Source of the DNA: Rubrobacter tropicus
Lineage (GTDB): Bacteria > Actinomycetota > Rubrobacteria > Rubrobacterales > Rubrobacteraceae
Assembly (NCBI RefSeq): GCF_011492945.1
Contig: NZ_CP045119.1
Span: forward strand, 3,720,001-3,784,000
Reading direction: 5' to 3'
Length of the DNA: 64,000 bases
The position numbers were made by a program, and so were the translations under genes. How positions within the stretch are numbered: the stretch's first letter is position 1; each line of letters begins with the position of its first letter. The notes under the pieces were generated by a model. It did no database searches. It had not been told where the DNA came from and saw only the letters and a list, made by a program, of their open reading frames with translations. Shown in pieces: positions 1 to 64,000 of the stretch.

Positions 1-910
1 CCGCGGCGCCCAACCAGACGGCCGGGAGCGCCGCGTCGAGCGCCGCCGGGGTGCTCCCTCCGTTCGAAGACACCACGTACACCGCGTTCAGGCCCGGGAA
101 TGCGAGGTAGAGCACGCCCGCCACCGGGGCGAGGGCGAGCAGCCCGCGCAGGCGCTGCCCGGAGAGCAAAAAGTAGACCGGCAATGAGGCGGCGAGTGCC
201 ACCATCGCCCCGCGCGACTGGGTGAGGACGGCCAGGTTCAGGCCAAGGACCGCGCCGGCGAGGACCGCGCCGCGCAGCACCGGATTTACCCGCCGGGAGC
301 CGCCGAGGTAGACGGCGACCCACAACGAAACCAGCAGGAAGGCGGCCTCGCCATTGTAGTAGCCCACGGTGCCGACCAGCCGATCGTTGAAGAAGGAGGC
401 GTCGGTCCGGGACGGAAGCGCCAGCAGGGTGAGGGCGGCGACGGCGGCCGGTCCGAGCACGGAGGCGGCGAGGACCCACCGCCGGGACGCCCCAAGGGCG
501 ACGAGCGCCACCGTCGTCAGGAAGACGAGCAAGTAGAGGTACGTCTGTCCCGCGCCGAGCCAGGCGTCGCCCTTGTTGGGCGACCACAGCACGGAGGCCA
601 GCGTCCAGGCCGTGTAGGCGACAAAGAGCGCGAGCGCGAGGACGCCCCACCGGAGCCTGGCGCCGCCGAAGGGCGCCACCGCCGCCACGAGGAACGCCAC
701 CGTCGCCACGACAAACGCGCAGGGCGCCCAGTTCCCCACAAAGTAACCACCGTTCGCGTCGCCCATCCACGCGGCGAGCAGCACGGTCACGACGAGGGCT
801 ACGGTAGGGTACAGCCTCTCCTGGTTCTTGGACGCCTGCGTGCTCCTCCTGAACGCCGCGAGGAGGCGGTTTGAAGAGCCCCTGGGTTCCACGATACCGA
901 TCCCGAACAT
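1..910 (-). CDS. O-antigen ligase/polymerase-like membrane protein (C-terminus off window)
   Basis: The minus strand is open from an ATG at 910 to the window edge, about 303 residues without a stop. The translation is a multi-spanning membrane protein: a short charged N-terminus (MFGIGIVEPRGSSN), then repeated hydrophobic helices rich in Ala, Val and Leu. The stretch LTQSRGAMVALAASLPVYFL matches the 'T.SRGa' signature of Wzy/WaaL O-antigen ligase-type proteins. Such proteins polymerise or transfer lipid-linked glycans in the membrane. It lies downstream of the RiPP/LPxTG cluster on the same strand, so it may belong to a surface-polysaccharide locus continuing to the left. The family call is from hydropathy and this signature only. 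Confidence 0.7.
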   Translation of the reverse strand, partial: MFGIGIVEPRGSSNRLLAAFRRSTQASKNQERLYPTVALVVTVLLAAWMGDANGGYFVGNWAPCAFVVATVAFLVAAVAPFGGARLRWGVLALALFVAYTAWTLASVLWSPNKGDAWLGAGQTYLYLLVFLTTVALVALGASRRWVLAASVLGPAAVAALTLLALPSRTDASFFNDRLVGTVGYYNGEAAFLLVSLWVAVYLGGSRRVNPVLRGAVLAGAVLGLNLAVLTQSRGAMVALAASLPVYFLLSGQRLRGLLALAPVAGVLYLAFPGLNAVYVVSSNGGSTPAALDAALPAVWLGAA

Positions 911-932
911 ACCGGCGCCCTCCGGACGTGCC

Positions 933-1205
933 CTAGCCGCGCCCCGCGCAGCGACGGACGAGGGCTATGCCGGTGCCCGTCACGATCAGGGCGGCACCGA
1001 CGAACAGGATCAAGGGCCCCCCGGTGTCGGGCAAGACGCTCAACGTGCCGGAGACCCGGCTCGCGTGGTCCATGGTATCGGTGGGCGATCCGTACTGGCC
1101 CTCCCGCGACTGCGCTTGCGCCGACGCGGCGAGGACGAGCATCGTGAGGATCGCGAACGCGCACCCCGAGAGCCTGGCACCGAGATGCGACTGGATTGCG
1201 CTCAT
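933..1205 (-). CDS. Small LPxTG sortase-substrate protein, copy 1
   Basis: A 90-residue protein starting at the ATG at 1205, preceded by GGAGG at good spacing. It has a signal peptide (residues ~1-32, hydrophobic core FAILTMLVLAASAQA). The mature part is only about 30 residues (QSREGQYGSPTDTMDHASRV...). It ends with LPDTG, a transmembrane helix and a basic tail (VRRCAGRG), the canonical sortase sorting signal. It should be covalently attached to the cell wall; no sortase is in the window. The mature and anchor parts are nearly identical to the gene at 6527-6808, whereas the signal peptides differ. It lies directly after the RiPP exporter gene and has its own upstream regulatory box near 1310. 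Function of the mature peptide is unknown. Confidence 0.85.
   Translation of the reverse strand: MSAIQSHLGARLSGCAFAILTMLVLAASAQAQSREGQYGSPTDTMDHASRVSGTLSVLPDTGGPLILFVGAALIVTGTGIALVRRCAGRG
951..1112. repeat. 162-bp direct repeat, left copy
   Basis: Bases 951-1112 match 6545-6706 in the same orientation; I count two mismatches. The repeat covers the mature and anchor part of the two LPxTG genes and stops at the signal peptide. It brackets the RiPP biosynthetic genes with an offset of 5,594 bp. Confidence 0.95.
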
Positions 1206-1307
1206 AGGAACCTCCGGTTTGGTCTGTGCACGCGGCGCATCCCGCAATTCGCCTCCCCTTACGCCCATCTTTGCGAAGAGGATAGGTAGGAAGGGTTTGA
1301 CGTACAA

Positions 1308-1327
1308 GGGCCACATGGCATATGTTG
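1308..1327 (-). promoter_or_regulatory. TGCCA-N2-TGGC box, site 1 (LPxTG copy 1)
   Basis: Read towards the gene, the site is CAACATATGCCATGTGGCCC. It lies about 105 bp upstream of the LPxTG start at 1205 and matches the boxes at 5684, 6952, 7073, 8251 and 12201. This is a motif found by eye, not a known matrix. Confidence 0.55.
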
Positions 1328-1369
1328 AGACCGCCCGCTGTGACCGCCCGCGCGGGTTGGCCGTTGCCT

Positions 1370-3229
1370 TCAGACCGGCGGGCGTCGCAGGGCGTCGAGG
1401 GAACCGGGTGCGCGAATACCTTGCGCCTCGCAAAAGGCGGCGAAGCGTCCACCGTCTCCGGCGAGGAGCGCGTCGGGCTCGCCGGACTCGACCAGCTCGC
1501 CATTCTCCAGCACGTGGACGACGTCCGCGAACCTCGCCGCCGAGAGGCGGTGGGTTATAAGGAGTATCGTCAGCCGACCGCGGAGCCCCTCCACGGCGTC
1601 CAGTACACGCCGCTCGTTCTCGGAGTCGAGGGCGCTGGTCGCCTCGTCGAGGATCAGCAAAGAGGGACGGCGCAGCAGGGCGCGGGCGAGGGCCAGGCGC
1701 TGGCGCTCGCCGCCAGAGAGCCGTACCCCCCGGTCCCCAAGCCTCGTCTCCAGGCCGTCCGGCAGACCCGCAACGAACTTCCGGGCGGCAGCCTGATCGA
1801 GCGCCCCGACGAGCTCCTCTTCGTTGGCGTCCGGACGGGCCCACAGGAGGTTGGAGCGCACGGTGTCGTTGAACAAGAAGGTCTCCTGGGCTACGTAGCC
1901 GATGCGGTCGCGCCAGGAGCCCCGCGCTCCACCCACGAGCGGTCTACCGTCCACCAGCACCGCCCCTTCCGTCGGCGCCAGGAGGCCAGATACGAGGTCG
2001 GCCACCGTGCTCTTGCCGGCGCCGGAGGGGCCCACGAGGGCGGCCGTGCTCCCGGCCTCCACGGTAAGGTCGAGGTCCCGCAGCGTCCTACGCCCGTCTT
2101 CGTAGCCGAAGCAGACACCTTCGAGCTTCAGGGCGTCCCGAAGCTCCACCGCAGCCGGGGCGTCCGGGCGGGCTTCGGCGGCGGCCCGTAGGCGCCGGCG
2201 CATGTCGGCCGTTCTGGCGAAGGCCGGAACCGCGCCCATAAAAGACTGCAGGCTCCCCTGGATGCCGCCGAAGAGCGGGATCATCCGGTTGAAGAGGACG
2301 AGCAGGAACAGGAGGCTCGCGGCCGGTAGCTCGAGCAGCTCCAGCGAGACCAGCAGGATGGCGCTCAGGATGGACGCGGAACCCACGCTGAACCAGAAGG
2401 CCGCGTCGGCATAGTTGCGGTTGCCGGCCAGGTAGGTTCCCATAGTTCTCTCCGTGAGCGCCGAGAAAATGCTGGCGCTGCGCACCTCCGCGCCGTAGCT
2501 CTTGACCGTCTTCATGGCGCCGAGGTGCTCTATCGCGGCGGAGTACAGGTCGCTCGTGGCCTGGGACATCTCCTCCCCGATCCGGCGTGAGGCCCGGGTC
2601 TTTTTGCGGAGCAAGAGCAAGAGGGCGGCGCCGCAGAGAAAGACCAGGCCGGTCATCGAAACCGAGATCTTCACGGCCAGCACGACGTACACGGGCACCA
2701 GCACGAGGCCGGTCAGTAGCTGCAGGAGGTAGGCGGTGGCCGCGCCGACCCGGTCTAGCTCGGTGGTGAGCGCGTGGGTAAAGTCCGAGGAACGACTGCG
2801 CGAGAAGGTGAGCCAGTCGGCGTCTGCTATGGAGCTGTACAGACGACGTCGCAGACGGGCCACGAACTCTTGCTGGAGCCAGAAGTTGGAGGTGGACTGC
2901 CACCTGCTCACGAGCGCCACGGCCGTCGTAAGGAGGACGAAGGCGCCAAGCACGGCCGCGGGAGTGGTCTGCAGACCGACCATGCCGAAAGCGGACCGGA
3001 TCGCGCCGGAGAGCCAGCCCAAGGGCCCCTTCTGCACGTCCAGCCCGACGAGCTGCATGAGCGGGATGAGCAACAACAGTTGCGCCGCCTGGCTGGCGCT
3101 CCTGAAGAGCATCAGCGCCAGCGCCAGCGCCACCCTCCAGGACATCATCTCGAGTAGGGTCGTCACGTAGGCGCGGGGGGCGTTCTCCCTCCAGCGCTCG
3201 AGCAGCCTGGCCGGCACCTTCGAGATCAC
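1370..3229 (-). CDS. ABC transporter with fused permease and ATPase (RiPP exporter)
   Basis: 619 residues from a GTG at 3229 whose GTGA overlaps the stop of the upstream nucleotidyltransferase gene, implying translational coupling. A longer upstream reading would overlap that gene and is rejected. The N-terminal half (~1-320) is an exporter membrane domain with about six helices. The C-terminal half is an ABC ATPase with Walker A VGPSGAGKST, signature LSGGERQRLALARALL, Walker B LLILDEATSALDSE and H-loop LLITHRLS. There is no C39 peptidase domain, fitting a cluster where B1/B2 cleave the leader. In lasso-type clusters this position is the D protein that exports the mature peptide. Substrate is inferred from context. 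Confidence 0.88.
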   Translation of the reverse strand: MISKVPARLLERWRENAPRAYVTTLLEMMSWRVALALALMLFRSASQAAQLLLLIPLMQLVGLDVQKGPLGWLSGAIRSAFGMVGLQTTPAAVLGAFVLLTTAVALVSRWQSTSNFWLQQEFVARLRRRLYSSIADADWLTFSRSRSSDFTHALTTELDRVGAATAYLLQLLTGLVLVPVYVVLAVKISVSMTGLVFLCGAALLLLLRKKTRASRRIGEEMSQATSDLYSAAIEHLGAMKTVKSYGAEVRSASIFSALTERTMGTYLAGNRNYADAAFWFSVGSASILSAILLVSLELLELPAASLLFLLVLFNRMIPLFGGIQGSLQSFMGAVPAFARTADMRRRLRAAAEARPDAPAAVELRDALKLEGVCFGYEDGRRTLRDLDLTVEAGSTAALVGPSGAGKSTVADLVSGLLAPTEGAVLVDGRPLVGGARGSWRDRIGYVAQETFLFNDTVRSNLLWARPDANEEELVGALDQAAARKFVAGLPDGLETRLGDRGVRLSGGERQRLALARALLRRPSLLILDEATSALDSENERRVLDAVEGLRGRLTILLITHRLSAARFADVVHVLENGELVESGEPDALLAGDGGRFAAFCEAQGIRAPGSLDALRRPPV

Positions 3230-4425
3230 GCCCGGCGCTCCATCAACCGGAGCCCCTGCCGGGCCGCCAGGCGAATCGGACGGATCAGGGGGTACAGGGG
3301 CACCAGCTTTTCGGGGAGCGGCACGGCTTCCCAGTCCGCGGGGCCCGGCGCCGTGATCCTGCGGATACGGTAACGCAGCCTGTCCCGGTGACGATCCAGG
3401 GCCGAAGACTGAAACGCCCGACGTTCGGAACCCTCGGTGCCGCCCTCTCGCACCGCGGACGCGAGGAGGCTTTCGTGCAGGCGATCGTGCGCCCTCGCGG
3501 CCAGCACTCTCACTTTCCCGTCGGCATCCGCTGCGCGCCGGATGTTTCCGGGAAGCTCCGCGCCCAGGAGGTCCGAGGCGAGAGAGAGGCCGAGGAGGAG
3601 CGCCCTCTTCGCGTTCGAGGCACGGGCTCGCGCCAGGAGGAGCTCGTGGTCGAGTCCGGTGGGGCACTCGAGAAGGCCGGCGACGTCCCGGATCCAGCAC
3701 AGACGCTCCCACAGGTGGGCCGTCCCGTGGACGCACAGCACCAGGAGCGTGTCCTCCGGGGATAGGGTGCGCACGCCCGGCCCGCCGAAGGGCGCCCGGA
3801 CGGCGCGTCCCCACATTTCTTCGCAATCGAGCATGAACGAGACGGCGGCTGGGGCGACGGTCCAATGCAGCTCCACCACGGTGCCGTTCTCCCTCGTAAG
3901 GGGGTATTCGCGCTCGTAGCGCAGGAGGGCTGCTTCTTGCGCCGGGTCGAGCGTCGACCACGGGCGGTATCCGAGCGCCGCCAACGCCCTCTTAGCCCCG
4001 AGGGCGTCCCGCCTGCGGACAAGGACGTCCAGATCCCCGAACTCCCTCAACGACAGGTCGCCGTACGCCGACACCGCGAGAACCGGCCCCTTGTACGGCA
4101 GGGCGGTAATACCGTGTCCCTCCAGGACGCCCAGCAGCTTGAGCAGCTCCCCAGCGAGGTAGAGGTTACGCGCGCGGGCCACGCCAAAGTGGGCGCGCAG
4201 CCGTTCCAGCACTTCGGGAGGCATGGCCTGCGAGAAGCCGCCGAGACGCGAGTGCAGGAGCGGCGCCACCCCGTGTCCGTAGGCCGCGCGAAGCAGCCGG
4301 TCCCAGTTGAGATCCCCGCCGAGCAGGGTCTCGATGCGTCCGGTCGCCCCTGCGGTCGCGCGAACCCCCGCGCACAGGAGCAGAAGTTCCAACTCGGGAC
4401 TGTCAGCTTGAGTGCGGGCGCTCAA
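3226..4425 (-). CDS. Nucleotidyltransferase-family protein (PF14907 type), RiPP tailoring candidate
   Basis: 399 residues starting at a TTG (4425) that lies inside the end of the upstream kinase gene (23-nt overlap). The core motif (KGPVLAVSAYGDLSLREFGD followed by LDVLV) is the nucleotidyltransferase fold signature with the metal-binding D-x-D (GDLDVLV). This family recurs in lasso peptide clusters beside HprK-like kinases, where it acts on a phosphorylated peptide; that role is established for some Bacillales clusters and only inferred here. The gene sits between kinase and exporter in one overlapping operon. The start codon is chosen from coupling; a later start would shorten the N-terminus by a few residues. 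Confidence 0.78.
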   Translation of the reverse strand: MSARTQADSPELELLLLCAGVRATAGATGRIETLLGGDLNWDRLLRAAYGHGVAPLLHSRLGGFSQAMPPEVLERLRAHFGVARARNLYLAGELLKLLGVLEGHGITALPYKGPVLAVSAYGDLSLREFGDLDVLVRRRDALGAKRALAALGYRPWSTLDPAQEAALLRYEREYPLTRENGTVVELHWTVAPAAVSFMLDCEEMWGRAVRAPFGGPGVRTLSPEDTLLVLCVHGTAHLWERLCWIRDVAGLLECPTGLDHELLLARARASNAKRALLLGLSLASDLLGAELPGNIRRAADADGKVRVLAARAHDRLHESLLASAVREGGTEGSERRAFQSSALDRHRDRLRYRIRRITAPGPADWEAVPLPEKLVPLYPLIRPIRLAARQGLRLMERRA

Positions 4426-5293
4426 GGTCTTCCTCGATCAGGCGGGCCACCTCGGAGAGTTCGGCCAGGCTCCGGGGCCGCCTCAGATGTCCGAAGGTGA
4501 CGTTGTTCACGACGTTGGCGCACTGGAAGAAGTGCGGCGACCCGCCGACGGCTATGAGTGCCTCGGAGCCGAAGGTGTGGCGCACCGACTCTACCAGCGC
4601 CTGCTGCGGCCCGAGGGGATCGATCCTCGCCCCCCCTTCCCCATCCCCGAGCACGCCGAGGAGGTAGACCCGCCCGAGCGGTAGGGACGATGGCACGAAA
4701 CCCGCCATGGCCGGGCGGGTGCGTTTCTGGAAGTCCGGGTGCAGGCGCGGCAGATCGTCGGGATCTTCGCCCAGCGACGCCACGGCCTCCGGCCACAGCT
4801 TGAGCTGCGGGGCTCCGGGGCTCACTACGGGCGGCCCCGTTTCGTCCGTCCTCACGGCCGTCACATCGTCCGCCACGAGCGGGTGGCCCCTGGCGTGCAG
4901 GGCGGCGGCCGTCGTGGACTTGCCCCAACCCTTGGGCCCCAAGAAGGCGACGGCCATCCCGCAAACCGAGACCGCGCTGGCGTGCAGGATGAGGAAACCC
5001 CGCTGCTGGAGAAGCACGGACAGAACGGGACCGGAGACGAAGTTTCGGTACACGCGCTCCCCGGCCTCCGGGGCGGGATCGACTACTATCTCGCGCCCGT
5101 CCCGCACGAGAAAAGCCCCAACGCCCGCCCAGTAAAGATAAGCCTCCCTGGCGGCCGTGCCAGAGTATCCTTCCTCCACCGCGCGCGCCGGTAGGTCGGC
5201 CAAGCGCCCCGGTGCACGAGCACGTCGGCCGTTCCCTCCCGGGTACGAGGCCCGGTAGGGGAAACGGGGAACGAATTCCCAACCCATATGCAT
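4403..5293 (-). CDS. HprK-like serine kinase, RiPP tailoring candidate
   Basis: 296 residues; ATGs at 5293 and 5287 are both possible and neither has a clear ribosome site. It contains a P-loop GPKGWGKSTTAAAL and the HprK-type acid motif LVADDVTAV, with a conserved end (NNVTFGHLRRPRSLAELSEV). HPr-kinase-like proteins in lasso clusters phosphorylate a side chain near the C-terminus of the precursor. The precursor here ends ...GNNPQNRP, with Ser 40 and Ser 50 and Thr 55 as the available hydroxyls. It overlaps the nucleotidyltransferase gene. A 126-nt gap containing a GGCGCC-TTC-GGCGCC hairpin separates it from the precursor gene and may lower expression relative to the precursor. Confidence 0.8.
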   Translation of the reverse strand: MHMGWEFVPRFPYRASYPGGNGRRARAPGRLADLPARAVEEGYSGTAAREAYLYWAGVGAFLVRDGREIVVDPAPEAGERVYRNFVSGPVLSVLLQQRGFLILHASAVSVCGMAVAFLGPKGWGKSTTAAALHARGHPLVADDVTAVRTDETGPPVVSPGAPQLKLWPEAVASLGEDPDDLPRLHPDFQKRTRPAMAGFVPSSLPLGRVYLLGVLGDGEGGARIDPLGPQQALVESVRHTFGSEALIAVGGSPHFFQCANVVNNVTFGHLRRPRSLAELSEVARLIEEDLERPHSS

Positions 5294-5419
5294 TATACGC
5301 GTACGTGCTTGGTCCTCCTACGTATAAGCCCCCCGCAGGGCGCGAAGGGTGACCCTTTCAAGAGCTTGCGGGGGACCACGGTCAGCCTGGCGCCGAAGGC
5401 GCCGGCCGAGAGGCCGCGA

Positions 5420-5611
5420 TCACGGCCTGTTCTGCGGGTTGTTGCCGGTATTACCGACCTGAGAGCCGAGCCCCGGTGCAACGCAGCCGTCCGACGGGTT
5501 GCAGCCCGGGGGTCCCGGCCCGCCGAAGGGCGGGTCGCCGTTCGGAGCCAGGGTTATCTTTTCGACAGAACCGTGCACCGTGAGGCTTGGTGTGGTGTAA
5601 GCCTTCTTCAT
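5420..5611 (-). CDS. RiPP precursor peptide with lasso-type leader
   Basis: 63 residues from the ATG at 5611, preceded by a near-perfect AAGGAGGTG ribosome site. The leader MKKAYTTPSLTVHGSVEKIT carries the Y-x-x-P-x-L-x-x-x-G motif that PqqD-like B1 proteins bind in lasso peptide systems, ending in the usual Thr. The rest is 43 residues rich in Gly, Pro and Asn with two Cys (PPGCNPSDGCVAPG) and ends QNRP. The only early acidic residue is Asp26. Counting from the residue after Thr-x it is position 5, so the lasso macrolactam rule (Asp/Glu at 7-9) is not met. Its own upstream box (5684) and strong ribosome site suggest high expression. The product type is unknown. Confidence 0.82.
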   Translation of the reverse strand: MKKAYTTPSLTVHGSVEKITLAPNGDPPFGGPGPPGCNPSDGCVAPGLGSQVGNTGNNPQNRP

Positions 5612-5683
5612 GGTCCACCTCCTTCCCGAAGATCGCCTAGCATTACATCGTCCACTGTATTTTCCCGGGGACCGGGGCGCACC

Positions 5684-5706
5684 GGCCACATGGCACATTT
5701 GGGGCC
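5684..5706 (-). promoter_or_regulatory. TGCCA-N2-TGGC box, site 2 (RiPP precursor)
   Basis: Read towards the precursor gene the core is CCAAATGTGCCATGTGGCC, about 73 bp upstream of its ATG and just after the end of the B2 gene. It implies that the precursor can be transcribed separately from B1-B2. Confidence 0.55.
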
Positions 5707-5725
5707 AACATCCGGGAGGCTAGCG

Positions 5726-6142
5726 TCAGTTCGCCTCCAGGGTCGCAAGGATCGTGTACCTTTCGATCCCGGTCCCTCCGACGAGCACCTTGCCCCCGCT
5801 CTGGACCCAGGCGTGTGCCTCCAGATCAGACCCTCCGCCCCCCACGACGCCGATCAGCACCAGGGCCGGATGGCCCCTACGACCGAGCAGCACCTGGCTT
5901 GTCAGGGCCAGGGTAAGGCAGGTACTGAACCGGGAAATGCCACGTCCCGCCGTCTCTACGGCCCACACGACCTTTCCCGGAGGGTACTCCTCATCCCTGA
6001 CCCGGAACGGCGCCCGCACCAGGCCGCCCGAAAGCCGTCGCACGAGGGCGAACGGCAACAACCAGAGACAGAACTTCGTGACCATGAGCAAGATCGTCGC
6101 CTTTACCAGCAGCCTTCGTTCGGCCGCAGGGAGGCTCAACAA
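5726..6142 (-). CDS. Lasso-type B2 leader peptidase (transglutaminase-like)
   Basis: About 138 residues if the TTG at 6142 (11 nt after the B1 stop) is the start; the frame is open to an ATG at 6235 but that would overlap B1 by over 80 nt. The protein begins LLSLPAAERRLLVKA, has two hydrophobic stretches, then the B2 signature: Cys in SRFSTCLTLALTSQVLLGRR and His in LEAHAWVQSGG. These correspond to the catalytic Cys and His of the transglutaminase-like B2 cysteine protease that removes the leader after B1 presents it. Gene order B1-B2-precursor is usual. The exact start is uncertain. Confidence 0.82.
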   Translation of the reverse strand: MLSLPAAERRLLVKATILLMVTKFCLWLLPFALVRRLSGGLVRAPFRVRDEEYPPGKVVWAVETAGRGISRFSTCLTLALTSQVLLGRRGHPALVLIGVVGGGGSDLEAHAWVQSGGKVLVGGTGIERYTILATLEAN

Positions 6143-6152
6143 CCGGCCGACC

Positions 6153-6443
6153 TTATGGATGGGTAACCTCGACGAGCCCCTCGCTCTCGAGGGCAGAGAT
6201 AAAGTCGAGCAGATCTCGCTCGCAACGCTTTGCATCGACCTCGTACTCGGCGAGCAGTTCGTCTCGGACCTCTACGATCTTCCTCGGTCTCTGAACGAGA
6301 TTCCAGATCCGAACCCCCACGGCGTCTAGCCCGTAGTAGGTGCCTCCCTTCAGGTCCAGGATCGCCACCTCGCCCCCGATATCGCTGAAGACCTGGTCTT
6401 CGGCCGCCACGACAGCGGAATCCATCGATGCCGTCTTTCGCAT
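6153..6443 (-). CDS. PqqD-like B1 protein (RiPP recognition element)
   Basis: 96 residues. It has the PqqD fold pattern: beta strands around GGEVAILDLKGGTYYGLDAVG, then WNLVQRPRKIVEVRDELLAEY and a helical end LLDFISALESEGLVEV. B1 proteins bind the YxxP...G leader of the precursor and deliver it to B2. It is the first gene of the B1-B2 pair. B2 follows within 11 nt. Family assignment is firm; partner assignment follows from the matching leader motif at 5611. Confidence 0.87.
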   Translation of the reverse strand: MRKTASMDSAVVAAEDQVFSDIGGEVAILDLKGGTYYGLDAVGVRIWNLVQRPRKIVEVRDELLAEYEVDAKRCERDLLDFISALESEGLVEVTHP

Positions 6444-6526
6444 ACCCCTCGTTTCTGCGGAGGCCGGGCGCGGCGGGCCGCCGCCCCGGAGGCTACCGGC
6501 AAGCTCCGGTAAGATACCTGTAGTCT

Positions 6527-6808
6527 TTACCTATACCCCGCGCGGCGACGGACGAGGGCTATGCCGGTGCCCGTCACGATCAGGGCGGCACCGACGAACA
6601 GGATCAAGGGCCCCCCGGTGTCGGGCAAGACGCTCAACGTGCCGGAGACCCGGCTCGCGTGGTCCACGGTATCTGTGGGCGATCCGTACTGGCCCTCCCG
6701 CGACTGGGCATATGCGGCCGTGCTCCAAAGTAGCAACAGAGTGGACGCAAGAAAGAGCCCCGCCAAATGGACGGCCTTCAAGCGTGCGAAACGGGTGTTC
6801 TCTACCAT
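6527..6808 (-). CDS. Small LPxTG sortase-substrate protein, copy 2
   Basis: 93 residues from the ATG at 6808 with GGAGG upstream. The signal peptide (LAGLFLASTLLLLWSTAAYA) is unrelated to that of copy 1, but from QSREGQYGSPTDT to LPDTG, the membrane helix and the basic tail it is almost identical to the protein at 933-1205. It is the most upstream gene of the minus-strand RiPP block, with a regulatory box at 6952-6975. It should be wall-anchored by a sortase encoded elsewhere. Whether these peptides interact with the RiPP system or simply share its control is unknown. Confidence 0.85.
   Translation of the reverse strand: MVENTRFARLKAVHLAGLFLASTLLLLWSTAAYAQSREGQYGSPTDTVDHASRVSGTLSVLPDTGGPLILFVGAALIVTGTGIALVRRRAGYR
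6545..6706. repeat. 162-bp direct repeat, right copy
   Basis: Partner of 951-1112 (two mismatches by my count). The sharp edge at the signal-peptide junction suggests gene conversion or partial duplication rather than duplication of the whole gene. Confidence 0.95.
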
Positions 6809-6951
6809 AGCTGCCTCCGATTTTCTTTGCGCGACCCGACGGGACCCTTTCCGCCTACCCCTATCTTGCTTTTTGCGGCTTTCACCGTGCCTCTTATCCT
6901 GAGCACGTTGACGCAAGACCAAAACTATTAAAGGTCCGAAGCCCACGCATG

Positions 6952-6975
6952 GGCCACCTGGCACATATTCGGGCC
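6952..6975 (-). promoter_or_regulatory. TGCCA-N2-TGGC box, site 3 (LPxTG copy 2)
   Basis: Read towards the gene: GGCCCGAATATGTGCCAGGT followed by GGCC. It is about 144 bp upstream of the ATG at 6808. Confidence 0.55.
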
Positions 6976-7072
6976 GGGAGTTACTCGACACGCGCCTGAA
7001 CACTCTTCCAGCGGCGCGTTCGGCCCGCCGATGAGCACCCGGAAAAAGCCGGCGGATAATTCCGGACGCCAG

Positions 7073-7094
7073 GTCGCCAATATGCCGAATGGCA
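7073..7094 (+). promoter_or_regulatory. TGCCA-N2-TGGC box, site 4 (7155 gene)
   Basis: On the plus strand: GCCAATATGCCGAATGGCAC, about 60 bp upstream of the ATG at 7155. It is shorter by two bases between ATG and CC than the other sites. Confidence 0.45.
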
Positions 7095-7154
7095 CGCGCG
7101 TCCTTGCCGGTGTGTTGGTACTTTTGGGCTGTCGTGAGTAGAAGGTCGGCAGAG

Positions 7155-7523
7155 ATGAAGGTATTGGTCGTCCTGGAAGATGAGTTCCGCGCCTACCGAG
7201 AGGTGCTAGCGGCCGGGGTTCAGGCCTTGCGTCCCGGCGCCCGGGTCTCCACGACCGTGCCCTCCAGTCTGGACGACGAGATGGCCCGCTTCGACCCGCA
7301 GGTGGTTATATCCAGCATCCCGGGCACCACGAGGCCAGGGAGCGTGATCACCTGGATAGAGTTGCCTACGGACCCCTCCCGGCCAACGGTCGTGAGCTTT
7401 GGTGGACGCAGTTTCGAGCGAACCAACCCGACTCTGGACGCGCTGCTGCAGATCGTCGACGAGGCCGAGGAGAAGTGCAAGCTCAACGGGCAGCCGGCGA
7501 ACGGCGACGCGTTCGCCGGCTAA
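7155..7523 (+). CDS. Receiver-like small protein, unknown function
   Basis: 122 residues starting at the ATG at 7155 (MKVLVVLEDEFRAYREVLAAG), with AGAGATG context; an upstream GTG in frame at 7089 is less likely. The alternating beta/alpha pattern (MKVLVVLED, PQVVISSIPG, RPTVVSFGG, LDALLQIVDEAEE) resembles a CheY-type receiver. The acidic pocket is only partly present (E/D near residue 8) and no clear phospho-Asp follows. It probably senses or binds rather than acting as a normal response regulator. It is convergent with the similar-sized protein at 7713-8192, and both have the same upstream box, pointing to common control. Confidence 0.65.
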   Translation: MKVLVVLEDEFRAYREVLAAGVQALRPGARVSTTVPSSLDDEMARFDPQVVISSIPGTTRPGSVITWIELPTDPSRPTVVSFGGRSFERTNPTLDALLQIVDEAEEKCKLNGQPANGDAFAG

Positions 7524-7712
7524 ACCGGGGGATACAGACCTGGTTCCCGACCGCTTCTTACGAGCGCGCCGGGTGCAGGCGGAGGCGACTCGGGGCGTCG
7601 GGTCTCGCAGGTACGCTGCTTCGGTAAACCCCTTCTCCCGGATGGCGGGGCTGCGCCTCTCTTCCACCGACTGCTGAACGACCGCCGCAAAGCGCGCCTC
7701 CGCTGTGGCCGG

Positions 7713-8192
7713 TCACTCGTTCTCTTGCGAGTACGGTGACGTACGGTGATCTCGACCGTTTACGATTCTTGTGGCCTGGGACGGTTGCCGCCGCCCCGAA
7801 GCTGCCTGCTCGCGGAGAAGGGCGTTGTCTATCTCGCGCTCCAGGTCCTTCGTACGGCAGGGCCAAGGGATGAGGACACGCCCCCTTCCGGGCCGGGAGA
7901 TGGTGGCGGACACGAGCTCCAGGATGGGGAGGCCGCCTTCGCGGCACGCCGCCTCGACCGAGGATAGGACGGCGCCCCGGTCCCACTCGTCAAGGCCGGG
8001 CGCCAGCAACACGAGGCGGACCCCCCGAAGGGTTCGTCCGGCGTCGAAGGTGCGTAGTGCCTCGAACCTCGCGTCGTACCCCGAGCCGCAGAGCAACAAC
8101 TCCAAGGCGTTGCCGACGATGGAGTCCTCACCCAGGACGGCCACCGTCGGGGCGGCAGTTTCCACCGTCACCCTACTCTTTCGAGCCAGCAC
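7713..8192 (-). CDS. Receiver-like small protein, unknown function
   Basis: 159 residues. The region ~14-130 reads as a receiver-like alpha/beta domain: TVAVLGEDSIVGNALELLL, VRLVLLAPGLDEWDRG, LPILELVSATI, ending in LEREIDNALLREQ. The position of the usual phospho-Asp is occupied by Pro-Gly (LLAPGL), so phosphorylation is doubtful. It ends in a basic, low-complexity tail. The gene lies downstream of the response regulator at 8288 on the same strand but has its own box at 8251-8270. Possibly an inactive receiver working with the adjacent two-component system; that is inference. Confidence 0.65.
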   Translation of the reverse strand: MLARKSRVTVETAAPTVAVLGEDSIVGNALELLLCGSGYDARFEALRTFDAGRTLRGVRLVLLAPGLDEWDRGAVLSSVEAACREGGLPILELVSATISRPGRGRVLIPWPCRTKDLEREIDNALLREQAASGRRQPSQATRIVNGRDHRTSPYSQENE

Positions 8193-8250
8193 AACGCTTC
8201 TCCATCACGTGGGAGAATGATGCGCCAGGAGCGGGTCTTTGCCTATCCGC

Positions 8251-8270
8251 CGGGTGGCACATTGTTGGCC
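8251..8270 (-). promoter_or_regulatory. TGCCA-N2-TGGC box, site 5 (8192 gene)
   Basis: Read towards the gene: GGCCAACAATGTGCCACCCG, about 59 bp upstream of the start at 8192. Confidence 0.5.
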
Positions 8271-8287
8271 ACCGGGTGGCGCCGCGG

Positions 8288-9028
8288 CTAAGGGCGCGGA
8301 AAATCGATGAGGCGCAGCTCGAGCGCGCGCACTACCGCCTGGGTGCGGTCAGAGGCCTCCAGCTTGGCGATTATGTGCTCGACGTGGTTCTTCACGGTGC
8401 CCACGCTTATGACGAAATCCTCGGCGATCTCGCGGTTGGTCTGCCCCAGAGCCACATGCTCGAGTACCTCGAGCTCCCGCGCCGTCAGCGGCTGCGCGGG
8501 CGCGGCGCGCCCGTCCTCGGCGCGCGGGGCGGCGGCGCCGCGGGCATCGTTGGCCAGCCGCTTTAGCAGGCCGGTGGCGAGCCTGCGGTTCAGGGTCGTC
8601 TCCCCTTCGAGCACCTTGCGAATGGCGGTGACAAGCTCGTTTTGCGGGGCATCCTTTAGCACGTAGCCCGCTGCGCCGGCCTTCACGGCCTCCAGCAGGT
8701 AATCCTCGTTCTCGTGCATCGTGAGGATGAGCACGCTGACCCCCGGGAAGCTGCGCTTTATCGAGCGGGTCGCCGTCAACCCGTCCATCCGGGGCATGCG
8801 TACGTCCATGAGGGCGAGGTCCGGCCGCTCGCGGCCGCAGATCTCGAGCGCCTCCTGCCCGTCGGCCGCCTCGCCCACGATCCGCAAGTCGGTCTCGCCG
8901 GAGAGCATCACCTTTATGCCGGACCGGACGAAATCGTGGTCGTCGGCGACGACGAGCCGGGCCGGGGCCTCTCTTTTTACGGGTGTTTCCACAAGCCTAC
9001 CTACGACTTTCCGGAGAGGTTGGATCAT
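8288..9028 (-). CDS. NarL/LuxR-type response regulator
   Basis: About 246 residues from the ATG at 9028 (an in-frame start at 9067 adds 13). The receiver domain begins ARLVVADDHDFVRSGIK, with the phospho-Asp in LALMDVRMPRMDG (about residue 75), Thr in VLILTMHEN and Lys in GYVLKDA. A C-terminal LuxR helix-turn-helix follows: LTARELEVLEHVALGQTNRE, IAEDFVISVGTVKNHVEHII. It is paired with the histidine kinase gene upstream (9179-11875, same strand, 150-nt gap). It is the best candidate in the window to bind the repeated TGCCA-N2-TGGC boxes, but nothing in the sequence proves that. Confidence 0.93.
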   Translation of the reverse strand: MIQPLRKVVGRLVETPVKREAPARLVVADDHDFVRSGIKVMLSGETDLRIVGEAADGQEALEICGRERPDLALMDVRMPRMDGLTATRSIKRSFPGVSVLILTMHENEDYLLEAVKAGAAGYVLKDAPQNELVTAIRKVLEGETTLNRRLATGLLKRLANDARGAAAPRAEDGRAAPAQPLTARELEVLEHVALGQTNREIAEDFVISVGTVKNHVEHIIAKLEASDRTQAVVRALELRLIDFPRP

Positions 9029-9178
9029 CGTGTGTCCCGATCGACCACCCGGACACGCCTTCTTCACCCGGCGCAGGAATCAGCACGGTCACCCAGGCAT
9101 CGTCACCCCCACGCCGCGCATCTAGACCCTCCCGACTCGCCCGCCGTGGGCGCCCCCCCTCGAAGGAGCCGGCCCCCG

Positions 9179-11875
9179 TCACAGGTCCTCCTGCTCGGCG
9201 GCCAGAAGACCGACACCTTCGGCTTCCACCGGGGCTCCTTCGCCATCGTCCGCACCCTCCGTGGGTAGCGGAACTTCGACCGTTACCAGGGTTCCGTCTC
9301 CGTGACGGCTCCGCACCAGGAAGCTTCCGCCGAGGAGCGCCATCCGCTCTTGCATGCTGTTCAAGCCTATCCTCTCCCCCGGGCCGCCCCCAATCCGTGG
9401 GACCGACGGATCGAAGCCTCGGCCCCAATCTCGGACGCCCATCCGGGCCCGGTCCTCGAGCCGGTCGAGCGTGACGCGCACCCGTCGCGACCGGGCGTGC
9501 CTGCGGACGTTCGTGAGGGCCTCCTGGGCGACGCGGAAGAGGGCCGTCTCGACGGCCATCGGCAGCCTCTCGTCCTCGTCGAGGTTGCTCTCGTAGTCGA
9601 CCTGGTAGCCCTCGGCGCGCAAGCGGTCGGCCTCGATACGCAGCGCCGTCCCAAGCCCGAAGTCGTCGAGGGCGGTGGGGCGGAGGTTGGCGATCACCCG
9701 CCTCGCTTCACCCACCGTGCTCTGGACGAGATCCAGGGCCTGCGACAGCAACGCCTGGCCCTCTTCGGAGCCAGGGGGGTGGAACCTGGCGAAGCCCTGG
9801 AGGTGCTGGTGGGCGGCTGCGGCGACCTGTGCGAGGCCGTCGTGCACCTCGTAGGCCACACGGCGCCGCTCCTCCTCCTGGGCGGTGAACAGTTGGCCGA
9901 TCAGGTCCGCGAGCCGCCTCTCGCGCTCGGCGAGCTCCCCGTAGAGCCTGGCGTTCTCGAGCGCGCTGGCGGCCTGGGCGGCAAGGCTGCGCAGGATTTC
10001 GACGGCGTCCTCGCTCGCCAGGGACTCGGGCCCGTAAGCCTCGAGCACCCCGGCGATCCGTTCCTTCATCCGCAGCGGCAGGCACAATCCCACGAGCTGT
10101 CCGGAGCCCTGGGGGCCCCGCAACCGGAAGAGTTGATGCTCATCGGCGTCCAGCACCGCGCGCCGGGCCTCCTCGGCCTGCGGGGCGTAGCGGGCCCTGC
10201 GCCACAGCCCCTCAAGGCCCACCTCGCGCCAGATGCGAGGCTGCCCGAGCTCGTCCTCGACGCTTATGACCGCCGCCGTCAGTCCGGAGACGCCGCGCAT
10301 GATCGTCAGCAGTCTGGTTACGATCTCCTCGGCCTCCAGGGTCGAGCCCAGTATCTGACCGGCTTCCCGCAGGGCGAGCAGCACGCCTAGGCTGCGCCTG
10401 AGGTTCTCCTCCGTACGCTTGCGCCCGGTAACGTCGTTGACGACCACGCAGAGGACATCCGCGCCCCCGCGGGTAACGATCTCCGTGTAGACCTCGACGT
10501 CGGCCAGCGTGCCGTCTTTGCGCCGGTACTGCCTCTCGCCGATGTGGCTGCGCTTCTCTTGCAGCACACGTCGTCGGTTCTCCTCCACGCTGTCGGGGTC
10601 GTGGGCGACGAGATCATAGATCGTCAACCGCTTGAGTTCCTCGGCAGTGTAGCCTAGAGCGTGGCGCAGGGCCGCGTTGGACTCCAGGATCCGCATGGTT
10701 CGCGCGTCCGCAAGATAGACCCACTCCTTGGTTTGCTCGACCAACGCGCGGTAGCGTCCCTCGCTCTGACGCAGCGCCTCCTCGGCCTCCCTCTGCTCTG
10801 TGAGATCCTTGAGGTCCACAACCAGGGCGCTGGACCCCTTTGGTGTATTCGCGATCGTCGCACCGAAGCGGCGCCAGGATCCTTCCGAGTGCCGGATACG
10901 GATCTCCACGAAAGACTCTTCCGCAACGCCCTGTTTGGATGCCGCCTTCAGAGCTTCCCTGATCCGATCCCTATCCTCCGGGTGCACACCATCCAAGGCG
11001 TTACGCCCGATGGAAGCGCCGGAAGCGTGGCCGAGAATCTCCTCCGTGGCGGGGCTGGCGTATTTGAGGGTTCCGTCCGGCTCCATGAGCGCGAGTGCCC
11101 CGGCGGCCTTGCCGACCAGCCCTCGGTAGTGACGCTCGCTCTGGCGCAACACTTCTTCTTCGGGTTCGTGTCGCGCAACGTCGCCGCCGGAGACCGGGGC
11201 GTGTGGCGAGTCGGTCGCCGCGTTCTCCAGATGTACCCAGGAACCGTCCTTATGCCGGAAGCGCAGCGGCGGAGATCTCCTGGCCAGGTCCCCGGCCACT
11301 TTTTGTACCTCCAGGGCAGCGAGCGCGCGGTCTTCGGGATGTACGAGGTCGAGGACCGGAATCCCGACGAGTTCGTCCCGCCCATAGCCGAGGACCTGTT
11401 GTACGTGGGGGCTGATGTGGCTGATGGTGTTGTCCGCTTCGTGGAGCGCAACGAGGCCCACCCCGCTCTCGACGAGCACCTTGCCGATACTGGCGGCGGC
11501 CTCCTGTGGCTCGGCCCCGCTCCCCCCACGGGCAGATGCCCTGAGGATCAGGCCAATCTCCCCGTACCGGTCTGGCTTTCCCCCCGCGAAGGTCACCCGG
11601 GCCTTGAAGGCGCCGCCGTCCCGGCGCACGAACCCAAGCTCGCACCCGTCTTCCGCCACCCGACCGGCCAACACGTCCTTCCACCGCGAGTCGGCGGCAT
11701 CCGTCACGGTACCAAGCCCCGACTCCAGAAGTTCTTCGCGCGTGTAGCCGAGCATCCCGCAGACCCGCGAGTTGGCATCTACCACCTCCCCGTCCACGGA
11801 GACGACCAGCATGCCATCGGACGCGTGGTCGAAGAACGACCTGTAAGAGAAGATCTGTTCGCCGGGCGCGGTCAA
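9179..11875 (-). CDS. Multi-PAS/GAF sensor histidine kinase (HisKA_3 type)
   Basis: 898 residues. There are four PAS-like modules in the first ~500 residues (starts such as YRSFFDHASDGMLVVSVDG, ...SGVGLVALHEADNTISHISP, ...AGALALMEPDGTLKYASPAT, ...EQTKEWVYLADARTMRILES). A GAF-like segment spans ~520-650. A NarX/LiaS-type kinase core follows, with the phospho-acceptor His in RVAYEVHDGLAQV (about residue 675), the N box QEALTNVRRHA and the G box VRDWGRGFDPS. No transmembrane helix is evident, so it is probably cytosolic, sensing redox, light or small ligands. It forms a two-component system with 8288-9028. The long upstream region (box at 12201) suggests it is itself part of the regulon. Confidence 0.92.
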   Translation of the reverse strand: MTAPGEQIFSYRSFFDHASDGMLVVSVDGEVVDANSRVCGMLGYTREELLESGLGTVTDAADSRWKDVLAGRVAEDGCELGFVRRDGGAFKARVTFAGGKPDRYGEIGLILRASARGGSGAEPQEAAASIGKVLVESGVGLVALHEADNTISHISPHVQQVLGYGRDELVGIPVLDLVHPEDRALAALEVQKVAGDLARRSPPLRFRHKDGSWVHLENAATDSPHAPVSGGDVARHEPEEEVLRQSERHYRGLVGKAAGALALMEPDGTLKYASPATEEILGHASGASIGRNALDGVHPEDRDRIREALKAASKQGVAEESFVEIRIRHSEGSWRRFGATIANTPKGSSALVVDLKDLTEQREAEEALRQSEGRYRALVEQTKEWVYLADARTMRILESNAALRHALGYTAEELKRLTIYDLVAHDPDSVEENRRRVLQEKRSHIGERQYRRKDGTLADVEVYTEIVTRGGADVLCVVVNDVTGRKRTEENLRRSLGVLLALREAGQILGSTLEAEEIVTRLLTIMRGVSGLTAAVISVEDELGQPRIWREVGLEGLWRRARYAPQAEEARRAVLDADEHQLFRLRGPQGSGQLVGLCLPLRMKERIAGVLEAYGPESLASEDAVEILRSLAAQAASALENARLYGELAERERRLADLIGQLFTAQEEERRRVAYEVHDGLAQVAAAAHQHLQGFARFHPPGSEEGQALLSQALDLVQSTVGEARRVIANLRPTALDDFGLGTALRIEADRLRAEGYQVDYESNLDEDERLPMAVETALFRVAQEALTNVRRHARSRRVRVTLDRLEDRARMGVRDWGRGFDPSVPRIGGGPGERIGLNSMQERMALLGGSFLVRSRHGDGTLVTVEVPLPTEGADDGEGAPVEAEGVGLLAAEQEDL

Positions 11876-12945
11876 ACGCGCTACCCCCTCCCTGCTACGC
11901 CAGCCACGCTACCACACCGAAAATTGTCCGGGCAAGAGATGAGAGCACGATAATAGCAGAAAGGGTGAGTATGGACCCCGTCCGGGGCGACGCGAAGACC
12001 GTGTCCGGTAGGGTTCCCTCCGTGAACTCTAATTCGTATCTTCTCCGCTTCTTACGGCCCAATTCGGTCGGTCGGCTTCCCGGGTTCCGCGATGAACGGG
12101 ACCGGCAACGCGACTCCCCTGGCTTGGCCCCCACAGGTGCGAGCCGGCCCACCAATGAAGGGGTGCAGGCACGGTATGCCGTTGGGCCTCGCCGCGCGTG
12201 TGCCAAACGGCACATATTGGTCTGGCCGATCCCGCCGTACCTGGCACAAGAAGGTGTCGTGGGTCGGATGATAGAGAGGCGAAAGCCCAAGACTAGAAGT
12301 CTCCATCTGAGATGGCGTTGAAACGCAAGCAGCATGCACAGGCGGGGCGTCCACAACTCTGCATACTGCTTCGAGTTCTTTTTGACGCGGTCGCACACGA
12401 AAGGCGGGCTGGAGTACGAGAGGATCGACGCGGCCCAACGGCCGCGCTACGTGTTCGGACCCCGCTTGATCGCAGGGTTGGCCCGGCCTCTCTTAGTCAG
12501 CCTCGCCCCGATGCTCGGGCGATGTCTCAAGCCGCAAGACAACCAGGTAGCGTCAACCACTTGTGCTCAGGCGGCCGACTCGGGAGCGGCGGCTGGTCTT
12601 CCAGAAGCTCGTCCGATGTCTGTCCATCCGAGTGGACGCTATTCATGTTTAAGGGCCGTGGGGGAGAAGCCCCGGAAGGATCCGGGGCCCGGGTGCGGTG
12701 TTACCGGGGCGCCCCAGAGGGAACGAGAATCGCCCGTCGAAGGCGTAGCACGTAGGCGGTCCCAGAGACGCCGAGCACCCTCAGGAGTGGTCCAGCAAGC
12801 GTCTAACGGGAACCGAAAAAGGACTTCGTTCCGGCGAAACCGACCAAGGTTTCGACCACAATCGCGACCATGATCCCGTACGGGTCCAGGGGGTCCAGCG
12901 ATCGCCCCAAAAAGCGAAAGCTCCATATCATGGGGCCCAAGCGGG
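11876..12945. other. Long intergenic region
   Basis: About 1.07 kb without a convincing gene. The open frames here overlap each other and read as Arg/Pro-rich shadows without ribosome sites. It contains the regulatory box at 12201-12227 facing the kinase gene, and near its right end (12850-12945) a stretch that is partly repeated left of the third tRNA fragment at 54 kb. Confidence 0.5.
12201..12227 (-). promoter_or_regulatory. TGCCA-N2-TGGC box, site 6 (kinase)
   Basis: Read towards the kinase gene the core is CCAATATGTGCCGTTTGGCA, containing the inverted pair TGCC-GTTT-GGCA. It is about 326 bp upstream of the kinase start, further than the other sites. Confidence 0.5.
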
Positions 12946-12990
12946 GCTGCCGGACCAGGATTCGAACCTGGACTAAGTGATTCAGAGTCA
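12946..12990 (-). other. tRNA-Gln 3' fragment, att-like copy 1
   Basis: On the minus strand the segment reads GACTCTGAATCACTTAGTCC, then CAGGTTCGAATCCTGGTCCG and GCAGC. This is an anticodon arm with CTG (Gln), a variable region, a perfect T arm and the 3' acceptor strand. The sequence 5' of it does not form a D arm or a matching 5' acceptor (TGCCGGA expected), so this is not a full tRNA. Such 3' halves are typical attachment cores of tyrosine integrases. Related copies are at 26214-26257 and 54046-54089. Confidence 0.75.
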
Positions 12991-13151
12991 CCCAACGGAC
13001 CCCGCAGCCGGCCGTCACGCACCGTCAAAGGCCGCCGCAAAACCGAAACGCCCGAGCCTCAATGAGACCCGGGCGTCGTGGATCGCCGTAGATAGCCGCG
13101 CAGTCTTGGTCAGGATCTTGGTCAGCGAAGATAGTCTCCAGAGATCCGGCA

Positions 13152-13343
13152 GTGATGAGCGGGGAGCTCGTCTTCTCCGGCACCCGGGTTGAGGTCAAGA
13201 CGCTCGTCGACTACCTCAAGGGGGGCCACACCCTGGACGACTTCTTGGAAGGCTTCCCGACCGTCTCCCGCGAGCAGGCAGAGGCTTACCTCGAAACAAC
13301 GCTCTCAGCCGCCGACGCTACGACGACCGCCGGTCGACTATAG
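13152..13343 (+). CDS. DUF433-type antitoxin-like protein
   Basis: 63 residues by the GTG at 13152 (or ATG at 13155): MSGELVFSGTRVEVKTLVDYLKGG...FLEGFPTVSREQAEAYLE, the classic DUF433 pattern. The family normally has D-P-x-V just before MSG, and the DNA just upstream still encodes D-P-A-V in frame, but no ATG/GTG/TTG is found before the upstream stop. So the domain's first residues lie 5' of the usable start. DUF433 proteins are VapB-like partners of DUF5615 PIN-like toxins; the toxin-like gene follows 20 nt downstream. It is the first gene inside the att-like copy at 12946. Confidence 0.75.
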   Translation: MMSGELVFSGTRVEVKTLVDYLKGGHTLDDFLEGFPTVSREQAEAYLETTLSAADATTTAGRL

Positions 13344-13363
13344 AATCAGCCAACCCATTCTAG

Positions 13364-13693
13364 TTGCGTATACTACTGGACGAGAACGTGGACCGCCGCC
13401 TGAAACGGGACTTCACCGGAGGGCACGAGGTCGTGACCGTGGCCGAGGCCGGCTGGGTTGGAAAGTCTAACGGCGAGTTCCTCAAGCTTGCAGAGCGGGA
13501 ATTCGACGTCCTTTTGAGCACGGACAAGGGCATCCCGCACCAACAGAACCTCTCCGGGTTCGACCTTACGGTCCTGCTGCTGCGTGCGAGGAGCAACGCC
13601 TACGAGGACCTGGCACCTTTGATGGACGAGGTCAACGCCGCCCTCGAGTCCGTCGAGTCCGGGACCGTCGTCAGGATATCCTCGGATCGGTAG
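13364..13693 (+). CDS. DUF5615 PIN-like toxin candidate
   Basis: 109 residues from a TTG at 13364 (reads MRILLDENVDRRLKRDFTGG). The N-terminal LLDEN motif, the DVLLSTDKGIPHQQNL motif and ERE-type acids are the conserved metal-site elements of the DUF5615 (Mut7-C/PIN-like) nuclease family. With the DUF433 gene immediately upstream it forms a two-gene toxin-antitoxin-like unit near the left end of the 13-26 kb segment, where it may stabilise the island. Activity is inferred from family and pairing. Confidence 0.75.
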   Translation: MRILLDENVDRRLKRDFTGGHEVVTVAEAGWVGKSNGEFLKLAEREFDVLLSTDKGIPHQQNLSGFDLTVLLLRARSNAYEDLAPLMDEVNAALESVESGTVVRISSDR

Positions 13694-13847
13694 CCGGATC
13701 GACAATCAGCGAACCCCGAAAAACGTCCCGAAACCGTGCCGGATAATCGCTCCGGGAGACGACACCGGAGCAAAACCTCATAGGCGAACCGTTTACGCCT
13801 CATCGGTTATGCCAGATAATGGTAGTTATCCTGCTCGGCACGCGGCG

Positions 13848-15077
13848 TCACCCTGAGTGGCCTTGGACCCTCCGGTTCGGCTTTTCGCCATTGCCCGAGG
13901 CGACGTTGCCGTTGGTTGCGTTCCTCCAACGGGCGTCCGTCCACCTCCGCTCGCTGCGGGCGCTCTCGACAGCCTTCTCGATAAAGTGGACGCCCCGCGC
14001 GCCGTCGTAGACCGTCGGGAAACCTTTTTCCGCCCCGCCGGGCTCTCGCTCGCCTTTCCTGACCCGGATTTCCTCGGCGACGCCCGCGTAGACGTTGGCG
14101 AAGGCCTCTATGAAGGCCTCCGGGTGACCAGGGGGCAGCCGGGACGCGTTCTTAGCCTCCACGCACAGGTAATCGTTGCCCGGCCTGAGCACCTGGGCCG
14201 GCGCGGCGGCGGGCTTCAGGAGGAGCTCGGTCGGGTTTTCCTGTCGCCACTCGAGGCCGGCTTCGGAGCCGTAGACGCGGATGCTTAGGTTGTTCTCTTC
14301 CCCGGTGGAGATTTGGGAGCAGATCAAGACGCCCCTGGCGCCGCCCTCGTAGCGGATCAAGAGGTTCGCGTCGTCGTCGAGGCGGCGCCCCGGAACGAAG
14401 GCGTTGAGGTCGGCGGAGATCTCCGCCATCTCGAGCCCGGTGACGGTGTGGGCGAGGTTCTCGGCGTGCGAGCCGATGTCCCCGACGGCCCCCGCGACGC
14501 CCGACCGCTCCGGGTCGGTGCGCCACTGGGCCTGCTTGTTGCCGTTCTCCTCTGCGCTGGTCGCGAGCCAGCCCTGACTGTACTCAACGATGACCTTGCG
14601 GACCTCTCCGAGGTGCCCCTCCCGAACCATGTGCCGGGCCTGCTTGACCATGGGGTAGCCGCTGTAGTTGTACGTGACGGCGAAGACGACGCCCGCCTCC
14701 TCGACCGCGTTCACGAGGCTCCGCGCCTGCCCTGAGTCGAGCACCATCGGCTTGTCGCAAACCACGTTGAATCCGGACTCGACGAAGGCGTGGGCGACCG
14801 GGAAGTGGACGAAGTTTGGCGTCACGACGCTCACGAAGTCGATCCGCTCCTCATCGGGGAGCGAGAGCTCGCCCTCGAGCATCTCCTCCCAGGAGCCGTA
14901 GTTGCGCCCGTCTGGAAGACCCAACGCGCGGCCAGAGTCTATGGCCTTCTCCCGTGTCGAGGAGAGGGCGCCGGCGGTAAACTCTGTCCTGCCATCCAGA
15001 ACCGCTGCGCTCCGGTGCACGGCTCCGATGAATGCGTCCGATCCCCCGCCGACCATCCCCATCTTGAGTTTTTTCAA
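13848..15077 (-). CDS. Gfo/Idh/MocA-family oxidoreductase
   Basis: 409 residues beginning [20 protein letters not shown], a Rossmann nucleotide-binding GxGGGxxxxxG variant. The family signature CDKPMVL (the catalytic Lys of the E-K-P motif, here D-K-P) follows at about residue 110, and then the C-terminal beta-sheet substrate domain ([18 protein letters not shown] with His). These enzymes oxidise or reduce sugars with NAD(P). It is the last gene of the minus-strand sugar operon. In pathways with GMC oxidoreductases and TIM-barrel isomerases such enzymes interconvert 3-keto and hydroxy sugars, which is a plausible role here. Confidence 0.88.
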
Positions 15078-15081
15078 GCTA

Positions 15082-15273
15082 CTACCTCCCGAGCGCCGCG
15101 TCGAATGCCGTCGCCGACGGCTCGAAGGCCATGTCTCTTACGAACGCCGCAGACCCCCTCGGCGCCCCAGCAGGCGAACTCCAGGCCGTCGTGCCCCGTC
15201 TCCTTCGCGAGCGGGGCCGACTCTTCCAAAGGCACGCACATTGTTCCGAAAACAGGGTGACCAGTCGTGGCAC
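15082..15273 (-). pseudogene. Decayed TIM-barrel sugar isomerase (frameshift plus internal deletion)
   Basis: The first frame begins MPRLVTLFSEQ, a typical isomerase N-terminus (VTLFTGQ type). The matching continuation PLEESAPLAKETGHDGLEFA (then CWGAEGV) is in another frame. The first frame resumes with [20 protein letters not shown] and a stop, which looks like the family's C-terminal end. So the start and end of an approximately 300-residue sugar phosphate isomerase/epimerase remain, with a frameshift and most of the middle deleted. It sits exactly between the Gfo/Idh gene and the permease gene in the operon, where an intact isomerase would be expected. Confidence 0.65.
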
Positions 15274-15297
15274 CGAGCCTCCTTTCTCGTGTTCCGG

Positions 15298-16281
15298 TTA
15301 GCGTACGCTCTTGCGAGCCAGGGCGACGGCGAGGATGATGATCGCCCCGCGCACTATCTGCTGCTGGCTGAACTCCAGGCCCATGAGGGTGAGGCCGTTG
15401 TTGATGAGGCCGACCAGGAGCGCCCCGAGGACCGACCCGACGACGGTGCCGTAGCCGCCGAAGAGGCTGGTGCCGCCCAGGATCACGGCGGCTATCACGG
15501 AGAGCTCGTCACCCTCGCCCCACTGGTAGCGCCCGGACTGCAGGCGCCCGGCGTAGAGCATCCCGGCGAGCGCCGCGACGGTGCTCGACGCGAGTAGCAC
15601 GTAGAACTTAATCATGCGCGTGCTCACGCCGCTGAAGCGGGCCGCCGATTCGTTGCCGCCCGTGGCGAGCACCCTTCGGCCGTAGGCGGTCTTCCGCAGG
15701 ATGACGTGCCCCGCAACGAAGGCCACGCCCATCCAGATCAGGAGCGACGGGATCGGACCTACCTGCCCGGAGCCGAAGATGAAGTTGAAGGCGTCGTCGA
15801 GCACGGGTACGGGGGCGGAATCCGTGATCCAGCGTGCCGTGCCCACCGCTATCCCCAGCATCCCCAGGGTGACGAGGAACGAAGGTATCTGCACAGCGGC
15901 GACCAGCGCGCCGTTGACCGTGCCGACGACGAGCCCCGTCAGGAGGCCCACCGCTATGCCCGCGAGGAGGCCGTACTCGGAGACGGCCAGGGCGCTGGTC
16001 ACGGAGGCCAGCCCCGCCACGGACCCGACGGAGAGGTCTATCTCGGCGGCCGAGATGACGAAGGTCATCGCCACCGCCATGACCGCGATGATCGCGCTCT
16101 GGCGGACTATGTTGAGCAGGTTGTTCAGGCTCAAGAAACCCGAGTCGTAAAGGGTCACACCGAAGAGGACGAAGACCACAACGAAGGCTATGAACACGAC
16201 GTACTGGCGCCAATCGAAGCGCGGCCCGCTCTTGGTGGTCTCGGTGCTGTTCGTCTCGCCTTCAGGCGCTCTGGACTGCAT
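15298..16281 (-). CDS. Sugar ABC transporter permease (ribose/RbsC type)
   Basis: 327 residues from the ATG at 16281, which overlaps the end of the ATPase gene by 20 nt. The protein has about nine hydrophobic helices. It carries the RbsC-type signature (AAEIDLSVGSVAGLASVTSA) and the conserved loop RRVLATGGNESAARFSGVST that contacts the ATPase. The conserved Gly-rich end (VILGGTSLFGGYGTVVGSVL) is present. It forms the channel of a CUT2-type sugar importer with the ATPase at 16262 and the lipoprotein at 17843. One permease is encoded, so it probably works as a homodimer. Confidence 0.92.
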   Translation of the reverse strand: MQSRAPEGETNSTETTKSGPRFDWRQYVVFIAFVVVFVLFGVTLYDSGFLSLNNLLNIVRQSAIIAVMAVAMTFVISAAEIDLSVGSVAGLASVTSALAVSEYGLLAGIAVGLLTGLVVGTVNGALVAAVQIPSFLVTLGMLGIAVGTARWITDSAPVPVLDDAFNFIFGSGQVGPIPSLLIWMGVAFVAGHVILRKTAYGRRVLATGGNESAARFSGVSTRMIKFYVLLASSTVAALAGMLYAGRLQSGRYQWGEGDELSVIAAVILGGTSLFGGYGTVVGSVLGALLVGLINNGLTLMGLEFSQQQIVRGAIIILAVALARKSVR

Positions 16282-17773
16282 GATGTAACTCCTCCTCGGA
16301 CTCCACATCCCTCCGCTTTAGCACCTGCTTTACGGTGCCGTCCTGGAGGACCAGAATCCGGTCGCTAACGGCCAACAGCTCGATAAGCTCCGAAGAGATC
16401 ACGATGATCCCCTTGCCCGAGTCGGCCAGGCCGCGGGCGATGTCCAGGATCTCGGTCTTCGCCGCTATGTCCACCCCGGCCGTCGGCTCGTCCATGACGA
16501 GCACCTCCGGTTCGGCCGCCAGCCACTTGGCGATGACGACCTTCTGCTGGTTACCGCCGGAGAGCCGCCAGATGGGCTCGAAGATGGAGCCGACCTTGAT
16601 CCGCAACCTCTCGACGAAAGACCGCGCCGTCCGCTCCCCGCTCCGGTCGTCGACCACCCCGCCGCGCTGCAGGCGCGCGAGCAACGGCAGGAGCAAATTG
16701 TCCTTCAGGGAGTGGTCCAAGACGAGCCCCTGCAGGCGACGGTCCTCGGGGATCAGGGAGATGCCCGCGTCCATCGCGTCCCGGACGCCGCGGATGCTCA
16801 CCGGGCGGCCACGCACCAGGATCTCGCCGCCGTCCACCTTGTCTACCCCGAACAGGGCGCGGGCTATCTCCGTCCTGCCGCTCCCCATGAGGCCGGCGAG
16901 GCCCAGGATCTCGCCCGGGTACAACCTGAAGCTCACGTCCCGGAAGCGTCCCGCGGCGGAGAGATTTCTCACCTCCAGCAAGGGGGTCTCGGTCTGGTCG
17001 ACCTCGCGCTCCCGCCACTCGAATGCCGCCTCCATCTTCTCGCCGACGATGTGGTCTATGACCTCCTCTAGCGTCAGGTTGGAGACGTCGTCGGTGACGA
17101 CGTTGCGGCCGTTGCGCAGCACCGTTACCCGATCGGCCACTTGAAATACCTCTTCCATGCGGTGGGAGATGTAGACGATGGAGATGCCGCTCTCCTTGAA
17201 CTTCTTGATGAGGGCGAAGAGCGCCTCCGACTCGGTCTTGGTGAGCGAGGAGGTCGGCTCGTCCATGATGAGGATCTGGGCCTCCCGCGAGAGCGCCTTG
17301 GCGATCTCGGTTAGTTGCCAGTATCCGGTGGGCATGTTGCCCACGATGGCGCCGGGGTCTACGTCCTCCCCCATCTCGGCGAAGATCTCGCGGGTGCGGC
17401 GGCGGCTCTCCCGGTCGTCCAGGAGCCCGCCTTTGCTCCGCGGCTCGCTGTTCAGGAAGATGTTCTCTGCCACGCTGAGAGTCGGTATCAGGCTGAACTC
17501 CTGGAAGATCATCGCGATCCCGTTCTCCTGAGCCTCCTGGGGAGACCGGATCTGGACCGGCGCGTCATCCACCTTCACCTCTCCCCCATCCGGCGCGTGG
17601 ACGCCCTCCAGGATCTTCATCAACGTCGATTTACCGGCGCCGTTGCCGCCCATCAGCGCGTGGACCTCGCCCTTGCGAAGCTCGAAGTCCACGCCGTGTA
17701 GCACGGCGTTGCCGCCGAACGCCTTGACGATGCCCTTGAGCTCTACCGCCAACCCTTCTCGACTCACCGTCAC
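16262..17773 (-). CDS. Sugar ABC transporter ATPase, double cassette (RbsA type)
   Basis: 503 residues with two ABC domains, as in RbsA/MglA/XylG. Domain 1 has Walker A GGNGAGKSTLM, Walker B ILIMDEPTSSL and the H-loop YISHRMEEVF. Domain 2 has a modified P-loop (GLMGSGRTEIARAL), signature LSGGNQQKVVIAKWL and Walker B VLVMDEPTAGVDI. The degenerate second site is normal for this subfamily. It energises the permease encoded by the overlapping downstream gene. The binding-protein gene ends 70 nt upstream. Confidence 0.94.
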   Translation of the reverse strand: MTVSREGLAVELKGIVKAFGGNAVLHGVDFELRKGEVHALMGGNGAGKSTLMKILEGVHAPDGGEVKVDDAPVQIRSPQEAQENGIAMIFQEFSLIPTLSVAENIFLNSEPRSKGGLLDDRESRRRTREIFAEMGEDVDPGAIVGNMPTGYWQLTEIAKALSREAQILIMDEPTSSLTKTESEALFALIKKFKESGISIVYISHRMEEVFQVADRVTVLRNGRNVVTDDVSNLTLEEVIDHIVGEKMEAAFEWREREVDQTETPLLEVRNLSAAGRFRDVSFRLYPGEILGLAGLMGSGRTEIARALFGVDKVDGGEILVRGRPVSIRGVRDAMDAGISLIPEDRRLQGLVLDHSLKDNLLLPLLARLQRGGVVDDRSGERTARSFVERLRIKVGSIFEPIWRLSGGNQQKVVIAKWLAAEPEVLVMDEPTAGVDIAAKTEILDIARGLADSGKGIIVISSELIELLAVSDRILVLQDGTVKQVLKRRDVESEEELHHAVQSA

Positions 17774-17842
17774 GACCTTTTCCTTTGTTCGACGATGTGG
17801 TGTGGGGCGGCAGAACGTACCTGCCGCCCCCCTATGGCCGGC

Positions 17843-19003
17843 CTACTCGGCGGCGGCTTCCTTGACCTGCTCCGGCGGCTCCTGGTTGTAGACCTCTTTC
17901 CAGGCGTCCAGTACGTTCTCGCCGGTCACGGGCAGGGCGGGAAGCGCCACGTAGGGGGGTGCCTCCTTGTCCAGGAGCGCGTACCCGGCCAGGTTCGCCT
18001 CGGCAACACCCTGCTCGTAAGGTCGCTGGGAGCCCAGGCCCTTGACGATCCCGCCGGAGGCGAGCTCTATCGCCATGGTGGTTCCCAGGTCTATCGTGGT
18101 GACGTTCAGGTCGGTGCGGCCGGAGTTGCGGGCGGCGGCGAGCACGCCCTCGGCCGGCACGTCCCACACGGCCCAGATGCCGTCGAGGTCCGCGTTCTTC
18201 GTCAGCATGGCGGAGGCGGCCTCCTCGGCCTGGCCCGCGAAGTCCGGGCCGGCGATGCCCTGGTCGGCGACGATCTCGATGTCCGGGTATTCCTCCTTTA
18301 TGGTCTTCTGGAAGGCCTCGTAGCGCTGCTGCGTGACGAAGAAGTCCGCTGCGTGGAAGATGGCGCCGACCTTGCCCTCGCCCCCTATGTTCGAGGCCAT
18401 GAGGTGCGCCGCGGCAACGCCGTTGCCGTAGTTGTCAGCCGACACGACGCTGGTGTAGTCCTTGCCCTGCTCGAAGCCATCAGGGACGTTGTCCATAAAG
18501 ACGAGCTCGACACCCTGCTCCCTCGCCTTCCTGTAGGCGTCGGCGGTCGCGACCGGGTCGGTCGGGATAGAGACTATGATGTCCGGGTTCTCGGCGAGCA
18601 CGGTCTCTATGTCCGAGACCTGCTTGCCGGGGTCGAAGTCCGCGTCCGTGGTGGAGATGACCTCGATGCCCATCTCCCCGAACCGGGTCTGGAGGGCGTC
18701 GATCTGAGCCCGGCTCCAGTCGTCGCCGCCGTAGTGCATCACGATGGCCGCAGTGGCGTTCATCCCCTTGATCTCTTCGAGCTCCGCGTCGGACAACTTT
18801 ATCTCGTCGGCTGGGGTCGGCTTCTCGCCGTAGGGGCCGGTGCTGAGGACCTTCCCCTCCAGGTTGTCAAGCGCCTTCTGCGCCCTGGGCAACTGCTCGG
18901 CGCTCCCCTGGCCTCCCCCGGAACCCGAGCCGCCGCACGCCGCCAACACCATCGCTATAGCCAGGATCATCACCCCGGCCGCGTATCCCTTGTTCTTGCT
19001 CAC
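17843..19003 (-). CDS. Sugar-binding lipoprotein of ABC importer
   Basis: 386 residues with a lipoprotein signal: basic start MSKNKGYAAG, hydrophobic core VMILAIAMVL and lipobox LAAC followed by a Gly/Ser-rich linker. The body is a type I periplasmic-binding fold (MNATAAIVMHYGGDDWSRAQ, IVSIPTDPVATADAYRKA, VELVFMDNVPDG), typical of ribose/xylose/sugar-alcohol binding proteins (Peripla_BP_4). It delivers a sugar to the permease/ATPase pair. Ligand cannot be read from the sequence. Confidence 0.93.
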   Translation of the reverse strand: MSKNKGYAAGVMILAIAMVLAACGGSGSGGGQGSAEQLPRAQKALDNLEGKVLSTGPYGEKPTPADEIKLSDAELEEIKGMNATAAIVMHYGGDDWSRAQIDALQTRFGEMGIEVISTTDADFDPGKQVSDIETVLAENPDIIVSIPTDPVATADAYRKAREQGVELVFMDNVPDGFEQGKDYTSVVSADNYGNGVAAAHLMASNIGGEGKVGAIFHAADFFVTQQRYEAFQKTIKEEYPDIEIVADQGIAGPDFAGQAEEAASAMLTKNADLDGIWAVWDVPAEGVLAAARNSGRTDLNVTTIDLGTTMAIELASGGIVKGLGSQRPYEQGVAEANLAGYALLDKEAPPYVALPALPVTGENVLDAWKEVYNQEPPEQVKEAAAE

Positions 19004-19024
19004 TTTTTCCTCCTTCGTGGTGCC

Positions 19025-20188
19025 CTAGGTTCGTTCGTCTACTCTTTCGTAGACGCTCTTGTTGAACTCTTTCACGGGGTCGGTGAAATCCCGGTACGGT
19101 TCGTCCCACGGGTCCTTGATCCCCCACCCGCGCCCTTTGTTCTCCACGTAGGCGCACCAGTGCCAGCCGAGGAACCAGGGCTCCCGGATAACCGCGCTGA
19201 TGGCCTCGACGTAGTCCTGGGCCCTGCCCCGCTGGTCCTCGATCCCGCTGACCCGGTGGGGGTTCATCTCCGTCGGGGTCCAGTTGCCGATGTCCGCGAT
19301 GATGACGGGCTTGCCGGCCTCCTCGTGCCAGCGCGCGAGGTCGTCGCGCATCTGGCGGCGCGACCCCTCGTTGGGCTCCGTGAAGTACTGCACCGACAGC
19401 ACGTCGACGAACGGGTTCATGGCGCGCAAAACCGAACTAGGTATGCCCTTGTTGCCGTTGTAGCGGTCTCCGAGGATCAGGTGGTTCGGGTCGTACCGTT
19501 TGATGTGCTTCGTTATCGTCTCGTAGTACTTCGTGGCGACGTCGAAGAGCTTCTCGTTGCGCGCCGCTTCGTCGAGCCCCTTGAGCTGCTCGAAGTCTTC
19601 GCCGCTCGCATGGGGCAACCAGGCCGGGATATCGACGAGAAAGTAGCCGATGAGGTTGCTGCTCTCGGCATGGTCGAAGCAGACATTCCTCGCGAGATAC
19701 TCGCAGTAGACGTCGAAGTCGTTCGAGTAGACGTCCCGGAAGGACGGCCTCCCGTTCCAGTCCTCTATCTCTTGAACGCGAAGCTGAAGAACGTACGGCA
19801 TGTTCGCGGCCTCGAAGTCCCGGGCGCTCCAACCCGTCGAAGAGTGGCCGAGGTCGATGGGATCCCCGAACCAGTCGAGCGCGACGCCCCAGTCGCCGCT
19901 TATGTACTCCTGAGTCCACCCGATGGTGTTGAAGCCCCAATCCTTCAGGTCCTTTACGACGCCTTCCCGAATCCACTTCTCCCTGGAACCGTACTTCTTC
20001 CTCCAGACGTCCGCGTTGTGCGGGTACTTGAGGTTCGACTCGTCGGCGTGGTTCAGCCCGACGGTCACGAAAGCGCCGCCGTCGGGGTCGACCATCCACC
20101 ACCGGTCGTTCGCCTGCTCGAGCCGGAAGTACCCCGTCCCTTGGAACCGCCTGCCATCGTTGCCGCCGTAGAAATCAAAACCCTGCAC
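19025..20188 (-). CDS. GH-A-fold glycoside-hydrolase-like protein (agarase-like)
   Basis: 387 residues, no signal peptide, so cytosolic. The start GTGYFRLEQANDRWWMVDPD, then GGAFVTVGLNH, is typical of agarase-like GH-A TIM barrels ('grWWlvdPdG.pF...GvNh'). The places where the two catalytic Glu usually sit read IGYFLVDIPAW and KPVIIADIGNW. Both canonical Glu appear replaced, the second by Asp. The protein may therefore be a lyase, a binding protein or a hydrolase with a different catalytic arrangement. It lies between the isomerase and the binding lipoprotein in the sugar operon. Confidence 0.75.
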   Translation of the reverse strand: MQGFDFYGGNDGRRFQGTGYFRLEQANDRWWMVDPDGGAFVTVGLNHADESNLKYPHNADVWRKKYGSREKWIREGVVKDLKDWGFNTIGWTQEYISGDWGVALDWFGDPIDLGHSSTGWSARDFEAANMPYVLQLRVQEIEDWNGRPSFRDVYSNDFDVYCEYLARNVCFDHAESSNLIGYFLVDIPAWLPHASGEDFEQLKGLDEAARNEKLFDVATKYYETITKHIKRYDPNHLILGDRYNGNKGIPSSVLRAMNPFVDVLSVQYFTEPNEGSRRQMRDDLARWHEEAGKPVIIADIGNWTPTEMNPHRVSGIEDQRGRAQDYVEAISAVIREPWFLGWHWCAYVENKGRGWGIKDPWDEPYRDFTDPVKEFNKSVYERVDERT

Positions 20189-20234
20189 GGCTACCGCCTC
20201 CGTTCCATTACCGGTCCTCTCGAAAATACGCGAC

Positions 20235-21044
20235 TCACGCCGTCACCTCGTCGAGGAACTTCTTGCTTATGCGCGCCCCTTCTTTCGGATCGTCGTAGGC
20301 GTCGAGCTCGACGGTGATCCAACCGTCGTACCCGACATCGTCCAGGGCGCGCATGATCCGCCCGAAATCCAGGCCTCCCTCCCCGAGCGGCAGGAAGTCG
20401 CCGTCAGCGTAGTCCTTGAGATGCACGTACTTGATGCGGTCCCCGTGGGTCCTTATGAGCTCCGCCGGGTCGCCGCCGCCGGCCTCGAGGTGCGCGGTGT
20501 CAGGGCAGAAGTTGACGCCGGTATGCTCGAAGGTCTTGGCGATCTGCTCCGGCGACTCCACGCAGGTACCGAGGTGCGGGTGGAAGCTCGCGATCAGACC
20601 GGCCTCGTCCGCGATAGAGACCACTTTTTCGAGCCCTTCACCCAGGAGCCGGTAGTCCTCTTCGCGGGTGCCGGAGGCACGGACCGCCCCGCCGCCGACG
20701 ACTAGGTGTTCGGCGCCGAGACCAGCCGCGAGCCGGGCCGCGCCCCGGATACGACTCAACTCATCCTCCAGGACATCCGGGTATATAAAGTTCGCCCCGG
20801 AGTAGACAGCGACCAGTTGCAGGCCGAGTTCTTCCATCGGCGCGCGCAACTCCTCCTCGCGCCCCGCGTACTGCACGAGGTTCCCGTCGAAGAGCTCGAC
20901 GCCTTCGTAACCGGCCGCGGAGACGTCGCGCAATGCCTCCTCGGTAGAGCCGTTTGCCAGGTAGTAGAGGTCCTTAACGCTGGTGACGCCGGCAGGGTGC
21001 CCTACCACCCCGCCCCAGGTGTTCGTGTGGTATGCGAGCTTCAT
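20235..21044 (-). CDS. Sugar phosphate isomerase/epimerase (TIM barrel, AP_endonuc_2 family)
   Basis: 269 residues starting MKLAYHTNTWGGVVGHPAGV. The barrel and metal ligands are visible: Glu in YEGVELFDGN, His in SFHPHLGTCVES, Asp/His in VNFCPDTAHLEAGG, and KYVHLKDYADGDFLPLGEG, with a late Glu in GWITVELDAY. These bind the divalent metal used for enediol isomerisation or beta-elimination. It starts 5 nt after the end of the GMC gene. In 3-keto-sugar pathways members of this family cleave or isomerise the keto-glycoside. Confidence 0.88.
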   Translation of the reverse strand: MKLAYHTNTWGGVVGHPAGVTSVKDLYYLANGSTEEALRDVSAAGYEGVELFDGNLVQYAGREEELRAPMEELGLQLVAVYSGANFIYPDVLEDELSRIRGAARLAAGLGAEHLVVGGGAVRASGTREEDYRLLGEGLEKVVSIADEAGLIASFHPHLGTCVESPEQIAKTFEHTGVNFCPDTAHLEAGGGDPAELIRTHGDRIKYVHLKDYADGDFLPLGEGGLDFGRIMRALDDVGYDGWITVELDAYDDPKEGARISKKFLDEVTA

Positions 21045-21048
21045 AGTG

Positions 21049-22716
21049 CTATGCCCCCTTTCCCGCGGTGGTTGTCGCCCTTCCGGACCCGCGCTGGCGG
21101 ACGACGTGCTCGGCGACCCGCCAGGCGTTCGCCATGATGGTGAGCGTCGGGTTGGCGCCGGTCGCGGTCGGGAACGGGCCGCCGTCCACGACGAACAGGT
21201 TGTCCACCTCGTGCGCCTGGCAGTACCTGTTCAGGACCGAGGTGTCCGGGTCGTCGCCCATGCGCGTGGTGCTGTGCTGGTGCGAGCAGTTGCCGGTCAC
21301 GCGTTCGGGGTAGACGCGGTACGTCTTCGTCGCCCCTGCAGCGTCCAGGATCTCCGCGTTGCGGTCTATGACCCAGCGGCCCATAGCCAGGTCGTTCTCG
21401 TGCGGATTGAGCGTGATGCGCGCGACGGGCAGACCCCAGGCGTCCTCGACTGTGTCGTCGAGCTCTACCCGGTTATCGTGCTGGGGCATGTCGTGGAGCA
21501 CCATGCCGACGGCGAAGCTGTGGTCGTAGTATTCGCGGTCCATCCGCTTGGCCTCGGCGCCCCACGCCGGACGGTCGGGCAAACTCCAGTTGATCGGCAG
21601 CGGTATACCGACGCCCGCCGCGGCGATGTGGCTGCCTCCCACGAAGCCGCGGGAGTCGTCGTGCTCGTAGAACTCGAAGGAGCTCGCGGCGACGTATCCG
21701 CCGCCGGCCCAGGCGTGGATCGGGTCGTCGAACACCCCGACCGCGGCGCTGTACTCGTGGAAGGTCGCGTTGCGCCCGACCAGATCGCTCCCGTTCGCCA
21801 GGCCGTTGGGGAAGCGCCCGGACCGCGAGAGCAGGAGCAGCCGCGCCGACTCCACCGCGCCGCAGCCGAGCATGAAGACGGCCGCCTCCTGCTCGATGAA
21901 GTCCCCGTCCGCGTCCTGGTAGATGGCGCTCTTCGCCCGGCCGTGCTCGTCGGTCGTGATCTCGTGCACGTAGCAGTCCGGACGCAGGTCGTAGCGGCCG
22001 GTCACCAGCGCCTGGGGCACCCAGACCGAGAGGGCGCTGGAGCGGGTCCCGGTCGGGTCGCCGTGCTGCTGCGCGAAGGCGCTCAGGGCCGTTGCCGGCC
22101 GGCCGTTGTAGGGTTCGGAGAGCGCCGCCATAGGCGTCGGGAACGAGTCGTAGCCGAGTTCGTTGCAGCCCTCGTGGAACTTCCGGGCGTAGTTGGTCGT
22201 CGGCATCGGCGGGGTTGGGTAGCCCTTGCTGCGCGGTGACTCGTACTTGTTCGCGCCGGCCTGCCCTGATACGCCGAAGGCCCACTCGACCTTCGTGTAG
22301 TACGGCTCCAGATCCTCGTAGGAGATGGGCCAGTCGACGAGCGTCGTGCCCGGCACCTCGCCCGCGACGGTCTTGAGCCGGAAGTCGTTCTCAGTGAAGC
22401 GCGGCAGCCAACCCTGCCAGTGGACTGTCCCGCCGCCGACCATCTGGGGGACTGGGCAGAAGAGTTCCTCGCGCGGCTCTTCGTCGTTCGACCCGCGGTA
22501 GGTGCGCGGGTTGAGGATCGGGTCGGGCCACAGATTGTAGCGGTTCACGTTGGCGAGCTCGTCGCCGCCGAAGCTCTCCTTCTTGCGGTAGGGTCCCCTT
22601 TCGAGGGCCACGACGTTTACGCCGCTCTCGGTCAGGACCTTCGCGGCGGTCCCGCCCGAGGCGCCCGCCCCGATGATGCAGACGTCCACCTTCTCCGGCT
22701 TGGGCTTACGAGCCAT
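21049..22716 (-). CDS. GMC-family FAD oxidoreductase
   Basis: 555 residues. The N-terminal FAD-binding motif is CIIGAGASGGTAAKVL; the C-terminal active-site region NCSHQHSTTRMGDDP carries the GMC catalytic His, followed by LFVVDGGPFPTATGANPTLT. This layout matches bacterial glucose/sugar dehydrogenase and glucoside 3-dehydrogenase large subunits. There is no Tat signal on this subunit. It overlaps the upstream small-subunit gene by 11 nt, so the two are almost certainly a complex that oxidises a sugar hydroxyl, probably to a keto sugar. Confidence 0.9.
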   Translation of the reverse strand: MARKPKPEKVDVCIIGAGASGGTAAKVLTESGVNVVALERGPYRKKESFGGDELANVNRYNLWPDPILNPRTYRGSNDEEPREELFCPVPQMVGGGTVHWQGWLPRFTENDFRLKTVAGEVPGTTLVDWPISYEDLEPYYTKVEWAFGVSGQAGANKYESPRSKGYPTPPMPTTNYARKFHEGCNELGYDSFPTPMAALSEPYNGRPATALSAFAQQHGDPTGTRSSALSVWVPQALVTGRYDLRPDCYVHEITTDEHGRAKSAIYQDADGDFIEQEAAVFMLGCGAVESARLLLLSRSGRFPNGLANGSDLVGRNATFHEYSAAVGVFDDPIHAWAGGGYVAASSFEFYEHDDSRGFVGGSHIAAAGVGIPLPINWSLPDRPAWGAEAKRMDREYYDHSFAVGMVLHDMPQHDNRVELDDTVEDAWGLPVARITLNPHENDLAMGRWVIDRNAEILDAAGATKTYRVYPERVTGNCSHQHSTTRMGDDPDTSVLNRYCQAHEVDNLFVVDGGPFPTATGANPTLTIMANAWRVAEHVVRQRGSGRATTTAGKGA

Positions 22717-23380
22717 GACCGTTTTCCTTCTTCCAGTCGATCTGTTCCTCCGCGAAGAAGGGCCGCGTCGTGTAGCGACCCGCGTGCGTCTCGGCCAGCG
22801 ACTCCGGGCCCTCGAACCCGATCAGCCTCCAGCCCACCCGGTCTCTGTTGCCGCCGTAGACGGGGTCCGAGTAGAAGCCCTGACGGGTGTGCAACGCCAG
22901 CAGTGGGAAGAAGTCGAGCTCGATCTCGGTGCTCGTCTGCTGCATCGCCGGCTCCGGCGGCGCCCCGTAGCCGGTGGCCACCTGCGCCTGTTCCAGATCC
23001 TTCTGCTGCTCGGGGCGCTCCATCTCGGCCAGCGCCTCGTCCTGCTGATCCTCTGAGAGCTCCACGAAGTCTCTGTCGAACCGAGCCCGGCTCCTGCGGT
23101 CCAGTTCTTCGATCCCCTCCGCGTACTTCCCGCGCAGGGCGTCTATGCGTTGCCTCCATGCCCCTGCGCGCTTGCCTTCTAGCTTCTCGAATCCGCTGCC
23201 GTCGGGCTTGGCGTAGACGTAATCTATGCCGGAGAGGTAGCGGTCGAGGAACTCTGCGGTCCCGGCCTCCCTAGCGCCGGGTTGGTCGTCAGTGGGGATG
23301 ATCCGCGCCATCGCCGCCTCTACCGTCGCCCACTGATGTTCGTCGAAGAAGAGCCGCCCCCCGTTTTCCTGTTCGCTCAT
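22706..23380 (-). CDS. Gluconate 2-dehydrogenase subunit 3-family protein
   Basis: 224 residues, helical, starting MSEQENGGRLFFDEHQWATV and EAAMARIIPTDDQPGAREAG, the usual start of the gluconate_2-dh3 family after the Tat signal. No signal peptide is present here, so the complex is likely cytosolic. It overlaps the alpha/beta hydrolase gene upstream (ATGA) and the GMC gene downstream, giving tight coupling. In known enzymes this subunit is needed for maturation and electron transfer of the GMC subunit. Confidence 0.88.
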   Translation of the reverse strand: MSEQENGGRLFFDEHQWATVEAAMARIIPTDDQPGAREAGTAEFLDRYLSGIDYVYAKPDGSGFEKLEGKRAGAWRQRIDALRGKYAEGIEELDRRSRARFDRDFVELSEDQQDEALAEMERPEQQKDLEQAQVATGYGAPPEPAMQQTSTEIELDFFPLLALHTRQGFYSDPVYGGNRDRVGWRLIGFEGPESLAETHAGRYTTRPFFAEEQIDWKKENGHGS

Positions 23381-24267
23381 GCGCCGGACCCCTCACGGAA
23401 GAAGTCGAGGTATACCTGGGCCAGCTCCTCAGGACATTCCTCTGCGAGCTGGTGCCCCCAGGGGAGGACCACCCCGCGCACATCCTCGGCCACCTCCCTC
23501 ATCTGCCGCTCGTTGTCTTCGCCGATAAAGTCCTTGCCGCCGACGGCGAGCACGGGCATCTTCAGCTTCGTCTTCGCGGCCTCCCGGTTCTGATCGGCGT
23601 CTTCGAGCGTCGCCCGGTAGATCTCGAACATGCAGCGCAGGCCCCCGGGCGAGGAGTAGCAGCGGATGTATTCGTCGAGGGCGTCGGGGGTGATCGCGCT
23701 CGGGTCGTGGGTCTCGTGCTTGATGAAGTACGAGAAGTACTCCCGCTCCTTGCCCGTGATAAGGAGCTCTGGGAAGTCGGGCACGGAGTAGAAGTTGATG
23801 TGCCACAGCCAGACGTACGTCCGCACGTTCTCCGGCGTAAGGAACGAGTAGTCCTCGAGCCCGTAGCCCGGCAAGATCATCTCCTGGTAGACGAGCTGCT
23901 CGACCCGCTCCGGGTACTGCGCGGCCACCTGGTAGGCGGTCGACGCCCCCCAATCCTCCCCGACGAGCCGGAACCGCTCGTACCCCAATTCGGTCGCGAG
24001 CTGGGCGATGTCCTCCGCCATGTTGCGCATGTCGTAGCCCGAGGTGGGGTGCTGGGAGTCCCCGAGACCTCGGAGGTCCGGCGCGATGACCGTGTAGTGG
24101 GGCGTGAGCAGCGGGATCACGTGCCGCCAGTGGTAGGAGGTCTTCGGGACACCGTGCAAAAGGAACACGGGGTCCCCGGACCCGGCAGTCATGTAGTGCA
24201 GTCGAACCCCGTTGGCTACGGCCCGGCCATGGGTGACGTTGTCCCCATTGTGATCTTTGATTCTCAT
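23377..24267 (-). CDS. Alpha/beta hydrolase (epoxide hydrolase/haloalkane dehalogenase type)
   Basis: 296 residues. The oxyanion motif is PVFLLHGVPKTSYHWRHVIP, and the nucleophile elbow GEDWGASTAYQVA has Asp, not Ser, as nucleophile. The cap domain contains the expected Tyr/Trp stretches, and the late catalytic His is in VVLPWGHQLAEECPEELA. An Asp nucleophile implies an ester intermediate, as in epoxide hydrolases and dehalogenases. It is the second gene of the sugar operon after the ROK regulator. Its substrate and link to sugar metabolism are unknown. Confidence 0.85.
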   Translation of the reverse strand: MRIKDHNGDNVTHGRAVANGVRLHYMTAGSGDPVFLLHGVPKTSYHWRHVIPLLTPHYTVIAPDLRGLGDSQHPTSGYDMRNMAEDIAQLATELGYERFRLVGEDWGASTAYQVAAQYPERVEQLVYQEMILPGYGLEDYSFLTPENVRTYVWLWHINFYSVPDFPELLITGKEREYFSYFIKHETHDPSAITPDALDEYIRCYSSPGGLRCMFEIYRATLEDADQNREAAKTKLKMPVLAVGGKDFIGEDNERQMREVAEDVRGVVLPWGHQLAEECPEELAQVYLDFFREGSGA

Positions 24268-24314
24268 CGGTACCCTCCTTCGGCATGTTTCGTCGCCCCT
24301 GTAACGCGATGGAC

Positions 24315-25547
24315 CTAATTGCGCACGGCGATCACCCCCTCCGCCGCCATCACGCTCGCGCCTACCACACCCGCGATGTCATCGAGCTCGCTCATTACGA
24401 CCGGCAGATTGCGTGTGGCGAGAGGCAGCGACCGCCGGTAGACGGAGCTGCGGATCTCGGCCAAAAGCGCGTTGCCTATGTGCGAGACGCCGCCCCCGAT
24501 CACAATGAGCGAGGGGTTGAGCACGCTCACGACCGACGCGAGCGTCTGGCCGACGAGGCCCCCGGTCCGCCGGATGACGTCGAGCGCGCACGCGTCGCCG
24601 CGCCTGGCCGCCTCACCGATGTCACGGGCGCTCAGCTCCCCCCCCTCGCCCACGATCCTCGCGAGCACCTCGGAGCGGCCGTCCCTGGCGCACCTCTCGG
24701 CCCGCGCGACCATCGCCGGGGCCGCCGCCATGGCCTCCAGGCATCCGCGGTTGCCGCAGGTGCAGGTGGGGCCGTCGGGGTCCACCATGACGTGGCCGAG
24801 GTCGCCGGCGCAGCCCTGAGGCCCGCGGTGAAGCCTCCCGCCGATGATGATCCCACTGCCTATCCCCGTCCCGATCTTGACGAAGATCATGTCCTCGACA
24901 CCCCTGCCGACCCCGCCCCAGTGCTCCCCCAAGGCCATGACGTTGACGTCGTTGTCCACGAAAACGGGTGCAGCGTACTCCCTGAGGAGCACCTCGCGGA
25001 TCGGGAACCGGTCCCAACCCGGCATGATCGGGGGCACGGTCAAAAGCCCGGTCGTCTGCTCGACGGGCCCGGGGAGGCCCAGGCCGACGGCCAGGATCTC
25101 CTCCCGGCCGGTTCCCTGCTCCTCCAAGAGCTCCGCAACCAGCGCCTTGACCCTCTCAAGCACGGGCTCAGGACCGAACCGGACGTCCGCGGGCTCGCCC
25201 CTGTAGGCTAGGATCTCGCTGCCCAAGGTCGTCAGCGCGACGTCCACGGAGGTCGCCCCCAAGTCGACGGCCACTATCAGCCCAGCCGAGCGGGGGATGC
25301 CGAGCAAGGACGACCGTCGCCCCCCGTCGGACTCCGCGAGGCCCTCCTCGGCGAGGAACCCCGCCTCGATGAGCCCCGCAACCTCGGCCGAGATCTTGCC
25401 GCGGGTGGCCTTCAGGGCCGCGGTCAACTGCGCCCTGGAAACCGGCTTGGCCTCCGCGTGAACGTGCGCCATGATGCCTGCCTGGACCCCGCTGCCCACG
25501 AGCGGATAACGCGTACTGGCCTGCCCGGCTGCGGCTTCGTCGCCCAT
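24315..25547 (-). CDS. ROK-family transcriptional regulator
   Basis: 410 residues. The N-terminal ~75 residues form a winged helix-turn-helix (SRAQLTAALKATRGKISAEV, AGLIEAGFLAEEG). Then a ROK sugar-binding/kinase-like domain: VAVDLGATSVDVALT (phosphate loop 1), GLGLPGPVEQTTG, FVDNDVNVMALGEHWGG and the zinc-binding CTCGNRGCLEAMA. ROK repressors respond to sugars. As the first gene of the minus-strand operon it probably controls the ten downstream sugar genes; no operator could be assigned. Confidence 0.92.
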   Translation of the reverse strand: MGDEAAAGQASTRYPLVGSGVQAGIMAHVHAEAKPVSRAQLTAALKATRGKISAEVAGLIEAGFLAEEGLAESDGGRRSSLLGIPRSAGLIVAVDLGATSVDVALTTLGSEILAYRGEPADVRFGPEPVLERVKALVAELLEEQGTGREEILAVGLGLPGPVEQTTGLLTVPPIMPGWDRFPIREVLLREYAAPVFVDNDVNVMALGEHWGGVGRGVEDMIFVKIGTGIGSGIIIGGRLHRGPQGCAGDLGHVMVDPDGPTCTCGNRGCLEAMAAAPAMVARAERCARDGRSEVLARIVGEGGELSARDIGEAARRGDACALDVIRRTGGLVGQTLASVVSVLNPSLIVIGGGVSHIGNALLAEIRSSVYRRSLPLATRNLPVVMSELDDIAGVVGASVMAAEGVIAVRN

Positions 25548-26184
25548 ACTCTCCTTTCCCTCTTGCGCGCATTCTGCCCCAACTTATGCCGTATTGTCAA
25601 GAAGTTTTGAACAAATCTTGCAAAAGTTTCTCCTGACTCTGCATAACCAGTCCGGGTTCGCACCCTGCCATGCGTCGCTAAGACCACTACCCCGGGGATG
25701 CAGTCCTCCTTTCCACCCGCCATCGGCGCCGCCGGGCGTCGGAGGGATCCCGCTATCTCCGACGGTCGGTAGACCGCCTTCGGTCCGGCTTCGCACGCCG
25801 GACTCCCGCCCCGCCCCCTGGCCGTGGGCAGGCGACCTGCAGTCGCGACATGAGCACTTGGAAGATAACGGCGGTCATCTAGCACCCCGTGAGCGTAGAC
25901 GAGCCACCGAACTGCAATCCTGCGGCACCGTGGGTTTTCCAAGATCACTCGAGAACGGCGCTCGCGCAGATAGCGGATGAACGAGCGGGACCGACAAGGC
26001 GTCTTCCGGACAAGCGGGGAAACCCGAAGAAGGCACCCCCGATACTGAAGTCTGTGGCGCCACTGGACGGGCTTCGGGCGGACTCGCGAGAATACGACCT
26101 CGCCTTCCCGCCACCGGGTCGTCCAGAACGCCAGTCTTGGTCAACTTCTTGGTTGGGTTCGAGGGCACGGCGGGTCGCGATTCT

Positions 26185-26198
26185 AAATTACCTGCAAA
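26185..26198 (-). repeat. Arm-like site, left of att copy 2
   Basis: AAATTACCTGCAAA on the plus strand, the exact reverse complement of the site at 54141-54154 and close to the inverted site at 26309-26322. Inverted short sites around an att core fit integrase arm binding. Confidence 0.5.
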
Positions 26199-26213
26199 TA
26201 GACGGTTTTTGTT

Positions 26214-26257
26214 GCTGCCGGACCAGGATTCGAACCTGGACTAAGTGATTCAGAGTC
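26214..26257 (-). other. tRNA-Gln 3' fragment, att-like copy 2
   Basis: Identical to copy 1 over the 44 bases from the anticodon loop to the 3' acceptor strand. The 5' side (CATCACGCCC) cannot pair with the anticodon stem, so it is only a fragment. It has arm-like sites on both sides, as an attP or a junction between tandem elements would. Confidence 0.75.
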
Positions 26258-26308
26258 GGGCGTGATGACTCTCTTCAAGGAACCCTTCGTGGGGAAATTT
26301 TATGGTGG

Positions 26309-26322
26309 TTTGCGGGTAATTT
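26309..26322 (+). repeat. Arm-like site, right of att copy 2
   Basis: TTTGCGGGTAATTT, one base different from TTTGCAGGTAATTT at 54141-54154. Confidence 0.5.
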
Positions 26323-26358
26323 TTGCCACGTCTGGTCTGAAGATCCTCTGCCGCGAAA

Positions 26359-26387
26359 GGCATTTGACCATAACTCGACCATAACCG
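26359..26387. repeat. 29-bp repeat, copy 1 of 2
   Basis: Identical to 54192-54220. It contains ACCATAA twice, 4 bp apart (ACCATAACTCGACCATAACC). Both copies lie just over 100 bp to the right of a tRNA-Gln fragment, so it is likely a conserved part of an attachment region. Confidence 0.8.
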
Positions 26388-26635
26388 AGTCGGGCGCTTT
26401 GCTGCCTGCGAGCGGATCGGCAGCGTGTTCGCGAACGTCGGCTCGCACGGCACCTTCTACCAACCCTCGTAAGGGTCGCGCTCGGGCGCTCCGAGATGCC
26501 TGCGTATGCTACGGATGCTCAACCCGCGGATTCTGCTGCTGACGTTGCCTTCGTCGTCCAGGATGCCACCTTCCGCTTGGGGGTTATCAGGTGGAGGCTC
26601 TATCCGGTACGACACGCGGTCGATCTGCGCGGACA

Positions 26636-26767
26636 GTGGCGTCGGGCGCGGTGTCCACGAGTTCTCTCGTGGCGCCCGGCCTGGCCGCCCTGGTCCTGTC
26701 CGCCTACGCGGTGGTCTTCGTCCTGGCGGCGGCGCTGCTCTTCCTGCGGCGCGACGTGGCGTCGTGA
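26636..26767 (+). pseudogene. C-terminal fragment of an ABC-2-type permease
   Basis: One frame reads LVAPGLAALVLSAYAVVFVL, then AAALLFLRRDVAS and a stop, which looks like the last transmembrane helix and tail of an ABC-2 permease. No start or upstream domain is present. It may be the stump of a drug exporter once next to the MarR gene; low certainty because it rests on about 40 residues. Confidence 0.4.
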
Positions 26768-27015
26768 GCGGGGCGACAAAGCCGCGCCGCGCACCCGAAC
26801 CGAAGTTTGCCGAACCCCGTTGCGCTGGTGGCTGCGGCCGAGCCGCGCCGCAACGACGGAGAAAGCGGGGTCTCGTTTGAGCGGCGCGCCGGTAAGAGAC
26901 GGCGCGGCCGGGGGCGCGGGCGCCCGCGTGGCCAGAGTCTAGCCGGTACAATACGGACCCCACATCGCCCGAGCCCGGCGGCGATGCCGGGCGACCGCCG
27001 CCAGACCGGGCCGGT

Positions 27016-27495
27016 TCAGGCGCCGGCGTTCTCGAGCAGGCGCCCCATCACGCCGCGGAAGGCGTCGAGCTCCTCGTCGGACAGCCCGGTCCGAAGCCGC
27101 TCGTCCAGGCCCACGGCGGCCTCGTCCAGGCGGCGAAAGAGCTCCTCTCCGGCGGCGGTGAGCTCCACGCGCACGGCGCGGCGGTCGTCCGGGTCGCGCG
27201 AGCGCTCGATCATCCCGCCTTTCTCCAGCCGGTCGAGGTGGTGGGTGAGCGTCGGCCCCACGATGCCCGCCGCGGCAGCGAGGTCCTGCTGGGTGGGCCA
27301 ACGGCGCCGCTTGAGCGCGAGCACGATCTGCCAGACTGGCCGCGAGCCGCCCGCCGCGGCCAGTTCCCCCTCGAACGCGCGGTTAAGCGCCTTCGCGGCG
27401 GTGACGAACGCCAGCCCGATGGGCAGCGCGTCCGCGTACTCCCCGTCGTCTGGGGAGACCGCCGGGCTCCATCGTGACTTCTCAGAAGCGCTCAT
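27016..27495 (-). CDS. MarR-family transcriptional regulator
   Basis: 159 residues. A winged helix is visible: WPTQQDLAAAAGIVGPTLTH, HLDRLEKGGMIERSRDPDDR and RAVRVELTAAGEELFRRL, preceded by a dimerisation helix and followed by a second one (LSDEELDAFRGVMGRLLEN). The DPDDRRA wing is the MarR hallmark. It is divergent from the DsbA-like gene at 27721; the shared 225-bp region has a good promoter for the latter and AGATAC/GTATCT half-sites, so MarR probably represses it. Confidence 0.93.
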   Translation of the reverse strand: MSASEKSRWSPAVSPDDGEYADALPIGLAFVTAAKALNRAFEGELAAAGGSRPVWQIVLALKRRRWPTQQDLAAAAGIVGPTLTHHLDRLEKGGMIERSRDPDDRRAVRVELTAAGEELFRRLDEAAVGLDERLRTGLSDEELDAFRGVMGRLLENAGA

Positions 27496-27526
27496 GGGCT
27501 AGATACTAGCAGATACTTCGACGTCT

Positions 27527-27556
27527 ATTGACATAGCATAAAACGATGTGGTATCT
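27527..27556 (+). promoter_or_regulatory. Promoter of the DsbA-like operon
   Basis: TTGACA (27527-27532), 18-bp spacer, TATCTA (27551-27556). AGATAC at 27510 and GTATCT overlapping the -10 form an inverted pair that could be the MarR operator. Confidence 0.6.
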
Positions 27557-27720
27557 ATTTATTTGATGTCTAATGATTTGTTGGGAAGGCAATTAGTGCG
27601 CCCTCTGTGGCCGCTCGAGCGGGTTGCCGCCCGTGTCTCGCGGACCGCGGGGGGCGGGCTTCGTGCCCGGGACGGGCTCGTCGGGTGATTCGACTGTGTC
27701 CGCAGAACGAAAGGGGAAAC

Positions 27721-28398
27721 ATGAAGGTCGAAGTCTACGCGGACGTGGCGTGCGCGTGGTGCCGCCTGCGCACGCACCAGTTCCATCGCGCGGTGGCCGC
27801 CGCCGGCGGCGAGGGGGAGGTCGAGCTCGTTCACCTTCCTTACCAACTCGACTCGGGCGGGACCGGCGAGCCCAGGCCGCTGATGGAGGTGATGGCCGAG
27901 ATGTTCGGCAGGGATCGGGCGGACATGATGGCCGCGGGGATGACCCGGCTCGGCGCGGACGAGGGAGTGGAGTACCGGTTCGACCGGGCGCTGGCTGTCG
28001 ACACCTTCGCCGCTCACAGGCTGCTGTGGTTCGCCCTGCGCGAGCACGGCGCCGGGCCGCAGGCCGCGCTGGCGCGGGCCCTCTACGAGGCGCATTTCCG
28101 CGACGGCGCGAACGTCGCCGACCACGCGGAGCTCGCCGCCCTGGCCGGGCGGGTCGGCCTGAACGGCGAACGGGCGAGGGGCTTCCTCGCCTCGGACGGG
28201 GGGGTCGCCGAGGTGCGCGAGAGGGTCGCCGCGGCGAGGCGGGACGGGATCTCCTCCGTGCCGACCTTCGTCTTCGAGGACGGCGAACGGCACCGCGGCG
28301 AGGACGCCGTCGAGGCCATCGCGGACGCCTTGGGGCGACCGGGCGTCGCGGGGTCTCCGGGGCGGTTCCCAACGGGCGGGGAGGGGGGACGATCGTGA
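27721..28398 (+). CDS. DsbA-family oxidoreductase (FrnE-like)
   Basis: 225 residues from the ATG at 27721 after AAAGGGGAA. The thioredoxin-fold start VEVYADVACAWCRLRTHQF has a CxxC (CAWC). Then there is the helical insert and the conserved cis-Pro region DGISSVPTFVFEDGERHRGE. These cytosolic FrnE-like proteins act in disulfide exchange or organic hydroperoxide/xenobiotic metabolism. It is divergent from a MarR regulator and overlaps the next gene by GTGA. Confidence 0.9.
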   Translation: MKVEVYADVACAWCRLRTHQFHRAVAAAGGEGEVELVHLPYQLDSGGTGEPRPLMEVMAEMFGRDRADMMAAGMTRLGADEGVEYRFDRALAVDTFAAHRLLWFALREHGAGPQAALARALYEAHFRDGANVADHAELAALAGRVGLNGERARGFLASDGGVAEVRERVAAARRDGISSVPTFVFEDGERHRGEDAVEAIADALGRPGVAGSPGRFPTGGEGGRS

Positions 28399-28691
28399 CC
28401 GCGGTGATGATCCGCTACAAGGTCAAGCCGGAGGAGGTGGAGCGGAACCTGGAGCTGATCCGCGCCGTCTACGAGGAGATGGAGGCGGCGCGGCCGGAAG
28501 GACTGAGGTACGCGACCTTCCGGCTGGAGGACGGGGTCAGCTTCGTGGACCTCGTGGCGATGGAGCACGGCCCGCAAGCCCTGTCCGGGCTCCAGGCGTT
28601 CGGGCGCTTCCGGTCGACCCTCGACGAGAGGTGCGACGAGCCCCCGACCATAACCGACCTTACGGAGGTCGGCTCGTTCCGCTTCCCCTGA
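28395..28691 (+). CDS. Small ABM/dimeric alpha-beta-barrel-like protein
   Basis: 98 residues from a GTG at 28395 whose GTGA overlaps the DsbA-like stop. The sequence MIRYKVKPEEVERNLELIRA and the later FVDLVAMEHGPQALSGLQAF have the beta-alpha-beta pattern of ferredoxin-like monooxygenase (ABM/dabb) proteins. Probably a small enzyme or sensor co-expressed with the DsbA-like protein under MarR control. No catalytic residue can be named. Confidence 0.75.
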   Translation: MTAVMIRYKVKPEEVERNLELIRAVYEEMEAARPEGLRYATFRLEDGVSFVDLVAMEHGPQALSGLQAFGRFRSTLDERCDEPPTITDLTEVGSFRFP

Positions 28692-28838
28692 GGGCGGCGC
28701 TGAGCGACGCAGCCCCCGCGGCGGGCGGTGGCGACGCCGACGCCGGACCTTCGCCCCGGCCGTTTCCTACCGACAGCGGGCTCTGCCGCCGCGCACGGAT
28801 CCCGAAATACGTACACGAGCTTCGCAGGAGGTAACGAC

Positions 28839-29390
28839 CTGCAACAGGCCGAACAGAGCGCCGTCGGGCGTACGGAACGCACCGGGCGCCCGAGGGTGGC
28901 TATCGTAGTCGGGAGCACCCGCCCGGGGCGCGCGGCGACGACGCGACCTTCGAGGTCGTGGACATCGCCGACCACGCGCTACCCCATCTCGACGAGCCCG
29001 TCCCCCCCCTCGCCGGCCAGTATACTCGGCCACACACCCACAAGTGGGCAGCAAAGATCGCGCCGTTCGACGCTTTCGTCTTCGTGACCCCGGAGTACAA
29101 CCACTCCATCCCGGGGGCGCTCAAGAACGCCATCGACTTCCTCTTCGCCGAGTGGAACGACAAGGTCGCGGGCTTCGTCAGCTACGGCGTCGACGGGGGC
29201 ATCCGCGCCGTCGAGCACCTGCGCCTGGTCATGGGTGAGCTCAAGGTCGCCGACGTGCGCCACCACGTCGCGCTCTCCTTAGCCGACGATTTTCGGGACT
29301 ACACGGAGTTCGCGCCCAGCCCCGGACAGGAAGAGAACGTGGCCGCGATGCTGGACGAACTCCTGGCGTGGGGTTCGGCGCCCAAACGCT
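28839..29390 (+). pseudogene. NADPH-dependent FMN reductase, frameshifted
   Basis: An AGGAGGT site at 28826 precedes a possible CTG start. One frame carries the FMN-binding start RPRVAIVVGSTRPGR. The rest of the protein is in another frame: FEVVDIADHALPHLDEP, FDAFVFVTPEYNHSIPGALK, NAIDFLFAEWNDKVAGFVSY. About 20 residues between the two parts are missing, and the C-terminus (LLAWGSAPKRSR) runs on without the usual stop. So this is a broken flavodoxin-like quinone/azo reductase. A sequencing error at the junction is possible but does not explain the missing segment. Confidence 0.75.
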
Positions 29391-29438
29391 CACGGCCCTC
29401 GTCCCCCCTCCGAGATCCGGTACCCGGCAAACCAGGCG

Positions 29439-29666
29439 TCACGACGTCCCACCGGGAAGGCCGCTGCACCCGTCGCCGAAGTCCACGACCCTCACCCTGC
29501 CCTGTCCCCCGCACACGGGACAGTCACGGACGACCGCAAACCTTCCCTCCAGTCCCTGCCGCCCTTGCCCCGATCTCCTCCAGCCCCCGCACGCGAAGCA
29601 TCTCCCGCCCCGCCCGACGACGACGCACAACCTCCTCTTCCCGCCGGAGACGGCGCGCCCCCTCAC
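29439..29666 (-). CDS. Possible small zinc-ribbon protein
   Basis: 75 residues from a GTG at 29666. It has two Cys pairs, RCFACGG and DCPVCGGQGRVRVVD; the second is like DnaJ zinc-finger repeats. The GTG overlaps the stop of a 24-codon leader ORF (29663-29737). That ORF has a strong AAGGAGG ribosome site and lies below the operator pair at 29752-29803. Either the two are coupled genes or one gene with a frameshift. The extreme GC of the stretch makes chance open frames likely, so confidence is modest. Confidence 0.4.
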   Translation of the reverse strand: MRGRAVSGGKRRLCVVVGRGGRCFACGGWRRSGQGRQGLEGRFAVVRDCPVCGGQGRVRVVDFGDGCSGLPGGTS

Positions 29667-29737
29667 GGCCGTCTCCCCCCGCTCGCCTCCCCGTCACGTC
29701 GGCGCCTAGCCGCCCGTCCCGTAGAACCACTCCCCAT
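29663..29737 (-). CDS. Short leader ORF (24 codons) upstream of zinc-ribbon ORF
   Basis: ATG at 29737 with AAGGAGG eight bases upstream; MGSGSTGRAARRRRDGEASG and four more residues, then TGA overlapping the next GTG. A minus-strand TAATAT -10 next to the 29787 operator would give a ~40-nt leader. Possibly the true start of the downstream gene with a one-base shift. Confidence 0.35.
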   Translation of the reverse strand: MGSGSTGRAARRRRDGEASGGRRP

Positions 29738-29751
29738 CCTCGAAACCTCCT

Positions 29752-29768
29752 TACCGATATGCTCGGTA
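29752..29768. promoter_or_regulatory. 17-bp operator, variant copy
   Basis: TACCGATATGCTCGGTA, two bases off the 29787 site, with centres 35 bp apart. It lies between the minus-strand leader ORF and the plus-strand XRE-like gene. Confidence 0.65.
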
Positions 29769-29786
29769 GCCTATCAGCGTGCATAT

Positions 29787-29803
29787 TACCGATATTGTCG
29801 GTA
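29787..29803. promoter_or_regulatory. 17-bp operator 1, overlapping divergent -10 boxes
   Basis: TACCGATATTGTCGGTA. On the plus side it runs into TACAAT (29802-29807), 6 nt before the ATG at 29814; on the minus side into TAATAT. The 17-mer is the exact reverse complement of the integrase site at 62621-62637. Confidence 0.8.
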
Positions 29804-29813
29804 CAATGCCACC

Positions 29814-30301
29814 ATGACGCTTCTGGAGGGCACGGAAGGCCTGCTGGAGACCTTGAGCCGTTACCGCAGGGCGGGTATGCTCCTGTCGGGTCAACCTAAG
29901 AGTCTGGAGCCGGGTCTGGCGGACGGCAAATACATGTACTGCGGCCACGTCTTCGACCGGCTGCTGGAGTCGAGGGGCTCAACCAGAGCACCTTCGCGGC
30001 GGAGTGCCGGAGGCGCGGCTTCAAGATCAGGGCCATGTCCGGCAGGCTGAGGGACGTGAACCAGAGGAGCGTCTCGGACTGGATGCGCGGCGTCACGGCG
30101 TGCCCGCGCGAGATCCCCGTCTACGCCGACGCCATCATGGCCTTCAGCGACGAGGAGTGGGAGTTGTTCGGGGCCGCCTACGCCTACGGGCAGACGGTGC
30201 CGAAGGAGGACTTCGAGGACCTCATGGAGTTCAGGAAGTTCTACCGCGCCAAGCTGTCCGAGGGCGACAACCACGAAACCGAGGAGGCGAAGACGGGGTA
30301 A
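29814..30301 (+). pseudogene. XRE-like helix-turn-helix protein, frameshifted
   Basis: The ATG at 29814 lies 6 nt after the -10 box, so the mRNA is probably leaderless. The first frame gives MTLLEGTEGLLETLSRYRRA ... YMYCGHVFDRLLE. After a G-run (gaggggctc, ~29972) the continuation is in another frame: GLNQSTFAAECRRRGFKIRA, MSGRLRDVNQRSVSDWMRG, ending at 30301. Read together this is a ~160-residue XRE/HTH_3-like regulator ('l.q..fA......i....SdWmrG'). One extra G would account for the break; it could be real inactivation or a sequencing error. Sitting directly on the operator, it is a candidate for the repressor of the regulon. Confidence 0.6.
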
Positions 30302-30315
30302 GCCCGCGGCGTGGG

Positions 30316-30681
30316 CTACACCACCTGTCCCAGCAGCCGCTCCACCGTCCCGCGGTCCAAACCCTTCCACGCCGCGGGCTTCCCTATCTCCGGCCGGACC
30401 TCTTCGCCCTCGGCGTGGGCTATCTCCCTGACCTCATAGTGCGAGAAGACTACCAGCTCGAAGGTCTCGGCCCGACCGTCGGTGGCCTCGGGAGGCCAGT
30501 GCTCGATCCACACCGGCGCCCTTTCCATGCGGTGGTAAACCATCACCTCGGCGGTCAGCCGCTCGGTGACGCTTGGGCCGGTGTTGGCGGTGACCGCCGA
30601 GCAGGCGACCGCCGAGCAGACGGCCACCGGCAGGTCGTCGTGCATCAGCTCGCCCTCGGCCTCCGGCAGGAAGATCCTCAT
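30316..30681 (-). CDS. Hypothetical protein
   Basis: 121 residues from the ATG at 30681 with a GCAGGGTG ribosome-like site; a TTG at 30738 would add 19 residues. The sequence MRIFLPEAEGELMHDDLPVA, VCSAVACSAVTANTGPSVTE and later ETFELVVFSHYEVREIAHAE has no family I recognise. It ends 14 nt from the XRE-like gene end (convergent). Third-position GC and composition look coding. Confidence 0.6.
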   Translation of the reverse strand: MRIFLPEAEGELMHDDLPVAVCSAVACSAVTANTGPSVTERLTAEVMVYHRMERAPVWIEHWPPEATDGRAETFELVVFSHYEVREIAHAEGEEVRPEIGKPAAWKGLDRGTVERLLGQVV

Positions 30682-30741
30682 CACCCTGCACCTGCCCCGA
30701 CCTGGCAGAGGATGCACGTAGTCGCTGGCCAAGTACAACCC

Positions 30742-30761
30742 TAACCCGGATTATTCACGGG
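30742..30761 (+). repeat. IS-end-like sequence, left copy
   Basis: TAACCCGGATTATTCACGGG; the same 20-mer with two mismatches is at 32180-32199 in the same orientation, where it precedes an IS1380-type transposase fragment. The two copies bracket the SIR2-RES gene. Confidence 0.55.
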
Positions 30762-30789
30762 CGTGGTCCCGGCTTGCTGGCGAACCTCC

Positions 30790-32109
30790 TTAGCCGCCGT
30801 TGGCGACCCGGTGACGGTTGAGTACGGTTACTCGACTATTAGGCAGTAGAGCGTCAAGGAAAACCACCAAGACTTTCCCGCTTGGCGAGTAGCGGGAGGG
30901 GGCTATAAGCGCCTCTAGACCAGCATCACGAGCCCTTGCGGCGATTCCTCTGCTCAGATGCCGGTCGCTAAGAATCCGTCCGTCTATCTGCATGGCAACG
31001 CGAGTCATGGGGTCAAGCAGGTCCAGAACCTTGTCTAACTGTACTTCTAGCTCGACCAAGTCGAACGGGACGGTCTTAAAGTCGCCAGGTATCCGCCGTG
31101 CGAGTACCTCTGCTAATGCGCTGGCCGGACTCAATGTAGCGTAGAGTGCCCGCTCCCTAGGAGGGTGCCATCGACCGTCAAAAGGCAGGGGCGACTCCAG
31201 AATTACCGGATTCTCGGAGCGAACTATACGATACACGCGGCTGTGGAGGGACCGTGCCGGTAATTCTTGCCGGTCCTCCGTCTTGAGGGGGGCAGCCGCG
31301 CCGCGAATTGCCTCTGACAATCGCTGCATGAAATCGTCGAATTCGACTGAGAGAGCGTTTGAAGGATTTCCGGAGGCACCTAGGGGCTCAGCGATTTCAG
31401 TCGGCACAGTACCGTCCCCAGGACCGACAAACCAGGCTTCTCTCGGCCCTCCTGATTCGAATGCCGGACGAAGAGCCTCAACTATGTCCCGGTCACTGGC
31501 AGAGTACCCGACGAAGATGATCGCGTATTTCCGTACGGCCGATCGGAGCCTCTCAACTAACCAATCCTGTACCTGATTCTGCTCCCACACCATCGTGTCT
31601 GGCTGATCGAAGTCGCCGTGAACTTTGAAGATATCGAAATCCACATCGGGGTCATATCTCATGTCCGCTTCTCTTATGATGGCTCTTGAACGTGGCAAGA
31701 CGAGTTCCAACGCATTGTCCCAGTTCGCCGTATAAAGGAAGTCTGCGAAGTAGCCTTCCACCGTTAGTTCGGCCAAGGATTCATAACCTGAACTGGGCTT
31801 CCCCATTTGAAACAGTGGACGGATCCAGTGGCGAGCCTTGTCCTTCCCGTATTGATCGAGGACGGTTCGAGAAACGTTAGCGAATGTGGGGGAGCGGGAG
31901 TGCTCCTTCTTGAACAGCTCTCGCTGTGACCCTGGCGACTTACACGGGTACAAGAGTTCAAGGTATCGATCTTTGACTTTCTCGCCGAGCGGATAACCGC
32001 TGCTCACGGAGGCGCCGGCACCGGTGAATACAACGTAACCGCCCCCCCTCCTGCCTCTCTGGCTGGCGATCATCTGTCCAAGTGAAGCGATCCTATGTCT
32101 TACCCACAT
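30790..32109 (-). CDS. SIR2-RES fusion protein (two NAD+-consuming domains), defence/toxin candidate
   Basis: 439 residues. Residues ~25-270 form a SIR2 domain: NAD-binding YVVFTGAGASVSSGYP (GAGAS at 30-34), YTANWDNALE with the N129-x-D131 motif, KVHGDFDQPD with catalytic His164, and FVGYSASDRDIVEAL. Residues ~288-430 form a RES domain: SRVYRIVRSENP, then FDGRWHPPRERALYATLSPA and SALAEVLARR, matching the 'R..Y...G.W...G..alY.s.s...A..E' pattern of RES NAD+ phosphorylase toxins. SIR2 domains in ThsA/DSR proteins hydrolyse NAD+, and RES toxins (MbcT) degrade NAD+ with phosphate. A single chain with both is unusual and suggests NAD+ depletion in phage defence. No MbcA/Xre antitoxin is directly adjacent. 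Confidence 0.85.
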   Translation of the reverse strand: MWVRHRIASLGQMIASQRGRRGGGYVVFTGAGASVSSGYPLGEKVKDRYLELLYPCKSPGSQRELFKKEHSRSPTFANVSRTVLDQYGKDKARHWIRPLFQMGKPSSGYESLAELTVEGYFADFLYTANWDNALELVLPRSRAIIREADMRYDPDVDFDIFKVHGDFDQPDTMVWEQNQVQDWLVERLRSAVRKYAIIFVGYSASDRDIVEALRPAFESGGPREAWFVGPGDGTVPTEIAEPLGASGNPSNALSVEFDDFMQRLSEAIRGAAAPLKTEDRQELPARSLHSRVYRIVRSENPVILESPLPFDGRWHPPRERALYATLSPASALAEVLARRIPGDFKTVPFDLVELEVQLDKVLDLLDPMTRVAMQIDGRILSDRHLSRGIAARARDAGLEALIAPSRYSPSGKVLVVFLDALLPNSRVTVLNRHRVANGG

Positions 32110-32179
32110 TTCACACCCTCTTGCTCACAAGGGTAAACAGTACCGTTATAGTAGCGTTAAGCACTTCGATATAGGCAGC

Positions 32180-32199
32180 TAACCCTGCTTATTCACGGG
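32180..32199 (+). repeat. IS-end-like sequence, right copy
   Basis: TAACCCTGCTTATTCACGGG, about 75 bp before the remnant transposase start at 32274; probably the left inverted repeat of the decayed IS1380-type element. Confidence 0.55.
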
Positions 32200-32273
32200 A
32201 CGGGTTGAACTGAGGGGACCTCCTTCGCCACGGTCGGGTTGTTCCAAGACTCGGCGTAGTGAGGGGGCTCTCC

Positions 32274-32520
32274 ATGAGGGATTGTGCCACAACCCCGACA
32301 CGCTTCGACACCCTGACGAAGCTCGCGCTCAAGGCCGTCTTCGACGGCGGCAGCCTCACCAGTGACGGCGGGCTCACTTGGCTGGCCGGGACGGGCTCGG
32401 AGCTGGACTTGTGCGGAACCTGAGCGGAGCACATGCCGGAGTGGCGGCGCGGGAAGGCGCACTACCCTCTGCTCGCCCAGCGGAAGCAGCAACGCGTCCA
32501 GCATAAGTTACGTTCCCGCG
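32274..32520 (+). pseudogene. IS1380-family transposase remnant
   Basis: The N-terminal sequence RFDTLTKLALKAVFDGGSLT, SDGGLTWLAGTGSELDLCGT is the IS1380 start ('f...ltsdgGl..l.e.d..lgl.'). A TGA interrupts at about codon 49. The same frame continues HMPEWRRGKAHYPLLAQRKQ QRVQHKL, which is the normal continuation, and then the homology ends. Over 350 residues of the transposase, including the DDE core, are gone. It marks an old insertion between the SIR2-RES gene and the PIN pair. Confidence 0.75.
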
Positions 32521-32643
32521 CGATCGAAAACCGCAGCAAAGTCGTAGGGAGACGCTCTCCGGAGCCGGTTCGGGCAAACGTGGTGAGGCTCAGACCCTCG
32601 CGCACACCGCCGAGACCAGCACCATGCGAGTCACGGATTCGTT

Positions 32644-33084
32644 TTAAAGGAGCCCAGCCTCCCAGAGACGGACGAACTGCGCGGGTCCCAGTACCGGCAC
32701 CGGCGGATCGCTCATCTGGAGGATGTCGTCGTCTCCGCTGACAACGTAGGAGGCCCTCTCCAGGACCGCGGCCATGACGTAGGGATCGTCTTCCGGGTCG
32801 CCCGTGTAGGAGGGCACCTCGTCCGAGTCGCCCGTGGAGATCTCTGTGATAGCGAGTCGCAGCCGCCTCACATATGCTCCGATCTGCGAAGAGTCCCACT
32901 TCAGCCGGTTGGCTATCTTGGGCCGGGCTAGCACCTCCTCGATCTTGGGGAAAAGCTGCGACGGCGCGCAGAGCTCGAAGTCGTGCGGGCCCTCTCCTAA
33001 AGCGTGGTCCAGAATGCGTGCAGGACTACCCTTCGAGCTAAGTACCGCGGAGACGCACACGTTGGCGTCCACCACGACTCTCAA
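32644..33084 (-). CDS. PIN-domain ribonuclease toxin
   Basis: 146 residues: MRVVVDANVCVSAVLSSKGS with the first catalytic Asp (D6), Glu in LFPKIEEVLARP, DPEDDPYVMAAVLERA and YVVSGDDDILQM with the later acids. This is the COG1569-type PIN (VapC-like) arrangement. The gene begins 3 nt after the end of the antitoxin gene. It should cleave RNA when released from the antitoxin; RNA target unknown. Confidence 0.9.
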   Translation of the reverse strand: MRVVVDANVCVSAVLSSKGSPARILDHALGEGPHDFELCAPSQLFPKIEEVLARPKIANRLKWDSSQIGAYVRRLRLAITEISTGDSDEVPSYTGDPEDDPYVMAAVLERASYVVSGDDDILQMSDPPVPVLGPAQFVRLWEAGLL

Positions 33085-33087
33085 AGC

Positions 33088-33411
33088 TTACCGGTCGTCG
33101 GCACTCTTGGTGGGAGGCGTACGGTCTCGCGCGGCTTCCATCTCGGCACCCACCAGCCCTTCCACCTCGTCCCCGGAAAGATCGGAGAAGGCCTCCCTGG
33201 CCTCTCGGGTGGACTCCACGAGCGCCCGCCTTTCTCCTTCCAGATATCGGTAAAGCCTTATGGGCACTAGCGCGAACACTTCCTCCCCGCGGCGCTCAAC
33301 TACCACCGAGCCTCCGCGCTCGACGTCCTGGGCCACCTGCCCTAAGGACCTGCGTAGTGTCTCAAGCGGGATGCGGTTGTTCGTTAACACGAAACACCTC
33401 TCGTTCCACAT
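33088..33411 (-). CDS. Phd/YefM-like antitoxin
   Basis: 107 residues from the ATG at 33411. The N-terminal part RIPLETLRRSLGQVAQDVER, then GGSVVVERRGEEVFALVPIR LYRYLEGE, is the Phd/YefM fold (helix followed by strand 'vvverrGepvAvLvp'). The C-terminal acidic tail would wrap the toxin. It precedes the PIN gene in the normal antitoxin-toxin order. It is divergent from the giant gene at 33509, sharing a 97-bp promoter region. Confidence 0.85.
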   Translation of the reverse strand: MWNERCFVLTNNRIPLETLRRSLGQVAQDVERGGSVVVERRGEEVFALVPIRLYRYLEGERRALVESTREAREAFSDLSGDEVEGLVGAEMEAARDRTPPTKSADDR

Positions 33412-33508
33412 GAACCGTGCGGTCCACATGGTACCATCAAGTCGTGTCATCTCGTGTTTCACAACCCTGCCCCTCACTCCGTGCGACAGCGTGCCATGGG
33501 GACGTCGA

Positions 33509-36500
33509 ATGAGCACAAGACGCGACGACTTCGTAGCCAAAGTTAGGAAAGTGCTCGCCGAGCGGGCGGGGGTTCGATGCTCGAATCCCGAATGCCAGAA
33601 GACCACGAGCGGTCCGAACTCAGAGCCCGAGAAGTCCGTGAACATCGGCGTCGCAGCCCACATCACCGCCGCGGCTCCCGGCGGACCGCGGTACGACGCG
33701 GCGCTCACCCGCGCGGAAAGGAAGAGCGCGAAGAACGGCATTTGGCTGTGTCAGACTTGCGCGAAGCTGATCGACAACGACTCGCAGCGTTTCCCCACGT
33801 CGCTTCTTCACGACTGGAAGAGGGGCGCCGAAGCCAGGGCTTTAGCCTCGGTCAGCGGCACCTCCCCAGCGGCGAAAGCGTCCGTGACCTCCGCTTCCGC
33901 CGCTCTTCTCGCGGGAGAGGTGGATCGGCTCGCCGCCCACGTCTCGGATACCGTCGATCGGGACCTGAAGCGCATGACCTCTGCGTGGCGGGAAGGCCGA
34001 ACTCGTGAGGTGGTGGAGTGGCTGGACGAAGTTAGAAGAGACGAGTCCAGATGGCGTGCCACGGCCCCCGCCTTGAAGGCGAGGTTGCTGAGGTTGGAAG
34101 CCAGCATGGCGCTGGAAATGGCGGACGACGTCGAAAGGGCCAAGAGGCTGGCGGACGAAGCGCGATCCGAAGCTCCTCTGGAAAACGATACCCGGTTAAG
34201 GGCCGTTATAGCCTACGCGGAGTCGGGACCAGAAGCGGCGGTCGAGCTGCTCGCCGAAGAGCGGGACATCGACGCCCTTAACCTTAGAGCCGGACTTCTG
34301 CTCGAGGTCAAACGAGCCGACCGGGCGGAGGAGGCCCGGGCTGTCCTAGACCTCAGCGGCACCGACCTGGAACCGAACGCCGAGACTTTTCGGGTGCGGG
34401 CCCTCTCCTGCCTCGCGTCCAAGGATTTGAACCGGGCGCAACTGGAGATACAGAAGGCCCTGGAACTCGGGGAACGGTGGGAGAGCGTGCGGTTTACCGC
34501 CGCGACGGTCGATTACCTCAGCTCCCTCTCTCCGGCGGCCCTGCCGGACAACGGCCCCGTGCCGTGGCCGGAGCCGGTGGACTGGCACCTGGTCAAGCGC
34601 GACGGCGAAAGCTTGGTCAGGCTGCGAGCGGCGGGGCGGACGTTCGAACAGTTGGCTGCGTCCGTCGAAGTAGCTGAGGAGAAACGCCGACTAGAAACCT
34701 GGCGACTGGCATGTCTGGCGAACGACCCTGACAAACTGCAGGAGGCCCATGACTACTGCGAGGCGATCTTGCAGGCCGATCCGGGTCACTACCGCGCCGT
34801 ACTGTGGGCGATCGCGCGCGGCATCGACGTCGACCTGAGCCCGAGCGAGACAGCGTTGGCAGAACTCGTCGCGGATGGTGTTGCGGAGCACGCGCACATC
34901 CTGGCTTTGACAAGCTTGTACTTCGTATCCGGCATGATGGTCGAGGCGGCGAAGCTGTTGGATGACACGAAGCACGTGTTTAGAGAGATCGGGGCCGACG
35001 CGCTTTGGACGTTCTGGCGCGCACAAGCATCGACGCTCGCCGGTGACGCCGAGGCCGCAATAGGGTTGCTGGACCGAGCCGGACAAGACGAGGATCGGCT
35101 GCGGGAGGCCCGCACGTTGGCGCTGCGAGCGCTCGCGGAGAAAACCGGCGATTGGGAGAGCCTAATCAGGCATCTGGAAACCTCCTACGAGGAGACCGGG
35201 GACGCCGACTTTCTGGCGAAATACTGCGAGCTAATGGCGCAGAGGCAACATTGGTCCTACGTGGCGGACAGGGCGGAGGAACTGGTCGACAAGATCGGCA
35301 CCGACGAGGCGGTCAGGCTCGCCGCGATCGCCGCGTATCTCTCGGATCGCTTCCGTCTCTGCATCAAGCTGCTGGACAAGCACAGGAATCTCTTCGTCCA
35401 AGGAAAGCTGCCCGACGAGCTTAGGCGCATTCGGGCCCTTTCCAGATCCGCCGTCGGCACCCTCCCGAAAGCGGTGGTCGAGGCCGAAGCGCTGGCGGAA
35501 GAATCCCCTACCACCCCTAACCTTGTCTCACTTGCGCAACTCTACTTCGCGCAGGGCGACCTGAAATCGCTGGCCGTGATCTCGCGCCGCCTTAAAGATG
35601 CGCCAGATCTGTCCCCCGAGTACCGCTTGGAGTTGAGCCGGCTGGTGCAACTGGAAGACCAGAGGCTAGCCGCGGCCCTATGGAGGGAAACCGTCTCCCA
35701 AGACCTGCCCGACTCTCTGGTCGGTATGGCCGTCTCACTGGGATTTCAGCTCAATCTCGAAGAGGAGGTGGGTCCGCTCGTCGCGAGGATGGCAGAGTTG
35801 GGGAATCGGGGCGAGGGAGGCGTTCAGGCGGTCAAGGCCGCGAACCTCCTCTCATTCCTGGAAGAGCGCCGAAAGGAAATGGCCGAGCTCGACGAACTCT
35901 ATCGCAAAGGTTCGGCACCTGTCCACCTTATCGCGGAGCAGGCGAACCGATCGTTGTTGGAGCTGTACCATGGAAGACCCTCCGCAAATGAAAGGGCGCC
36001 TGCTCCGACGATCCAACCCATCCTCTTTGTTCGCCACGGCGGTCGTGGACCCGTCCCCGATTCTGATGGCGCGCTGGTTGGGCGCCGCCTCCATCTGGAT
36101 GTGACGTCGGTGCTCCTGGCAGCACACTTGGAGATCCTCCAGCCGACGGAAGAGGCCTTCGGCCCGCTACGCATCCCGGCGGATCTTATACCCGCCCTGG
36201 TACTGATGACGGAGAAGACGTCGCACCATCAACCCTCGAAGATCGAGGAGTACAAACAGGTCGTGGAACTGGCAGAGGCCGGCTCGTTGGAAGTCGTGAG
36301 CACCGAACTGCGGACCGACCACGACGCCCGCTTGGTCGAAGAGCTCGGCGAAGACTGGGTAGCCGCGTTCGAGCAAGCGCGCGCGGAAAATGGGTTCCTA
36401 CTCGACTTCTTGCCGCCCGTCAGGCTCGGCCTGGATGGGCCACCCATGTCGTTGCCGGAGGACGCGGAGAAACGCCTGGTCAACTGCCGATCACTACTTG

Positions 36501-39500
36501 AGGTGTTGCGTCAGCGCGGACAGCTCTCCGACCGAGAATACGCGCGCGCTCGAAGCCGGCTGGGAGACGAGGGGCGAAAAGAGCCAAGCTCGGCGAGTCC
36601 CGAGGCGGACTCGATCCTGTACTGCGACGGGGGAATGGCCGAGCTTCTGGCGGGCGCCGGGATACTTTGGGCGGCTTGCGGGCTCTTCCGAATGCGTGTG
36701 GGTCAGCGAGAGCTGGACGGGGCTCGGGCGTCTTTGCGGTATCACGAGTACGCTCGCAGTCAGGTCGAGTGGCTCAACGATTTGATCGACAGGCTGAGGG
36801 GCGGTATCGAGGACGGCACGTACGAGGTTATCCCCGCGCCTTCCCGAAAGGAAGAGGACCCCAAGCTCGCGGATTCGGCCCAGCTGGATCTGATCTGCCT
36901 GGAGACACTGTTCAGGTTCGAGGCAGAAGACGGCGACGTGGTCTGGATCGACGACCGGATGGCGAACAGCTACCCGGCCAGAGGCAGTGTACCCATAGTC
37001 GGCGTCTTGGAGGTTCTGCGAGCACTGGTCGCCGCAGGTCATCTGTCCGAGGACGAGTGCTATGACAGAATCGAACGGCTGCGGGCGGCCAACGCACGGT
37101 TCATCCCCCTCCATCAAGACGAGATTCTCTACCACCTCCGGAAGGCCCAGGTAATGGAGACGGGCGTTCTCGAGTCGCGGCCACTTCGTACCCTGAGACG
37201 TTACTATGCTGCCTGCCTCTCGCGGATCGAAGATCTCCAGCGGCCTCCGATGCCAGAGGCCGCTCCCAACCAGTTCGGGGAGCTCGAGTTCGTCGTCGGC
37301 CTTAACCGCTCCGCCTCCAGCGCTCTCCCCGAACTGTGGAAGGGGAACGAGGAAGACTACGCACGCAGAGTTAGGGCGGAGTGGCTGCTGGCCAACCTGT
37401 ACCTGGATTTGCCAGCGCTCGCGCGCATGACCTGGTCGCAAACCGAGGAAGAGGACGACCGCTACAGGCTGGCCGTCGAACTCGCCGGGCTGTTGTCCCA
37501 GGCGATGCAACTCGATTGGCGCGTCCATGGGGACGAGTCGTCGCCGCGCCGGACGTACCTCGCCTGGTTGCACGAGCGTGTTCTGAGCAAGCGCTTCGAC
37601 GCTGATCCCGATCTGATCAGTGAGGTGGCAGAGTCCCTCAAAGAGGGTTTCGCAGAGATACAGGAGAACATCGAGGGCGAGGATCAAGCGCGGGCGGCGA
37701 GCCTCTCGCTCCGTCTGTTCCTCGCTGATCTTCCCGAGACGTTGCAGAAAGAACTCGGTCTTGACGCCAAACTCATGGAGAGCATAGGCATCAAGCATCC
37801 GAGAGTGGCGAGCATCGGCGACCTCTCGTTCGACCCCGACGCATTTGCGCGGGCGGCAACCGAGGCGGTCAACGGCCGCGAAGCGAAGATCGCTCTGGTC
37901 GAAGGAGACGAGAAGATCACGTTCTCCCCCCTGCAAGACCAAGCGGGCACTGTCGGACTGCGCTTGGCACTACCGGGGGACGGTGGGGATACCAACATTA
38001 CCGATGAGATCCTTACCGTGCTCAGACAATCGGTCACGGAGCGCGAGGCGGTACTTCGGAGGAACCGCCGCTGGTTCGACTGCCGGGACGACGAGTTCGA
38101 GCGCGCGGTCGTGGAGATCGCCTCCGCCGACGACCCCCAGCGACGGCTCGACGAGACCGAGAGATGGCGAAACACCAGCATGGCGGTGTTCTACGCAAAC
38201 CTGCACAGGCGGCTGGCTCAACAGCGGATGTTCAAGCTACCCGAGCTGCGTCCCCCGGACGCCAAGGCGTTGAGCCGGCACTTGCGGCTCCATCCCGAGA
38301 CGGGATCCGGCGGAGAATTCCGGGCCGCCCTCGATGCGGCTGCCGATAACCTCATCAGGGAAGAGGGACTTATCGTGGCGATCGAGCGGCTCGCCGGCCT
38401 CCCGGTTCCTTTGCCGAAGCCCGTGATAGAAGCCGTCGCGGCCATGTCCCCCGCAGATCGTTGTTCGCTCTTCCGACGATTGCTAACCGCTCCGGGCTCG
38501 CCACCCTCAAAGATGCAAGTCGTTAGGCTCTTGAGCCGCTTCGCCGAAGACACAGAAGCCTACTATCGGCTCGGGCGCCGGATCGCCGCTCGGTACTTTT
38601 CCCTCGACGGAGCAGAAGAGTTCGATGCCTTCCTCTCGATACTCAAGTGGGTCAACGACGAGTTCGACCGCTGGCCGGAGGCACGTTCCTGGAGCCATAC
38701 CATCCGTTCGACGATGGTTTGGGCCCACGCCCACCGGCTCTTCGTCATCCTGGTCTCCACGGGGGCTCCCTTTCACTGGCTAGGTCGCACCTTCGCCCAA
38801 CCCGGCGACAGGCGTATGACATCGGAAGTGTTCGAGCGGTCCCGTGAATACTGGTTGGATGTCACCCATCCGCGCCGAGTAACCAGGGAAGCTTTCCTGC
38901 TCGGGGGCCTGCCTTACGGCCTCGGCGACAAGGCCCAGAGGTTCGCCAACGAGGCCTCCTTGGAGACCGCGGACGGGATGCAGGGGGCTCAGCTGTTCCG
39001 GGATCCCACGCTGGCGCGCAACGACCTGAGCTCCTACTTGGGCGGGGACAGGGGAGAAAGACTATCGAGTCTCCTCGGTTCAGAGCAATCCGACCTCTAC
39101 TCCCGGCAAGCCCTCAGATCGTTAGTGAAGGAGAAGCTAGACAGACGGGGGGGCCCGGAGCAGGAACACTTAATGTGGGCCTCGATACACGCCGTAATCG
39201 GCGACCTGCCCCCCTACGAAGACTTGGTGGCACCCCTCGACGAAGCCGTCAGACAAACGGATTTCGTCGTATTGACGCGAAAGAACGTCCAGACCGGAAT
39301 CCTCGCGGTACACACAGCTTCGCAGCTGTCGCTGAACTTGGGCGACGAGGGCTGGAGAAGTCGTCTAAAGGAACAACTCGTTGGGATAGGAGCTCTCTTT
39401 GCCGAGTCGGACAGCGGAGCAGGCAGTGAGCAGGCCAGTGTTCAAGCTTTTACGGGAAACGTGAACTTTTCGGCGTTGGTGGACGCGGCACTTGCGGTCT

Positions 39501-39673
39501 GTTCTCCAGGAGATGTCCACCCCGAGTTCGCCGCGCTTGTCGATCGACTAGCAGGCGCCTGGCCCGCAACAACTCCCTTCTTCAGGCTCACGGTGCTACG
39601 CCTCTGCGAGGAGTTACCAGTTTCGCAGGCCAAGAACTACTGGCCCCTGCTCGTCAGGCTGCGCGCAGAATAG
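33509..39673 (+). CDS. Giant HNH-like/TPR/PIN protein (2,054 aa), defence candidate
   Basis: Start ATG at 33509 (MSTRRDDFVAKVRKVLAERA); an earlier in-frame start would overlap the antitoxin gene. Residues ~20-100 are an HNH-like zinc module: CSNPEC at 24-29, AHITAAAPGGPR and NGIWLCQTCAKLIDND, with Ala where a classical HNH has the second His. Residues ~130-850 are TPR-like helical repeats. Residues ~855-1190 look like a PIN nuclease: LHLDVTSVLLAAHLEIL, then ILYCDGGMAELLAGAGI, VVWIDDRMANSYPARGSVPI and VGVLEVLRALV. The last ~850 residues are helical with no recognised domain. No membrane segment. The layout suggests a sensor-effector protein. It is isolated as a single gene, convergent with the Xis-like gene. 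Confidence 0.8.
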   Translation: MSTRRDDFVAKVRKVLAERAGVRCSNPECQKTTSGPNSEPEKSVNIGVAAHITAAAPGGPRYDAALTRAERKSAKNGIWLCQTCAKLIDNDSQRFPTSLLHDWKRGAEARALASVSGTSPAAKASVTSASAALLAGEVDRLAAHVSDTVDRDLKRMTSAWREGRTREVVEWLDEVRRDESRWRATAPALKARLLRLEASMALEMADDVERAKRLADEARSEAPLENDTRLRAVIAYAESGPEAAVELLAEERDIDALNLRAGLLLEVKRADRAEEARAVLDLSGTDLEPNAETFRVRALSCLASKDLNRAQLEIQKALELGERWESVRFTAATVDYLSSLSPAALPDNGPVPWPEPVDWHLVKRDGESLVRLRAAGRTFEQLAASVEVAEEKRRLETWRLACLANDPDKLQEAHDYCEAILQADPGHYRAVLWAIARGIDVDLSPSETALAELVADGVAEHAHILALTSLYFVSGMMVEAAKLLDDTKHVFREIGADALWTFWRAQASTLAGDAEAAIGLLDRAGQDEDRLREARTLALRALAEKTGDWESLIRHLETSYEETGDADFLAKYCELMAQRQHWSYVADRAEELVDKIGTDEAVRLAAIAAYLSDRFRLCIKLLDKHRNLFVQGKLPDELRRIRALSRSAVGTLPKAVVEAEALAEESPTTPNLVSLAQLYFAQGDLKSLAVISRRLKDAPDLSPEYRLELSRLVQLEDQRLAAALWRETVSQDLPDSLVGMAVSLGFQLNLEEEVGPLVARMAELGNRGEGGVQAVKAANLLSFLEERRKEMAELDELYRKGSAPVHLIAEQANRSLLELYHGRPSANERAPAPTIQPILFVRHGGRGPVPDSDGALVGRRLHLDVTSVLLAAHLEILQPTEEAFGPLRIPADLIPALVLMTEKTSHHQPSKIEEYKQVVELAEAGSLEVVSTELRTDHDARLVEELGEDWVAAFEQARAENGFLLDFLPPVRLGLDGPPMSLPEDAEKRLVNCRSLLEVLRQRGQLSDREYARARSRLGDEGRKEPSSASPEADSILYCDGGMAELLAGAGILWAACGLFRMRVGQRELDGARASLRYHEYARSQVEWLNDLIDRLRGGIEDGTYEVIPAPSRKEEDPKLADSAQLDLICLETLFRFEAEDGDVVWIDDRMANSYPARGSVPIVGVLEVLRALVAAGHLSEDECYDRIERLRAANARFIPLHQDEILYHLRKAQVMETGVLESRPLRTLRRYYAACLSRIEDLQRPPMPEAAPNQFGELEFVVGLNRSASSALPELWKGNEEDYARRVRAEWLLANLYLDLPALARMTWSQTEEEDDRYRLAVELAGLLSQAMQLDWRVHGDESSPRRTYLAWLHERVLSKRFDADPDLISEVAESLKEGFAEIQENIEGEDQARAASLSLRLFLADLPETLQKELGLDAKLMESIGIKHPRVASIGDLSFDPDAFARAATEAVNGREAKIALVEGDEKITFSPLQDQAGTVGLRLALPGDGGDTNITDEILTVLRQSVTEREAVLRRNRRWFDCRDDEFERAVVEIASADDPQRRLDETERWRNTSMAVFYANLHRRLAQQRMFKLPELRPPDAKALSRHLRLHPETGSGGEFRAALDAAADNLIREEGLIVAIERLAGLPVPLPKPVIEAVAAMSPADRCSLFRRLLTAPGSPPSKMQVVRLLSRFAEDTEAYYRLGRRIAARYFSLDGAEEFDAFLSILKWVNDEFDRWPEARSWSHTIRSTMVWAHAHRLFVILVSTGAPFHWLGRTFAQPGDRRMTSEVFERSREYWLDVTHPRRVTREAFLLGGLPYGLGDKAQRFANEASLETADGMQGAQLFRDPTLARNDLSSYLGGDRGERLSSLLGSEQSDLYSRQALRSLVKEKLDRRGGPEQEHLMWASIHAVIGDLPPYEDLVAPLDEAVRQTDFVVLTRKNVQTGILAVHTASQLSLNLGDEGWRSRLKEQLVGIGALFAESDSGAGSEQASVQAFTGNVNFSALVDAALAVCSPGDVHPEFAALVDRLAGAWPATTPFFRLTVLRLCEELPVSQAKNYWPLLVRLRAE

Positions 39674-39688
39674 CAAGCACGCTCGCGT

Positions 39689-40048
39689 TCAGCGGCTCAT
39701 GAGCCACTCGTCGACCTCCCTGACGTTGTAGAGGATCCCACGCTCGCTGACGTAGTGCCTGGGAAGGTGCGGCGCGATCCTCTCGAACTGCTTCTTGGTC
39801 CTTTTGAGGTGCAGCCGGATTCCCTCACCGTCCGCCCACTCTTCTCGCTGTATCAAAGCGAGCTCCCTGGTGGTTTGCGACAAGCTCTCGGCGACCTCCG
39901 AGAGAGTACGCGCCACGTCGGCGAGAGCCGAGGTCTCGAACTGGCGCAAGGCCTCCCTCGTCTCCGATAGGGTCGTTGCCGCCTCCACTAAAGAGGATGT
40001 GCGATCTGCGCCAACGGGTTCGCCGCTTCTCTCCTTTTCGCCAAGCAC
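39689..40048 (-). CDS. Excisionase-like DNA-binding protein with coiled-coil
   Basis: 119 residues from a GTG at 40048. Residues ~18-70 are a heptad-rich helix (TTLSETREALRQFETSALAD VARTLSEVAESLSQTTREL). The C-terminus LPRHYVSERGILYNVREVDE WLMSR matches the winged-helix end of AlpA/Xis proteins ('...r.ilf....vdeWl'). The GTG is 6 nt from the -10 TAATAT, so the message would be leaderless, and the operator 40059-40075 overlaps this promoter. It is likely a directionality factor or regulator of the mobile element, although the coiled-coil is unusual for Xis. Confidence 0.6.
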   Translation of the reverse strand: MLGEKERSGEPVGADRTSSLVEAATTLSETREALRQFETSALADVARTLSEVAESLSQTTRELALIQREEWADGEGIRLHLKRTKKQFERIAPHLPRHYVSERGILYNVREVDEWLMSR

Positions 40049-40058
40049 GCGAGCATAT

Positions 40059-40075
40059 TACCGACATTGTCGGTA
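40059..40075. promoter_or_regulatory. 17-bp operator 2 (Xis-like gene)
   Basis: TACCGACATTGTCGGTA, a perfect inverted repeat around the centre, immediately adjoining minus-strand -10 TAATAT (40055-40060). It differs from operator 1 at one base per strand reading. Confidence 0.8.
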
Positions 40076-40432
40076 AAAATCTACCCGTGTCTTGAGTCCG
40101 GTTGGGTTCTGAGGAAAAGCAGGAAGCGCTATGACGCTCACTTTCGGAGGCTAGGGCGAAGGGCACCATGATTCGAGACGTTTCGATGGTTATCGAGCCA
40201 AGATTTGGATCTGAATTGTGCCGATTAGGTGAAACCGACGACCTCCGTCATCAGACTCTTTGGGGCCCAATGCATCGTCGTAGAGCCGAAACTGCCATAA
40301 GCGATACCGCCCCCGTCCCGGCACGAGTGCGGCAGCAACCTGACGTGTAGACACGAGTTTGAGGGTTCAATGGGTTCTACGAGCCTTGCCTGTAACGCCC
40401 AGAGAAGCTATTCTCAACCAACGCTCTCGTGC
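40076..40432. other. Gene-free stretch
   Basis: 357 bases between operator 2 and the end of the NTPase A gene. I see no gene with a ribosome site and no strong terminator. Confidence 0.5.
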
Positions 40433-43400
40433 TCAGCGCAACGCGGCGTTGATGAGGAACGCCTCTACACGCAGGTCCCCCTGTGAGAGTTTCGCGGCTT
40501 TCGCGTTGAGCTTGCGCAGGGCGTCCTTCGGATCGCGCCGCATGGCGGTCTTGTGCCTCGGATCCTCTTTGTCCCATTGGGGACAGTTGAACCACCCAAC
40601 CAGGTACAGCCCGTGCCTGCAGCGGTTGTCGCGCAGGTACCTGCCCGCGAGCTGCGCCTCCATCTCGTGGTACAGCCTCTGGTACCAGTTACCCTTGGCC
40701 TCGATGATGACCGTCACGGGGCCGTACTCCTCGGTGCGCGGGCCGCGCACCGTGGCATCCACGCGTATGTCGGTCCTTCGGCCTTTGCTTTCGCCTTCGC
40801 CTCGGCTTATGACAACCTCCCGATTTACGACCACGCCCCTGCGCTCCAGGTCTTCCTGAAGGTGCCTCTTCACGTAGTCGGAAAACCTTTCTTCGCCCTT
40901 CGGCCTCTGGGTCCCATCGTCGCGCTCGTTCCAGAGGTCGGGCGCCGCGGGGGTTTCGCCCCGCAGGTTGTCCTCCAGCCTGCCCAGCGACTCGATCACG
41001 ACATCCAGGAGTTGGTCCCCGTTTCGCACCAGCCTCGCTGTCCGTTCTGCGGTCAGCTTGCGCACCCCGGTAGGATCAGGGGCGGTCCAGGTCTTGAGCC
41101 GCGCTTCGGCCCTGGCCTGGTACAGGGTCCAGCGCAGCGTCTCGAGGAGGGCGGGCAACGCCTCCATGATTCGTTCGATCTGCCGGCAGGCCTCGAAGGT
41201 CCCGCGACCGCGCAGGTTTCCGGGTATGTCGTCCCGCCACATGGCGATGCTCTCCTTGAGGCCGATGGCGGTCAGGTGCCCGTCGTCGCGGTACTTCATG
41301 AAGTATTCGGAGGGCGGGTAGCGGTCCATCAGCCAGATGTACAGGTCGGCCGCCTCCGACTCGGAGAGGCGCTTCTGCGGGCGGTTGGAATGGTGGGCCG
41401 TGCTGGCGATGGCGTCCACCAACTCGTCGGCGAATCCCTCGTCTCTTTGCAAGGCCGGCCACACCACGGACCAGCCCGCGTCGGCCGCGTGAAATATGAG
41501 GGCCCCCGCGGCCACCACCGCACGTGCCCTCGCTCCCTCTTCTTCATTCCCGGCCCCGGAGACGACAAGCGACTCCGCGAAGGCCTCCGCTTCGTCGAGT
41601 CCGTAGTCCAACAGGTCGTTCAGCAAGGACGAAAGGCAGGAGGGCTTCAGTCGTTCGTCCTGTGCCTTCCTCAGTAGGGCATGCGCGAGCCGATCGTCCC
41701 AGCACTTCTCAAGATCGCGGGTGACCGACAAGAAGCCCTGTTCTTCGTTCTCTTTGTCGATCAGGAACAGCGCGGTGTCGATGACCGTCCCGGGGGCGTG
41801 TCGGTAGGCCATCGCTACCAGTTCGTGGTGCGGCTTCATCCCTTCGGTGCTCGTCGAGATCGGGTAGCCGAGGATCGCGGCGGCCCATCTCTCCCACGCC
41901 TCGTCCGGGATCTCGGCGACGAAGTCCGGCGCCAGATTTACCAGCAGCCGGAGCGCACGGTAGCCAGCGTCCGTAGGGTGAGCCTCCCAGATCGAGCCTT
42001 CGCCCAACCAACCGTCTAGTTCCGGCTCGCCTTCCAGGACGTACCGCTCGGCCGCCCCTACTATCCTGTCCCTGGTCGCGGCGTCCGCGGCCTCCCACCC
42101 GGGCAGAGCGGTGAGGTCCCACTCCGTCGGGCTTACTCGGGAGCGTCCGTCCTCGTCGAACTTCAGGAAGTAGTCGACGCGCCGCCAGAACGCGCCCACG
42201 TCGCCGGCCTCGGCATCGTCCAGCGCGCGGAGAATCCTCTCCTTCAGTGGCGGGTCCGGCGGCGGAGACTCCTCGCGGTTCTCGCGCCAGCTTAGACTCT
42301 CGCGGTGGTAGCGACGCTGCTCCTCGGCCTGAGTGGACGATAGCTCGACCGGGTCGAAGAAGCGGCCGACCTCGTCGGCGAGCGCCGGTGTTCTCTGGTA
42401 GGCAAGGTACAAGAGCTCGTGCTGCTCGTCGCCCCAGCCGTAAAAGGATCGTCGTACGAGGGCGGCCAGGACTTCCCTTCCGCGTCCAGGGGGCGCGGCC
42501 TCCAGCTCCCCGATCAGCCACGCGGCGTCCTTGGCGAGCAAGAGCGGCGTCTTGTATTGGACGAGGAGCCAGGCCCCGTCGTCCTCATCCTGGAGCAGCC
42601 CGAGCATCTCCACCATCAGGCCACGCCGCTTCCGGTCGTCTGCGGCGACTCGGTTGCGGAAGGACGGTTCGTCGGAGTCGGACGCCACGAATACGGGCCT
42701 CCGCTCCTGCACTATCTCGTCGTGCTTCCTCAGACGCGCGAGGGCGGCCCTGGCGAAGGCTTCCTTGACGCCCGGATCGTCCAAGTGATCCCAAGCCCGC
42801 AGCATGATCTGGTCCATAAGGCCCGCGAGCCTGTAGGACGCCTCGTGGCGTCGCTGCTGACCTTCCACCCACGCGAGCGCCTCAGGAAGATCGGCCGGCC
42901 GTAGGCGCTCGGGCAGGTCGTCGTTGAGGAACGACGCGTAGGACCCGAAGTAGTTGTCGTTTGGCCTTGCCAAGGACCGGAACAACTCATCGGCGGTCAG
43001 GTGCTCGGGCCACAAGGCGTGGAGTCCCCACCCCCTGAGGTCGCCGTTCGGGTCTTCGCCGGCCTCTCCCAAAGCCAGCGGCCTGAGCAGAGACCTCGTC
43101 GGCCCGTCCCCGACGTGGGCCACGAACGACGCCGCTTCCTTACGGACGAAGTGGGGCTGAGAGGCGTCCAAGGCCACCTCGGCTGCCGTCCCCTGCAAGG
43201 TTCGCAGTTCGCACGCCTCTGCGATGTCCAGCGCGACCCTGCGCACCACGAAGTTACGGGTAGCGTCCGCGATGTAAGGTCTGAGCTGTTCCGCCAGGCC
43301 CGGATGGGCAAGCTTCCTGTAATCCTTGTGCGGGATAAGGCCGATGTCGAGCAATTTCCCCTCGTCGTACAGCCGAAGCATGGCGGCTACCAACCCCGCC

Positions 43401-44707
43401 CTGGCTTCCACGTCGGTGCTCGCGACGTCGCTCCGGAGTAGCACCTCGGGCTCTGAGTCCATCACGGCCCAAAAGAATTGGTCAGACACGCTCGCCAGCC
43501 AGGCCGCCGTCTCGTGCAGCTGCGGGACGAGCCTGCCTTCCTCGTCGTCGGGGTGCAGAATGAGCGACATCGCCTGTTCCACCCCTACGTCCCTGCGCGC
43601 TAGATAAAGGGCGGCAAGGAACTCCGCGTAGGTCTGGTGCGCCCAGCCGAGCCTCTCGGAGCCACGGGCGGAGAACAGGCCTGTGTCGAGGACCTCCCTT
43701 ATCGCGGCCTCCCCCACGGGGAATTCTTGTCCGCTGACCGACTCCGCGCCGTAGGCAAGCTCCCTGACCGGGATGTCATCCTCCGCTTGGACGGCCCGCT
43801 CGAGTCCCGTCCAGACGGCCTGCTTACCCGAGAAGATGGTCAACGCCGCCATGCGGGCGGCGACTGCCAGCCGCTGATCGGCGCTGAGTTCCCCGACGAG
43901 CCCCCTGTCGACGCGGTCCTCGTTTCTCTCCTCGCACAAGCGCCGGCAGCCGTCGAGGTAGAGGTCGGCCTGGTGTTTCGGGAACCCGCCGGTTTCCCGG
44001 TAACTGTCAAGTAAGAACTCTAGCGTTACCGGTTTGATCGCCAGCGGCACGGCCTCCGCCTCGTTCACCGCCGCCAGGAAGCTATCCGGGCTCATGTCGT
44101 TGGTCTCGGCCGCCACGGCCACATCCACGCGCCGTAACGGGGCCAACTCGTACACGCCGACGGAGCCCTCTCTCCAGAGCTTGTTCATGCCTCCTTCCAG
44201 CTTCTTCGGCCAATCCGCCGTCCGACATCCAATACGTAGGGATAGGCGATCCACTGGGTGCTCCGCTAACTCTTCTAATAGAAGGTCCACCACGTTGGCC
44301 ATGAGCAGGCGACATTCGTCGAGACCATCCAGGAAGACGTGGAGGCGGTAGTCTCCAGATCTCCACCCCGCGAACTCTTCACCGCCAAACAACCTGCGGG
44401 CGAGTCGGGTCTCACTTCCGTACCCGCCCAGGCTGATCCAGATAGTCTTGTCGCCACCGGCTTCGATCTTTTCCCACTCGTCCCGGAGGGCGGTCGTCTT
44501 GCCGATACCTGGTTCGCCCAATAAGGCAAGACAAGGCACGTCGGAGATGTGCTCGAACGGACGTAGGTCGGAGTTTGCGAACCGCCCGTAGGGACCTTCG
44601 GGATCAGTCAGGTACCCATGGTCACTCAGATCGAGGGCGCCGTTCCATGGACACCAGAATCGTTTCCAATCGTATCGAGATCGGGTCGGCGCGCTCGTGT
44701 CGCTCAT
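40433..44707 (-). CDS. STAND/NACHT-type NTPase A with C-terminal PD-(D/E)XK nuclease
   Basis: 1,424 residues from the ATG at 44707 (GGGGGCG upstream). P-loop GEPGIGKTTAL at residues 64-74 and Walker B VFLDGLDEC give a NACHT/STAND ATPase at the N-terminus. A long helical, HEAT/TPR-like middle follows (~300-1280). Near the C-terminus RTDIRVDATVRG and VTVIIEAKGNWYQRLYHEM (about 1313-1345) fit D-(x)n-E-x-K of a restriction-like nuclease. The nuclease lies C-terminal, opposite to the N-terminal effectors of known Avs proteins and of NTPases B and C. It begins 13 nt after the coupled 101-aa gene, so it is in one operon with NTPase B. Probably a phage-sensing defence protein. Confidence 0.82.
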   Translation of the reverse strand: MSDTSAPTRSRYDWKRFWCPWNGALDLSDHGYLTDPEGPYGRFANSDLRPFEHISDVPCLALLGEPGIGKTTALRDEWEKIEAGGDKTIWISLGGYGSETRLARRLFGGEEFAGWRSGDYRLHVFLDGLDECRLLMANVVDLLLEELAEHPVDRLSLRIGCRTADWPKKLEGGMNKLWREGSVGVYELAPLRRVDVAVAAETNDMSPDSFLAAVNEAEAVPLAIKPVTLEFLLDSYRETGGFPKHQADLYLDGCRRLCEERNEDRVDRGLVGELSADQRLAVAARMAALTIFSGKQAVWTGLERAVQAEDDIPVRELAYGAESVSGQEFPVGEAAIREVLDTGLFSARGSERLGWAHQTYAEFLAALYLARRDVGVEQAMSLILHPDDEEGRLVPQLHETAAWLASVSDQFFWAVMDSEPEVLLRSDVASTDVEARAGLVAAMLRLYDEGKLLDIGLIPHKDYRKLAHPGLAEQLRPYIADATRNFVVRRVALDIAEACELRTLQGTAAEVALDASQPHFVRKEAASFVAHVGDGPTRSLLRPLALGEAGEDPNGDLRGWGLHALWPEHLTADELFRSLARPNDNYFGSYASFLNDDLPERLRPADLPEALAWVEGQQRRHEASYRLAGLMDQIMLRAWDHLDDPGVKEAFARAALARLRKHDEIVQERRPVFVASDSDEPSFRNRVAADDRKRRGLMVEMLGLLQDEDDGAWLLVQYKTPLLLAKDAAWLIGELEAAPPGRGREVLAALVRRSFYGWGDEQHELLYLAYQRTPALADEVGRFFDPVELSSTQAEEQRRYHRESLSWRENREESPPPDPPLKERILRALDDAEAGDVGAFWRRVDYFLKFDEDGRSRVSPTEWDLTALPGWEAADAATRDRIVGAAERYVLEGEPELDGWLGEGSIWEAHPTDAGYRALRLLVNLAPDFVAEIPDEAWERWAAAILGYPISTSTEGMKPHHELVAMAYRHAPGTVIDTALFLIDKENEEQGFLSVTRDLEKCWDDRLAHALLRKAQDERLKPSCLSSLLNDLLDYGLDEAEAFAESLVVSGAGNEEEGARARAVVAAGALIFHAADAGWSVVWPALQRDEGFADELVDAIASTAHHSNRPQKRLSESEAADLYIWLMDRYPPSEYFMKYRDDGHLTAIGLKESIAMWRDDIPGNLRGRGTFEACRQIERIMEALPALLETLRWTLYQARAEARLKTWTAPDPTGVRKLTAERTARLVRNGDQLLDVVIESLGRLEDNLRGETPAAPDLWNERDDGTQRPKGEERFSDYVKRHLQEDLERRGVVVNREVVISRGEGESKGRRTDIRVDATVRGPRTEEYGPVTVIIEAKGNWYQRLYHEMEAQLAGRYLRDNRCRHGLYLVGWFNCPQWDKEDPRHKTAMRRDPKDALRKLNAKAAKLSQGDLRVEAFLINAALR

Positions 44708-44720
44708 CGCCCCCGACCGA

Positions 44721-45026
44721 TCATGCGAATGTCTCCTCAAGGCGCCCACCGACGTCGCAGAGTTGCACCAAGGCTGAAAGCCACATCTCCGGCGAAGAGT
44801 GCAACGGCCGGGTTTCCTGATCTCGTGTCAGTGTCAGACCGCCGAAAGAACCAAGAAACACTGCCGGATGGTTCCCAAACTGCTCTACGTCCCTCTGGTG
44901 CAGACCGTCACCGTAAACAGCCAAGCTGTGCACACCCCTGCGTAGAAACACGGTTGCGCCGATCTTGATCGATTGTTTATGCCCCAAAAGGCCGCTACCT
45001 TCGGCCAGAAAGCGCTCCGCGCTCAC
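44721..45026 (-). CDS. Small coupled protein between NTPases A and B
   Basis: 101 residues from a GTG at 45026 whose GTGA overlaps the NTPase B stop; the TGA at 44721 is 13 nt before the NTPase A start. The sequence (VSAERFLAEGSGLLGHKQSI, KIGATVFLRRGVHSLAVYGD, ...HPAVFLGSFGGLTLTRDQE) has mixed beta/alpha character and coding-like composition; no family recognised. Tight coupling on both sides shows it is a genuine operon member, perhaps an adaptor, regulator or immunity-type partner of the NTPases. It is easily missed because of its GTG start. Confidence 0.75.
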   Translation of the reverse strand: MSAERFLAEGSGLLGHKQSIKIGATVFLRRGVHSLAVYGDGLHQRDVEQFGNHPAVFLGSFGGLTLTRDQETRPLHSSPEMWLSALVQLCDVGGRLEETFA

Positions 45027-48000
45027 AGGTCTATGTCCTCGTCGATCTCCTCGATACGCTCCTTCTCTGCCTTCTCTCGCAGGAAGGCCGCAAACTCCCG
45101 AAGCCAAGGCTTGGCAGCCTCGGGCGTTTCGCGATCCCCAAGGACCCTCTCAACATCTTCAAGCACGGATTCGGTTTGCCCGAACGAGGGGCCCCAGTGG
45201 GATATTATGCCTCCACGGATGCGATGGGCTCCGAGTGCTACGCCGTCCTGAATGTCCACGTTGTCGGGGTACCTCGCTAGCAAACCGACGGCCACGGGCC
45301 AAAATCCAGTTACTGCCGCGGTGATGCTGCGGGCGATCGTTTCGGCCTGTCTTTCGTCCTGATCGGCCAATGCTATCAGCAGGTCGCGGTCCGCTTCCTG
45401 GTCGAGCACGCCCTGCAGCAGCTGCGGGACGCCGATTATCCTGCGTTGCGGCCCAACCGCCGACGAGATCACGAGTCGGATAGCCCTCTCGCGATCGATA
45501 CCTCGTAAAGTCGCCCAGAGTTCGTTCTCCCGACGGTCTCCGAAAGGCTCCCAACCCGCCGCATCAGCCCGTCTCAACAGCGTTTCGAGGAGCCGGAAAC
45601 CCCTTTCGGGGTCCCGCCGGGCGAGCGCGGCGCTTAAGCGGTCGAGGTCGTAGTCATCATGATCGGAAGAGGATCGAGCCGCTTCCAAGCACCTCCACAC
45701 GAAGTTTGCGAGCTCCCCTTCCAGAGGCTTCTCTATCAGATCCCAAAAGTTAGCCACCCTGACGGCGACCATCGCGTGTTCGAGATCTGGGGTCGCGAGC
45801 AGACGCAGCAGTTTCAGGCAATCTTCGGACTCAAGAGGCTCGGTCCACCGTCCGTGCAGGATCCGCTCGACCAACCCTGGGTTCGCACGCCCTTCCGACA
45901 GCAACACGCCGATGCGTTCGATACCAGGCACGCTGCCCCCCAGCCGGCTCGTAGCCACCAAGATGGCCAAGTCGCTGACCTCGCGCGTCTCGGATAGCTC
46001 GTCGAGCTGGTCCTCCACCGACGCGCGGTCGTGCTCCGCTAGGCCGGCCAGGTACGCCCCGAATGGGTCCGCCCCGCCGTCGCGAGATCCGAGACTCTCC
46101 ACCTTCGCAAGCCAACGTTTTTCTGTGTCCAGCTTGCCGAACTGCCAGAAGAAAACGTGGCTCTTTTCGGCCTCCTGTGACAGCAGCCAGTCGAGTAGAT
46201 CGTCCGTCAGCTGCTCCGGGTTATCCAAGATCTCCTGGGCAAGGTCCCGCAACTTCCGAGCGCCCCGTTCGAGGTTGTGCCCGTGCTCGTCGACCTCACG
46301 GTCGTAGTCTTCGAAGGTCCACTCGCCGGCCAGCCTCTTCAACCGGACCGGAAAGCTCCCCGAGTCGAGCCGCTCCATCAGGCGATCGACGTCTTCCACG
46401 GGTTTCTGGGTCTCACCCCCGGGCTCGGTCCCGGGCCGGCTCAGCCCGTCTCGCACCCGGCGTAGCTGGAACGCGAGGTCTGCCACGGGTATGGCCACCT
46501 CCTGGGTCAGCGCCCACTCGACCGCCGTCTCCAGACGCTCGACGGCGACGCGCGGTCGGGCGTAGAAGGCGGACGTGGCGATGGACTTCGGAAGAACGGC
46601 CATCGCCGCGTCGGCGGCCTCTGGATCGTCCGAGCGCGCGACGTCCATGAGCAGCCCGACCAAAGCTTCGACGTACCGCGAGATCTCGTCGCTGGTCATC
46701 GGGGGTGCCGTGTCTAGGGGCGTTGGCCCCTGACTGACGAACAGCATCATTCCCCGCTGCGGGATGCTCCCCTCGATAGCCTTGACCGCCAGCGTGCGCA
46801 TCCCCACAAACTCTTCTTTCTCGAACATCTCCCGGAGTAGCAGTAGTCTCCTGTCGAGCGTCAAGGGAAACTGTGGATTGGTCCAGAAGAAGCTCTCGCA
46901 GAAGACGCTCGTGGCGTTGCTGCCGTGGTCGTCGGTCTCCGCCTCGGCCAACAAACCCAGGCACCGCAGCGCCGTTTGGGCGGTTTCTCTGCGGTAGAGG
47001 CATTCTTGCAGGGCCCACACCAGCTGCTGACGTTCATATCCCGCGATTTCGCGCCGCTCCTGCCGGCTCATCACCGATAGTCCCCTCCAGACCATGTCCA
47101 CGAACCGCCCGGGCTCCGCGGAGGCGGCGGGCCGTAGCAGATCGGGAAGGGACCAAGCGCTGGGCAAGTCTCGGAGGGGGCCGCTCGAGTTGAGCATGGC
47201 GTCCCAGAACAGGGATGCCTCCTCGACGGTCAGGCCTTGCAGGCGCCGAATCATCCTCCGTCTCGCGCGGTCGCTCAGGGCGGAGAAGAGGCCAACGAGT
47301 TCGGAGGCCCGCCCGCGGAGGGCCATCGCGCAGAGGTGGTTGGCGAAGAAGGTCGGGGTCACCTCGGCGTAGGATCCCCTCGGGCGTACGAGGCCGGCGG
47401 CAACCAAGCTATCCAATGTCCCAAGAATGTCGTGCTTGGTTGCGCCATCGCCGAAGTTTTCTAGCACGGCTTCGAGCTCTTCGAGCGCCGCCCTGGCGAC
47501 ACCGACTTGCGGAAGCAGGCTGAGTAACGTCAGCACCTTGAGGGCTTCTTCTCCCAACTTGCGCTTGACCCGGCGCTCGAACGCCTTGCCCACCTGCTCG
47601 GAGAAGGAGCCTGCCCTGGCCCTAAGATCCGGACCGACGCTCGCGGCCGTAAGCAGGATGTCGGGGTTGCCGCCGGCCCGCTCGATCACCCACTGCTCCA
47701 AACCGAAGTCCAAACTTGGCCCGGCTGCCCGCAGCAGCTCCCCCGCCCGCTCTACTGGGAGAGGCTCCAGCTTGAGGGTTGACACCCGATCGTCTTGTCC
47801 GAAGTTGGGCGCGGGCGCGTCCTCGGGCGTGGGTAAGACGATGAGCAGCTTGAGCCCTTCGATGGCCAAAGCGCCGTGGACCAGCTCTTCGGCCTTATCG
47901 GGGTCTGGATCGTCCAAGATGAGGACGACTTCGTTGTCGCACGATCCGAGCATTAGCAGATCCCCTAGTTCGAGCGACCGCGGCTCGACGGCGACGATGG

Positions 48001-48766
48001 TCTCGAAGGGGCGGTTACGTTTCGCAGCTTCCAGAGCCAAGCGCGTTTTTCCCATCCCTTGCGGTCCCGCCAGAACCATAGCCCGAGCACCCTGGTCCTC
48101 TAAAAACGAGGTAACGCTCTCCATCTCCGTCGCCCTGCCGACCAGGTCTACCCCCGCACCGAACGGTTTTCTTGAAGCGTGCGCGTTCCACTCGGTCTCC
48201 ACCGCAGAGAACCCGGGCGTTCCCAGGTAGGCGAAACGGAGGTGCGGCATGTCTGTGAGGAAGGTGGCGATCTCCGCCGCACCGGCGATCTCCACTCGTA
48301 CGGCCTCCGGCTTATCGTAGCCTTCGAGTATGTTCTCCCTAAGCTGACGCTTCTCATCGTGAGTGAGATCAAGGTTGACGAAGAGCACGTACCTGTCGGG
48401 GCATCGTTTTGCGTTCTCACAAAGGTCCTTAATGGCGCCCTTAAGATCGCTCTTGAGCTTGGAGAGCAGCGTCCCCCTGTTTGCGGTAGCAATGTCCCTT
48501 TGCTTGTACTGGAACACGTTCCACCCGGATCCGAGTAACGCGGAGGTACCATCGCCCTCTGGCACCTCCGTCTCCCACTCCGCGTCGACGCCTCCGTCGG
48601 GCACGTTGACGCGCTCCGTAAAGGACGGGAGGGAGGAAGGCCTCCTTTTGGCGGACGCCCAGGCGATCGCATTGCACATGGAAGCGAACCCCGCTGGGCC
48701 GAAGTCGCGACCAGTCAACCTCTCGACTTCCTCGGAGGTCACCGCCCGTCCGTGCGCCTGCGCCAC
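45023..48766 (-). CDS. STAND-type NTPase B with N-terminal PD-(D/E)XK nuclease-like domain
   Basis: 1,247 residues from a GTG at 48766, with AAAGGA nine bases before it and a stop just upstream in frame. Residues ~20-180 resemble a restriction nuclease: PDGGVDAEWETEV (D61, E63) and WNVFQYKQRD (Q86-Y-K88). The ATPase follows: P-loop VLAGPQGMGKTRLA (234-241) and Walker B VVLILDDPDPD. The rest (~450-1247) is helical repeats typical of STAND sensors. The order nuclease-ATPase-repeats is that of Avs antiviral proteins. It leads an operon with the 101-aa gene and NTPase A, with its own promoter at 48812-48841. Confidence 0.82.
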   Translation of the reverse strand: MAQAHGRAVTSEEVERLTGRDFGPAGFASMCNAIAWASAKRRPSSLPSFTERVNVPDGGVDAEWETEVPEGDGTSALLGSGWNVFQYKQRDIATANRGTLLSKLKSDLKGAIKDLCENAKRCPDRYVLFVNLDLTHDEKRQLRENILEGYDKPEAVRVEIAGAAEIATFLTDMPHLRFAYLGTPGFSAVETEWNAHASRKPFGAGVDLVGRATEMESVTSFLEDQGARAMVLAGPQGMGKTRLALEAAKRNRPFETIVAVEPRSLELGDLLMLGSCDNEVVLILDDPDPDKAEELVHGALAIEGLKLLIVLPTPEDAPAPNFGQDDRVSTLKLEPLPVERAGELLRAAGPSLDFGLEQWVIERAGGNPDILLTAASVGPDLRARAGSFSEQVGKAFERRVKRKLGEEALKVLTLLSLLPQVGVARAALEELEAVLENFGDGATKHDILGTLDSLVAAGLVRPRGSYAEVTPTFFANHLCAMALRGRASELVGLFSALSDRARRRMIRRLQGLTVEEASLFWDAMLNSSGPLRDLPSAWSLPDLLRPAASAEPGRFVDMVWRGLSVMSRQERREIAGYERQQLVWALQECLYRRETAQTALRCLGLLAEAETDDHGSNATSVFCESFFWTNPQFPLTLDRRLLLLREMFEKEEFVGMRTLAVKAIEGSIPQRGMMLFVSQGPTPLDTAPPMTSDEISRYVEALVGLLMDVARSDDPEAADAAMAVLPKSIATSAFYARPRVAVERLETAVEWALTQEVAIPVADLAFQLRRVRDGLSRPGTEPGGETQKPVEDVDRLMERLDSGSFPVRLKRLAGEWTFEDYDREVDEHGHNLERGARKLRDLAQEILDNPEQLTDDLLDWLLSQEAEKSHVFFWQFGKLDTEKRWLAKVESLGSRDGGADPFGAYLAGLAEHDRASVEDQLDELSETREVSDLAILVATSRLGGSVPGIERIGVLLSEGRANPGLVERILHGRWTEPLESEDCLKLLRLLATPDLEHAMVAVRVANFWDLIEKPLEGELANFVWRCLEAARSSSDHDDYDLDRLSAALARRDPERGFRLLETLLRRADAAGWEPFGDRRENELWATLRGIDRERAIRLVISSAVGPQRRIIGVPQLLQGVLDQEADRDLLIALADQDERQAETIARSITAAVTGFWPVAVGLLARYPDNVDIQDGVALGAHRIRGGIISHWGPSFGQTESVLEDVERVLGDRETPEAAKPWLREFAAFLREKAEKERIEEIDEDIDL

Positions 48767-48811
48767 GCCGCAAAATCCTTTCCGTCACACATAACCTACC
48801 CCCCTCCCCTA

Positions 48812-48841
48812 ACTATATTTCCTGGTGCGCCAGGAGAGCAA
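48812..48841 (-). promoter_or_regulatory. Promoter of the NTPase B operon with operator-like palindrome
   Basis: On the minus strand: TTGCTC (48841-48836), 18-bp spacer, TATAGT (48817-48812). The spacer is filled by TCCTGGCGCACCAGGA (48820-48835), 6-bp arms around 4 bp. A repressor bound there would block the promoter. Confidence 0.6.
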
Positions 48842-48899
48842 GGTAAGAGACATACTTTGGCTTCTTATTGTCTTGCCGTCAGTTGAGGAAGGCGACCGT

Positions 48900-49016
48900 C
48901 TACCTGTACCAATCGGCGGCTTCGAGCATCAAACCCTTGAGAGCAGGATCTCCGGTAAGCCCGAGGGATTCCTCCAGTACCGCACTCAAGGTGGGAGCGT
49001 CGGGAGACGCATGCAC
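48900..49016 (-). other. Possible short ORF or gene remnant (38 codons)
   Basis: From a GTG at 49016: VHASPDAPTLSAVLEESLGL, then TGDPALKGLMLEAADWYR and a stop. The frame is open further upstream (HRHPYADLG) without a start. Composition is protein-like, so it may be the tail of a lost gene; no ribosome site. Confidence 0.3.
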
Positions 49017-49120
49017 CCCTAAGTCGGCGTATGGGTGCCTATGGGCAATGGTACCGAAATGGGATTTCGCCCGTCAGGGAGCTAGAGGCGCCGCGCCGCC
49101 AAAGCCGAGAGTCAGGCCGC

Positions 49121-52100
49121 TCAATCGTAGAGCCGGGTCTTTTCGTAGCGAACGTAGGGCGGGGCGTCGCCCAGCAGCGCCTCTGCCTCTCCCATACCGC
49201 CGTCGTAGAATGCCCGTTCGCCGTAGATCGCCCATGCGAGGCGCTGGCCGCTTCCGTTGAGGTAGCGGTCCAGGTGGTCTTTGCGGATGAAGGTGAACTC
49301 TTGCATGTCCGACAACCCCTCACCGTGTGCGAAAGACAACGATGCTCGGCGCCCGTCGGAGGCGAAAAGGTCGTAGGTCTGCGGTCTGTTGGTCAGACCT
49401 AAGTCGTCCGCGATCTGCCGGGCGGGAACGCAAGGCGAAAAGTCTGGCGTGACATCGCTGCGACCGCCCGAGAATCTATGCCTGTTTACGGGCATCGTCA
49501 TCTGGCGCGATTCCATATCGAGGCGTCGCTCGTTCACCGTGACCTCTCGCTCCAGCAACTCGATACCCCGCTCCTGCAAAGCGCGGCCGAATTCTCTGAC
49601 CGCAGCTTCGTCATCATCTTGCGTTTCGGAAACATCATCCTCATCGCCTAGACAGTGGGACATCAAACGCGTAACCTCGGCGTCGCTGACGCTCTCGCCG
49701 TCGCGGACGAACTCGATCTCGACCTTTTTCGTAGCGACCGTCGTTTCGCCCAAGATCAGGGCGATCTCGGAGGGTTCGGTCGACGGGTAGGTTTCGCACC
49801 ATGGTATCTCGCCCGCGTAGGCATAGTGGATCTCCGGGATGTCGGTAGCGTCAAGACGGTTCTCTTCGGCGCCGTTTACCGCGCCCAGGATCTCATCCGC
49901 GTCCGCAGCTTCCAACAGGAGGCCCTGCATGAAGCAGAACATGTACCGCCGGTGCTTCTCGTCGTGCTGCGTAACGTGGCCCCACAGAAGTACCCACGGC
50001 CCCCGTTCGCCGTCCAGTGTTTCCACCTCGAGGACGTCCTTGAAGGCGAAATTCGGACCGCGCGAGATCCAGTCTCCGAGCGGCTCACGCCGGTCCCCGA
50101 GCAGGTCGCCCGGGACGAGCAGGAGTTCGGGTGGTCTCTCGGGGAAGCTGGGGTCTATATCGACGTGCGACGGGTTCACCTCCCAGTCGCCTTCTTCCCT
50201 GAGCAGACCGAGGTCGTCCCTGTGGCCCGCCAGCTCACGGGTCGCCACCCGCACATACTTGCGACCGTACCCTTCCGCCCATCCGCGCCCGTCGTCGTAG
50301 CGTCTCGCGTAAGAAGCTTCTCTGTTTATTCGGGCGTCCACAGGGCCGAAAGCGTCAAACGAGTAACCGAGGTCGTAGACGCGCCACCAGAGGTTGGCCT
50401 TCGCCGTCCTGTACTCAGGCGCGCCAGAGTGGTACTTGGAGATCCCGCGTCCCAGTTGCCCCATGGGGTCGTCTTCCAACGGGTTGAAGGGACTGCCTCC
50501 GCCGCGGTAGCCGCCCTCGTTTCTGTCCTCGCTCTGACCCCAGTCCCTGAGTCCCCCATCTCGGTAGGGTGGCCTCGTGCGACCGAGCCGCTCATCCGTA
50601 AACACATCGGGGTGGTGAAGCGCGGCGATCTCGATCGTCCTCCGCGCGTAGTTCCTGGCAAGGATGTGCGTGGTCGCGTGCGGCGCACCCACCGCGAACA
50701 TGGCGGCGTAGAGCTTCTCCGCCCACCTCAGTAGCGTGCCTTCTACGAATCCGCGGTCGGCCGGGTCGTACCGGCGCGCCATCGCGACACCGTAGCAAGC
50801 TGCCAGCATGCGCTCGGAGACACACGGGTCGTCGATCTCGAAGGACCCCTCAACGAGCGTGAAAAACTCTTCCGGAAAGCGCCTACCGTACCAATAGAGG
50901 GCGCGCGTCGCCCTGTCCCTGAGGTCCCTAACCGTGGATGTCAGCGTCCACATGGCGTACTCTGCCGTCAACCGCAGCCTGTCGGCGAGCTCTGCCGGGG
51001 CCTCATCCGTCTTGCTGCAACGTGCCTCCAACAAACGGATCAGTTGTGCCGCAAGCCCTTGCGTTGTGCGCAAGTGCTCGGACCACGACAGGTCCCTTTC
51101 CGGCAGCGGCAGTCTCTTCAGCTGCTCGTGCCAGAAGTCGGCGTTCAAGGGGTGTCCTGGGCGGACGATGATCGGGTAGGACAGGCTCAGGAGCTCCCGC
51201 CGACGCGCCTCCTGACCGAAGCGCTCGGCAACGAGCCGCACGCTCGACTCTCCGACGTGCTCCGCGGAAATCTCGAACAGAGCGCGTACCGAGTCCGAGA
51301 CGGCCACCTCGTTGTCCGTGAGCTCGTGCAGGTGCCGGCCCTTAAGCCCGGGCGCGAGGGCGGCGAGCGATCGTCGGATGTCCTCGTGGAGCGGATGCCG
51401 CTGGCTGAAATCGCTCCCGTAGAGGAGCTCGACGGCACGGTTTGAATTAAGGAAGCCCTTGAGGTCGTCGTTCTGTCCGATTATGTGGCGGGCGATGAGG
51501 TACCCGGCCATGAGGTCGTAGGTTATGAGGTACGCTTCCCCTTCTCCCAGCAGGTCCCGGCACACCACCAAGCCTTCGCTCTCCATCGCGTTAGTGCGCG
51601 ATACGTCCCAAACGAGGTGCTCCAGCTCCGCCCCGTCGACGAGCCTCGCGGCTTCCCTAATGGGCACGAACCGGCCGCCGTGCAGCCACAGGTGCGCCGC
51701 CAGCCTTTGGAGTGCTTGGCTGACCACTGGGGTGCCACGGCGAAGTTCCAGGCGACGGGCCGCCTCCGCGTCACACCGCCGCAGGTACTGGTCGAAGATC
51801 TCGAAGAGGGTCTCCTCGCCTACCTGCACGTCGACCCACTCCCGCCGCTTGGGGTTCTTCGCCTCGCAGAAGAGCTTGAGGTATATGGGGTGGGCGAACT
51901 GATCGAGCGGGGTCGCGGTGAGGTCGGCCCGTATCTTGTAGGCGGCGAAGTACCTGTCGATCGCCTCGTCGACCCCGTCGAAACCGAAGCCGTCGACGAA
52001 GATGGCGTTCTCGGGCACCCCGCCCTCGTTCGGCCAGATCGCATCTCTATACGAGGAGCGCGACGTGGTAATGAGCGTCACCTCGGGCGCCTTGGAGATC

Positions 52101-53512
52101 TCCGCCACGAGGCCTGGCAGGTGCCTCTCCCAGACCGTGGAAAACCGCCCATTCCTGACGGCCTCGTTCAATCCGTCTATCACTATGGGGATGCGGGTGC
52201 GGTGGGCTTCGGCCGCCGCCTCCAAAGCCCCCACGAAATCGTTCCACCCGTACGATGGCGGCAGGTCGAGCAGCTCGCGCAGTTGGGTTTCGAAGCTCCC
52301 CTCCCCGACGAAGTTCTTGCCGGGGAGGAAGATCGCCGGTAGGCCTTTGTCTATCCTCTCGTCGCATATCCAGCAGGCGAGGTGAGTCTTGCCCTGTCCC
52401 GGGTCACCCAGCGCGTGGAGATCCGGCTTGTTCAAGTAGTCCAACAGGGAGCGTATTCGGCGGGCCCCGTCGTGGATCTCCGCGGCGTAGTTCCACGGAC
52501 CGCCCAGCGTGCGCTCCGCCCGGAGCTTGTAGTCCTCCTCGTGGTCGGGCGGCCCTGAGTAGCCCAACGACGCTACGTCGATCTTATCTCGTACGTTTTG
52601 GTAAGCGCTTAGCTCCACGAGCAGGGATTCGAGAGGGAGGTCGTGTGCCCCTTGCCGAACGAGGTCCAACTCCCCGCGTCGTACGTGCTCGCGGATTTCG
52701 GACAAGCGATCTAACAGTCCTTCAAGAGCCGGACGCATGTCTCGCACGGCTTTAAGTAGGCCCCCCCGGACGTCGCCGAACTCCACTTGCCTGGGTATGC
52801 CCGCCGCAAGTTCTTCGACCCGCCGGTCGTAGTCGGCCAAGTCCTGCCGGAGGACGCCTAGCCTTCGATCCAAGTCGTCCCCAAAAGCGTCGTCCGCGAG
52901 CAGAGCGTGGACCAGCACCTCATCGTGGGTCTCGGTATGGAGCGGTCGCTCGTACTTGTCGCGCACGCCTCGTAATTGCTTCTCGAACTGGCCCCGGAAC
53001 CACTGCACGGAGAGCTCCAACTCGCCGAAGAAGTAGCGCCTCTTGCCCGCAAAGCGCTCCTCGCTGAGCTTGTCGGAAAGGTATTGGTGGCCGAGAAACT
53101 CCAACGTCACGCTTCGCCCTTCGGGCACCACGGTCCTACCGCCGAGGATGGACCCAGGCAACCTCTCTTCGAACCACTTCCGCTCGGTCGTTGTTAGCTC
53201 CCCGGGGACGCACAGAAACCATTTGGTTAGGTCGGGGTGAACATCGCAGGCCCTTTGTAAAGACTTCTTTATCTGAGCCTTACGGCCGGGGGTGAGCCGG
53301 GTATCGGGAAAGAAGAACTTGGCCTGCCATCCCCACTGCGTCTCGTCGGGGAAGGTTGCGTAGAACTCGACGCCGTCCCCACCGCCGCTGTCGTCCACGG
53401 AGACGAACCGCGCCTCGGAGCCGTAGACTCCCTTCTCCACCTGATAGCACAATTCCTCGAACCTTCCGGTCTTGTCGCGCTGCCCGGGTTCGAGCCTAGA
53501 CCAGTCGATCAT
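49121..53512 (-). CDS. STAND-type NTPase C with N-terminal Mrr-like nuclease domain
   Basis: 1,463 residues starting MIDWSRLEPGQRDKTGRFEE. Residues ~15-70 carry a Mrr-like site: GGGDGVEFYA (D46, E49) and WGWQAKFFF (Q63-A-K65). A linker with coiled-coil character follows (~170-310). The ATPase has P-loop GDPGQGKTHLA (369-379) and Walker B IPIVIDGLNEA. The C-terminal ~850 residues are a large repeat or sensor region rich in Trp and acids. This matches the Avs-type plan of an N-terminal nuclease triggered by phage-protein recognition. A 48-codon ORF precedes it by 86 nt. Confidence 0.83.
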   Translation of the reverse strand: MIDWSRLEPGQRDKTGRFEELCYQVEKGVYGSEARFVSVDDSGGGDGVEFYATFPDETQWGWQAKFFFPDTRLTPGRKAQIKKSLQRACDVHPDLTKWFLCVPGELTTTERKWFEERLPGSILGGRTVVPEGRSVTLEFLGHQYLSDKLSEERFAGKRRYFFGELELSVQWFRGQFEKQLRGVRDKYERPLHTETHDEVLVHALLADDAFGDDLDRRLGVLRQDLADYDRRVEELAAGIPRQVEFGDVRGGLLKAVRDMRPALEGLLDRLSEIREHVRRGELDLVRQGAHDLPLESLLVELSAYQNVRDKIDVASLGYSGPPDHEEDYKLRAERTLGGPWNYAAEIHDGARRIRSLLDYLNKPDLHALGDPGQGKTHLACWICDERIDKGLPAIFLPGKNFVGEGSFETQLRELLDLPPSYGWNDFVGALEAAAEAHRTRIPIVIDGLNEAVRNGRFSTVWERHLPGLVAEISKAPEVTLITTSRSSYRDAIWPNEGGVPENAIFVDGFGFDGVDEAIDRYFAAYKIRADLTATPLDQFAHPIYLKLFCEAKNPKRREWVDVQVGEETLFEIFDQYLRRCDAEAARRLELRRGTPVVSQALQRLAAHLWLHGGRFVPIREAARLVDGAELEHLVWDVSRTNAMESEGLVVCRDLLGEGEAYLITYDLMAGYLIARHIIGQNDDLKGFLNSNRAVELLYGSDFSQRHPLHEDIRRSLAALAPGLKGRHLHELTDNEVAVSDSVRALFEISAEHVGESSVRLVAERFGQEARRRELLSLSYPIIVRPGHPLNADFWHEQLKRLPLPERDLSWSEHLRTTQGLAAQLIRLLEARCSKTDEAPAELADRLRLTAEYAMWTLTSTVRDLRDRATRALYWYGRRFPEEFFTLVEGSFEIDDPCVSERMLAACYGVAMARRYDPADRGFVEGTLLRWAEKLYAAMFAVGAPHATTHILARNYARRTIEIAALHHPDVFTDERLGRTRPPYRDGGLRDWGQSEDRNEGGYRGGGSPFNPLEDDPMGQLGRGISKYHSGAPEYRTAKANLWWRVYDLGYSFDAFGPVDARINREASYARRYDDGRGWAEGYGRKYVRVATRELAGHRDDLGLLREEGDWEVNPSHVDIDPSFPERPPELLLVPGDLLGDRREPLGDWISRGPNFAFKDVLEVETLDGERGPWVLLWGHVTQHDEKHRRYMFCFMQGLLLEAADADEILGAVNGAEENRLDATDIPEIHYAYAGEIPWCETYPSTEPSEIALILGETTVATKKVEIEFVRDGESVSDAEVTRLMSHCLGDEDDVSETQDDDEAAVREFGRALQERGIELLEREVTVNERRLDMESRQMTMPVNRHRFSGGRSDVTPDFSPCVPARQIADDLGLTNRPQTYDLFASDGRRASLSFAHGEGLSDMQEFTFIRKDHLDRYLNGSGQRLAWAIYGERAFYDGGMGEAEALLGDAPPYVRYEKTRLYD

Positions 53513-53598
53513 CCAGAGGCTCTCTTCGCCGATAACTGCAACGACTCACCGGGGCTTCGCAAGTTGTTCACCGTTCCACGCCACTCTCGTGGCCGTCA

Positions 53599-53745
53599 TT
53601 ACCGGGGTACCCATACAAAGTGGATCTCCGGAGAAAACTTCAGCGTCGCCCTGAACTCGGGACGGTCCGCCTTACGCGACGAGACCTGCTCCTCGAAGAA
53701 CCGCTTGCAGCACAACACCTCGAGGTCCCTGCGTTGGATCTCCAT
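53599..53745 (-). CDS. Small hypothetical ORF upstream of NTPase C
   Basis: 48 residues from the ATG at 53745: MEIQRRDLEVLCCKRFFEEQ, then VSSRKADRPEFRATLKFSPE IHFVWVPR. A stop lies two codons upstream in frame, so the ATG is the natural start, but no clear ribosome site is seen. Same strand and 86 nt before NTPase C; may be a leader peptide, partner or chance ORF. Confidence 0.4.
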   Translation of the reverse strand: MEIQRRDLEVLCCKRFFEEQVSSRKADRPEFRATLKFSPEIHFVWVPR

Positions 53746-54045
53746 ATTTCAGTCTTTCTTATCGACCTTGAAGTAACTGGTCCTCACAGGCCTATTGTCC
53801 TAGAAACCTTACTGTGTGTACATATGGAGACTCTGGAGACGAGTTCCGGCATCGAGCGTAACGTAGACAGTACCGCCCTGGCCAACTCCCGTGTTGATCA
53901 ACTCTGCCAGTGCCAGGTCGGGCCGAAGCTTTTCGACATACGTTCATAGAATTCGACCCTAACCCCATGCGTATCGATAGGGGTCCACTGGAGTCTAGCG
54001 AAAACATCGAAAACTGAAAGTCCCGTAGAATGGGGCCCAAGCGGG

Positions 54046-54089
54046 GCTGCCGGATCTGAATTCGAACCAGGACTAAGTGATCCAGAGTC
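54046..54089 (-). other. tRNA-Gln 3' fragment, att-like copy 3 (degenerate)
   Basis: Same layout as copies 1 and 2 but with changes that break the T-stem pairing (CCTGG facing TCAGA). The sequence to its left (ATGGGGCCCAAGCGGGGCTG) matches that left of copy 1; the sequence to its right matches that right of copy 2. It therefore looks like a hybrid, recombined end. Confidence 0.7.
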
Positions 54090-54140
54090 GGGCGTAACCA
54101 CCGTCATCGGCCTAGATGCCGTCAGGTATATTTATGCTTG

Positions 54141-54154
54141 TTTGCAGGTAATTT
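54141..54154 (+). repeat. Arm-like site right of att copy 3
   Basis: TTTGCAGGTAATTT, inverted relative to the identical site at 26185-26198. Confidence 0.5.
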
Positions 54155-54191
54155 GCGATGCGCCCGATCGGGGCGTGTAGCTTCCTATGGA

Positions 54192-54220
54192 GGCATTTGA
54201 CCATAACTCGACCATAACCG
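54192..54220. repeat. 29-bp repeat, copy 2 of 2
   Basis: Identical to 26359-26387, in the same orientation and at nearly the same distance from a tRNA-Gln fragment. Confidence 0.8.
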
Positions 54221-54319
54221 GGTAAACAAACCTCGCCACGGCCGACGGGCTCTGTCGCTTTCCTGGTGAACAGGACTTACCGTTGGGCTCCGTCGAGCCA
54301 AGTAAGGAGAAGCGCCGCC

Positions 54320-55824
54320 ATGAGGACCGTGATCGCGACCCACGAACTGCTCCCCGAAGGCCTGCGACTCGAAAACCTCCGCATCGAGACCGGACACGTG
54401 AGCATCTCGGTGTCCTCCGGGTCGAGGAGATGCGTCTGTCCGCTCTGCGAGCGCGACTCGTCCCGGGTACACACAGTCGCTATTCACGTACGGTCTCGGA
54501 CCTGCCCTGGCACGGCATCTCCGTGACGCTGCGGGTCCGCGCGCGGCGCTTGTTCTGCGACGAGGCCCCGTGCGAGAGGAGGATCTTCTGCGAGAGGCTG
54601 CCGGACGTCGCCGCCCGTGCCCGAAAGACCGGCCGTTTGGAAGGGGCGCTGCTGGCGATCGTCTTGGAACTGGGAGGCAGGGCAGGAGCCAGGCTGGCCG
54701 CGGAGCTCGGCCTCGTGGTCGGCCGAGACGCCCTGCTCCGAAGGGCGAAGAGCGCGCCGCTACAGGACCCGGGTAAGGTGCGGGTGCTGGGCGTGGACGA
54801 CTTCGCGTTCCGTCGCGGCGCCCGCTACGGGACGATCCTGGTGGACCTCGAACGCCGCAGGGCGGCGGATCTGCTCCCCGAGCGATCCCAAGAAAGCCTC
54901 GTTGCCCGGTTGGGGCGGCACCCCGAGGTGGAGACCGCCGCCCGCGACCGCTCGAACATCTACCGCGAGGCCCTGGCCAAGGGCGCCCCCGAGGCCATCC
55001 AGATCGCCGACCGCTGGCACCTTATGCACAACCTGGCCCAGACGCTGGAGGAGTTCCTGCTCCGGAAGGGACCCGCGCTGCGCGCGGCTGCCTCGCCCGA
55101 GGCGGCCCCAGAAGACAGGAGCGACAGGTCCTTCGCTTCGGGACCCATCATGCCCAACCGACCGAGGAACCACGACCGCAAGATAGAAGAAGCCGCCAGG
55201 AGGCGCCACGAGCGGCTGGTCCGCCAATGGGAGGACATCCGCCGCCTTTACCTGGCAGGCGCGGACCTCCGCCACATCTGCCGGGTGCTCGGCGTAAGCG
55301 CCAGGACCGTCTACCGCTGCAAGGACCTCACGGAGCCCCCGCCGCGCAGGTCGCACGGACGCAGGAAGAGCGTCATCGACCCCTACGTGCCGTACCTCCT
55401 CGAGCGGTGGGGCGAAGGGTGCAGGAACGGCTAGCGGCTGTTCCGGGAGATCCGCGAGCGGGGTTACCGAAACAGCCAGGAGACCTGCGCTAGGTTCATA
55501 GCCCAGATAAGGCGCGCCGAGGCGAAAGGCAAACCGCCGTCCTCGGTGCCGCGGGCGAGGAGGGGCTCCGTGGCCGGGTTCTCCCCGACCACCAAGAACG
55601 TCGCCGCGCTGTTCGTGCGAAGGCAAGAGAAGCTCAGCGAGGAGCAGGAGGGGTACCTGGAAAGGCTGTGCGCCTCCGACCAGGCGCTCGCCGACGCCCG
55701 CAGGCTGGCGCAGGACTTCGCGGTGATGGTCCGCGACCTCGAGGGCGAGAGGCTCGACGGGTGGCTCCAAGAGGCCGACAGAGCCGGCCGACGCTACACA
55801 TATCCGTCACCGGACTGGCAGTAA
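54320..55824 (+). pseudogene. ISL3-family transposase, broken
   Basis: Starts at an ATG (54320) after AAGGAGA: MRTVIATHELLPEGLRLENL, then CVCPLCERDSSRVH (zinc-binding Cys). A frameshift at about 54470 moves the rest (SRYSRTVSDLPWHGISVTLR) to another frame. The DDE region VRVLGVDDFAFRRGARYGTI and ADRWHLMHNLAQTLEEFL is intact. A TAG at 55432 interrupts RNG-x-LFREIRERGY, and the C-terminus stops after WLQEADRAGRR, missing the usual final region. So it carries a frameshift, a nonsense codon and a truncation; inactive unless supplied in trans. Confidence 0.85.
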
Positions 55825-55930
55825 CAGGGCGAGCGCCGAAGAACAGCTCTCGGGTAGCCCCTGACCGCCGGATGTGGCATGGTTCTTCTCCCAGGACCGA
55901 CACGCAGGTCCACCGCGGGAGGGGCGGAGT

Positions 55931-57687
55931 ATGGGCGAACGGACACGCCGACGGCGCGTCGAGCCGACCGACGACTGGGAACAGCTGGAGCTACTCTGCC
56001 GTTGGCCGGAGCAGTTGGCCTACGAGGAGCTCAGGCCTCTGGTTCTGTTCGGCATGCCCGTCGCCGAACGAGCCGCGGAGACGGGTTCCTCGCAGAGGAC
56101 CTTGTACCGTAGGGTTTCTCGGTTCCGGTCGGAAGGCATGGACTCGCTTTTCGCCGCGGGAGGCGCGAAGCGGCGCTCCCTGCCGCCCGCGATGCGCCGC
56201 CTTATCGTGGACCTCAAGGCCGAGCACCCGCCCATGCGCCCCCACGAGATCTCGACCGTCTGCTACGTTCGGTTCGGCAGGAGGCCGGACTACCGAACGG
56301 TCGAGCGGGTCCTCGCCGAGGAGCCGATCCCCCTGCGCATGGTCCGCCGTTTCCCGCTTTACCGCGAGATGGGTGAACCCCGCGAGAGGCGGACGGCGGT
56401 GGTGAGGCTGCACGCCGAAGGCTGGAACGTGAAGAGCATCGCCTCATACTTTGGGACCGCCCGCTCCACGGTTTACCGGGCGTTCCGGCGCTGGATAGAG
56501 GAGGGCGTGGAGGGCCTCGACGACAGGCCCAACACCGGTGGGGGCGCGAGGAAAACCGACCTGAGGGCCTATGCTGCCGTGAAGAGCCTGCAGGAGAACC
56601 CCCACCTCGGCGAGTTCCGTGTCCACGCCGCGCTGGCGCAGGTGGGCATCTACCTCAGCCCCCGCACCTGCGGCAGGATCTTCTTGGCGGTAAACCGAAA
56701 ACTCTACGGCCTGGAGAAGCCTAAGGGACCGGCCAAGGAGAAGAGGGAGATGCCCTTCCTGGCCGGGAGGCGCCACCAGTGGTGGACGGCGGACGTGCGC
56801 TACATACAGGACCACAAACTGGGCGGGGGCACGGTCTACGTGATCTCCGTCCTGGACAATTACAGCAGGGCGATCCTGGCAAGCTCCGTCTCGCGTGCCC
56901 AGGACCAGGCCGCCTTCCTGTGCGTTCTCCACCGGGCCGTGGAGGAGCACGGCTCCCCGGAGGCGCTCGTCACGGACGGCGGCGGGATCTTCCGCGCCAA
57001 GAGGGCCCTCGCAGTTTACGAAGCTCTGGGCGTCCGCAAGGAGGAGATCGAGAGGCGCCAGCCTTGGCAATCGTTCCATGAGAAGGCACTATCTTGTCAA
57101 GTGGCCGACGTGGCGGCCTGAGCGCTGGGGCGTGTCGTTGTTCGCCGTCGCCGCGTTTCCATCCGCAGTCCCTTCGGCCTCGTTTCTGTGGGCCGGCTGC
57201 ACTATGGGGTCCGTCCGAGGGCCGGCGCTCGCCTAAGGAGGTGCTCTCGTGGGTCCCGGGGGCGGGCCACCGGAGGGAGCAGCTGGACCGGGCCTTCTTC
57301 TCCGAGCGTTTCGTCAGGGTGTTGAATCCCTCTGGCTACGTCGTGTGGCGGCGCTGGAAGGTCTACGGAGAGGAGAGCCTCGCGGGCGAAGAAGCCGCCC
57401 TGTGGCTCAGGGAGAAAACGCTCACAGTAGAGCACGCTGGCGAGCCCCTTTCCCGCTACGACGTGGAGTTTGCGGCCGGCACCGGCAAGCCGCGGGCGTT
57501 CTCGCGTCCCGTGCTCTTCGAGAGCACGACCGCGCTAGCGCAGCTGCAGCTGAGGCTCTTTGGTCTCGACTCCCTCGGACAGGACGGATGGCTCAAGGCC
57601 CTGAGGCTGGAAGACTACGCTCCGAGAAGACAGCTACCCGGGTCGCTGCAGCAGGCCCTGTTCCCTTACCGCGAGGCCTGGGGCTAA
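55931..57687 (+). pseudogene. HTH plus integrase-core (rve) transposase, broken
   Basis: From the ATG at 55931 after GGGAGGGGCGG. Two helix-turn-helix parts are seen (PVAERAAETGSSQRTLYRRV; VKSIASYFGTARSTVYRAFR), then the rve core WWTADVRYIQDHKLGGGTVY, NYSRAILASSVSRAQDQAAF and EALVTDGGGIFRAKRALAVY. The frame is lost after QPWQSFHEKAL (57.09 kb). About 120 nt are scrambled, and the family C-terminus returns in another frame from SPKEVLSWVPG to GWLKALRLEDYAPRRQLPGS at 57687. Inactive remnant. Confidence 0.85.
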
Positions 57688-58205
57688 CGTCGGATCGATC
57701 ACATCGCCCGGACTTCGGCTTGTTGCCCTTCTTGGAAGTGTGGCTTCTATTCATTTCCTCACCCCTAGTCGCAAGAGCTTCCGCATCCGACTGCCAAACG
57801 CCCACAGCAAACCTTAACGCTTGCCTTTGCCAACTCCCGCAGCACCGAGCTCTCCGTTTGCTAGATGTGTACGGATAAAACATACGATGCTGCGCATTTG
57901 ACCGGCGTCTTGTGACATTGCTAACATGCTATTCGCGTGGGGACTAGCCCAAACGGGCTCTTTGGTTTGGTCGCCGACTGCGGTCAACGGGAAGGACGTA
58001 GCATTAGCAACGTGGAGAACAGACCGCAGCACAGTTCCGGTCTCCCCAAGTACCTTATCAAGACGGGCAGGGACACGCATCGTAACGAGGTCCGAGGGGG
58101 TGATTGCTTGCCTAAGGGGGAGGATAGTTGCTCCTTCCGCCGATCGCTTCTTTGAAGGTGGATCAAGGAGGAGCACGTGGCATACAACGGCAAGGAGGTA
58201 CAGTA
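57688..58205. other. Gene-free stretch
   Basis: 518 bases after the broken transposase. No supported gene; it ends with an AAGGAGGT ribosome site for the gene at 58206. Confidence 0.5.
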
Positions 58206-59069
58206 GTGAACCCTCATGGAAATCGGCTGTGGAGCCTCGGCACGGTGTTCGCCGCGGCCCTTGTGTTGGCCGCCTTGATGCTCGCGGCTCTTGCGGTCCT
58301 ATCTCCGAGGCCCGCAGCCGCACACTCCGGAGACCGTGATCACGTGCACTCCCCGTCCTACCGCGACCGCTTTGATGTCATGAAGGCGGCCAACGAGACG
58401 GGGACCGGTCTCGTCTCGGTGACGACGGCGATCGAGGACTCCGACAGGCCGACCGTCCACGACGCGACGATAGAGTTCGGTACCGCCGAGTCGTACCCCG
58501 CGGCTTCGTCCTACCGGTGCCGGATCGACGGCGGATCTTGGAAGGTTTGCACTTCGCCGGTCACCTACCGCGGGCTCGCCCTCGAGGTCGAGCACACCTT
58601 CGAGGTGAAAGGTACCAGCCGAGGGATCACGGGATCGCCCGTGGCGAGCACCTGGACCACCGTGAACGAGACTGCTCCCGAGCAGGGCCTGGGGTTAGTG
58701 ATACCCGAGGTGTTCTACGGCCTGCAATTAGACGAAGTGTTCGGTCACGTCTTTGGCAACGAATACGCCGGACTCTCGGGGCACGACCATCAAGGCTCGC
58801 CCGCGTATTCGCGCTTCTCCGTGGGCGGATCCAGAGATGTGAGTTTCTTGTACGCCGGAAGCGAGCCGGACAGCGTAATAGAGGTATGCAACCGCACGCC
58901 CGACAACGCGTCCGCGAAAGGGACCGCCTGGAATAATCAGACAGCCAATTGGCACGTCGCCATCGCAAGAAACGACGGGAACTGCAACGCCACCTACACT
59001 AACGCCAATCACGAATCGCACTGGACCACCAACGCGCTGGTTGGATCGGGCGGCGAGTCTTTCCACTGA
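58206..59069 (+). CDS. Secreted protein of unknown function
   Basis: 287 residues from a GTG at 58206 with AAGGAGGTACAGTA before it. A signal peptide is clear (basic start, then VFAAALVLAALMLAALAVLS, cleavage near RPAAAHS). The mature part has a His-rich start (HSGDRDHVHSPSY) and a Cys-containing beta module (SYRCRIDGGSWKVCTSPVTY) like 'RCRLDGG.w..C.SP..y' repeats of bacterial surface proteins. A Gly/Asn-rich end with two more Cys follows. It is probably extracellular. A strong terminator follows at 59156. Confidence 0.8.
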   Translation: MNPHGNRLWSLGTVFAAALVLAALMLAALAVLSPRPAAAHSGDRDHVHSPSYRDRFDVMKAANETGTGLVSVTTAIEDSDRPTVHDATIEFGTAESYPAASSYRCRIDGGSWKVCTSPVTYRGLALEVEHTFEVKGTSRGITGSPVASTWTTVNETAPEQGLGLVIPEVFYGLQLDEVFGHVFGNEYAGLSGHDHQGSPAYSRFSVGGSRDVSFLYAGSEPDSVIEVCNRTPDNASAKGTAWNNQTANWHVAIARNDGNCNATYTNANHESHWTTNALVGSGGESFH

Positions 59070-59155
59070 TAAGAGTCCCTGGTCGGCGTATTGGGATCAT
59101 CGCAGGAAACGAGAGCGAAAAGCAAGTTCTGAGCTAACCGGAAAGCCTTGTTAGC

Positions 59156-59183
59156 TGCCAGCCCCGCCCCGGCGGGGCTGGCA
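59156..59183 (+). terminator. Rho-independent terminator
   Basis: TGCCAGCCCCGCC, loop CC, GGCGGGGCTGGCA, followed by TTTGTT. A 13-bp perfect stem ends the 58206 transcript. Confidence 0.88.
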
Positions 59184-59277
59184 TTTGTTCGAGGGTGTTT
59201 CTGGCCGTGGTCAACCGCGTATACTTTTCTAGTTGCCTGTTGACGCAGCGCCAGAAGAGAAGGGCATCGTGCTGGCG

Positions 59278-60168
59278 ATGATGGACCGTAGAACGGCGAA
59301 GGTGGCGGCGGGGGCGGTGGTGCTCGTCGCGGTGGCCCTGATCGTGGCGAGTCTCCTGCAGACGCCCACGTACGAGGCGTCCGCCGAGGTGCTGGTAGGC
59401 TTGCAGCACGGGAATCGGCAGGGCAACCCGCCGGCGCGCGGCGAAGCGGTGGTCCTGACGGAGGGGCCCGACGAGTGGGTAGTGCCGCTCATAGGCGTCA
59501 TCGACTCGCGCCCCGTGGCCGAAGAGACCGTCCGAAGCTTGGGGTCGGCCGCGTCCCCGGGCGAAGTCCTGGACAACGTGACCGTCGAGCAGGTCTGGGG
59601 CACGAGTTCCATACGCATTACCTACAGGGGCACCGACCCGGAAGCGGCCGAGCGGATCGCCAACGCGTTCGCCGCGGTGTCCTCCGAGCGCATCTCCGAA
59701 ATGAGCGTGGGCGGTAGCAATTTTACGGCCGCCGTGCGCGAGAAGGCGACGGTGCCCGACGCCCCGGCTCCCCCCGAGGCATTGAGGAAGGTTCTCCTTG
59801 CGCTGGTGATAGCGCTAGCGCTCTCGGCCGTGCTCGCCCGGGCCCTGCCCGGCCCCTTGGCCGCGAGCGTCGCGGTCGAGCTTGGCGGGCGTATCCGTCG
59901 AGTGCGCCGAAGGGTCGGCGAAGCAAGGGTACCCGCCGCGGCGCCTATCAGCTCAAGCGTTGCCGAGGGTATCAAGGAGAGGGAGCTGCTGGAGGCGCTC
60001 GGGCGCCGCGGGAAGCTGACAGCGGCGGGGGCGGCGCTGGAGACGTCGCTCAGGGGGGAGGAGGCCGACTGGATGCTACGGCAGTTGGCGGCCGAGGGCC
60101 GCCTCGAGGTGAGCGTCGAGGACGGTAGGCAGATGTACGCCCTTTGGGAGTGCGACCGACCCCAATAG
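59278..60168 (+). CDS. Wzz-like polysaccharide chain-length/co-polymerase membrane protein
   Basis: 296 residues if started at the ATG at 59278 (other starts at 59233 and 59269). The first transmembrane helix VAAGAVVLVAVALIVASLLQ is followed by TYEASAEVLVGLQ, the start typical of Wzz proteins. The external part contains ERIANAFAAVSSERISEM. A second helix (VLLALVIALALSAVLARALP) lies near 180-205. The cytosolic tail (~90 residues, KERELLEALGRRGKLTAAGA) resembles a winged helix, an unusual addition. Probably acts in surface polysaccharide assembly. Confidence 0.75.
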   Translation: MMDRRTAKVAAGAVVLVAVALIVASLLQTPTYEASAEVLVGLQHGNRQGNPPARGEAVVLTEGPDEWVVPLIGVIDSRPVAEETVRSLGSAASPGEVLDNVTVEQVWGTSSIRITYRGTDPEAAERIANAFAAVSSERISEMSVGGSNFTAAVREKATVPDAPAPPEALRKVLLALVIALALSAVLARALPGPLAASVAVELGGRIRRVRRRVGEARVPAAAPISSSVAEGIKERELLEALGRRGKLTAAGAALETSLRGEEADWMLRQLAAEGRLEVSVEDGRQMYALWECDRPQ

Positions 60169-60299
60169 GAACCTCGCCAAGATGCCTGAACGCACCTTCC
60201 TTGGCCCCTCGGGAGCGAAGGGGCAACCTACTAAGTTCGAAAGAGCCCAAATCGTGAGCGTCCTAGTCTGGGCGGGATTCCCGGAGCTTTCGAATCGCC

Positions 60300-60935
60300 T
60301 TAGAAGGGCACAGGTAGTCCGAAGAAGGTGAGAAGGGAGCGTACCAGGGCGAGCAGGATGCCGAAGATGGGGAGGGGTGTCAGGAAGGCTATCAGTATTA
60401 GACCCAGCAGGATCATCGGTCCGTACTGATTCATGAACATCACGAAGCCGTCCAGGGCGCGGGGCAAAAACGGGAAGAGGACCTTGGCCCCGTCTAACGG
60501 GGGGATTGGGATGAGGTTGAAGAAGAAGAGCAGCGCGTTGGTGAACGCTACCATCGCCACGACAATCGGCAGGTAGCCGCTCTGAAAGACCGGAACGAGG
60601 AAAAGGGCGGCGCAGACGGCCACGATCAGCAGGTTCGAGACGGGACCGGCGAGCGCGACGGCCACCGGCCCGAGCACCCCGCCCCTCAGCTTGGAGGGCA
60701 CCACCGGAGTCGGCCTGCCCCACCCAAAGCCGGCCATCAGCAGCATCAGGCTGCCGAGCACGTCGAGGTGCGAGAGGGGGTTGAGCGTCACCCTGCCGTC
60801 GCGATAAGCGGTGTCGTCGCCGAGCAGGTAGGCGGAGGTTGCGTGGGCGGCCTCGTGTATCGTTATGCCCATGACGAGGCCCAACAAGAAGGCTACCCCC
60901 ACCGCCGGGTCAGCTTCGAAGAGGCGCAAGAACAT
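60300..60935 (-). CDS. Site-2-protease-family (M50) membrane zinc metalloprotease
   Basis: 211 residues by the ATG at 60935 (in-frame starts further up exist; none has a clear ribosome site). The zinc-site motif ITIHEAAHATSAYLLGD (HExxH), the central RVTLNPLSHLDVLGSLML and NLIPIPPLDGAKVLFPFLP (third ligand in LDG) are the three M50 signatures. About six transmembrane helices. Such proteins cleave membrane-bound anti-sigma factors or signal peptides; the substrate here is unknown. Convergent with the Wzz-like gene. Confidence 0.9.
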   Translation of the reverse strand: MFLRLFEADPAVGVAFLLGLVMGITIHEAAHATSAYLLGDDTAYRDGRVTLNPLSHLDVLGSLMLLMAGFGWGRPTPVVPSKLRGGVLGPVAVALAGPVSNLLIVAVCAALFLVPVFQSGYLPIVVAMVAFTNALLFFFNLIPIPPLDGAKVLFPFLPRALDGFVMFMNQYGPMILLGLILIAFLTPLPIFGILLALVRSLLTFFGLPVPF

Positions 60936-61338
60936 AGCACTATGATACACATCAGGCGTGCGCATGTTGTGACCGGAGGAAGAGCGCGCCGACGAACCTC
61001 GGACGTGGTCGACAACGTCGGGTGCGTGAGAACTACCTGGAGATACATATCTCCGAAGTTGGGCGAATAAAGATGCGGTCCGCCGAATTAGTATGCGGAT
61101 TTTGGGGGCTCCTGAAGAGGCAGTTGGGATATGTTTGGGGTCTGATTTCGGAGTGGTGTTACAAGACCGCATAAAGATTCAGACCCTCGAAGCGTAGCCT
61201 GTCCGGATTCTGGGCCACTGACGTTTCTCAAACCTCACGAATCGAGTCGGGTTGTGGGTGTGCTACTGCCAGTCCGGCAACGGGTATGTGTAGCGTCGGC
61301 CCGTGGCTAGGTTTGGGTAGGAAACCCTTAGTTAGGCT
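60936..61338. other. Gene-free stretch
   Basis: About 400 bases upstream of the M50 gene and downstream of the integrase gene. I see no gene and no tRNA or tRNA fragment, so the integrase has no recognisable att site right next to it. Confidence 0.5.
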
Positions 61339-62559
61339 TCAGTCGACATCTTCGTCCGTCCACTCGCCAAACAGCTCGTCGAGGTTAGCGACGTAGGGGG
61401 CCTGCATGGTGGGCAGGTAGTGAGTATACGTGTCCAGCGTGATCTTGACGTCCTTGTGGCCGAACATGCCCTGGACCGCCTTAGGATGGGCACGTAGCTC
61501 GGAGAACATCACGGTCGCCAGGGTGTGCCTGAGGTCGTGGAACCTTATCCTCGGCAAACCGGCGCGCCGGAGGAAAGGCCGGAAGTGCTTGGCGGAGAGG
61601 TTTGAGGGATCTATATGGGTGCCGTTGCGGGTGGTAAAGACCAGATCCCCGAGGTCGTAGCGGCGGGACTTCTTCATCCGCGGGACGCCCCAACGGTCGC
61701 CGGCGGCCAGCCTCTCCCCCTCCTGCTGCTTCCGCTGACGTTTGAGGGCACCGACGCCCATCCGGGTCAGCTCCACGGGGCGGCCCTCGTCGGTCTTGAG
61801 GTGCTCGATCTCGACGCCGGTCGAAGAACGGACCAGGTTCCGCTGCACGCGCAGGATCGGGCCGTCCGAGGCATCCAGATGCACGTCGCGCCACCAGAGG
61901 CCGAGGATCTCGCCCTCGCGGAGGCCCGTCGTCGCCGCTAGCACGTACAGCGGCCCCATCCTGTCCAGTCGCGCGGCCCGGAAGAACCGCAGCACGTCCT
62001 GCAGGGTCCACACGTCGAGCTGCCGCTTGACCTTGCGCGGCGGCTTGACCGCGCGGACCGGGTTGGCAGGTATCGTGCCCCTCCCTACCGCGTATCCAAG
62101 GGCCTTACCAAGGGTCTGCATGGCGTAGCGCACGGTGCGGTTCGAGAGGCCGGAGGAGAGCATCTCCGACTTGAGGTCGAGCACGTGATCCTGGTCGAGT
62201 TCTTTGAGCCTGACGTGGCCCAGAATGGGCGCGAGGTGACGACTCGCCATGCGGGCGTAGCCGTCCCAGGTCGTCTGCTTCACCGTGTCGGCCACGACTT
62301 TCTCCAGCCACCACGGCAGGTAGTCGGCGAGTTGGGGGTTGTGCGAGTCCAGAAGGACGCTGTCGTCGCGATCCCCGAGGGCGCGGATGAGGTTGCGCTC
62401 GCACTCGGTCGGCGTCTTGCCGTAGACGGTCCTCAGCTTGGGCACCCTCCCCTTCGGCCCCCTGACGTAGACCGTGTAGTTGGAGTAGAAGCGTCCGTCT
62501 TTGCGCTGCTTCGGCTTGCTACCCAGGCCGTTGGCCCGTTTCTTGTCGGTCATCTTCAC
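61339..62559 (-). CDS. int: Tyrosine recombinase (phage-type integrase)
   Basis: 406 residues from the ATG at 62559 with AAGGGGTG upstream. N-terminal arm-binding region (KRANGLGSKPKQRKDGRFYS NYTVYVRG), core-binding SAM-like domain (~85-170), then the catalytic domain. The catalytic residues are Arg in ATTGLREGEILGLWW, His/Arg in RIRFHDLRHTLATV, His in MFGHKDVKIT and the Tyr nucleophile in LDTYTHYLP. Serves integration or excision at an att site, most likely the tRNA-Gln 3' sequence seen three times here. Its promoter is overlapped by operator 3, identical to the one at 29787. Confidence 0.93.
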   Translation of the reverse strand: MKMTDKKRANGLGSKPKQRKDGRFYSNYTVYVRGPKGRVPKLRTVYGKTPTECERNLIRALGDRDDSVLLDSHNPQLADYLPWWLEKVVADTVKQTTWDGYARMASRHLAPILGHVRLKELDQDHVLDLKSEMLSSGLSNRTVRYAMQTLGKALGYAVGRGTIPANPVRAVKPPRKVKRQLDVWTLQDVLRFFRAARLDRMGPLYVLAATTGLREGEILGLWWRDVHLDASDGPILRVQRNLVRSSTGVEIEHLKTDEGRPVELTRMGVGALKRQRKQQEGERLAAGDRWGVPRMKKSRRYDLGDLVFTTRNGTHIDPSNLSAKHFRPFLRRAGLPRIRFHDLRHTLATVMFSELRAHPKAVQGMFGHKDVKITLDTYTHYLPTMQAPYVANLDELFGEWTDEDVD

Positions 62560-62616
62560 CCCTTCCAGGCTTCCTCATACGAACCGTGCGCGTCGCACAG
62601 GAGGTCGGCACACCAA

Positions 62617-62637
62617 ATTATACCGACAATATCGGTA
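62617..62637 (-). promoter_or_regulatory. Operator 3 and -10 box of the integrase gene
   Basis: Minus strand: TACCGATATTGTCGGTA (62637-62621) running into TATAAT (62622-62617). Binding would block the -10. Leader of about 50 nt with a good ribosome site. Confidence 0.8.
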
Positions 62638-62808
62638 TAGCCCATCATGTTATTGTCCGGTCTCTTGTCCGGCCGCCGCGGTCAGAGGCGAGAGACGACG
62701 ATTGCTGGCGGCCTGTGCCCGCGACGTATCCTGTTGCCTCGCGTACTCTTCTGGGTTGCGTTGGCCCTTGCTGGCCTTCAGCCTGCTCCGACTTCGGCAG
62801 CCACGATC

Positions 62809-63207
62809 TTATTCCGCCGGGTGGCGCAGGAAGCCTTCGTGGACGGGCACGCCGAGGTCAAACTCCCGCAGCCCGCGTTCGATCTCCGTCCGAATCTCTT
62901 CACAGGCCTCTTGCTGCCGGTCTTCGGTCTTGGCGACGGTCTCGGGTAGTTCCACGGCGTTGGAGGTGGTCCTGGTGTAGGAGACCCGGTCCCTCCCGTA
63001 GGCGAAAGCGGCGATTATGTAACGCCTGACGAGCGGAAACACGAAGTTCGAGGGTTGCCGGTCCATCATCTGTGCAACGAACACGCCCTTTCCCGTGACG
63101 CCGCGTCCGTTATGCCGGTCATTCTCGTCTTCCCTCTCCTTCAGCAACCGCAGAAACTCCTCGACGTTCGCGACCTCTATTTCGAAACCAGGCTCAGCGT
63201 TGGTCAT
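62809..63207 (-). CDS. Hypothetical protein
   Basis: 132 residues from the ATG at 63207 (MTNAEPGFEIEVANVEEFLR) with GGGAGAGG upstream. Helical and charged (LLKEREDENDRHNGRGVTGK; DRQQEACEEIRTEIERGLRE). One hydrophobic patch (NFVFPLVRRYIIAAFAYGRD). No family recognised. It lies upstream of the integrase on the same strand with a 170-nt gap containing operator 3, so it is transcribed separately. Confidence 0.6.
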   Translation of the reverse strand: MTNAEPGFEIEVANVEEFLRLLKEREDENDRHNGRGVTGKGVFVAQMMDRQPSNFVFPLVRRYIIAAFAYGRDRVSYTRTTSNAVELPETVAKTEDRQQEACEEIRTEIERGLREFDLGVPVHEGFLRHPAE

Positions 63208-63354
63208 GGCCTCTCCCCTCTCCCGACGATCGATAGGGCAGTCAGTGGGAGAACGAGCCCTCATCGCTCAGTGCGTGCGGACGCAGGAACTCCTCATTCG
63301 TAGGTGAAACGGTCAAACGGTACCGGCCCACTCCAAGCACTCCTTCCGAGGCTT

Positions 63355-63387
63355 TCCGGGGACCCTCGCCCGAGAGGGGTCCCCGGA
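63355..63387. terminator. Strong hairpin (possible terminator)
   Basis: TCCGGGGACCC and GGGTCCCCGGA pair perfectly (11 bp) around an 11-base loop. There is no T-run on either side, so it may be a terminator without U-tract or an operator. It sits between the minus gene at 63207 and the XRE gene at 63484. Confidence 0.45.
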
Positions 63388-63483
63388 GAGGCGACGCAAA
63401 GAGGACATGTAAATCGTTGTTTTGCGGGTCTTATTATATTTAGTCTATAAACTCTTTGCCCGCGGCTCCCTACGCTCGGTCCC

Positions 63484-63729
63484 ATGGCCGAGGAGGAGTT
63501 GGCGAAGAGGTTCGGCGAGCTGGTGCGGCGCCTGCGCCAGGCGAAGGGCTACTCGCAGGAAGACTTCTCCTTCAGGGTGGGGCTGCACCAGACCTACGTC
63601 AGCTCGGTCGAGCGGGGGGAGAGGAACGTCACCATCGGGACCGCAAACCGGATAGCGCGGGCGCTCGGGACCACGCTGGCGGATCTGTTCGTGGAGCTCG
63701 AGCGGAGGCCCTCTGGTCCCGACGACTGA
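63484..63729 (+). CDS. XRE-family transcriptional regulator
   Basis: 81 residues: FGELVRRLRQAKGYSQEDFS, FRVGLHQTYVSSVERGERNV and TIGTANRIARALGTTLADLF, a complete HTH_3 domain with a short tail. An AT-rich promoter region (TATTATATTTAGTCTATAAA) lies directly upstream with almost no leader. A possible repressor of the mobile element, but no copy of the 17-bp operator is at its own promoter. Confidence 0.92.
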   Translation: MAEEELAKRFGELVRRLRQAKGYSQEDFSFRVGLHQTYVSSVERGERNVTIGTANRIARALGTTLADLFVELERRPSGPDD

Positions 63730-63817
63730 CTACGGCGCGGCGTCTCGGCGCGCAAGGCCGTCTCCTATCCAGGATGACGACGGCTGAGCCTCGTCGGGTG
63801 GGATCGTCGCCGCGCGG

Positions 63818-64000
63818 CTACCAGGTCGAGCGCGCTTCGATGCCGTGCCTCGATAGAGCGTGCGTTGCCCTGGCCCCCGCGGGTGGGAAATCTCCGGCGC
63901 CCAGGTCGAAGGCCAACTCTTCCACCACGGCCGCCAGGAGCTCGGCCGACCTGCACTTCCCGTCCCGGCGTGCCTCGCCGAGCGAGGCGGTCGCCCGGAG
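63818..64000 (-). CDS. C-terminal part of a gene entering from the right edge
   Basis: One minus frame is open from the window end to a TAG at 63818, about 60 residues: LRATASLGEARRDGKCRSAE, LLAAVVEELAFDLGAGDFPP and GIEARSTW. Coding-like, but too short to name. The start lies outside the window. Confidence 0.45.
   Translation of the reverse strand, partial: LRATASLGEARRDGKCRSAELLAAVVEELAFDLGAGDFPPAGARATHALSRHGIEARSTW

Follow-up and report, generated by a model that had tools for sequence, protein, structure and literature searches.

A single gene in the 64,000-nucleotide stretch of Rubrobacter tropicus DNA analysed here (the window) encodes a protein of 439 residues in which a SIR2 domain is followed by a RES domain. 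The gene occupies positions 30790-32109, as given by the initial annotation, and lies on the minus strand, with an ATG start at 32109 and the stop at 30790. When the product was scanned against Pfam-A, SIR2_2 (PF13289) matched residues 125-230 (31420-31737; E 4.6e-12, 46.7 bits against a curated cut-off of 24.5) and RES (PF08808) matched residues 292-417 (30859-31236, minus strand; E 8.8e-15, 55.5 bits against a cut-off of 23.2); no third family was found at E up to 0.1. As judged from these E-values, both assignments are far beyond chance. With a SIR2 profile of our own, the first domain covers residues 12-265 approximately (31315-32076, minus strand), and the RES domain was also recovered by a search of the whole genome. 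Thus, the two domains are joined in one chain, as had been proposed, and the C-terminal part does match RES. The simplest account of a defence-island gene whose product has two active sites, both largely intact and both for one substrate, is an effector that depletes NAD+. Our favoured reading, held tentatively and at somewhat less than an even chance, is that the protein would be a self-contained, single-gene effector of the abortive-infection type, both halves of which would act on NAD+, which would be triggered by phage infection, and in which one half would perhaps restrain the other until then.

An assembly or frame artefact was ruled out by the single open frame, by the 21 and 20 stops found in the remaining two minus-strand frames across the gene and by the equal GC3 of its two halves; the plus-strand translation of the same interval is also full of stops. 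A simple scan revealed no terminator-like site for the gene, nor any promoter-like one on its coding strand, which counts against the favoured reading, and Rfam gave zero matches within the window. Of eleven PADLOC matches to the protein, the strongest were to pAgo, Aga_SIR2 and ThsA models and covered the SIR2 half; PDC-S25, mad2 and Dsr1 models scored lower. In NCBIfam, the only match was to a RES/Xre toxin family and was sub-threshold (19.4 bits against 110); none of its families thus accounts for the full-length product.

Both a GAGXS and a T-x-N-x-D-type (TTNXD-type) motif are present in the SIR2 half, and the motifs listed earlier were found in their places: GAGAS at residues 30-34, NWD at 129-131 and KVHGD with H164. 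The catalytic stretch (31618-31725, minus strand) runs from the codon for N129 (31723-31725) through D131 to that for H164 (31618-31620). In our profile of 148 unique rows, N129 is identical in 147/147 and H164 in 146/146 ungapped relatives, and G30, G32, T127 and D131 are likewise invariant among the ungapped rows. Counted along PDB sequence alignments, N129 aligns with N133 of DSR2, and H164 with H171 of DSR2 and H146 of KomC; H171A in DSR2 and H146N in KomC are mutations named in the titles of solved structures. In Avs5, according to a passage of one report, the N110A and D112A substitutions abolish immunity (PMC12931631).

An AlphaFold2 model computed with 51 SIR2 relatives was good over the SIR2 half (pLDDT 66-94 in ten-residue blocks across residues 1-240) and poor over the RES half, with a mean pLDDT of 65.5. 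The first matches of this model in a Foldseek search of the PDB were KomC/HAM-SIR2, SPARSA, ThsA and DSR2. A second structure comparison placed KomC (Z 20.2, rmsd 3.1, 242 residues aligned), ThsA (Z 20.0) and DSR2 (Z 19.8) at the top, with lower scores for Avs5 (17.0), SIR2/HerA (16.3), human FAM118B (15.8) and Sir2 homologues together with SIRT3 (13.3-13.6); the alignment reaches residue 424 through stray helices of the unreliable half, and this extension is not read as RES homology. The structure prediction suggested earlier as a check thus returned a SIR2 fold for this half, with Z about 20 to KomC, ThsA and DSR2, and by this model the half is nearest in fold to the anti-phage SIR2 NADases, not to deacetylases. 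The protein could instead be an NAD-using enzyme outside defence, such as one acting in ADP-ribosylation or stress, located in a defence island by chance, and ADP-ribosyltransferase activity is indeed assigned to some RES proteins in a passage of PMC12457610. However, both the kinship of the SIR2 half with anti-phage NADases and the defence-like character of the neighbourhood argue against this explanation, which we regard as highly improbable.

That the gene lies in a defence-gene region, as the initial annotation had stated, was borne out by its neighbours. An Avs2-like protein is encoded 17 kb from the fusion gene (49121-53512) and scores 488 bits to a PADLOC Avs2 model, the best of three stretches covering residues 2-984. 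On the strand opposite the fusion gene, a giant protein (33260-39673) matches PADLOC endonuclease-effector and SAVED_HNH models at its N-terminus and also carries HTH_upst_double_PIN and permuted GreAB-C domains, with faint TPR matches. Faint matches to AAA/NACHT-type ATPases were found in two further large neighbours, a 1438-residue protein (40433-44749; AAA) and a 1247-residue protein (45023-48766; AAA, with a weak PD-Lambda-4_A match). At the far edge of the region lie a tyrosine-type integrase (61339-62559) and an IS481/rve-type transposase (55874-57121).

The RES motifs of the C-terminal half were located as RVYR (residues 291-294), GRWH (312-315) and AEV with E334. Arg-Glu-Ser is described as the putative catalytic triad of RES proteins in a passage of PMC12457610; this triad (R313, E334 and S405) and the pocket tyrosine (Y323) are all present, encoded within 30895-31173 on the minus strand (R313 at 31171-31173, S405 at 30895-30897). 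In a profile of 66 unique RES relatives, R313 is kept in 54/54, Y323 in 62/63 and E334 in 62/64 ungapped rows, and S405 in 51/66 when all rows are counted. The residues given as conserved in NatT, R23, R82, Y93, S184 and N193 (in the part of PMC11535050 that treats them), would map to R294, R313, Y323, S405 and V413 of the fusion protein. A section of PMC9503650 names Tyr and Asn as the residues that RES proteins typically have in exchange for those of the ART active site; the tyrosine is kept here, but the asparagine is a valine. Column 413 of our profile holds Asn in 23/53 ungapped relatives and Val in 11, so that this Asn is no universal feature of the family. The objection raised by the missing Asn is softened, but not removed, by the 30/53 ungapped relatives that likewise lack it and by the valine that two Xre-paired RES proteins (L008 and L012) carry at this column. 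Nor do the kept Arg, Glu and Ser prove activity, since GndR keeps all three, although a heading in PMC12457610 presents it as devoid of canonical function. The earlier interpretation of the protein as a possible double NAD+-depletion effector is partly supported, by two domains of NAD+-using families with most catalytic residues kept, and is weakened by the loss of the canonical RES Asn.

In the full-length model, residues 280-326 and 343-387 fall under pLDDT 50, and a separate model of the RES half, computed from 5 alignment rows including four added phage RES rows, reached a pLDDT of 36.7 and is unreliable. It is thus from sequence that the RES domain is assigned. Compared by itself with PDB sequences, the RES half matched solved RES toxins weakly (best 9r35, E 0.043); once the four phage RES rows had been added, a profile search retrieved ParT and MbcT among other RES toxins, a gain that stems partly from the added rows.

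Leaving out the fusion gene, we took the 20 RES frames with the highest scores (of 68 frames that matched the RES profile), which represent 18 distinct places, and surveyed the genes upstream of them. In 18/18, an open frame ends just upstream of RES on the same strand, and in 17 it matches the Xre/MbcA/ParS toxin-binding family at an E-value of at most 0.01, with 11 of the matches exceeding the curated cut-off; in the eighteenth, L221, the upstream frame has a sub-threshold match to an Xre-like HTH. In the fusion protein it is the SIR2 domain that precedes RES, and thus SIR2 occupies the antitoxin's place. When the fusion gene and its neighbours, nine frames in all, were scanned with Pfam, none matched an Xre/MbcA/ParS antitoxin. 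Genome-wide, no frame exceeded the cut-off of 24.5 bits for PF09722 (Xre/ParS toxin-binding), and there were two weak matches, at 14.5 and 12.9 bits. The former lies in a 219-residue frame just upstream of the genome's other RES gene (L031; contig 2, 115414-115791), which came from the whole-genome RES search. The initial annotation had seen no obvious antitoxin next to the fusion gene: this holds for the Xre kind in the nine frames, but a Phd/YefM-type antitoxin and PIN toxin pair, of another kind, lies about 0.5 kb upstream (32644-33459; Pfam and NCBIfam).

This arrangement raises the possibility of a fused toxin-antitoxin in the style of CapRel, in which RES would be the toxin and SIR2, active as an NADase or not, would restrain it and sense phage in the place of Xre. 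The in-frame position of SIR2, where an Xre-family gene stands in the relatives, is as expected from such a design, and CapRel-SJ46 is described in a passage of PMC10865869 as a fused toxin with an antitoxin and sensor in cis. An antitoxin, however, would not need the SIR2 catalytic residues, which are kept, or a fold that matches NADases, and we think this explanation rather unlikely.

In the single-gene effector that we favour, the N-terminal SIR2 domain, switched on in infection, would split NAD+ by hydrolysis into ADP-ribose and nicotinamide, and the C-terminal RES domain would act on the same NAD(P)+ bond through a different reaction, which in some characterised relatives is phosphorolysis. 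As no Xre antitoxin was found next to it, RES would most likely be restrained by the fused SIR2 domain together with the oligomeric state of the protein, with restraint perhaps running both ways, until a phage signal arrives. A stricter form of this reading, with two warheads, SIR2 hydrolysing and RES phosphorolysing NAD(P)+ and SIR2 replacing the Xre antitoxin as the safety catch, is possible but doubtful. If it held, a RES domain would be used in immunity, a use that had not been seen before according to the statement on this point in PMC11535050, and a phage could hardly escape by blocking one active site. Should both halves work, one effector would contain redundant chemistry; should one half restrain the other, the protein would show how a RES toxin can be managed when no Xre antitoxin accompanies it.

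The most serious rival to the effector reading is that the protein has one warhead and one regulator. SIR2 would then be the sole effector, and RES, in the place of a sensor, would bind an NAD- or phage-derived signal and control SIR2. A layout with the effector first and the sensor last is found in ThsA, with its SLOG domain, and in DSR2, and both are fold neighbours of our SIR2 half. The same order is described as usual for NACHT proteins in a passage of PMC10952713. The two Pfam families found at E up to 0.1 leave no other sensor domain in view, and the canonical RES Asn is missing. Against this, a domain that only binds would have no need of the RES Arg, Tyr, Glu and Ser, all of which are present; we consider the regulator unlikely.

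Each domain is of a known kind, and it is the combination that is new. Among SIR2 effectors, KomC/HAM-SIR2, DSR2, ThsA, Avs5 and SPARSA have the SIR2 fold and the catalytic Asn/His region in common with the fusion protein, and its top matches in structure and in PDB sequence are among them. They differ from it in their partner or sensor parts. Thoeris ThsA is defined by a C-terminal SLOG domain; the fusion protein has none, with SIR2_2 and RES as its only families at E up to 0.1. Avs5 and other STAND SIR2 effectors carry a STAND ATPase in the chain, whereas Pfam shows no ATPase domain in our 439 residues. A RES domain, present in the fusion protein, is not named in the entry titles or passages that describe these SIR2 effectors. 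The RES-Xre modules (ParT, MbcT, NatT and RESpp) share RES with its Arg, Tyr, Glu and Ser, but have an adjacent Xre antitoxin; the fusion protein has SIR2 ahead of RES in the chain, no Xre found adjoining it and Val for Asn. CapRel-type proteins, as portrayed in PMC10865869, resemble it in having a toxin-type domain and another domain in one chain with no separate antitoxin gene; their domains, however, are unrelated to those found here, and both of ours look like enzymes on the same small molecule. Multidomain RelE/ParE or HicA defence proteins are a further likeness, in that a toxin domain of toxin-antitoxin systems has been recruited into a larger protein (passages of PMC11980606 and PMC10865869), but their toxin folds are other ones. 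The term "Sir2" is absent from the main texts of PMC11980606 and PMC10865869, and "RES domain" from the HicA paper; in the RelE/ParE paper the word "res" occurs 15 times, as part of journal names in the instances displayed.

Passages in the literature describe SIR2 effectors as lowering NAD+ so that phage growth stops (PMC12931631), and several RES toxins as consuming NAD+ (PMC11535050; PMC9503650). In 2024, the known NAD-targeting bacterial immunity was stated to consist exclusively of TIR and SIR2 NADases, and the RES toxin-antitoxin systems were described as without any link to immunity so far and as of unclear physiological role (both in passages of PMC11535050). In agreement with the earlier claim that no described system joins both domains, we found no SIR2-RES protein in passages of the open-access full-text literature, to which the search was confined. 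With RES welded to an anti-phage-type SIR2 in a defence island, a role of RES in immunity can be put to a direct test, for which a single gene and changes at four residues suffice.

The fusion protein was searched for in five draws of genomes, which overlap in part. Matches were found in 12 of 396 genomes of the phylum, its own genome included, in 4 of 394 genomes of one class within the phylum, and in 17, 1 and 6 genomes, respectively, of draws of 378, 194 and 188 centred on three genomes to which other loci had led. Judged from the listed query ranges, no second gene spans both domains in the five draws, and the gene itself was the only one to do so, in the draw of 396; where a genome had many candidates mostly 4 were scored (up to 8 in the draw of 194), a depth at which weak relatives can be missed. 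Among 72,556 plasmid records, 77 matched with the E-value limit at 1e-3 and 286 with the limit at 10, and no single place covered 80% of the query; 2 of 50,697 phage records matched, over the SIR2 part only. Viral contigs gave no match to the single-protein query, and 3 and at least 80 loci, all SIR2 relatives only, with the SIR2 alignments A2 and A5, respectively; scans of these contigs for RES relatives yielded few. When contigs of 84,980 species were scanned with two SIR2 motif patterns, 394 stretches with 228 relatives were obtained, and the 80 best of these relatives contained no fusion; one whose motifs are spelled differently would escape these two patterns.

RES is present in 86 of the 396 genomes of the phylum; 20 further stretches were taken from these, mostly around long frames and not for every RES row. 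In the frames of 196 collected loci, both domains occur nowhere but in the gene itself, and among 245 collected loci, at E up to 1, 72 frames matched RES and 180 matched SIR2, with both together only in four loci that contain the gene itself. The search for other SIR2-RES fusions that had been proposed thus brought up no second one in the draws, the plasmids, the phages or the narrow contig scans, and within these limited searches a common, already characterised family did not emerge. By the searches made, the fusion is rare, which is not to say unique. Since no second fusion was found, conservation of the architecture lends the effector reading no support.

Other multidomain RES proteins were seen among the collected loci. 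In L203, L205, L216 and L222, RES ends longer frames whose N-termini carry paired Cys motifs, zinc-finger-like by eye, and these form another multidomain RES group. In L223, a C-terminal RES domain sits on a long frame that looks haemagglutinin-like by eye and resembles an interbacterial polymorphic toxin.

The SIR2 half of the gene has a GC content at third codon positions (GC3) of 0.604 and the RES half one of 0.594, whereas seven of the window's other genes range from 0.752 to 0.921. The halves share one foreign composition and so appear to have arrived already joined, which would make the fusion older than its arrival in the present genome. A recent fusion, in place, of two resident genes is disfavoured by this shared composition. 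The other RES gene of the genome, on contig 2, is free-standing. The fusion gene is bracketed by a 21-bp direct repeat (plus strand), one copy at 30741-30761, 28 bp past the stop codon, and the other at 32179-32199, 69 bp before the start codon; within 2 mismatches, these are just two copies in the 4.58-Mb genome. Beyond the right copy lies the remnant of a transposase gene of the PF13701 type (32319-32459), with a broken start and 19.5 bits against a cut-off of 34.7 (E 6.6e-4); it is the sole match to this family in the genome at E up to 0.001. PF13701 corresponds to the IS1380 group. Perhaps the 21-bp repeats represent the ends of such an element.

A broken transposase gene next door, repeat copies on both sides, the lack of any relative found with both domains and the missing RES Asn would all fit a decaying or accidental fusion, stranded among insertion-sequence remains and free of any selected function. 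Yet the 439 codons run without a frameshift or stop, the other catalytic residues tested are kept in both domains, and the foreign composition common to the two halves, unlike that of the other genes of the window, places the fusion before its arrival. We therefore judge such an accident very unlikely.

A second, imperfect repeat is also present in this part of the window. Two 37-bp stretches (29777-29813 and 40049-40085; 84% identical) share the palindromic core ACCGAYATTGTCGGT; they lie 10.3 kb apart, flanking the fusion gene and the giant protein, and a related 18-bp copy occurs at 29751-29768.

Follow-up and report, generated by a model that had tools for sequence, protein, structure and literature searches.

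A large Rubrobacter tropicus protein joining an HNH-like head to a TPR, double-PIN and permuted GreAB-C core: a probable stand-alone immune protein of the predicted TPR-GreA/B-C-PIN kind

The protein reported here is the 2,054-aa product of a single gene of Rubrobacter tropicus (33509..39673, forward strand, in the window, the 64,000-nucleotide stretch of contig NZ_CP045119.1 that was analysed). Its domain composition and genomic setting suggest that it is probably an immune protein that works on its own, a representative of the TPR-GreA/B-C-PIN kind with a double PIN, a permuted GreAB-C domain and an HNH effector head. The TPR-GreA/B-C-PIN conflict system, predicted to be antiviral, is characterized by a rapidly evolving constant region with TPR, GreA/B-C and PIN components, coupled to one of 13 effectors that include the HNH domain (Kaur et al., 2021, eLife; PMC8195603). 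Judged by its sequence features, the protein is a further member of this already predicted system. An initial sequence-only reading had proposed a self-contained defence protein, and several lines of evidence from the comparative analysis point the same way: the swapping of the N-terminal heads, the invariance of key PIN residues, a patchy occurrence, the surrounding island and a CBASS-adjacent paralogous site. The part of that proposal which stands is a predicted nuclease-type head on an RNase-type core; the kind of system, however, had already been predicted in 2021 (PMC8195603).

The gene is real. The ORF given in the sequence-only reading is uninterrupted, with no internal stops across its 2,054 codons, against a longest stop-free run of 368 codons in composition-matched shuffles. 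A start at the in-frame ATG at 33260 was rejected, and 33509 is preferred, because the longer version overlaps the antitoxin gene on the opposite strand and because the point at which the HNH homology sets in speaks for the shorter one. The order of domains is: the HNH head, the TPR-like region, HTH_upst_double_PIN, the double-PIN block, Permuted_GreAB-C and a helical C-terminus; no P-loop domain was matched by Pfam in the core. All the modules named in the earlier domain sketch are thus present, but the Permuted_GreAB-C domain had been overlooked.

With the TPR-GreA/B-C-PIN system the protein shares a stand-alone gene, a variable N-terminal effector head and a core comprising TPR-like repeats, a GreA/B-C domain and a PIN with conserved acids. 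It differs from that system in three respects: it has a double PIN in place of one; its GreAB-C domain is permuted and follows the PIN block, whereas there it precedes the PIN; and it carries an extra C-terminal solenoid of ~560 aa. Single-PIN relatives in the phylum are proteins of 1,220-1,232 aa. Three Pfam entries are tied to the system (PF20698, PF24407 and PF24388), and since the double-PIN/permuted-GreAB-C form already has entries among them, it is not a new kind. The literature searched yielded neither a source paper for PF24407 and PF24388 nor an experimental test of the TPR-GreA/B-C-PIN system.

From residue 136 onward the core can be aligned over its length, with 22-34% identity, to proteins from cyanobacteria, acidobacteria, verrucomicrobia and proteobacteria, while the regions upstream of the equivalent position are unrelated among the members. 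These alternative heads include: an Mrr-like restriction endonuclease (REase) head in L005-L007, L015-L017 and L021, with weak, sub-cut-off Pfam matches; an Mrr-like head in L010; a caspase head in L008 (PF00656); and a phosphorylase/nucleosidase (PNPase) head in L018 (PF01048). L019 and L020 have short N-termini with no recognised head. The head of L009 is unassigned: by eye it had resembled a DUF4297/Cap4-type nuclease, but this was rejected as no library supported it. In a tree built from 13 cores, at least two changes have to be assumed for the REase head, and the present protein contributes a clear example of swapped heads on a ~1,900-aa core. In the verrucomicrobial L018 (8017-14699) the core is divided between two overlapping ORFs of 646 and 1,581 aa, which may be either two coupled genes or an assembly frameshift.

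The core is patchily distributed. It is present in one of 39 genomes of Rubrobacteraceae, that of R. tropicus, and 396 genomes of the phylum gave just one further match, weak and partial. A single-protein query against the GTDB contigs recovered no close relatives, and a five-sequence profile recovered 7 loci. Relatives of the core were not found in viral contigs or phage records, and hence the core is not seen as phage cargo. Several homologues are on plasmids, two of these near ParA/ParB genes. The annotated homologue loci have no neighbour in common, as befits a stand-alone gene, and none of the homologues was seen to have a housekeeping role, which would have spoken against defence.

The HNH-like zinc head (residues 5-112; 33521..33844, +) had been recognised in the sequence-only reading, together with an alanine in place of its second histidine, and both observations hold. 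Residues ~1-110 gave matches to CBASS SAVED-HNH effectors (PADLOC SAVED1--SAVED_HNH) and to the solved chains 9om4, 8ysq and 7rwm, in each case in the HNH portion. Cysteines 24/29 and 81/84, which are likely to be zinc ligands, are present and H51 and N76 are retained; the place of the last histidine of the motif is occupied by A85, within CQTCAKLID. The head therefore lacks the complete His-Asn-His motif of classical HNH nucleases, and its activity is uncertain. Most of its close relatives share this feature: that histidine is absent in eight of ten relatives of the module, being replaced by A, S or G. The N-terminal module of the CBASS Cap5/SAVED-HNH endonucleases (PDB 7rwm, 7rwk, 8ysq; PMC8568899) is homologous; in contrast to Cap5, the head sits here on a wholly different core and has Ala for the last motif His. 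No SAVED domain was found in the protein with any domain library used, and no cyclase (CD-NTase) among the scanned neighbours of its gene. The same head also occurs on short proteins and on NACHT/STAND-like proteins (L023, L029), large multi-domain defence proteins that have an NTPase, whereas the present core has no P-loop match. The latter two are encoded on rhizobial plasmids, and the heads of this group mostly lack the last motif histidine.

Cleavage of DNA by the head is thus doubtful on its sequence, and it is conceivable, if doubtful in turn, that the PIN block is the sole weapon and cleaves only RNA, with the HNH head a catalytically dead, zinc-dependent module for binding DNA or a partner, or for dimerisation. 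Such a division of labour would fit the alanine at residue 85 and its non-histidine counterparts in the module relatives, and the headless L019 and L020 suggest that the core may work alone. It fits less well with the retention of H51 and N76, with the occurrence of the module in CBASS endonuclease effectors and with the toxic-enzyme types among the alternative heads. Moreover, the solved relative 8ysq has a glycine at the same position, so the missing histidine need not mean missing function. In the preferred reading of a nuclease-type head on an RNase-type core the head is a putative effector.

The conserved core begins with a TPR-like helical region (residues 136-778; 33914..35842, +), delimited by Pfam matches and core alignments. 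The TPR-type Pfam matches are all below cut-off in the protein itself and stronger in its homologues, in agreement with the TPR-like middle noted from the sequence. It is followed by HTH_upst_double_PIN (residues 779-846; 35843..36046, +; Pfam E 2.2e-20), with PF24407 above its curated cut-off. Next come PIN unit 1 (residues ~858-1003; 36080..36517, +), with D864 (codon 36098-36100) and E881 (36149-36151), and PIN unit 2 (residues ~1034-1210; 36608..37138, +), with the DDR motif D1148-D1149-R1150 (36950-36958) and E1205 (37121-37123). Not one of the 13 aligned cores departs from D864, E881, D1149, R1150 or E1205, and D1148 is D or E; the invariant residues make a short list of mutation targets that is new here. 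The PIN block thus has conserved acids, which in an active PIN ribonuclease would be expected to cluster in space around a metal.

A model of residues 775-1270, of moderate confidence (pLDDT 67), has two successive beta-alpha units. Structural re-alignment placed it with the PIN domains of SMG6, EST1A and PAE2754 at Z 8.4-9.1, the next match being at Z 3.7; a Foldseek search with the model gave no match at E <= 0.001, and a search of the block against PDB sequences no meaningful one. Together with the adjoining HTH_upst_double_PIN and a weak, sub-cut-off match to PF20698 (PIN-TPR-GreABC) at residues 863-965, the re-alignment substantiates the PIN-like block that had been placed at 860-1190. 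We speak of a double PIN because of the Pfam name, the topology of the model and the behaviour of PF20698, which matches unit 1 in the present protein, L018 and L019, and unit 2 in L005 and L008. Profile comparison of the two units detected no repeat at the shallow alignment depth available. The first-strand acid is conserved in unit 1 only, the equivalent residue 1040 of unit 2 being D in 1 of 13 cores. In the single-PIN relatives of the phylum (L033, L034) both conserved motifs lie within one PIN, and the re-aligned ranges of the known PIN domains extend from unit 1 into unit 2. We infer that the two units share the work, possibly as one active site. The one-protein anti-phage system DS-3 (PD/DefensePredictor, PMC13092281) has a PIN whose parts lie at opposite ends of the protein, N- and C-terminal, and which mutation showed to be required; by its description it resembles the present protein in being a single protein with a PIN.

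The same loss of the first-strand acid in unit 2, and the undetectable repeat, would also be expected if both units were degenerate and served as an RNA-binding part of the sensor, leaving the head as the sole enzyme. We consider this unlikely, since five acid or arginine positions are invariant although the bacteria compared differ at two sites in every three: this invariance is hard to explain unless it is demanded by catalysis or metal binding.

The Permuted_GreAB-C domain (residues 1436-1486; 37814..37966, +) is matched by Pfam at E 3.1e-10, with 39.9 bits against a cut-off of 27. It falls within a beta patch (~1434-1497) that is the one exception to the helical solenoid predicted for residues 1255-2054; the "850 more helical residues" of the sequence-only reading are hence mostly helical in the model, but not across this patch. 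The region had no meaningful match among PDB sequences. After it comes an ARM/HEAT-like C-terminal solenoid (residues ~1500-2054; 38006..39670, +), modelled partly at low confidence, which matches karyopherins and ARM repeats, a likeness that is informative for the fold class and little more. Kaur et al. proposed that the GreA/B-C domain binds the beta' coiled coil of RNA polymerase (PMC8195603), and by analogy the GreAB-C domain may, speculatively, dock the present protein on the polymerase. While the domain is clear in the 2,054-aa protein, most core homologues show scarcely a trace of it, and docking may therefore not be general, nor serve as a universal trigger.

If the protein is indeed an immune protein, the following course of action can be envisaged. 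The TPR region and the C-terminal solenoid would recognise a sign of infection, the protein being inactive until then; the PIN block would thereupon cut RNA through the conserved acids spread across its two units; and the HNH head would act as the variable executioner, damaging DNA or, if catalytically dead, binding it. As a result the infected cell would give little phage. In this scheme the GreAB-C domain may speculatively hold the protein on RNA polymerase, following Kaur et al. (2021). A more elaborate version is quite improbable: here partly degenerate units would form a shared site (D864/E881 with D1149/R1150/E1205) that is switched on by GreAB-C docking on RNA polymerase, yielding a two-weapon protein, directed at RNA and then at DNA, which senses hijacked transcription. 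Were the coupling to the polymerase true, it would amount to an immune strategy with hijacked transcription as both signal and target, in keeping with the 2021 prediction for the system of an immune protein acting at RNA polymerase.

The gene resides in an island of ~28 kb bounded by repeats of a tRNA gene. Two direct repeats of the 3' end of a tRNA-Gln gene (12945-13021) form att-like island edges: a 44-bp repeat at 26214..26257 (+; 44/44) and a 60-bp repeat that includes the adjoining flank at 54030..54089 (+; 92%). No integrase related to that at 61339-62559 was found inside the island. Its other genes include: Avs2, a STAND NTPase (49121-53512, -; PADLOC E 1.7e-146); a STAND/AAA protein related to PD-Lambda-4_A (45023-48766, -; PADLOC 9e-10); an NTPase-like protein of 1,438 aa with a GEPGIGKTT motif and no Pfam or PADLOC match (40433-44749, -); and, by domain matches, a SIR2_2 + RES fusion (30790-32109, -). 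The neighbour scan also found a PIN_3/Phd toxin-antitoxin pair in the island, and so recovered both the toxin-antitoxin pair and the NTPase genes that had been remarked on before.

Within the island a 9.2-kb block that includes the gene (30451..39690) is missing at a paralogous locus of the same genome (C1:4.007 Mb), where homologues of both flanks of the block are only 40 bp apart. A CBASS operon, comprising CD-NTase, E2 and 1TM-effector genes, adjoins this locus (L035 4972-7750; C1:4.008-4.011 Mb). With an empty paralogous site and CBASS next door, the block behaves as cargo at a mobile-element defence site; the finding of copies of one such site, with this gene at one and CBASS adjoining the other, is new here. 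The two site copies diverge by 15-25% and the block edges bear no target-site duplication beyond a chance-level 9-bp match; this does not prove in which direction the site changed. That the protein is instead a housekeeping or plasmid-maintenance transcription factor, acting on RNA polymerase through GreAB-C with no defence role, is highly improbable: the GreAB-C-like domain and the plasmid-borne homologues, two of them near ParA/ParB genes, would suit it, but not the swapped effector-enzyme heads, the patchy distribution, the Avs2, SIR2-RES and other defence genes around it, or the CBASS at the paralogous site.

Two of the neighbouring products merit separate mention. The SIR2_2-RES fusion unites two types of NAD-consuming enzyme in one protein, an unusual pairing, and the STAND/AAA protein encoded at 45023-48766 has an N-terminal stretch that, judged by eye, is REase-like.
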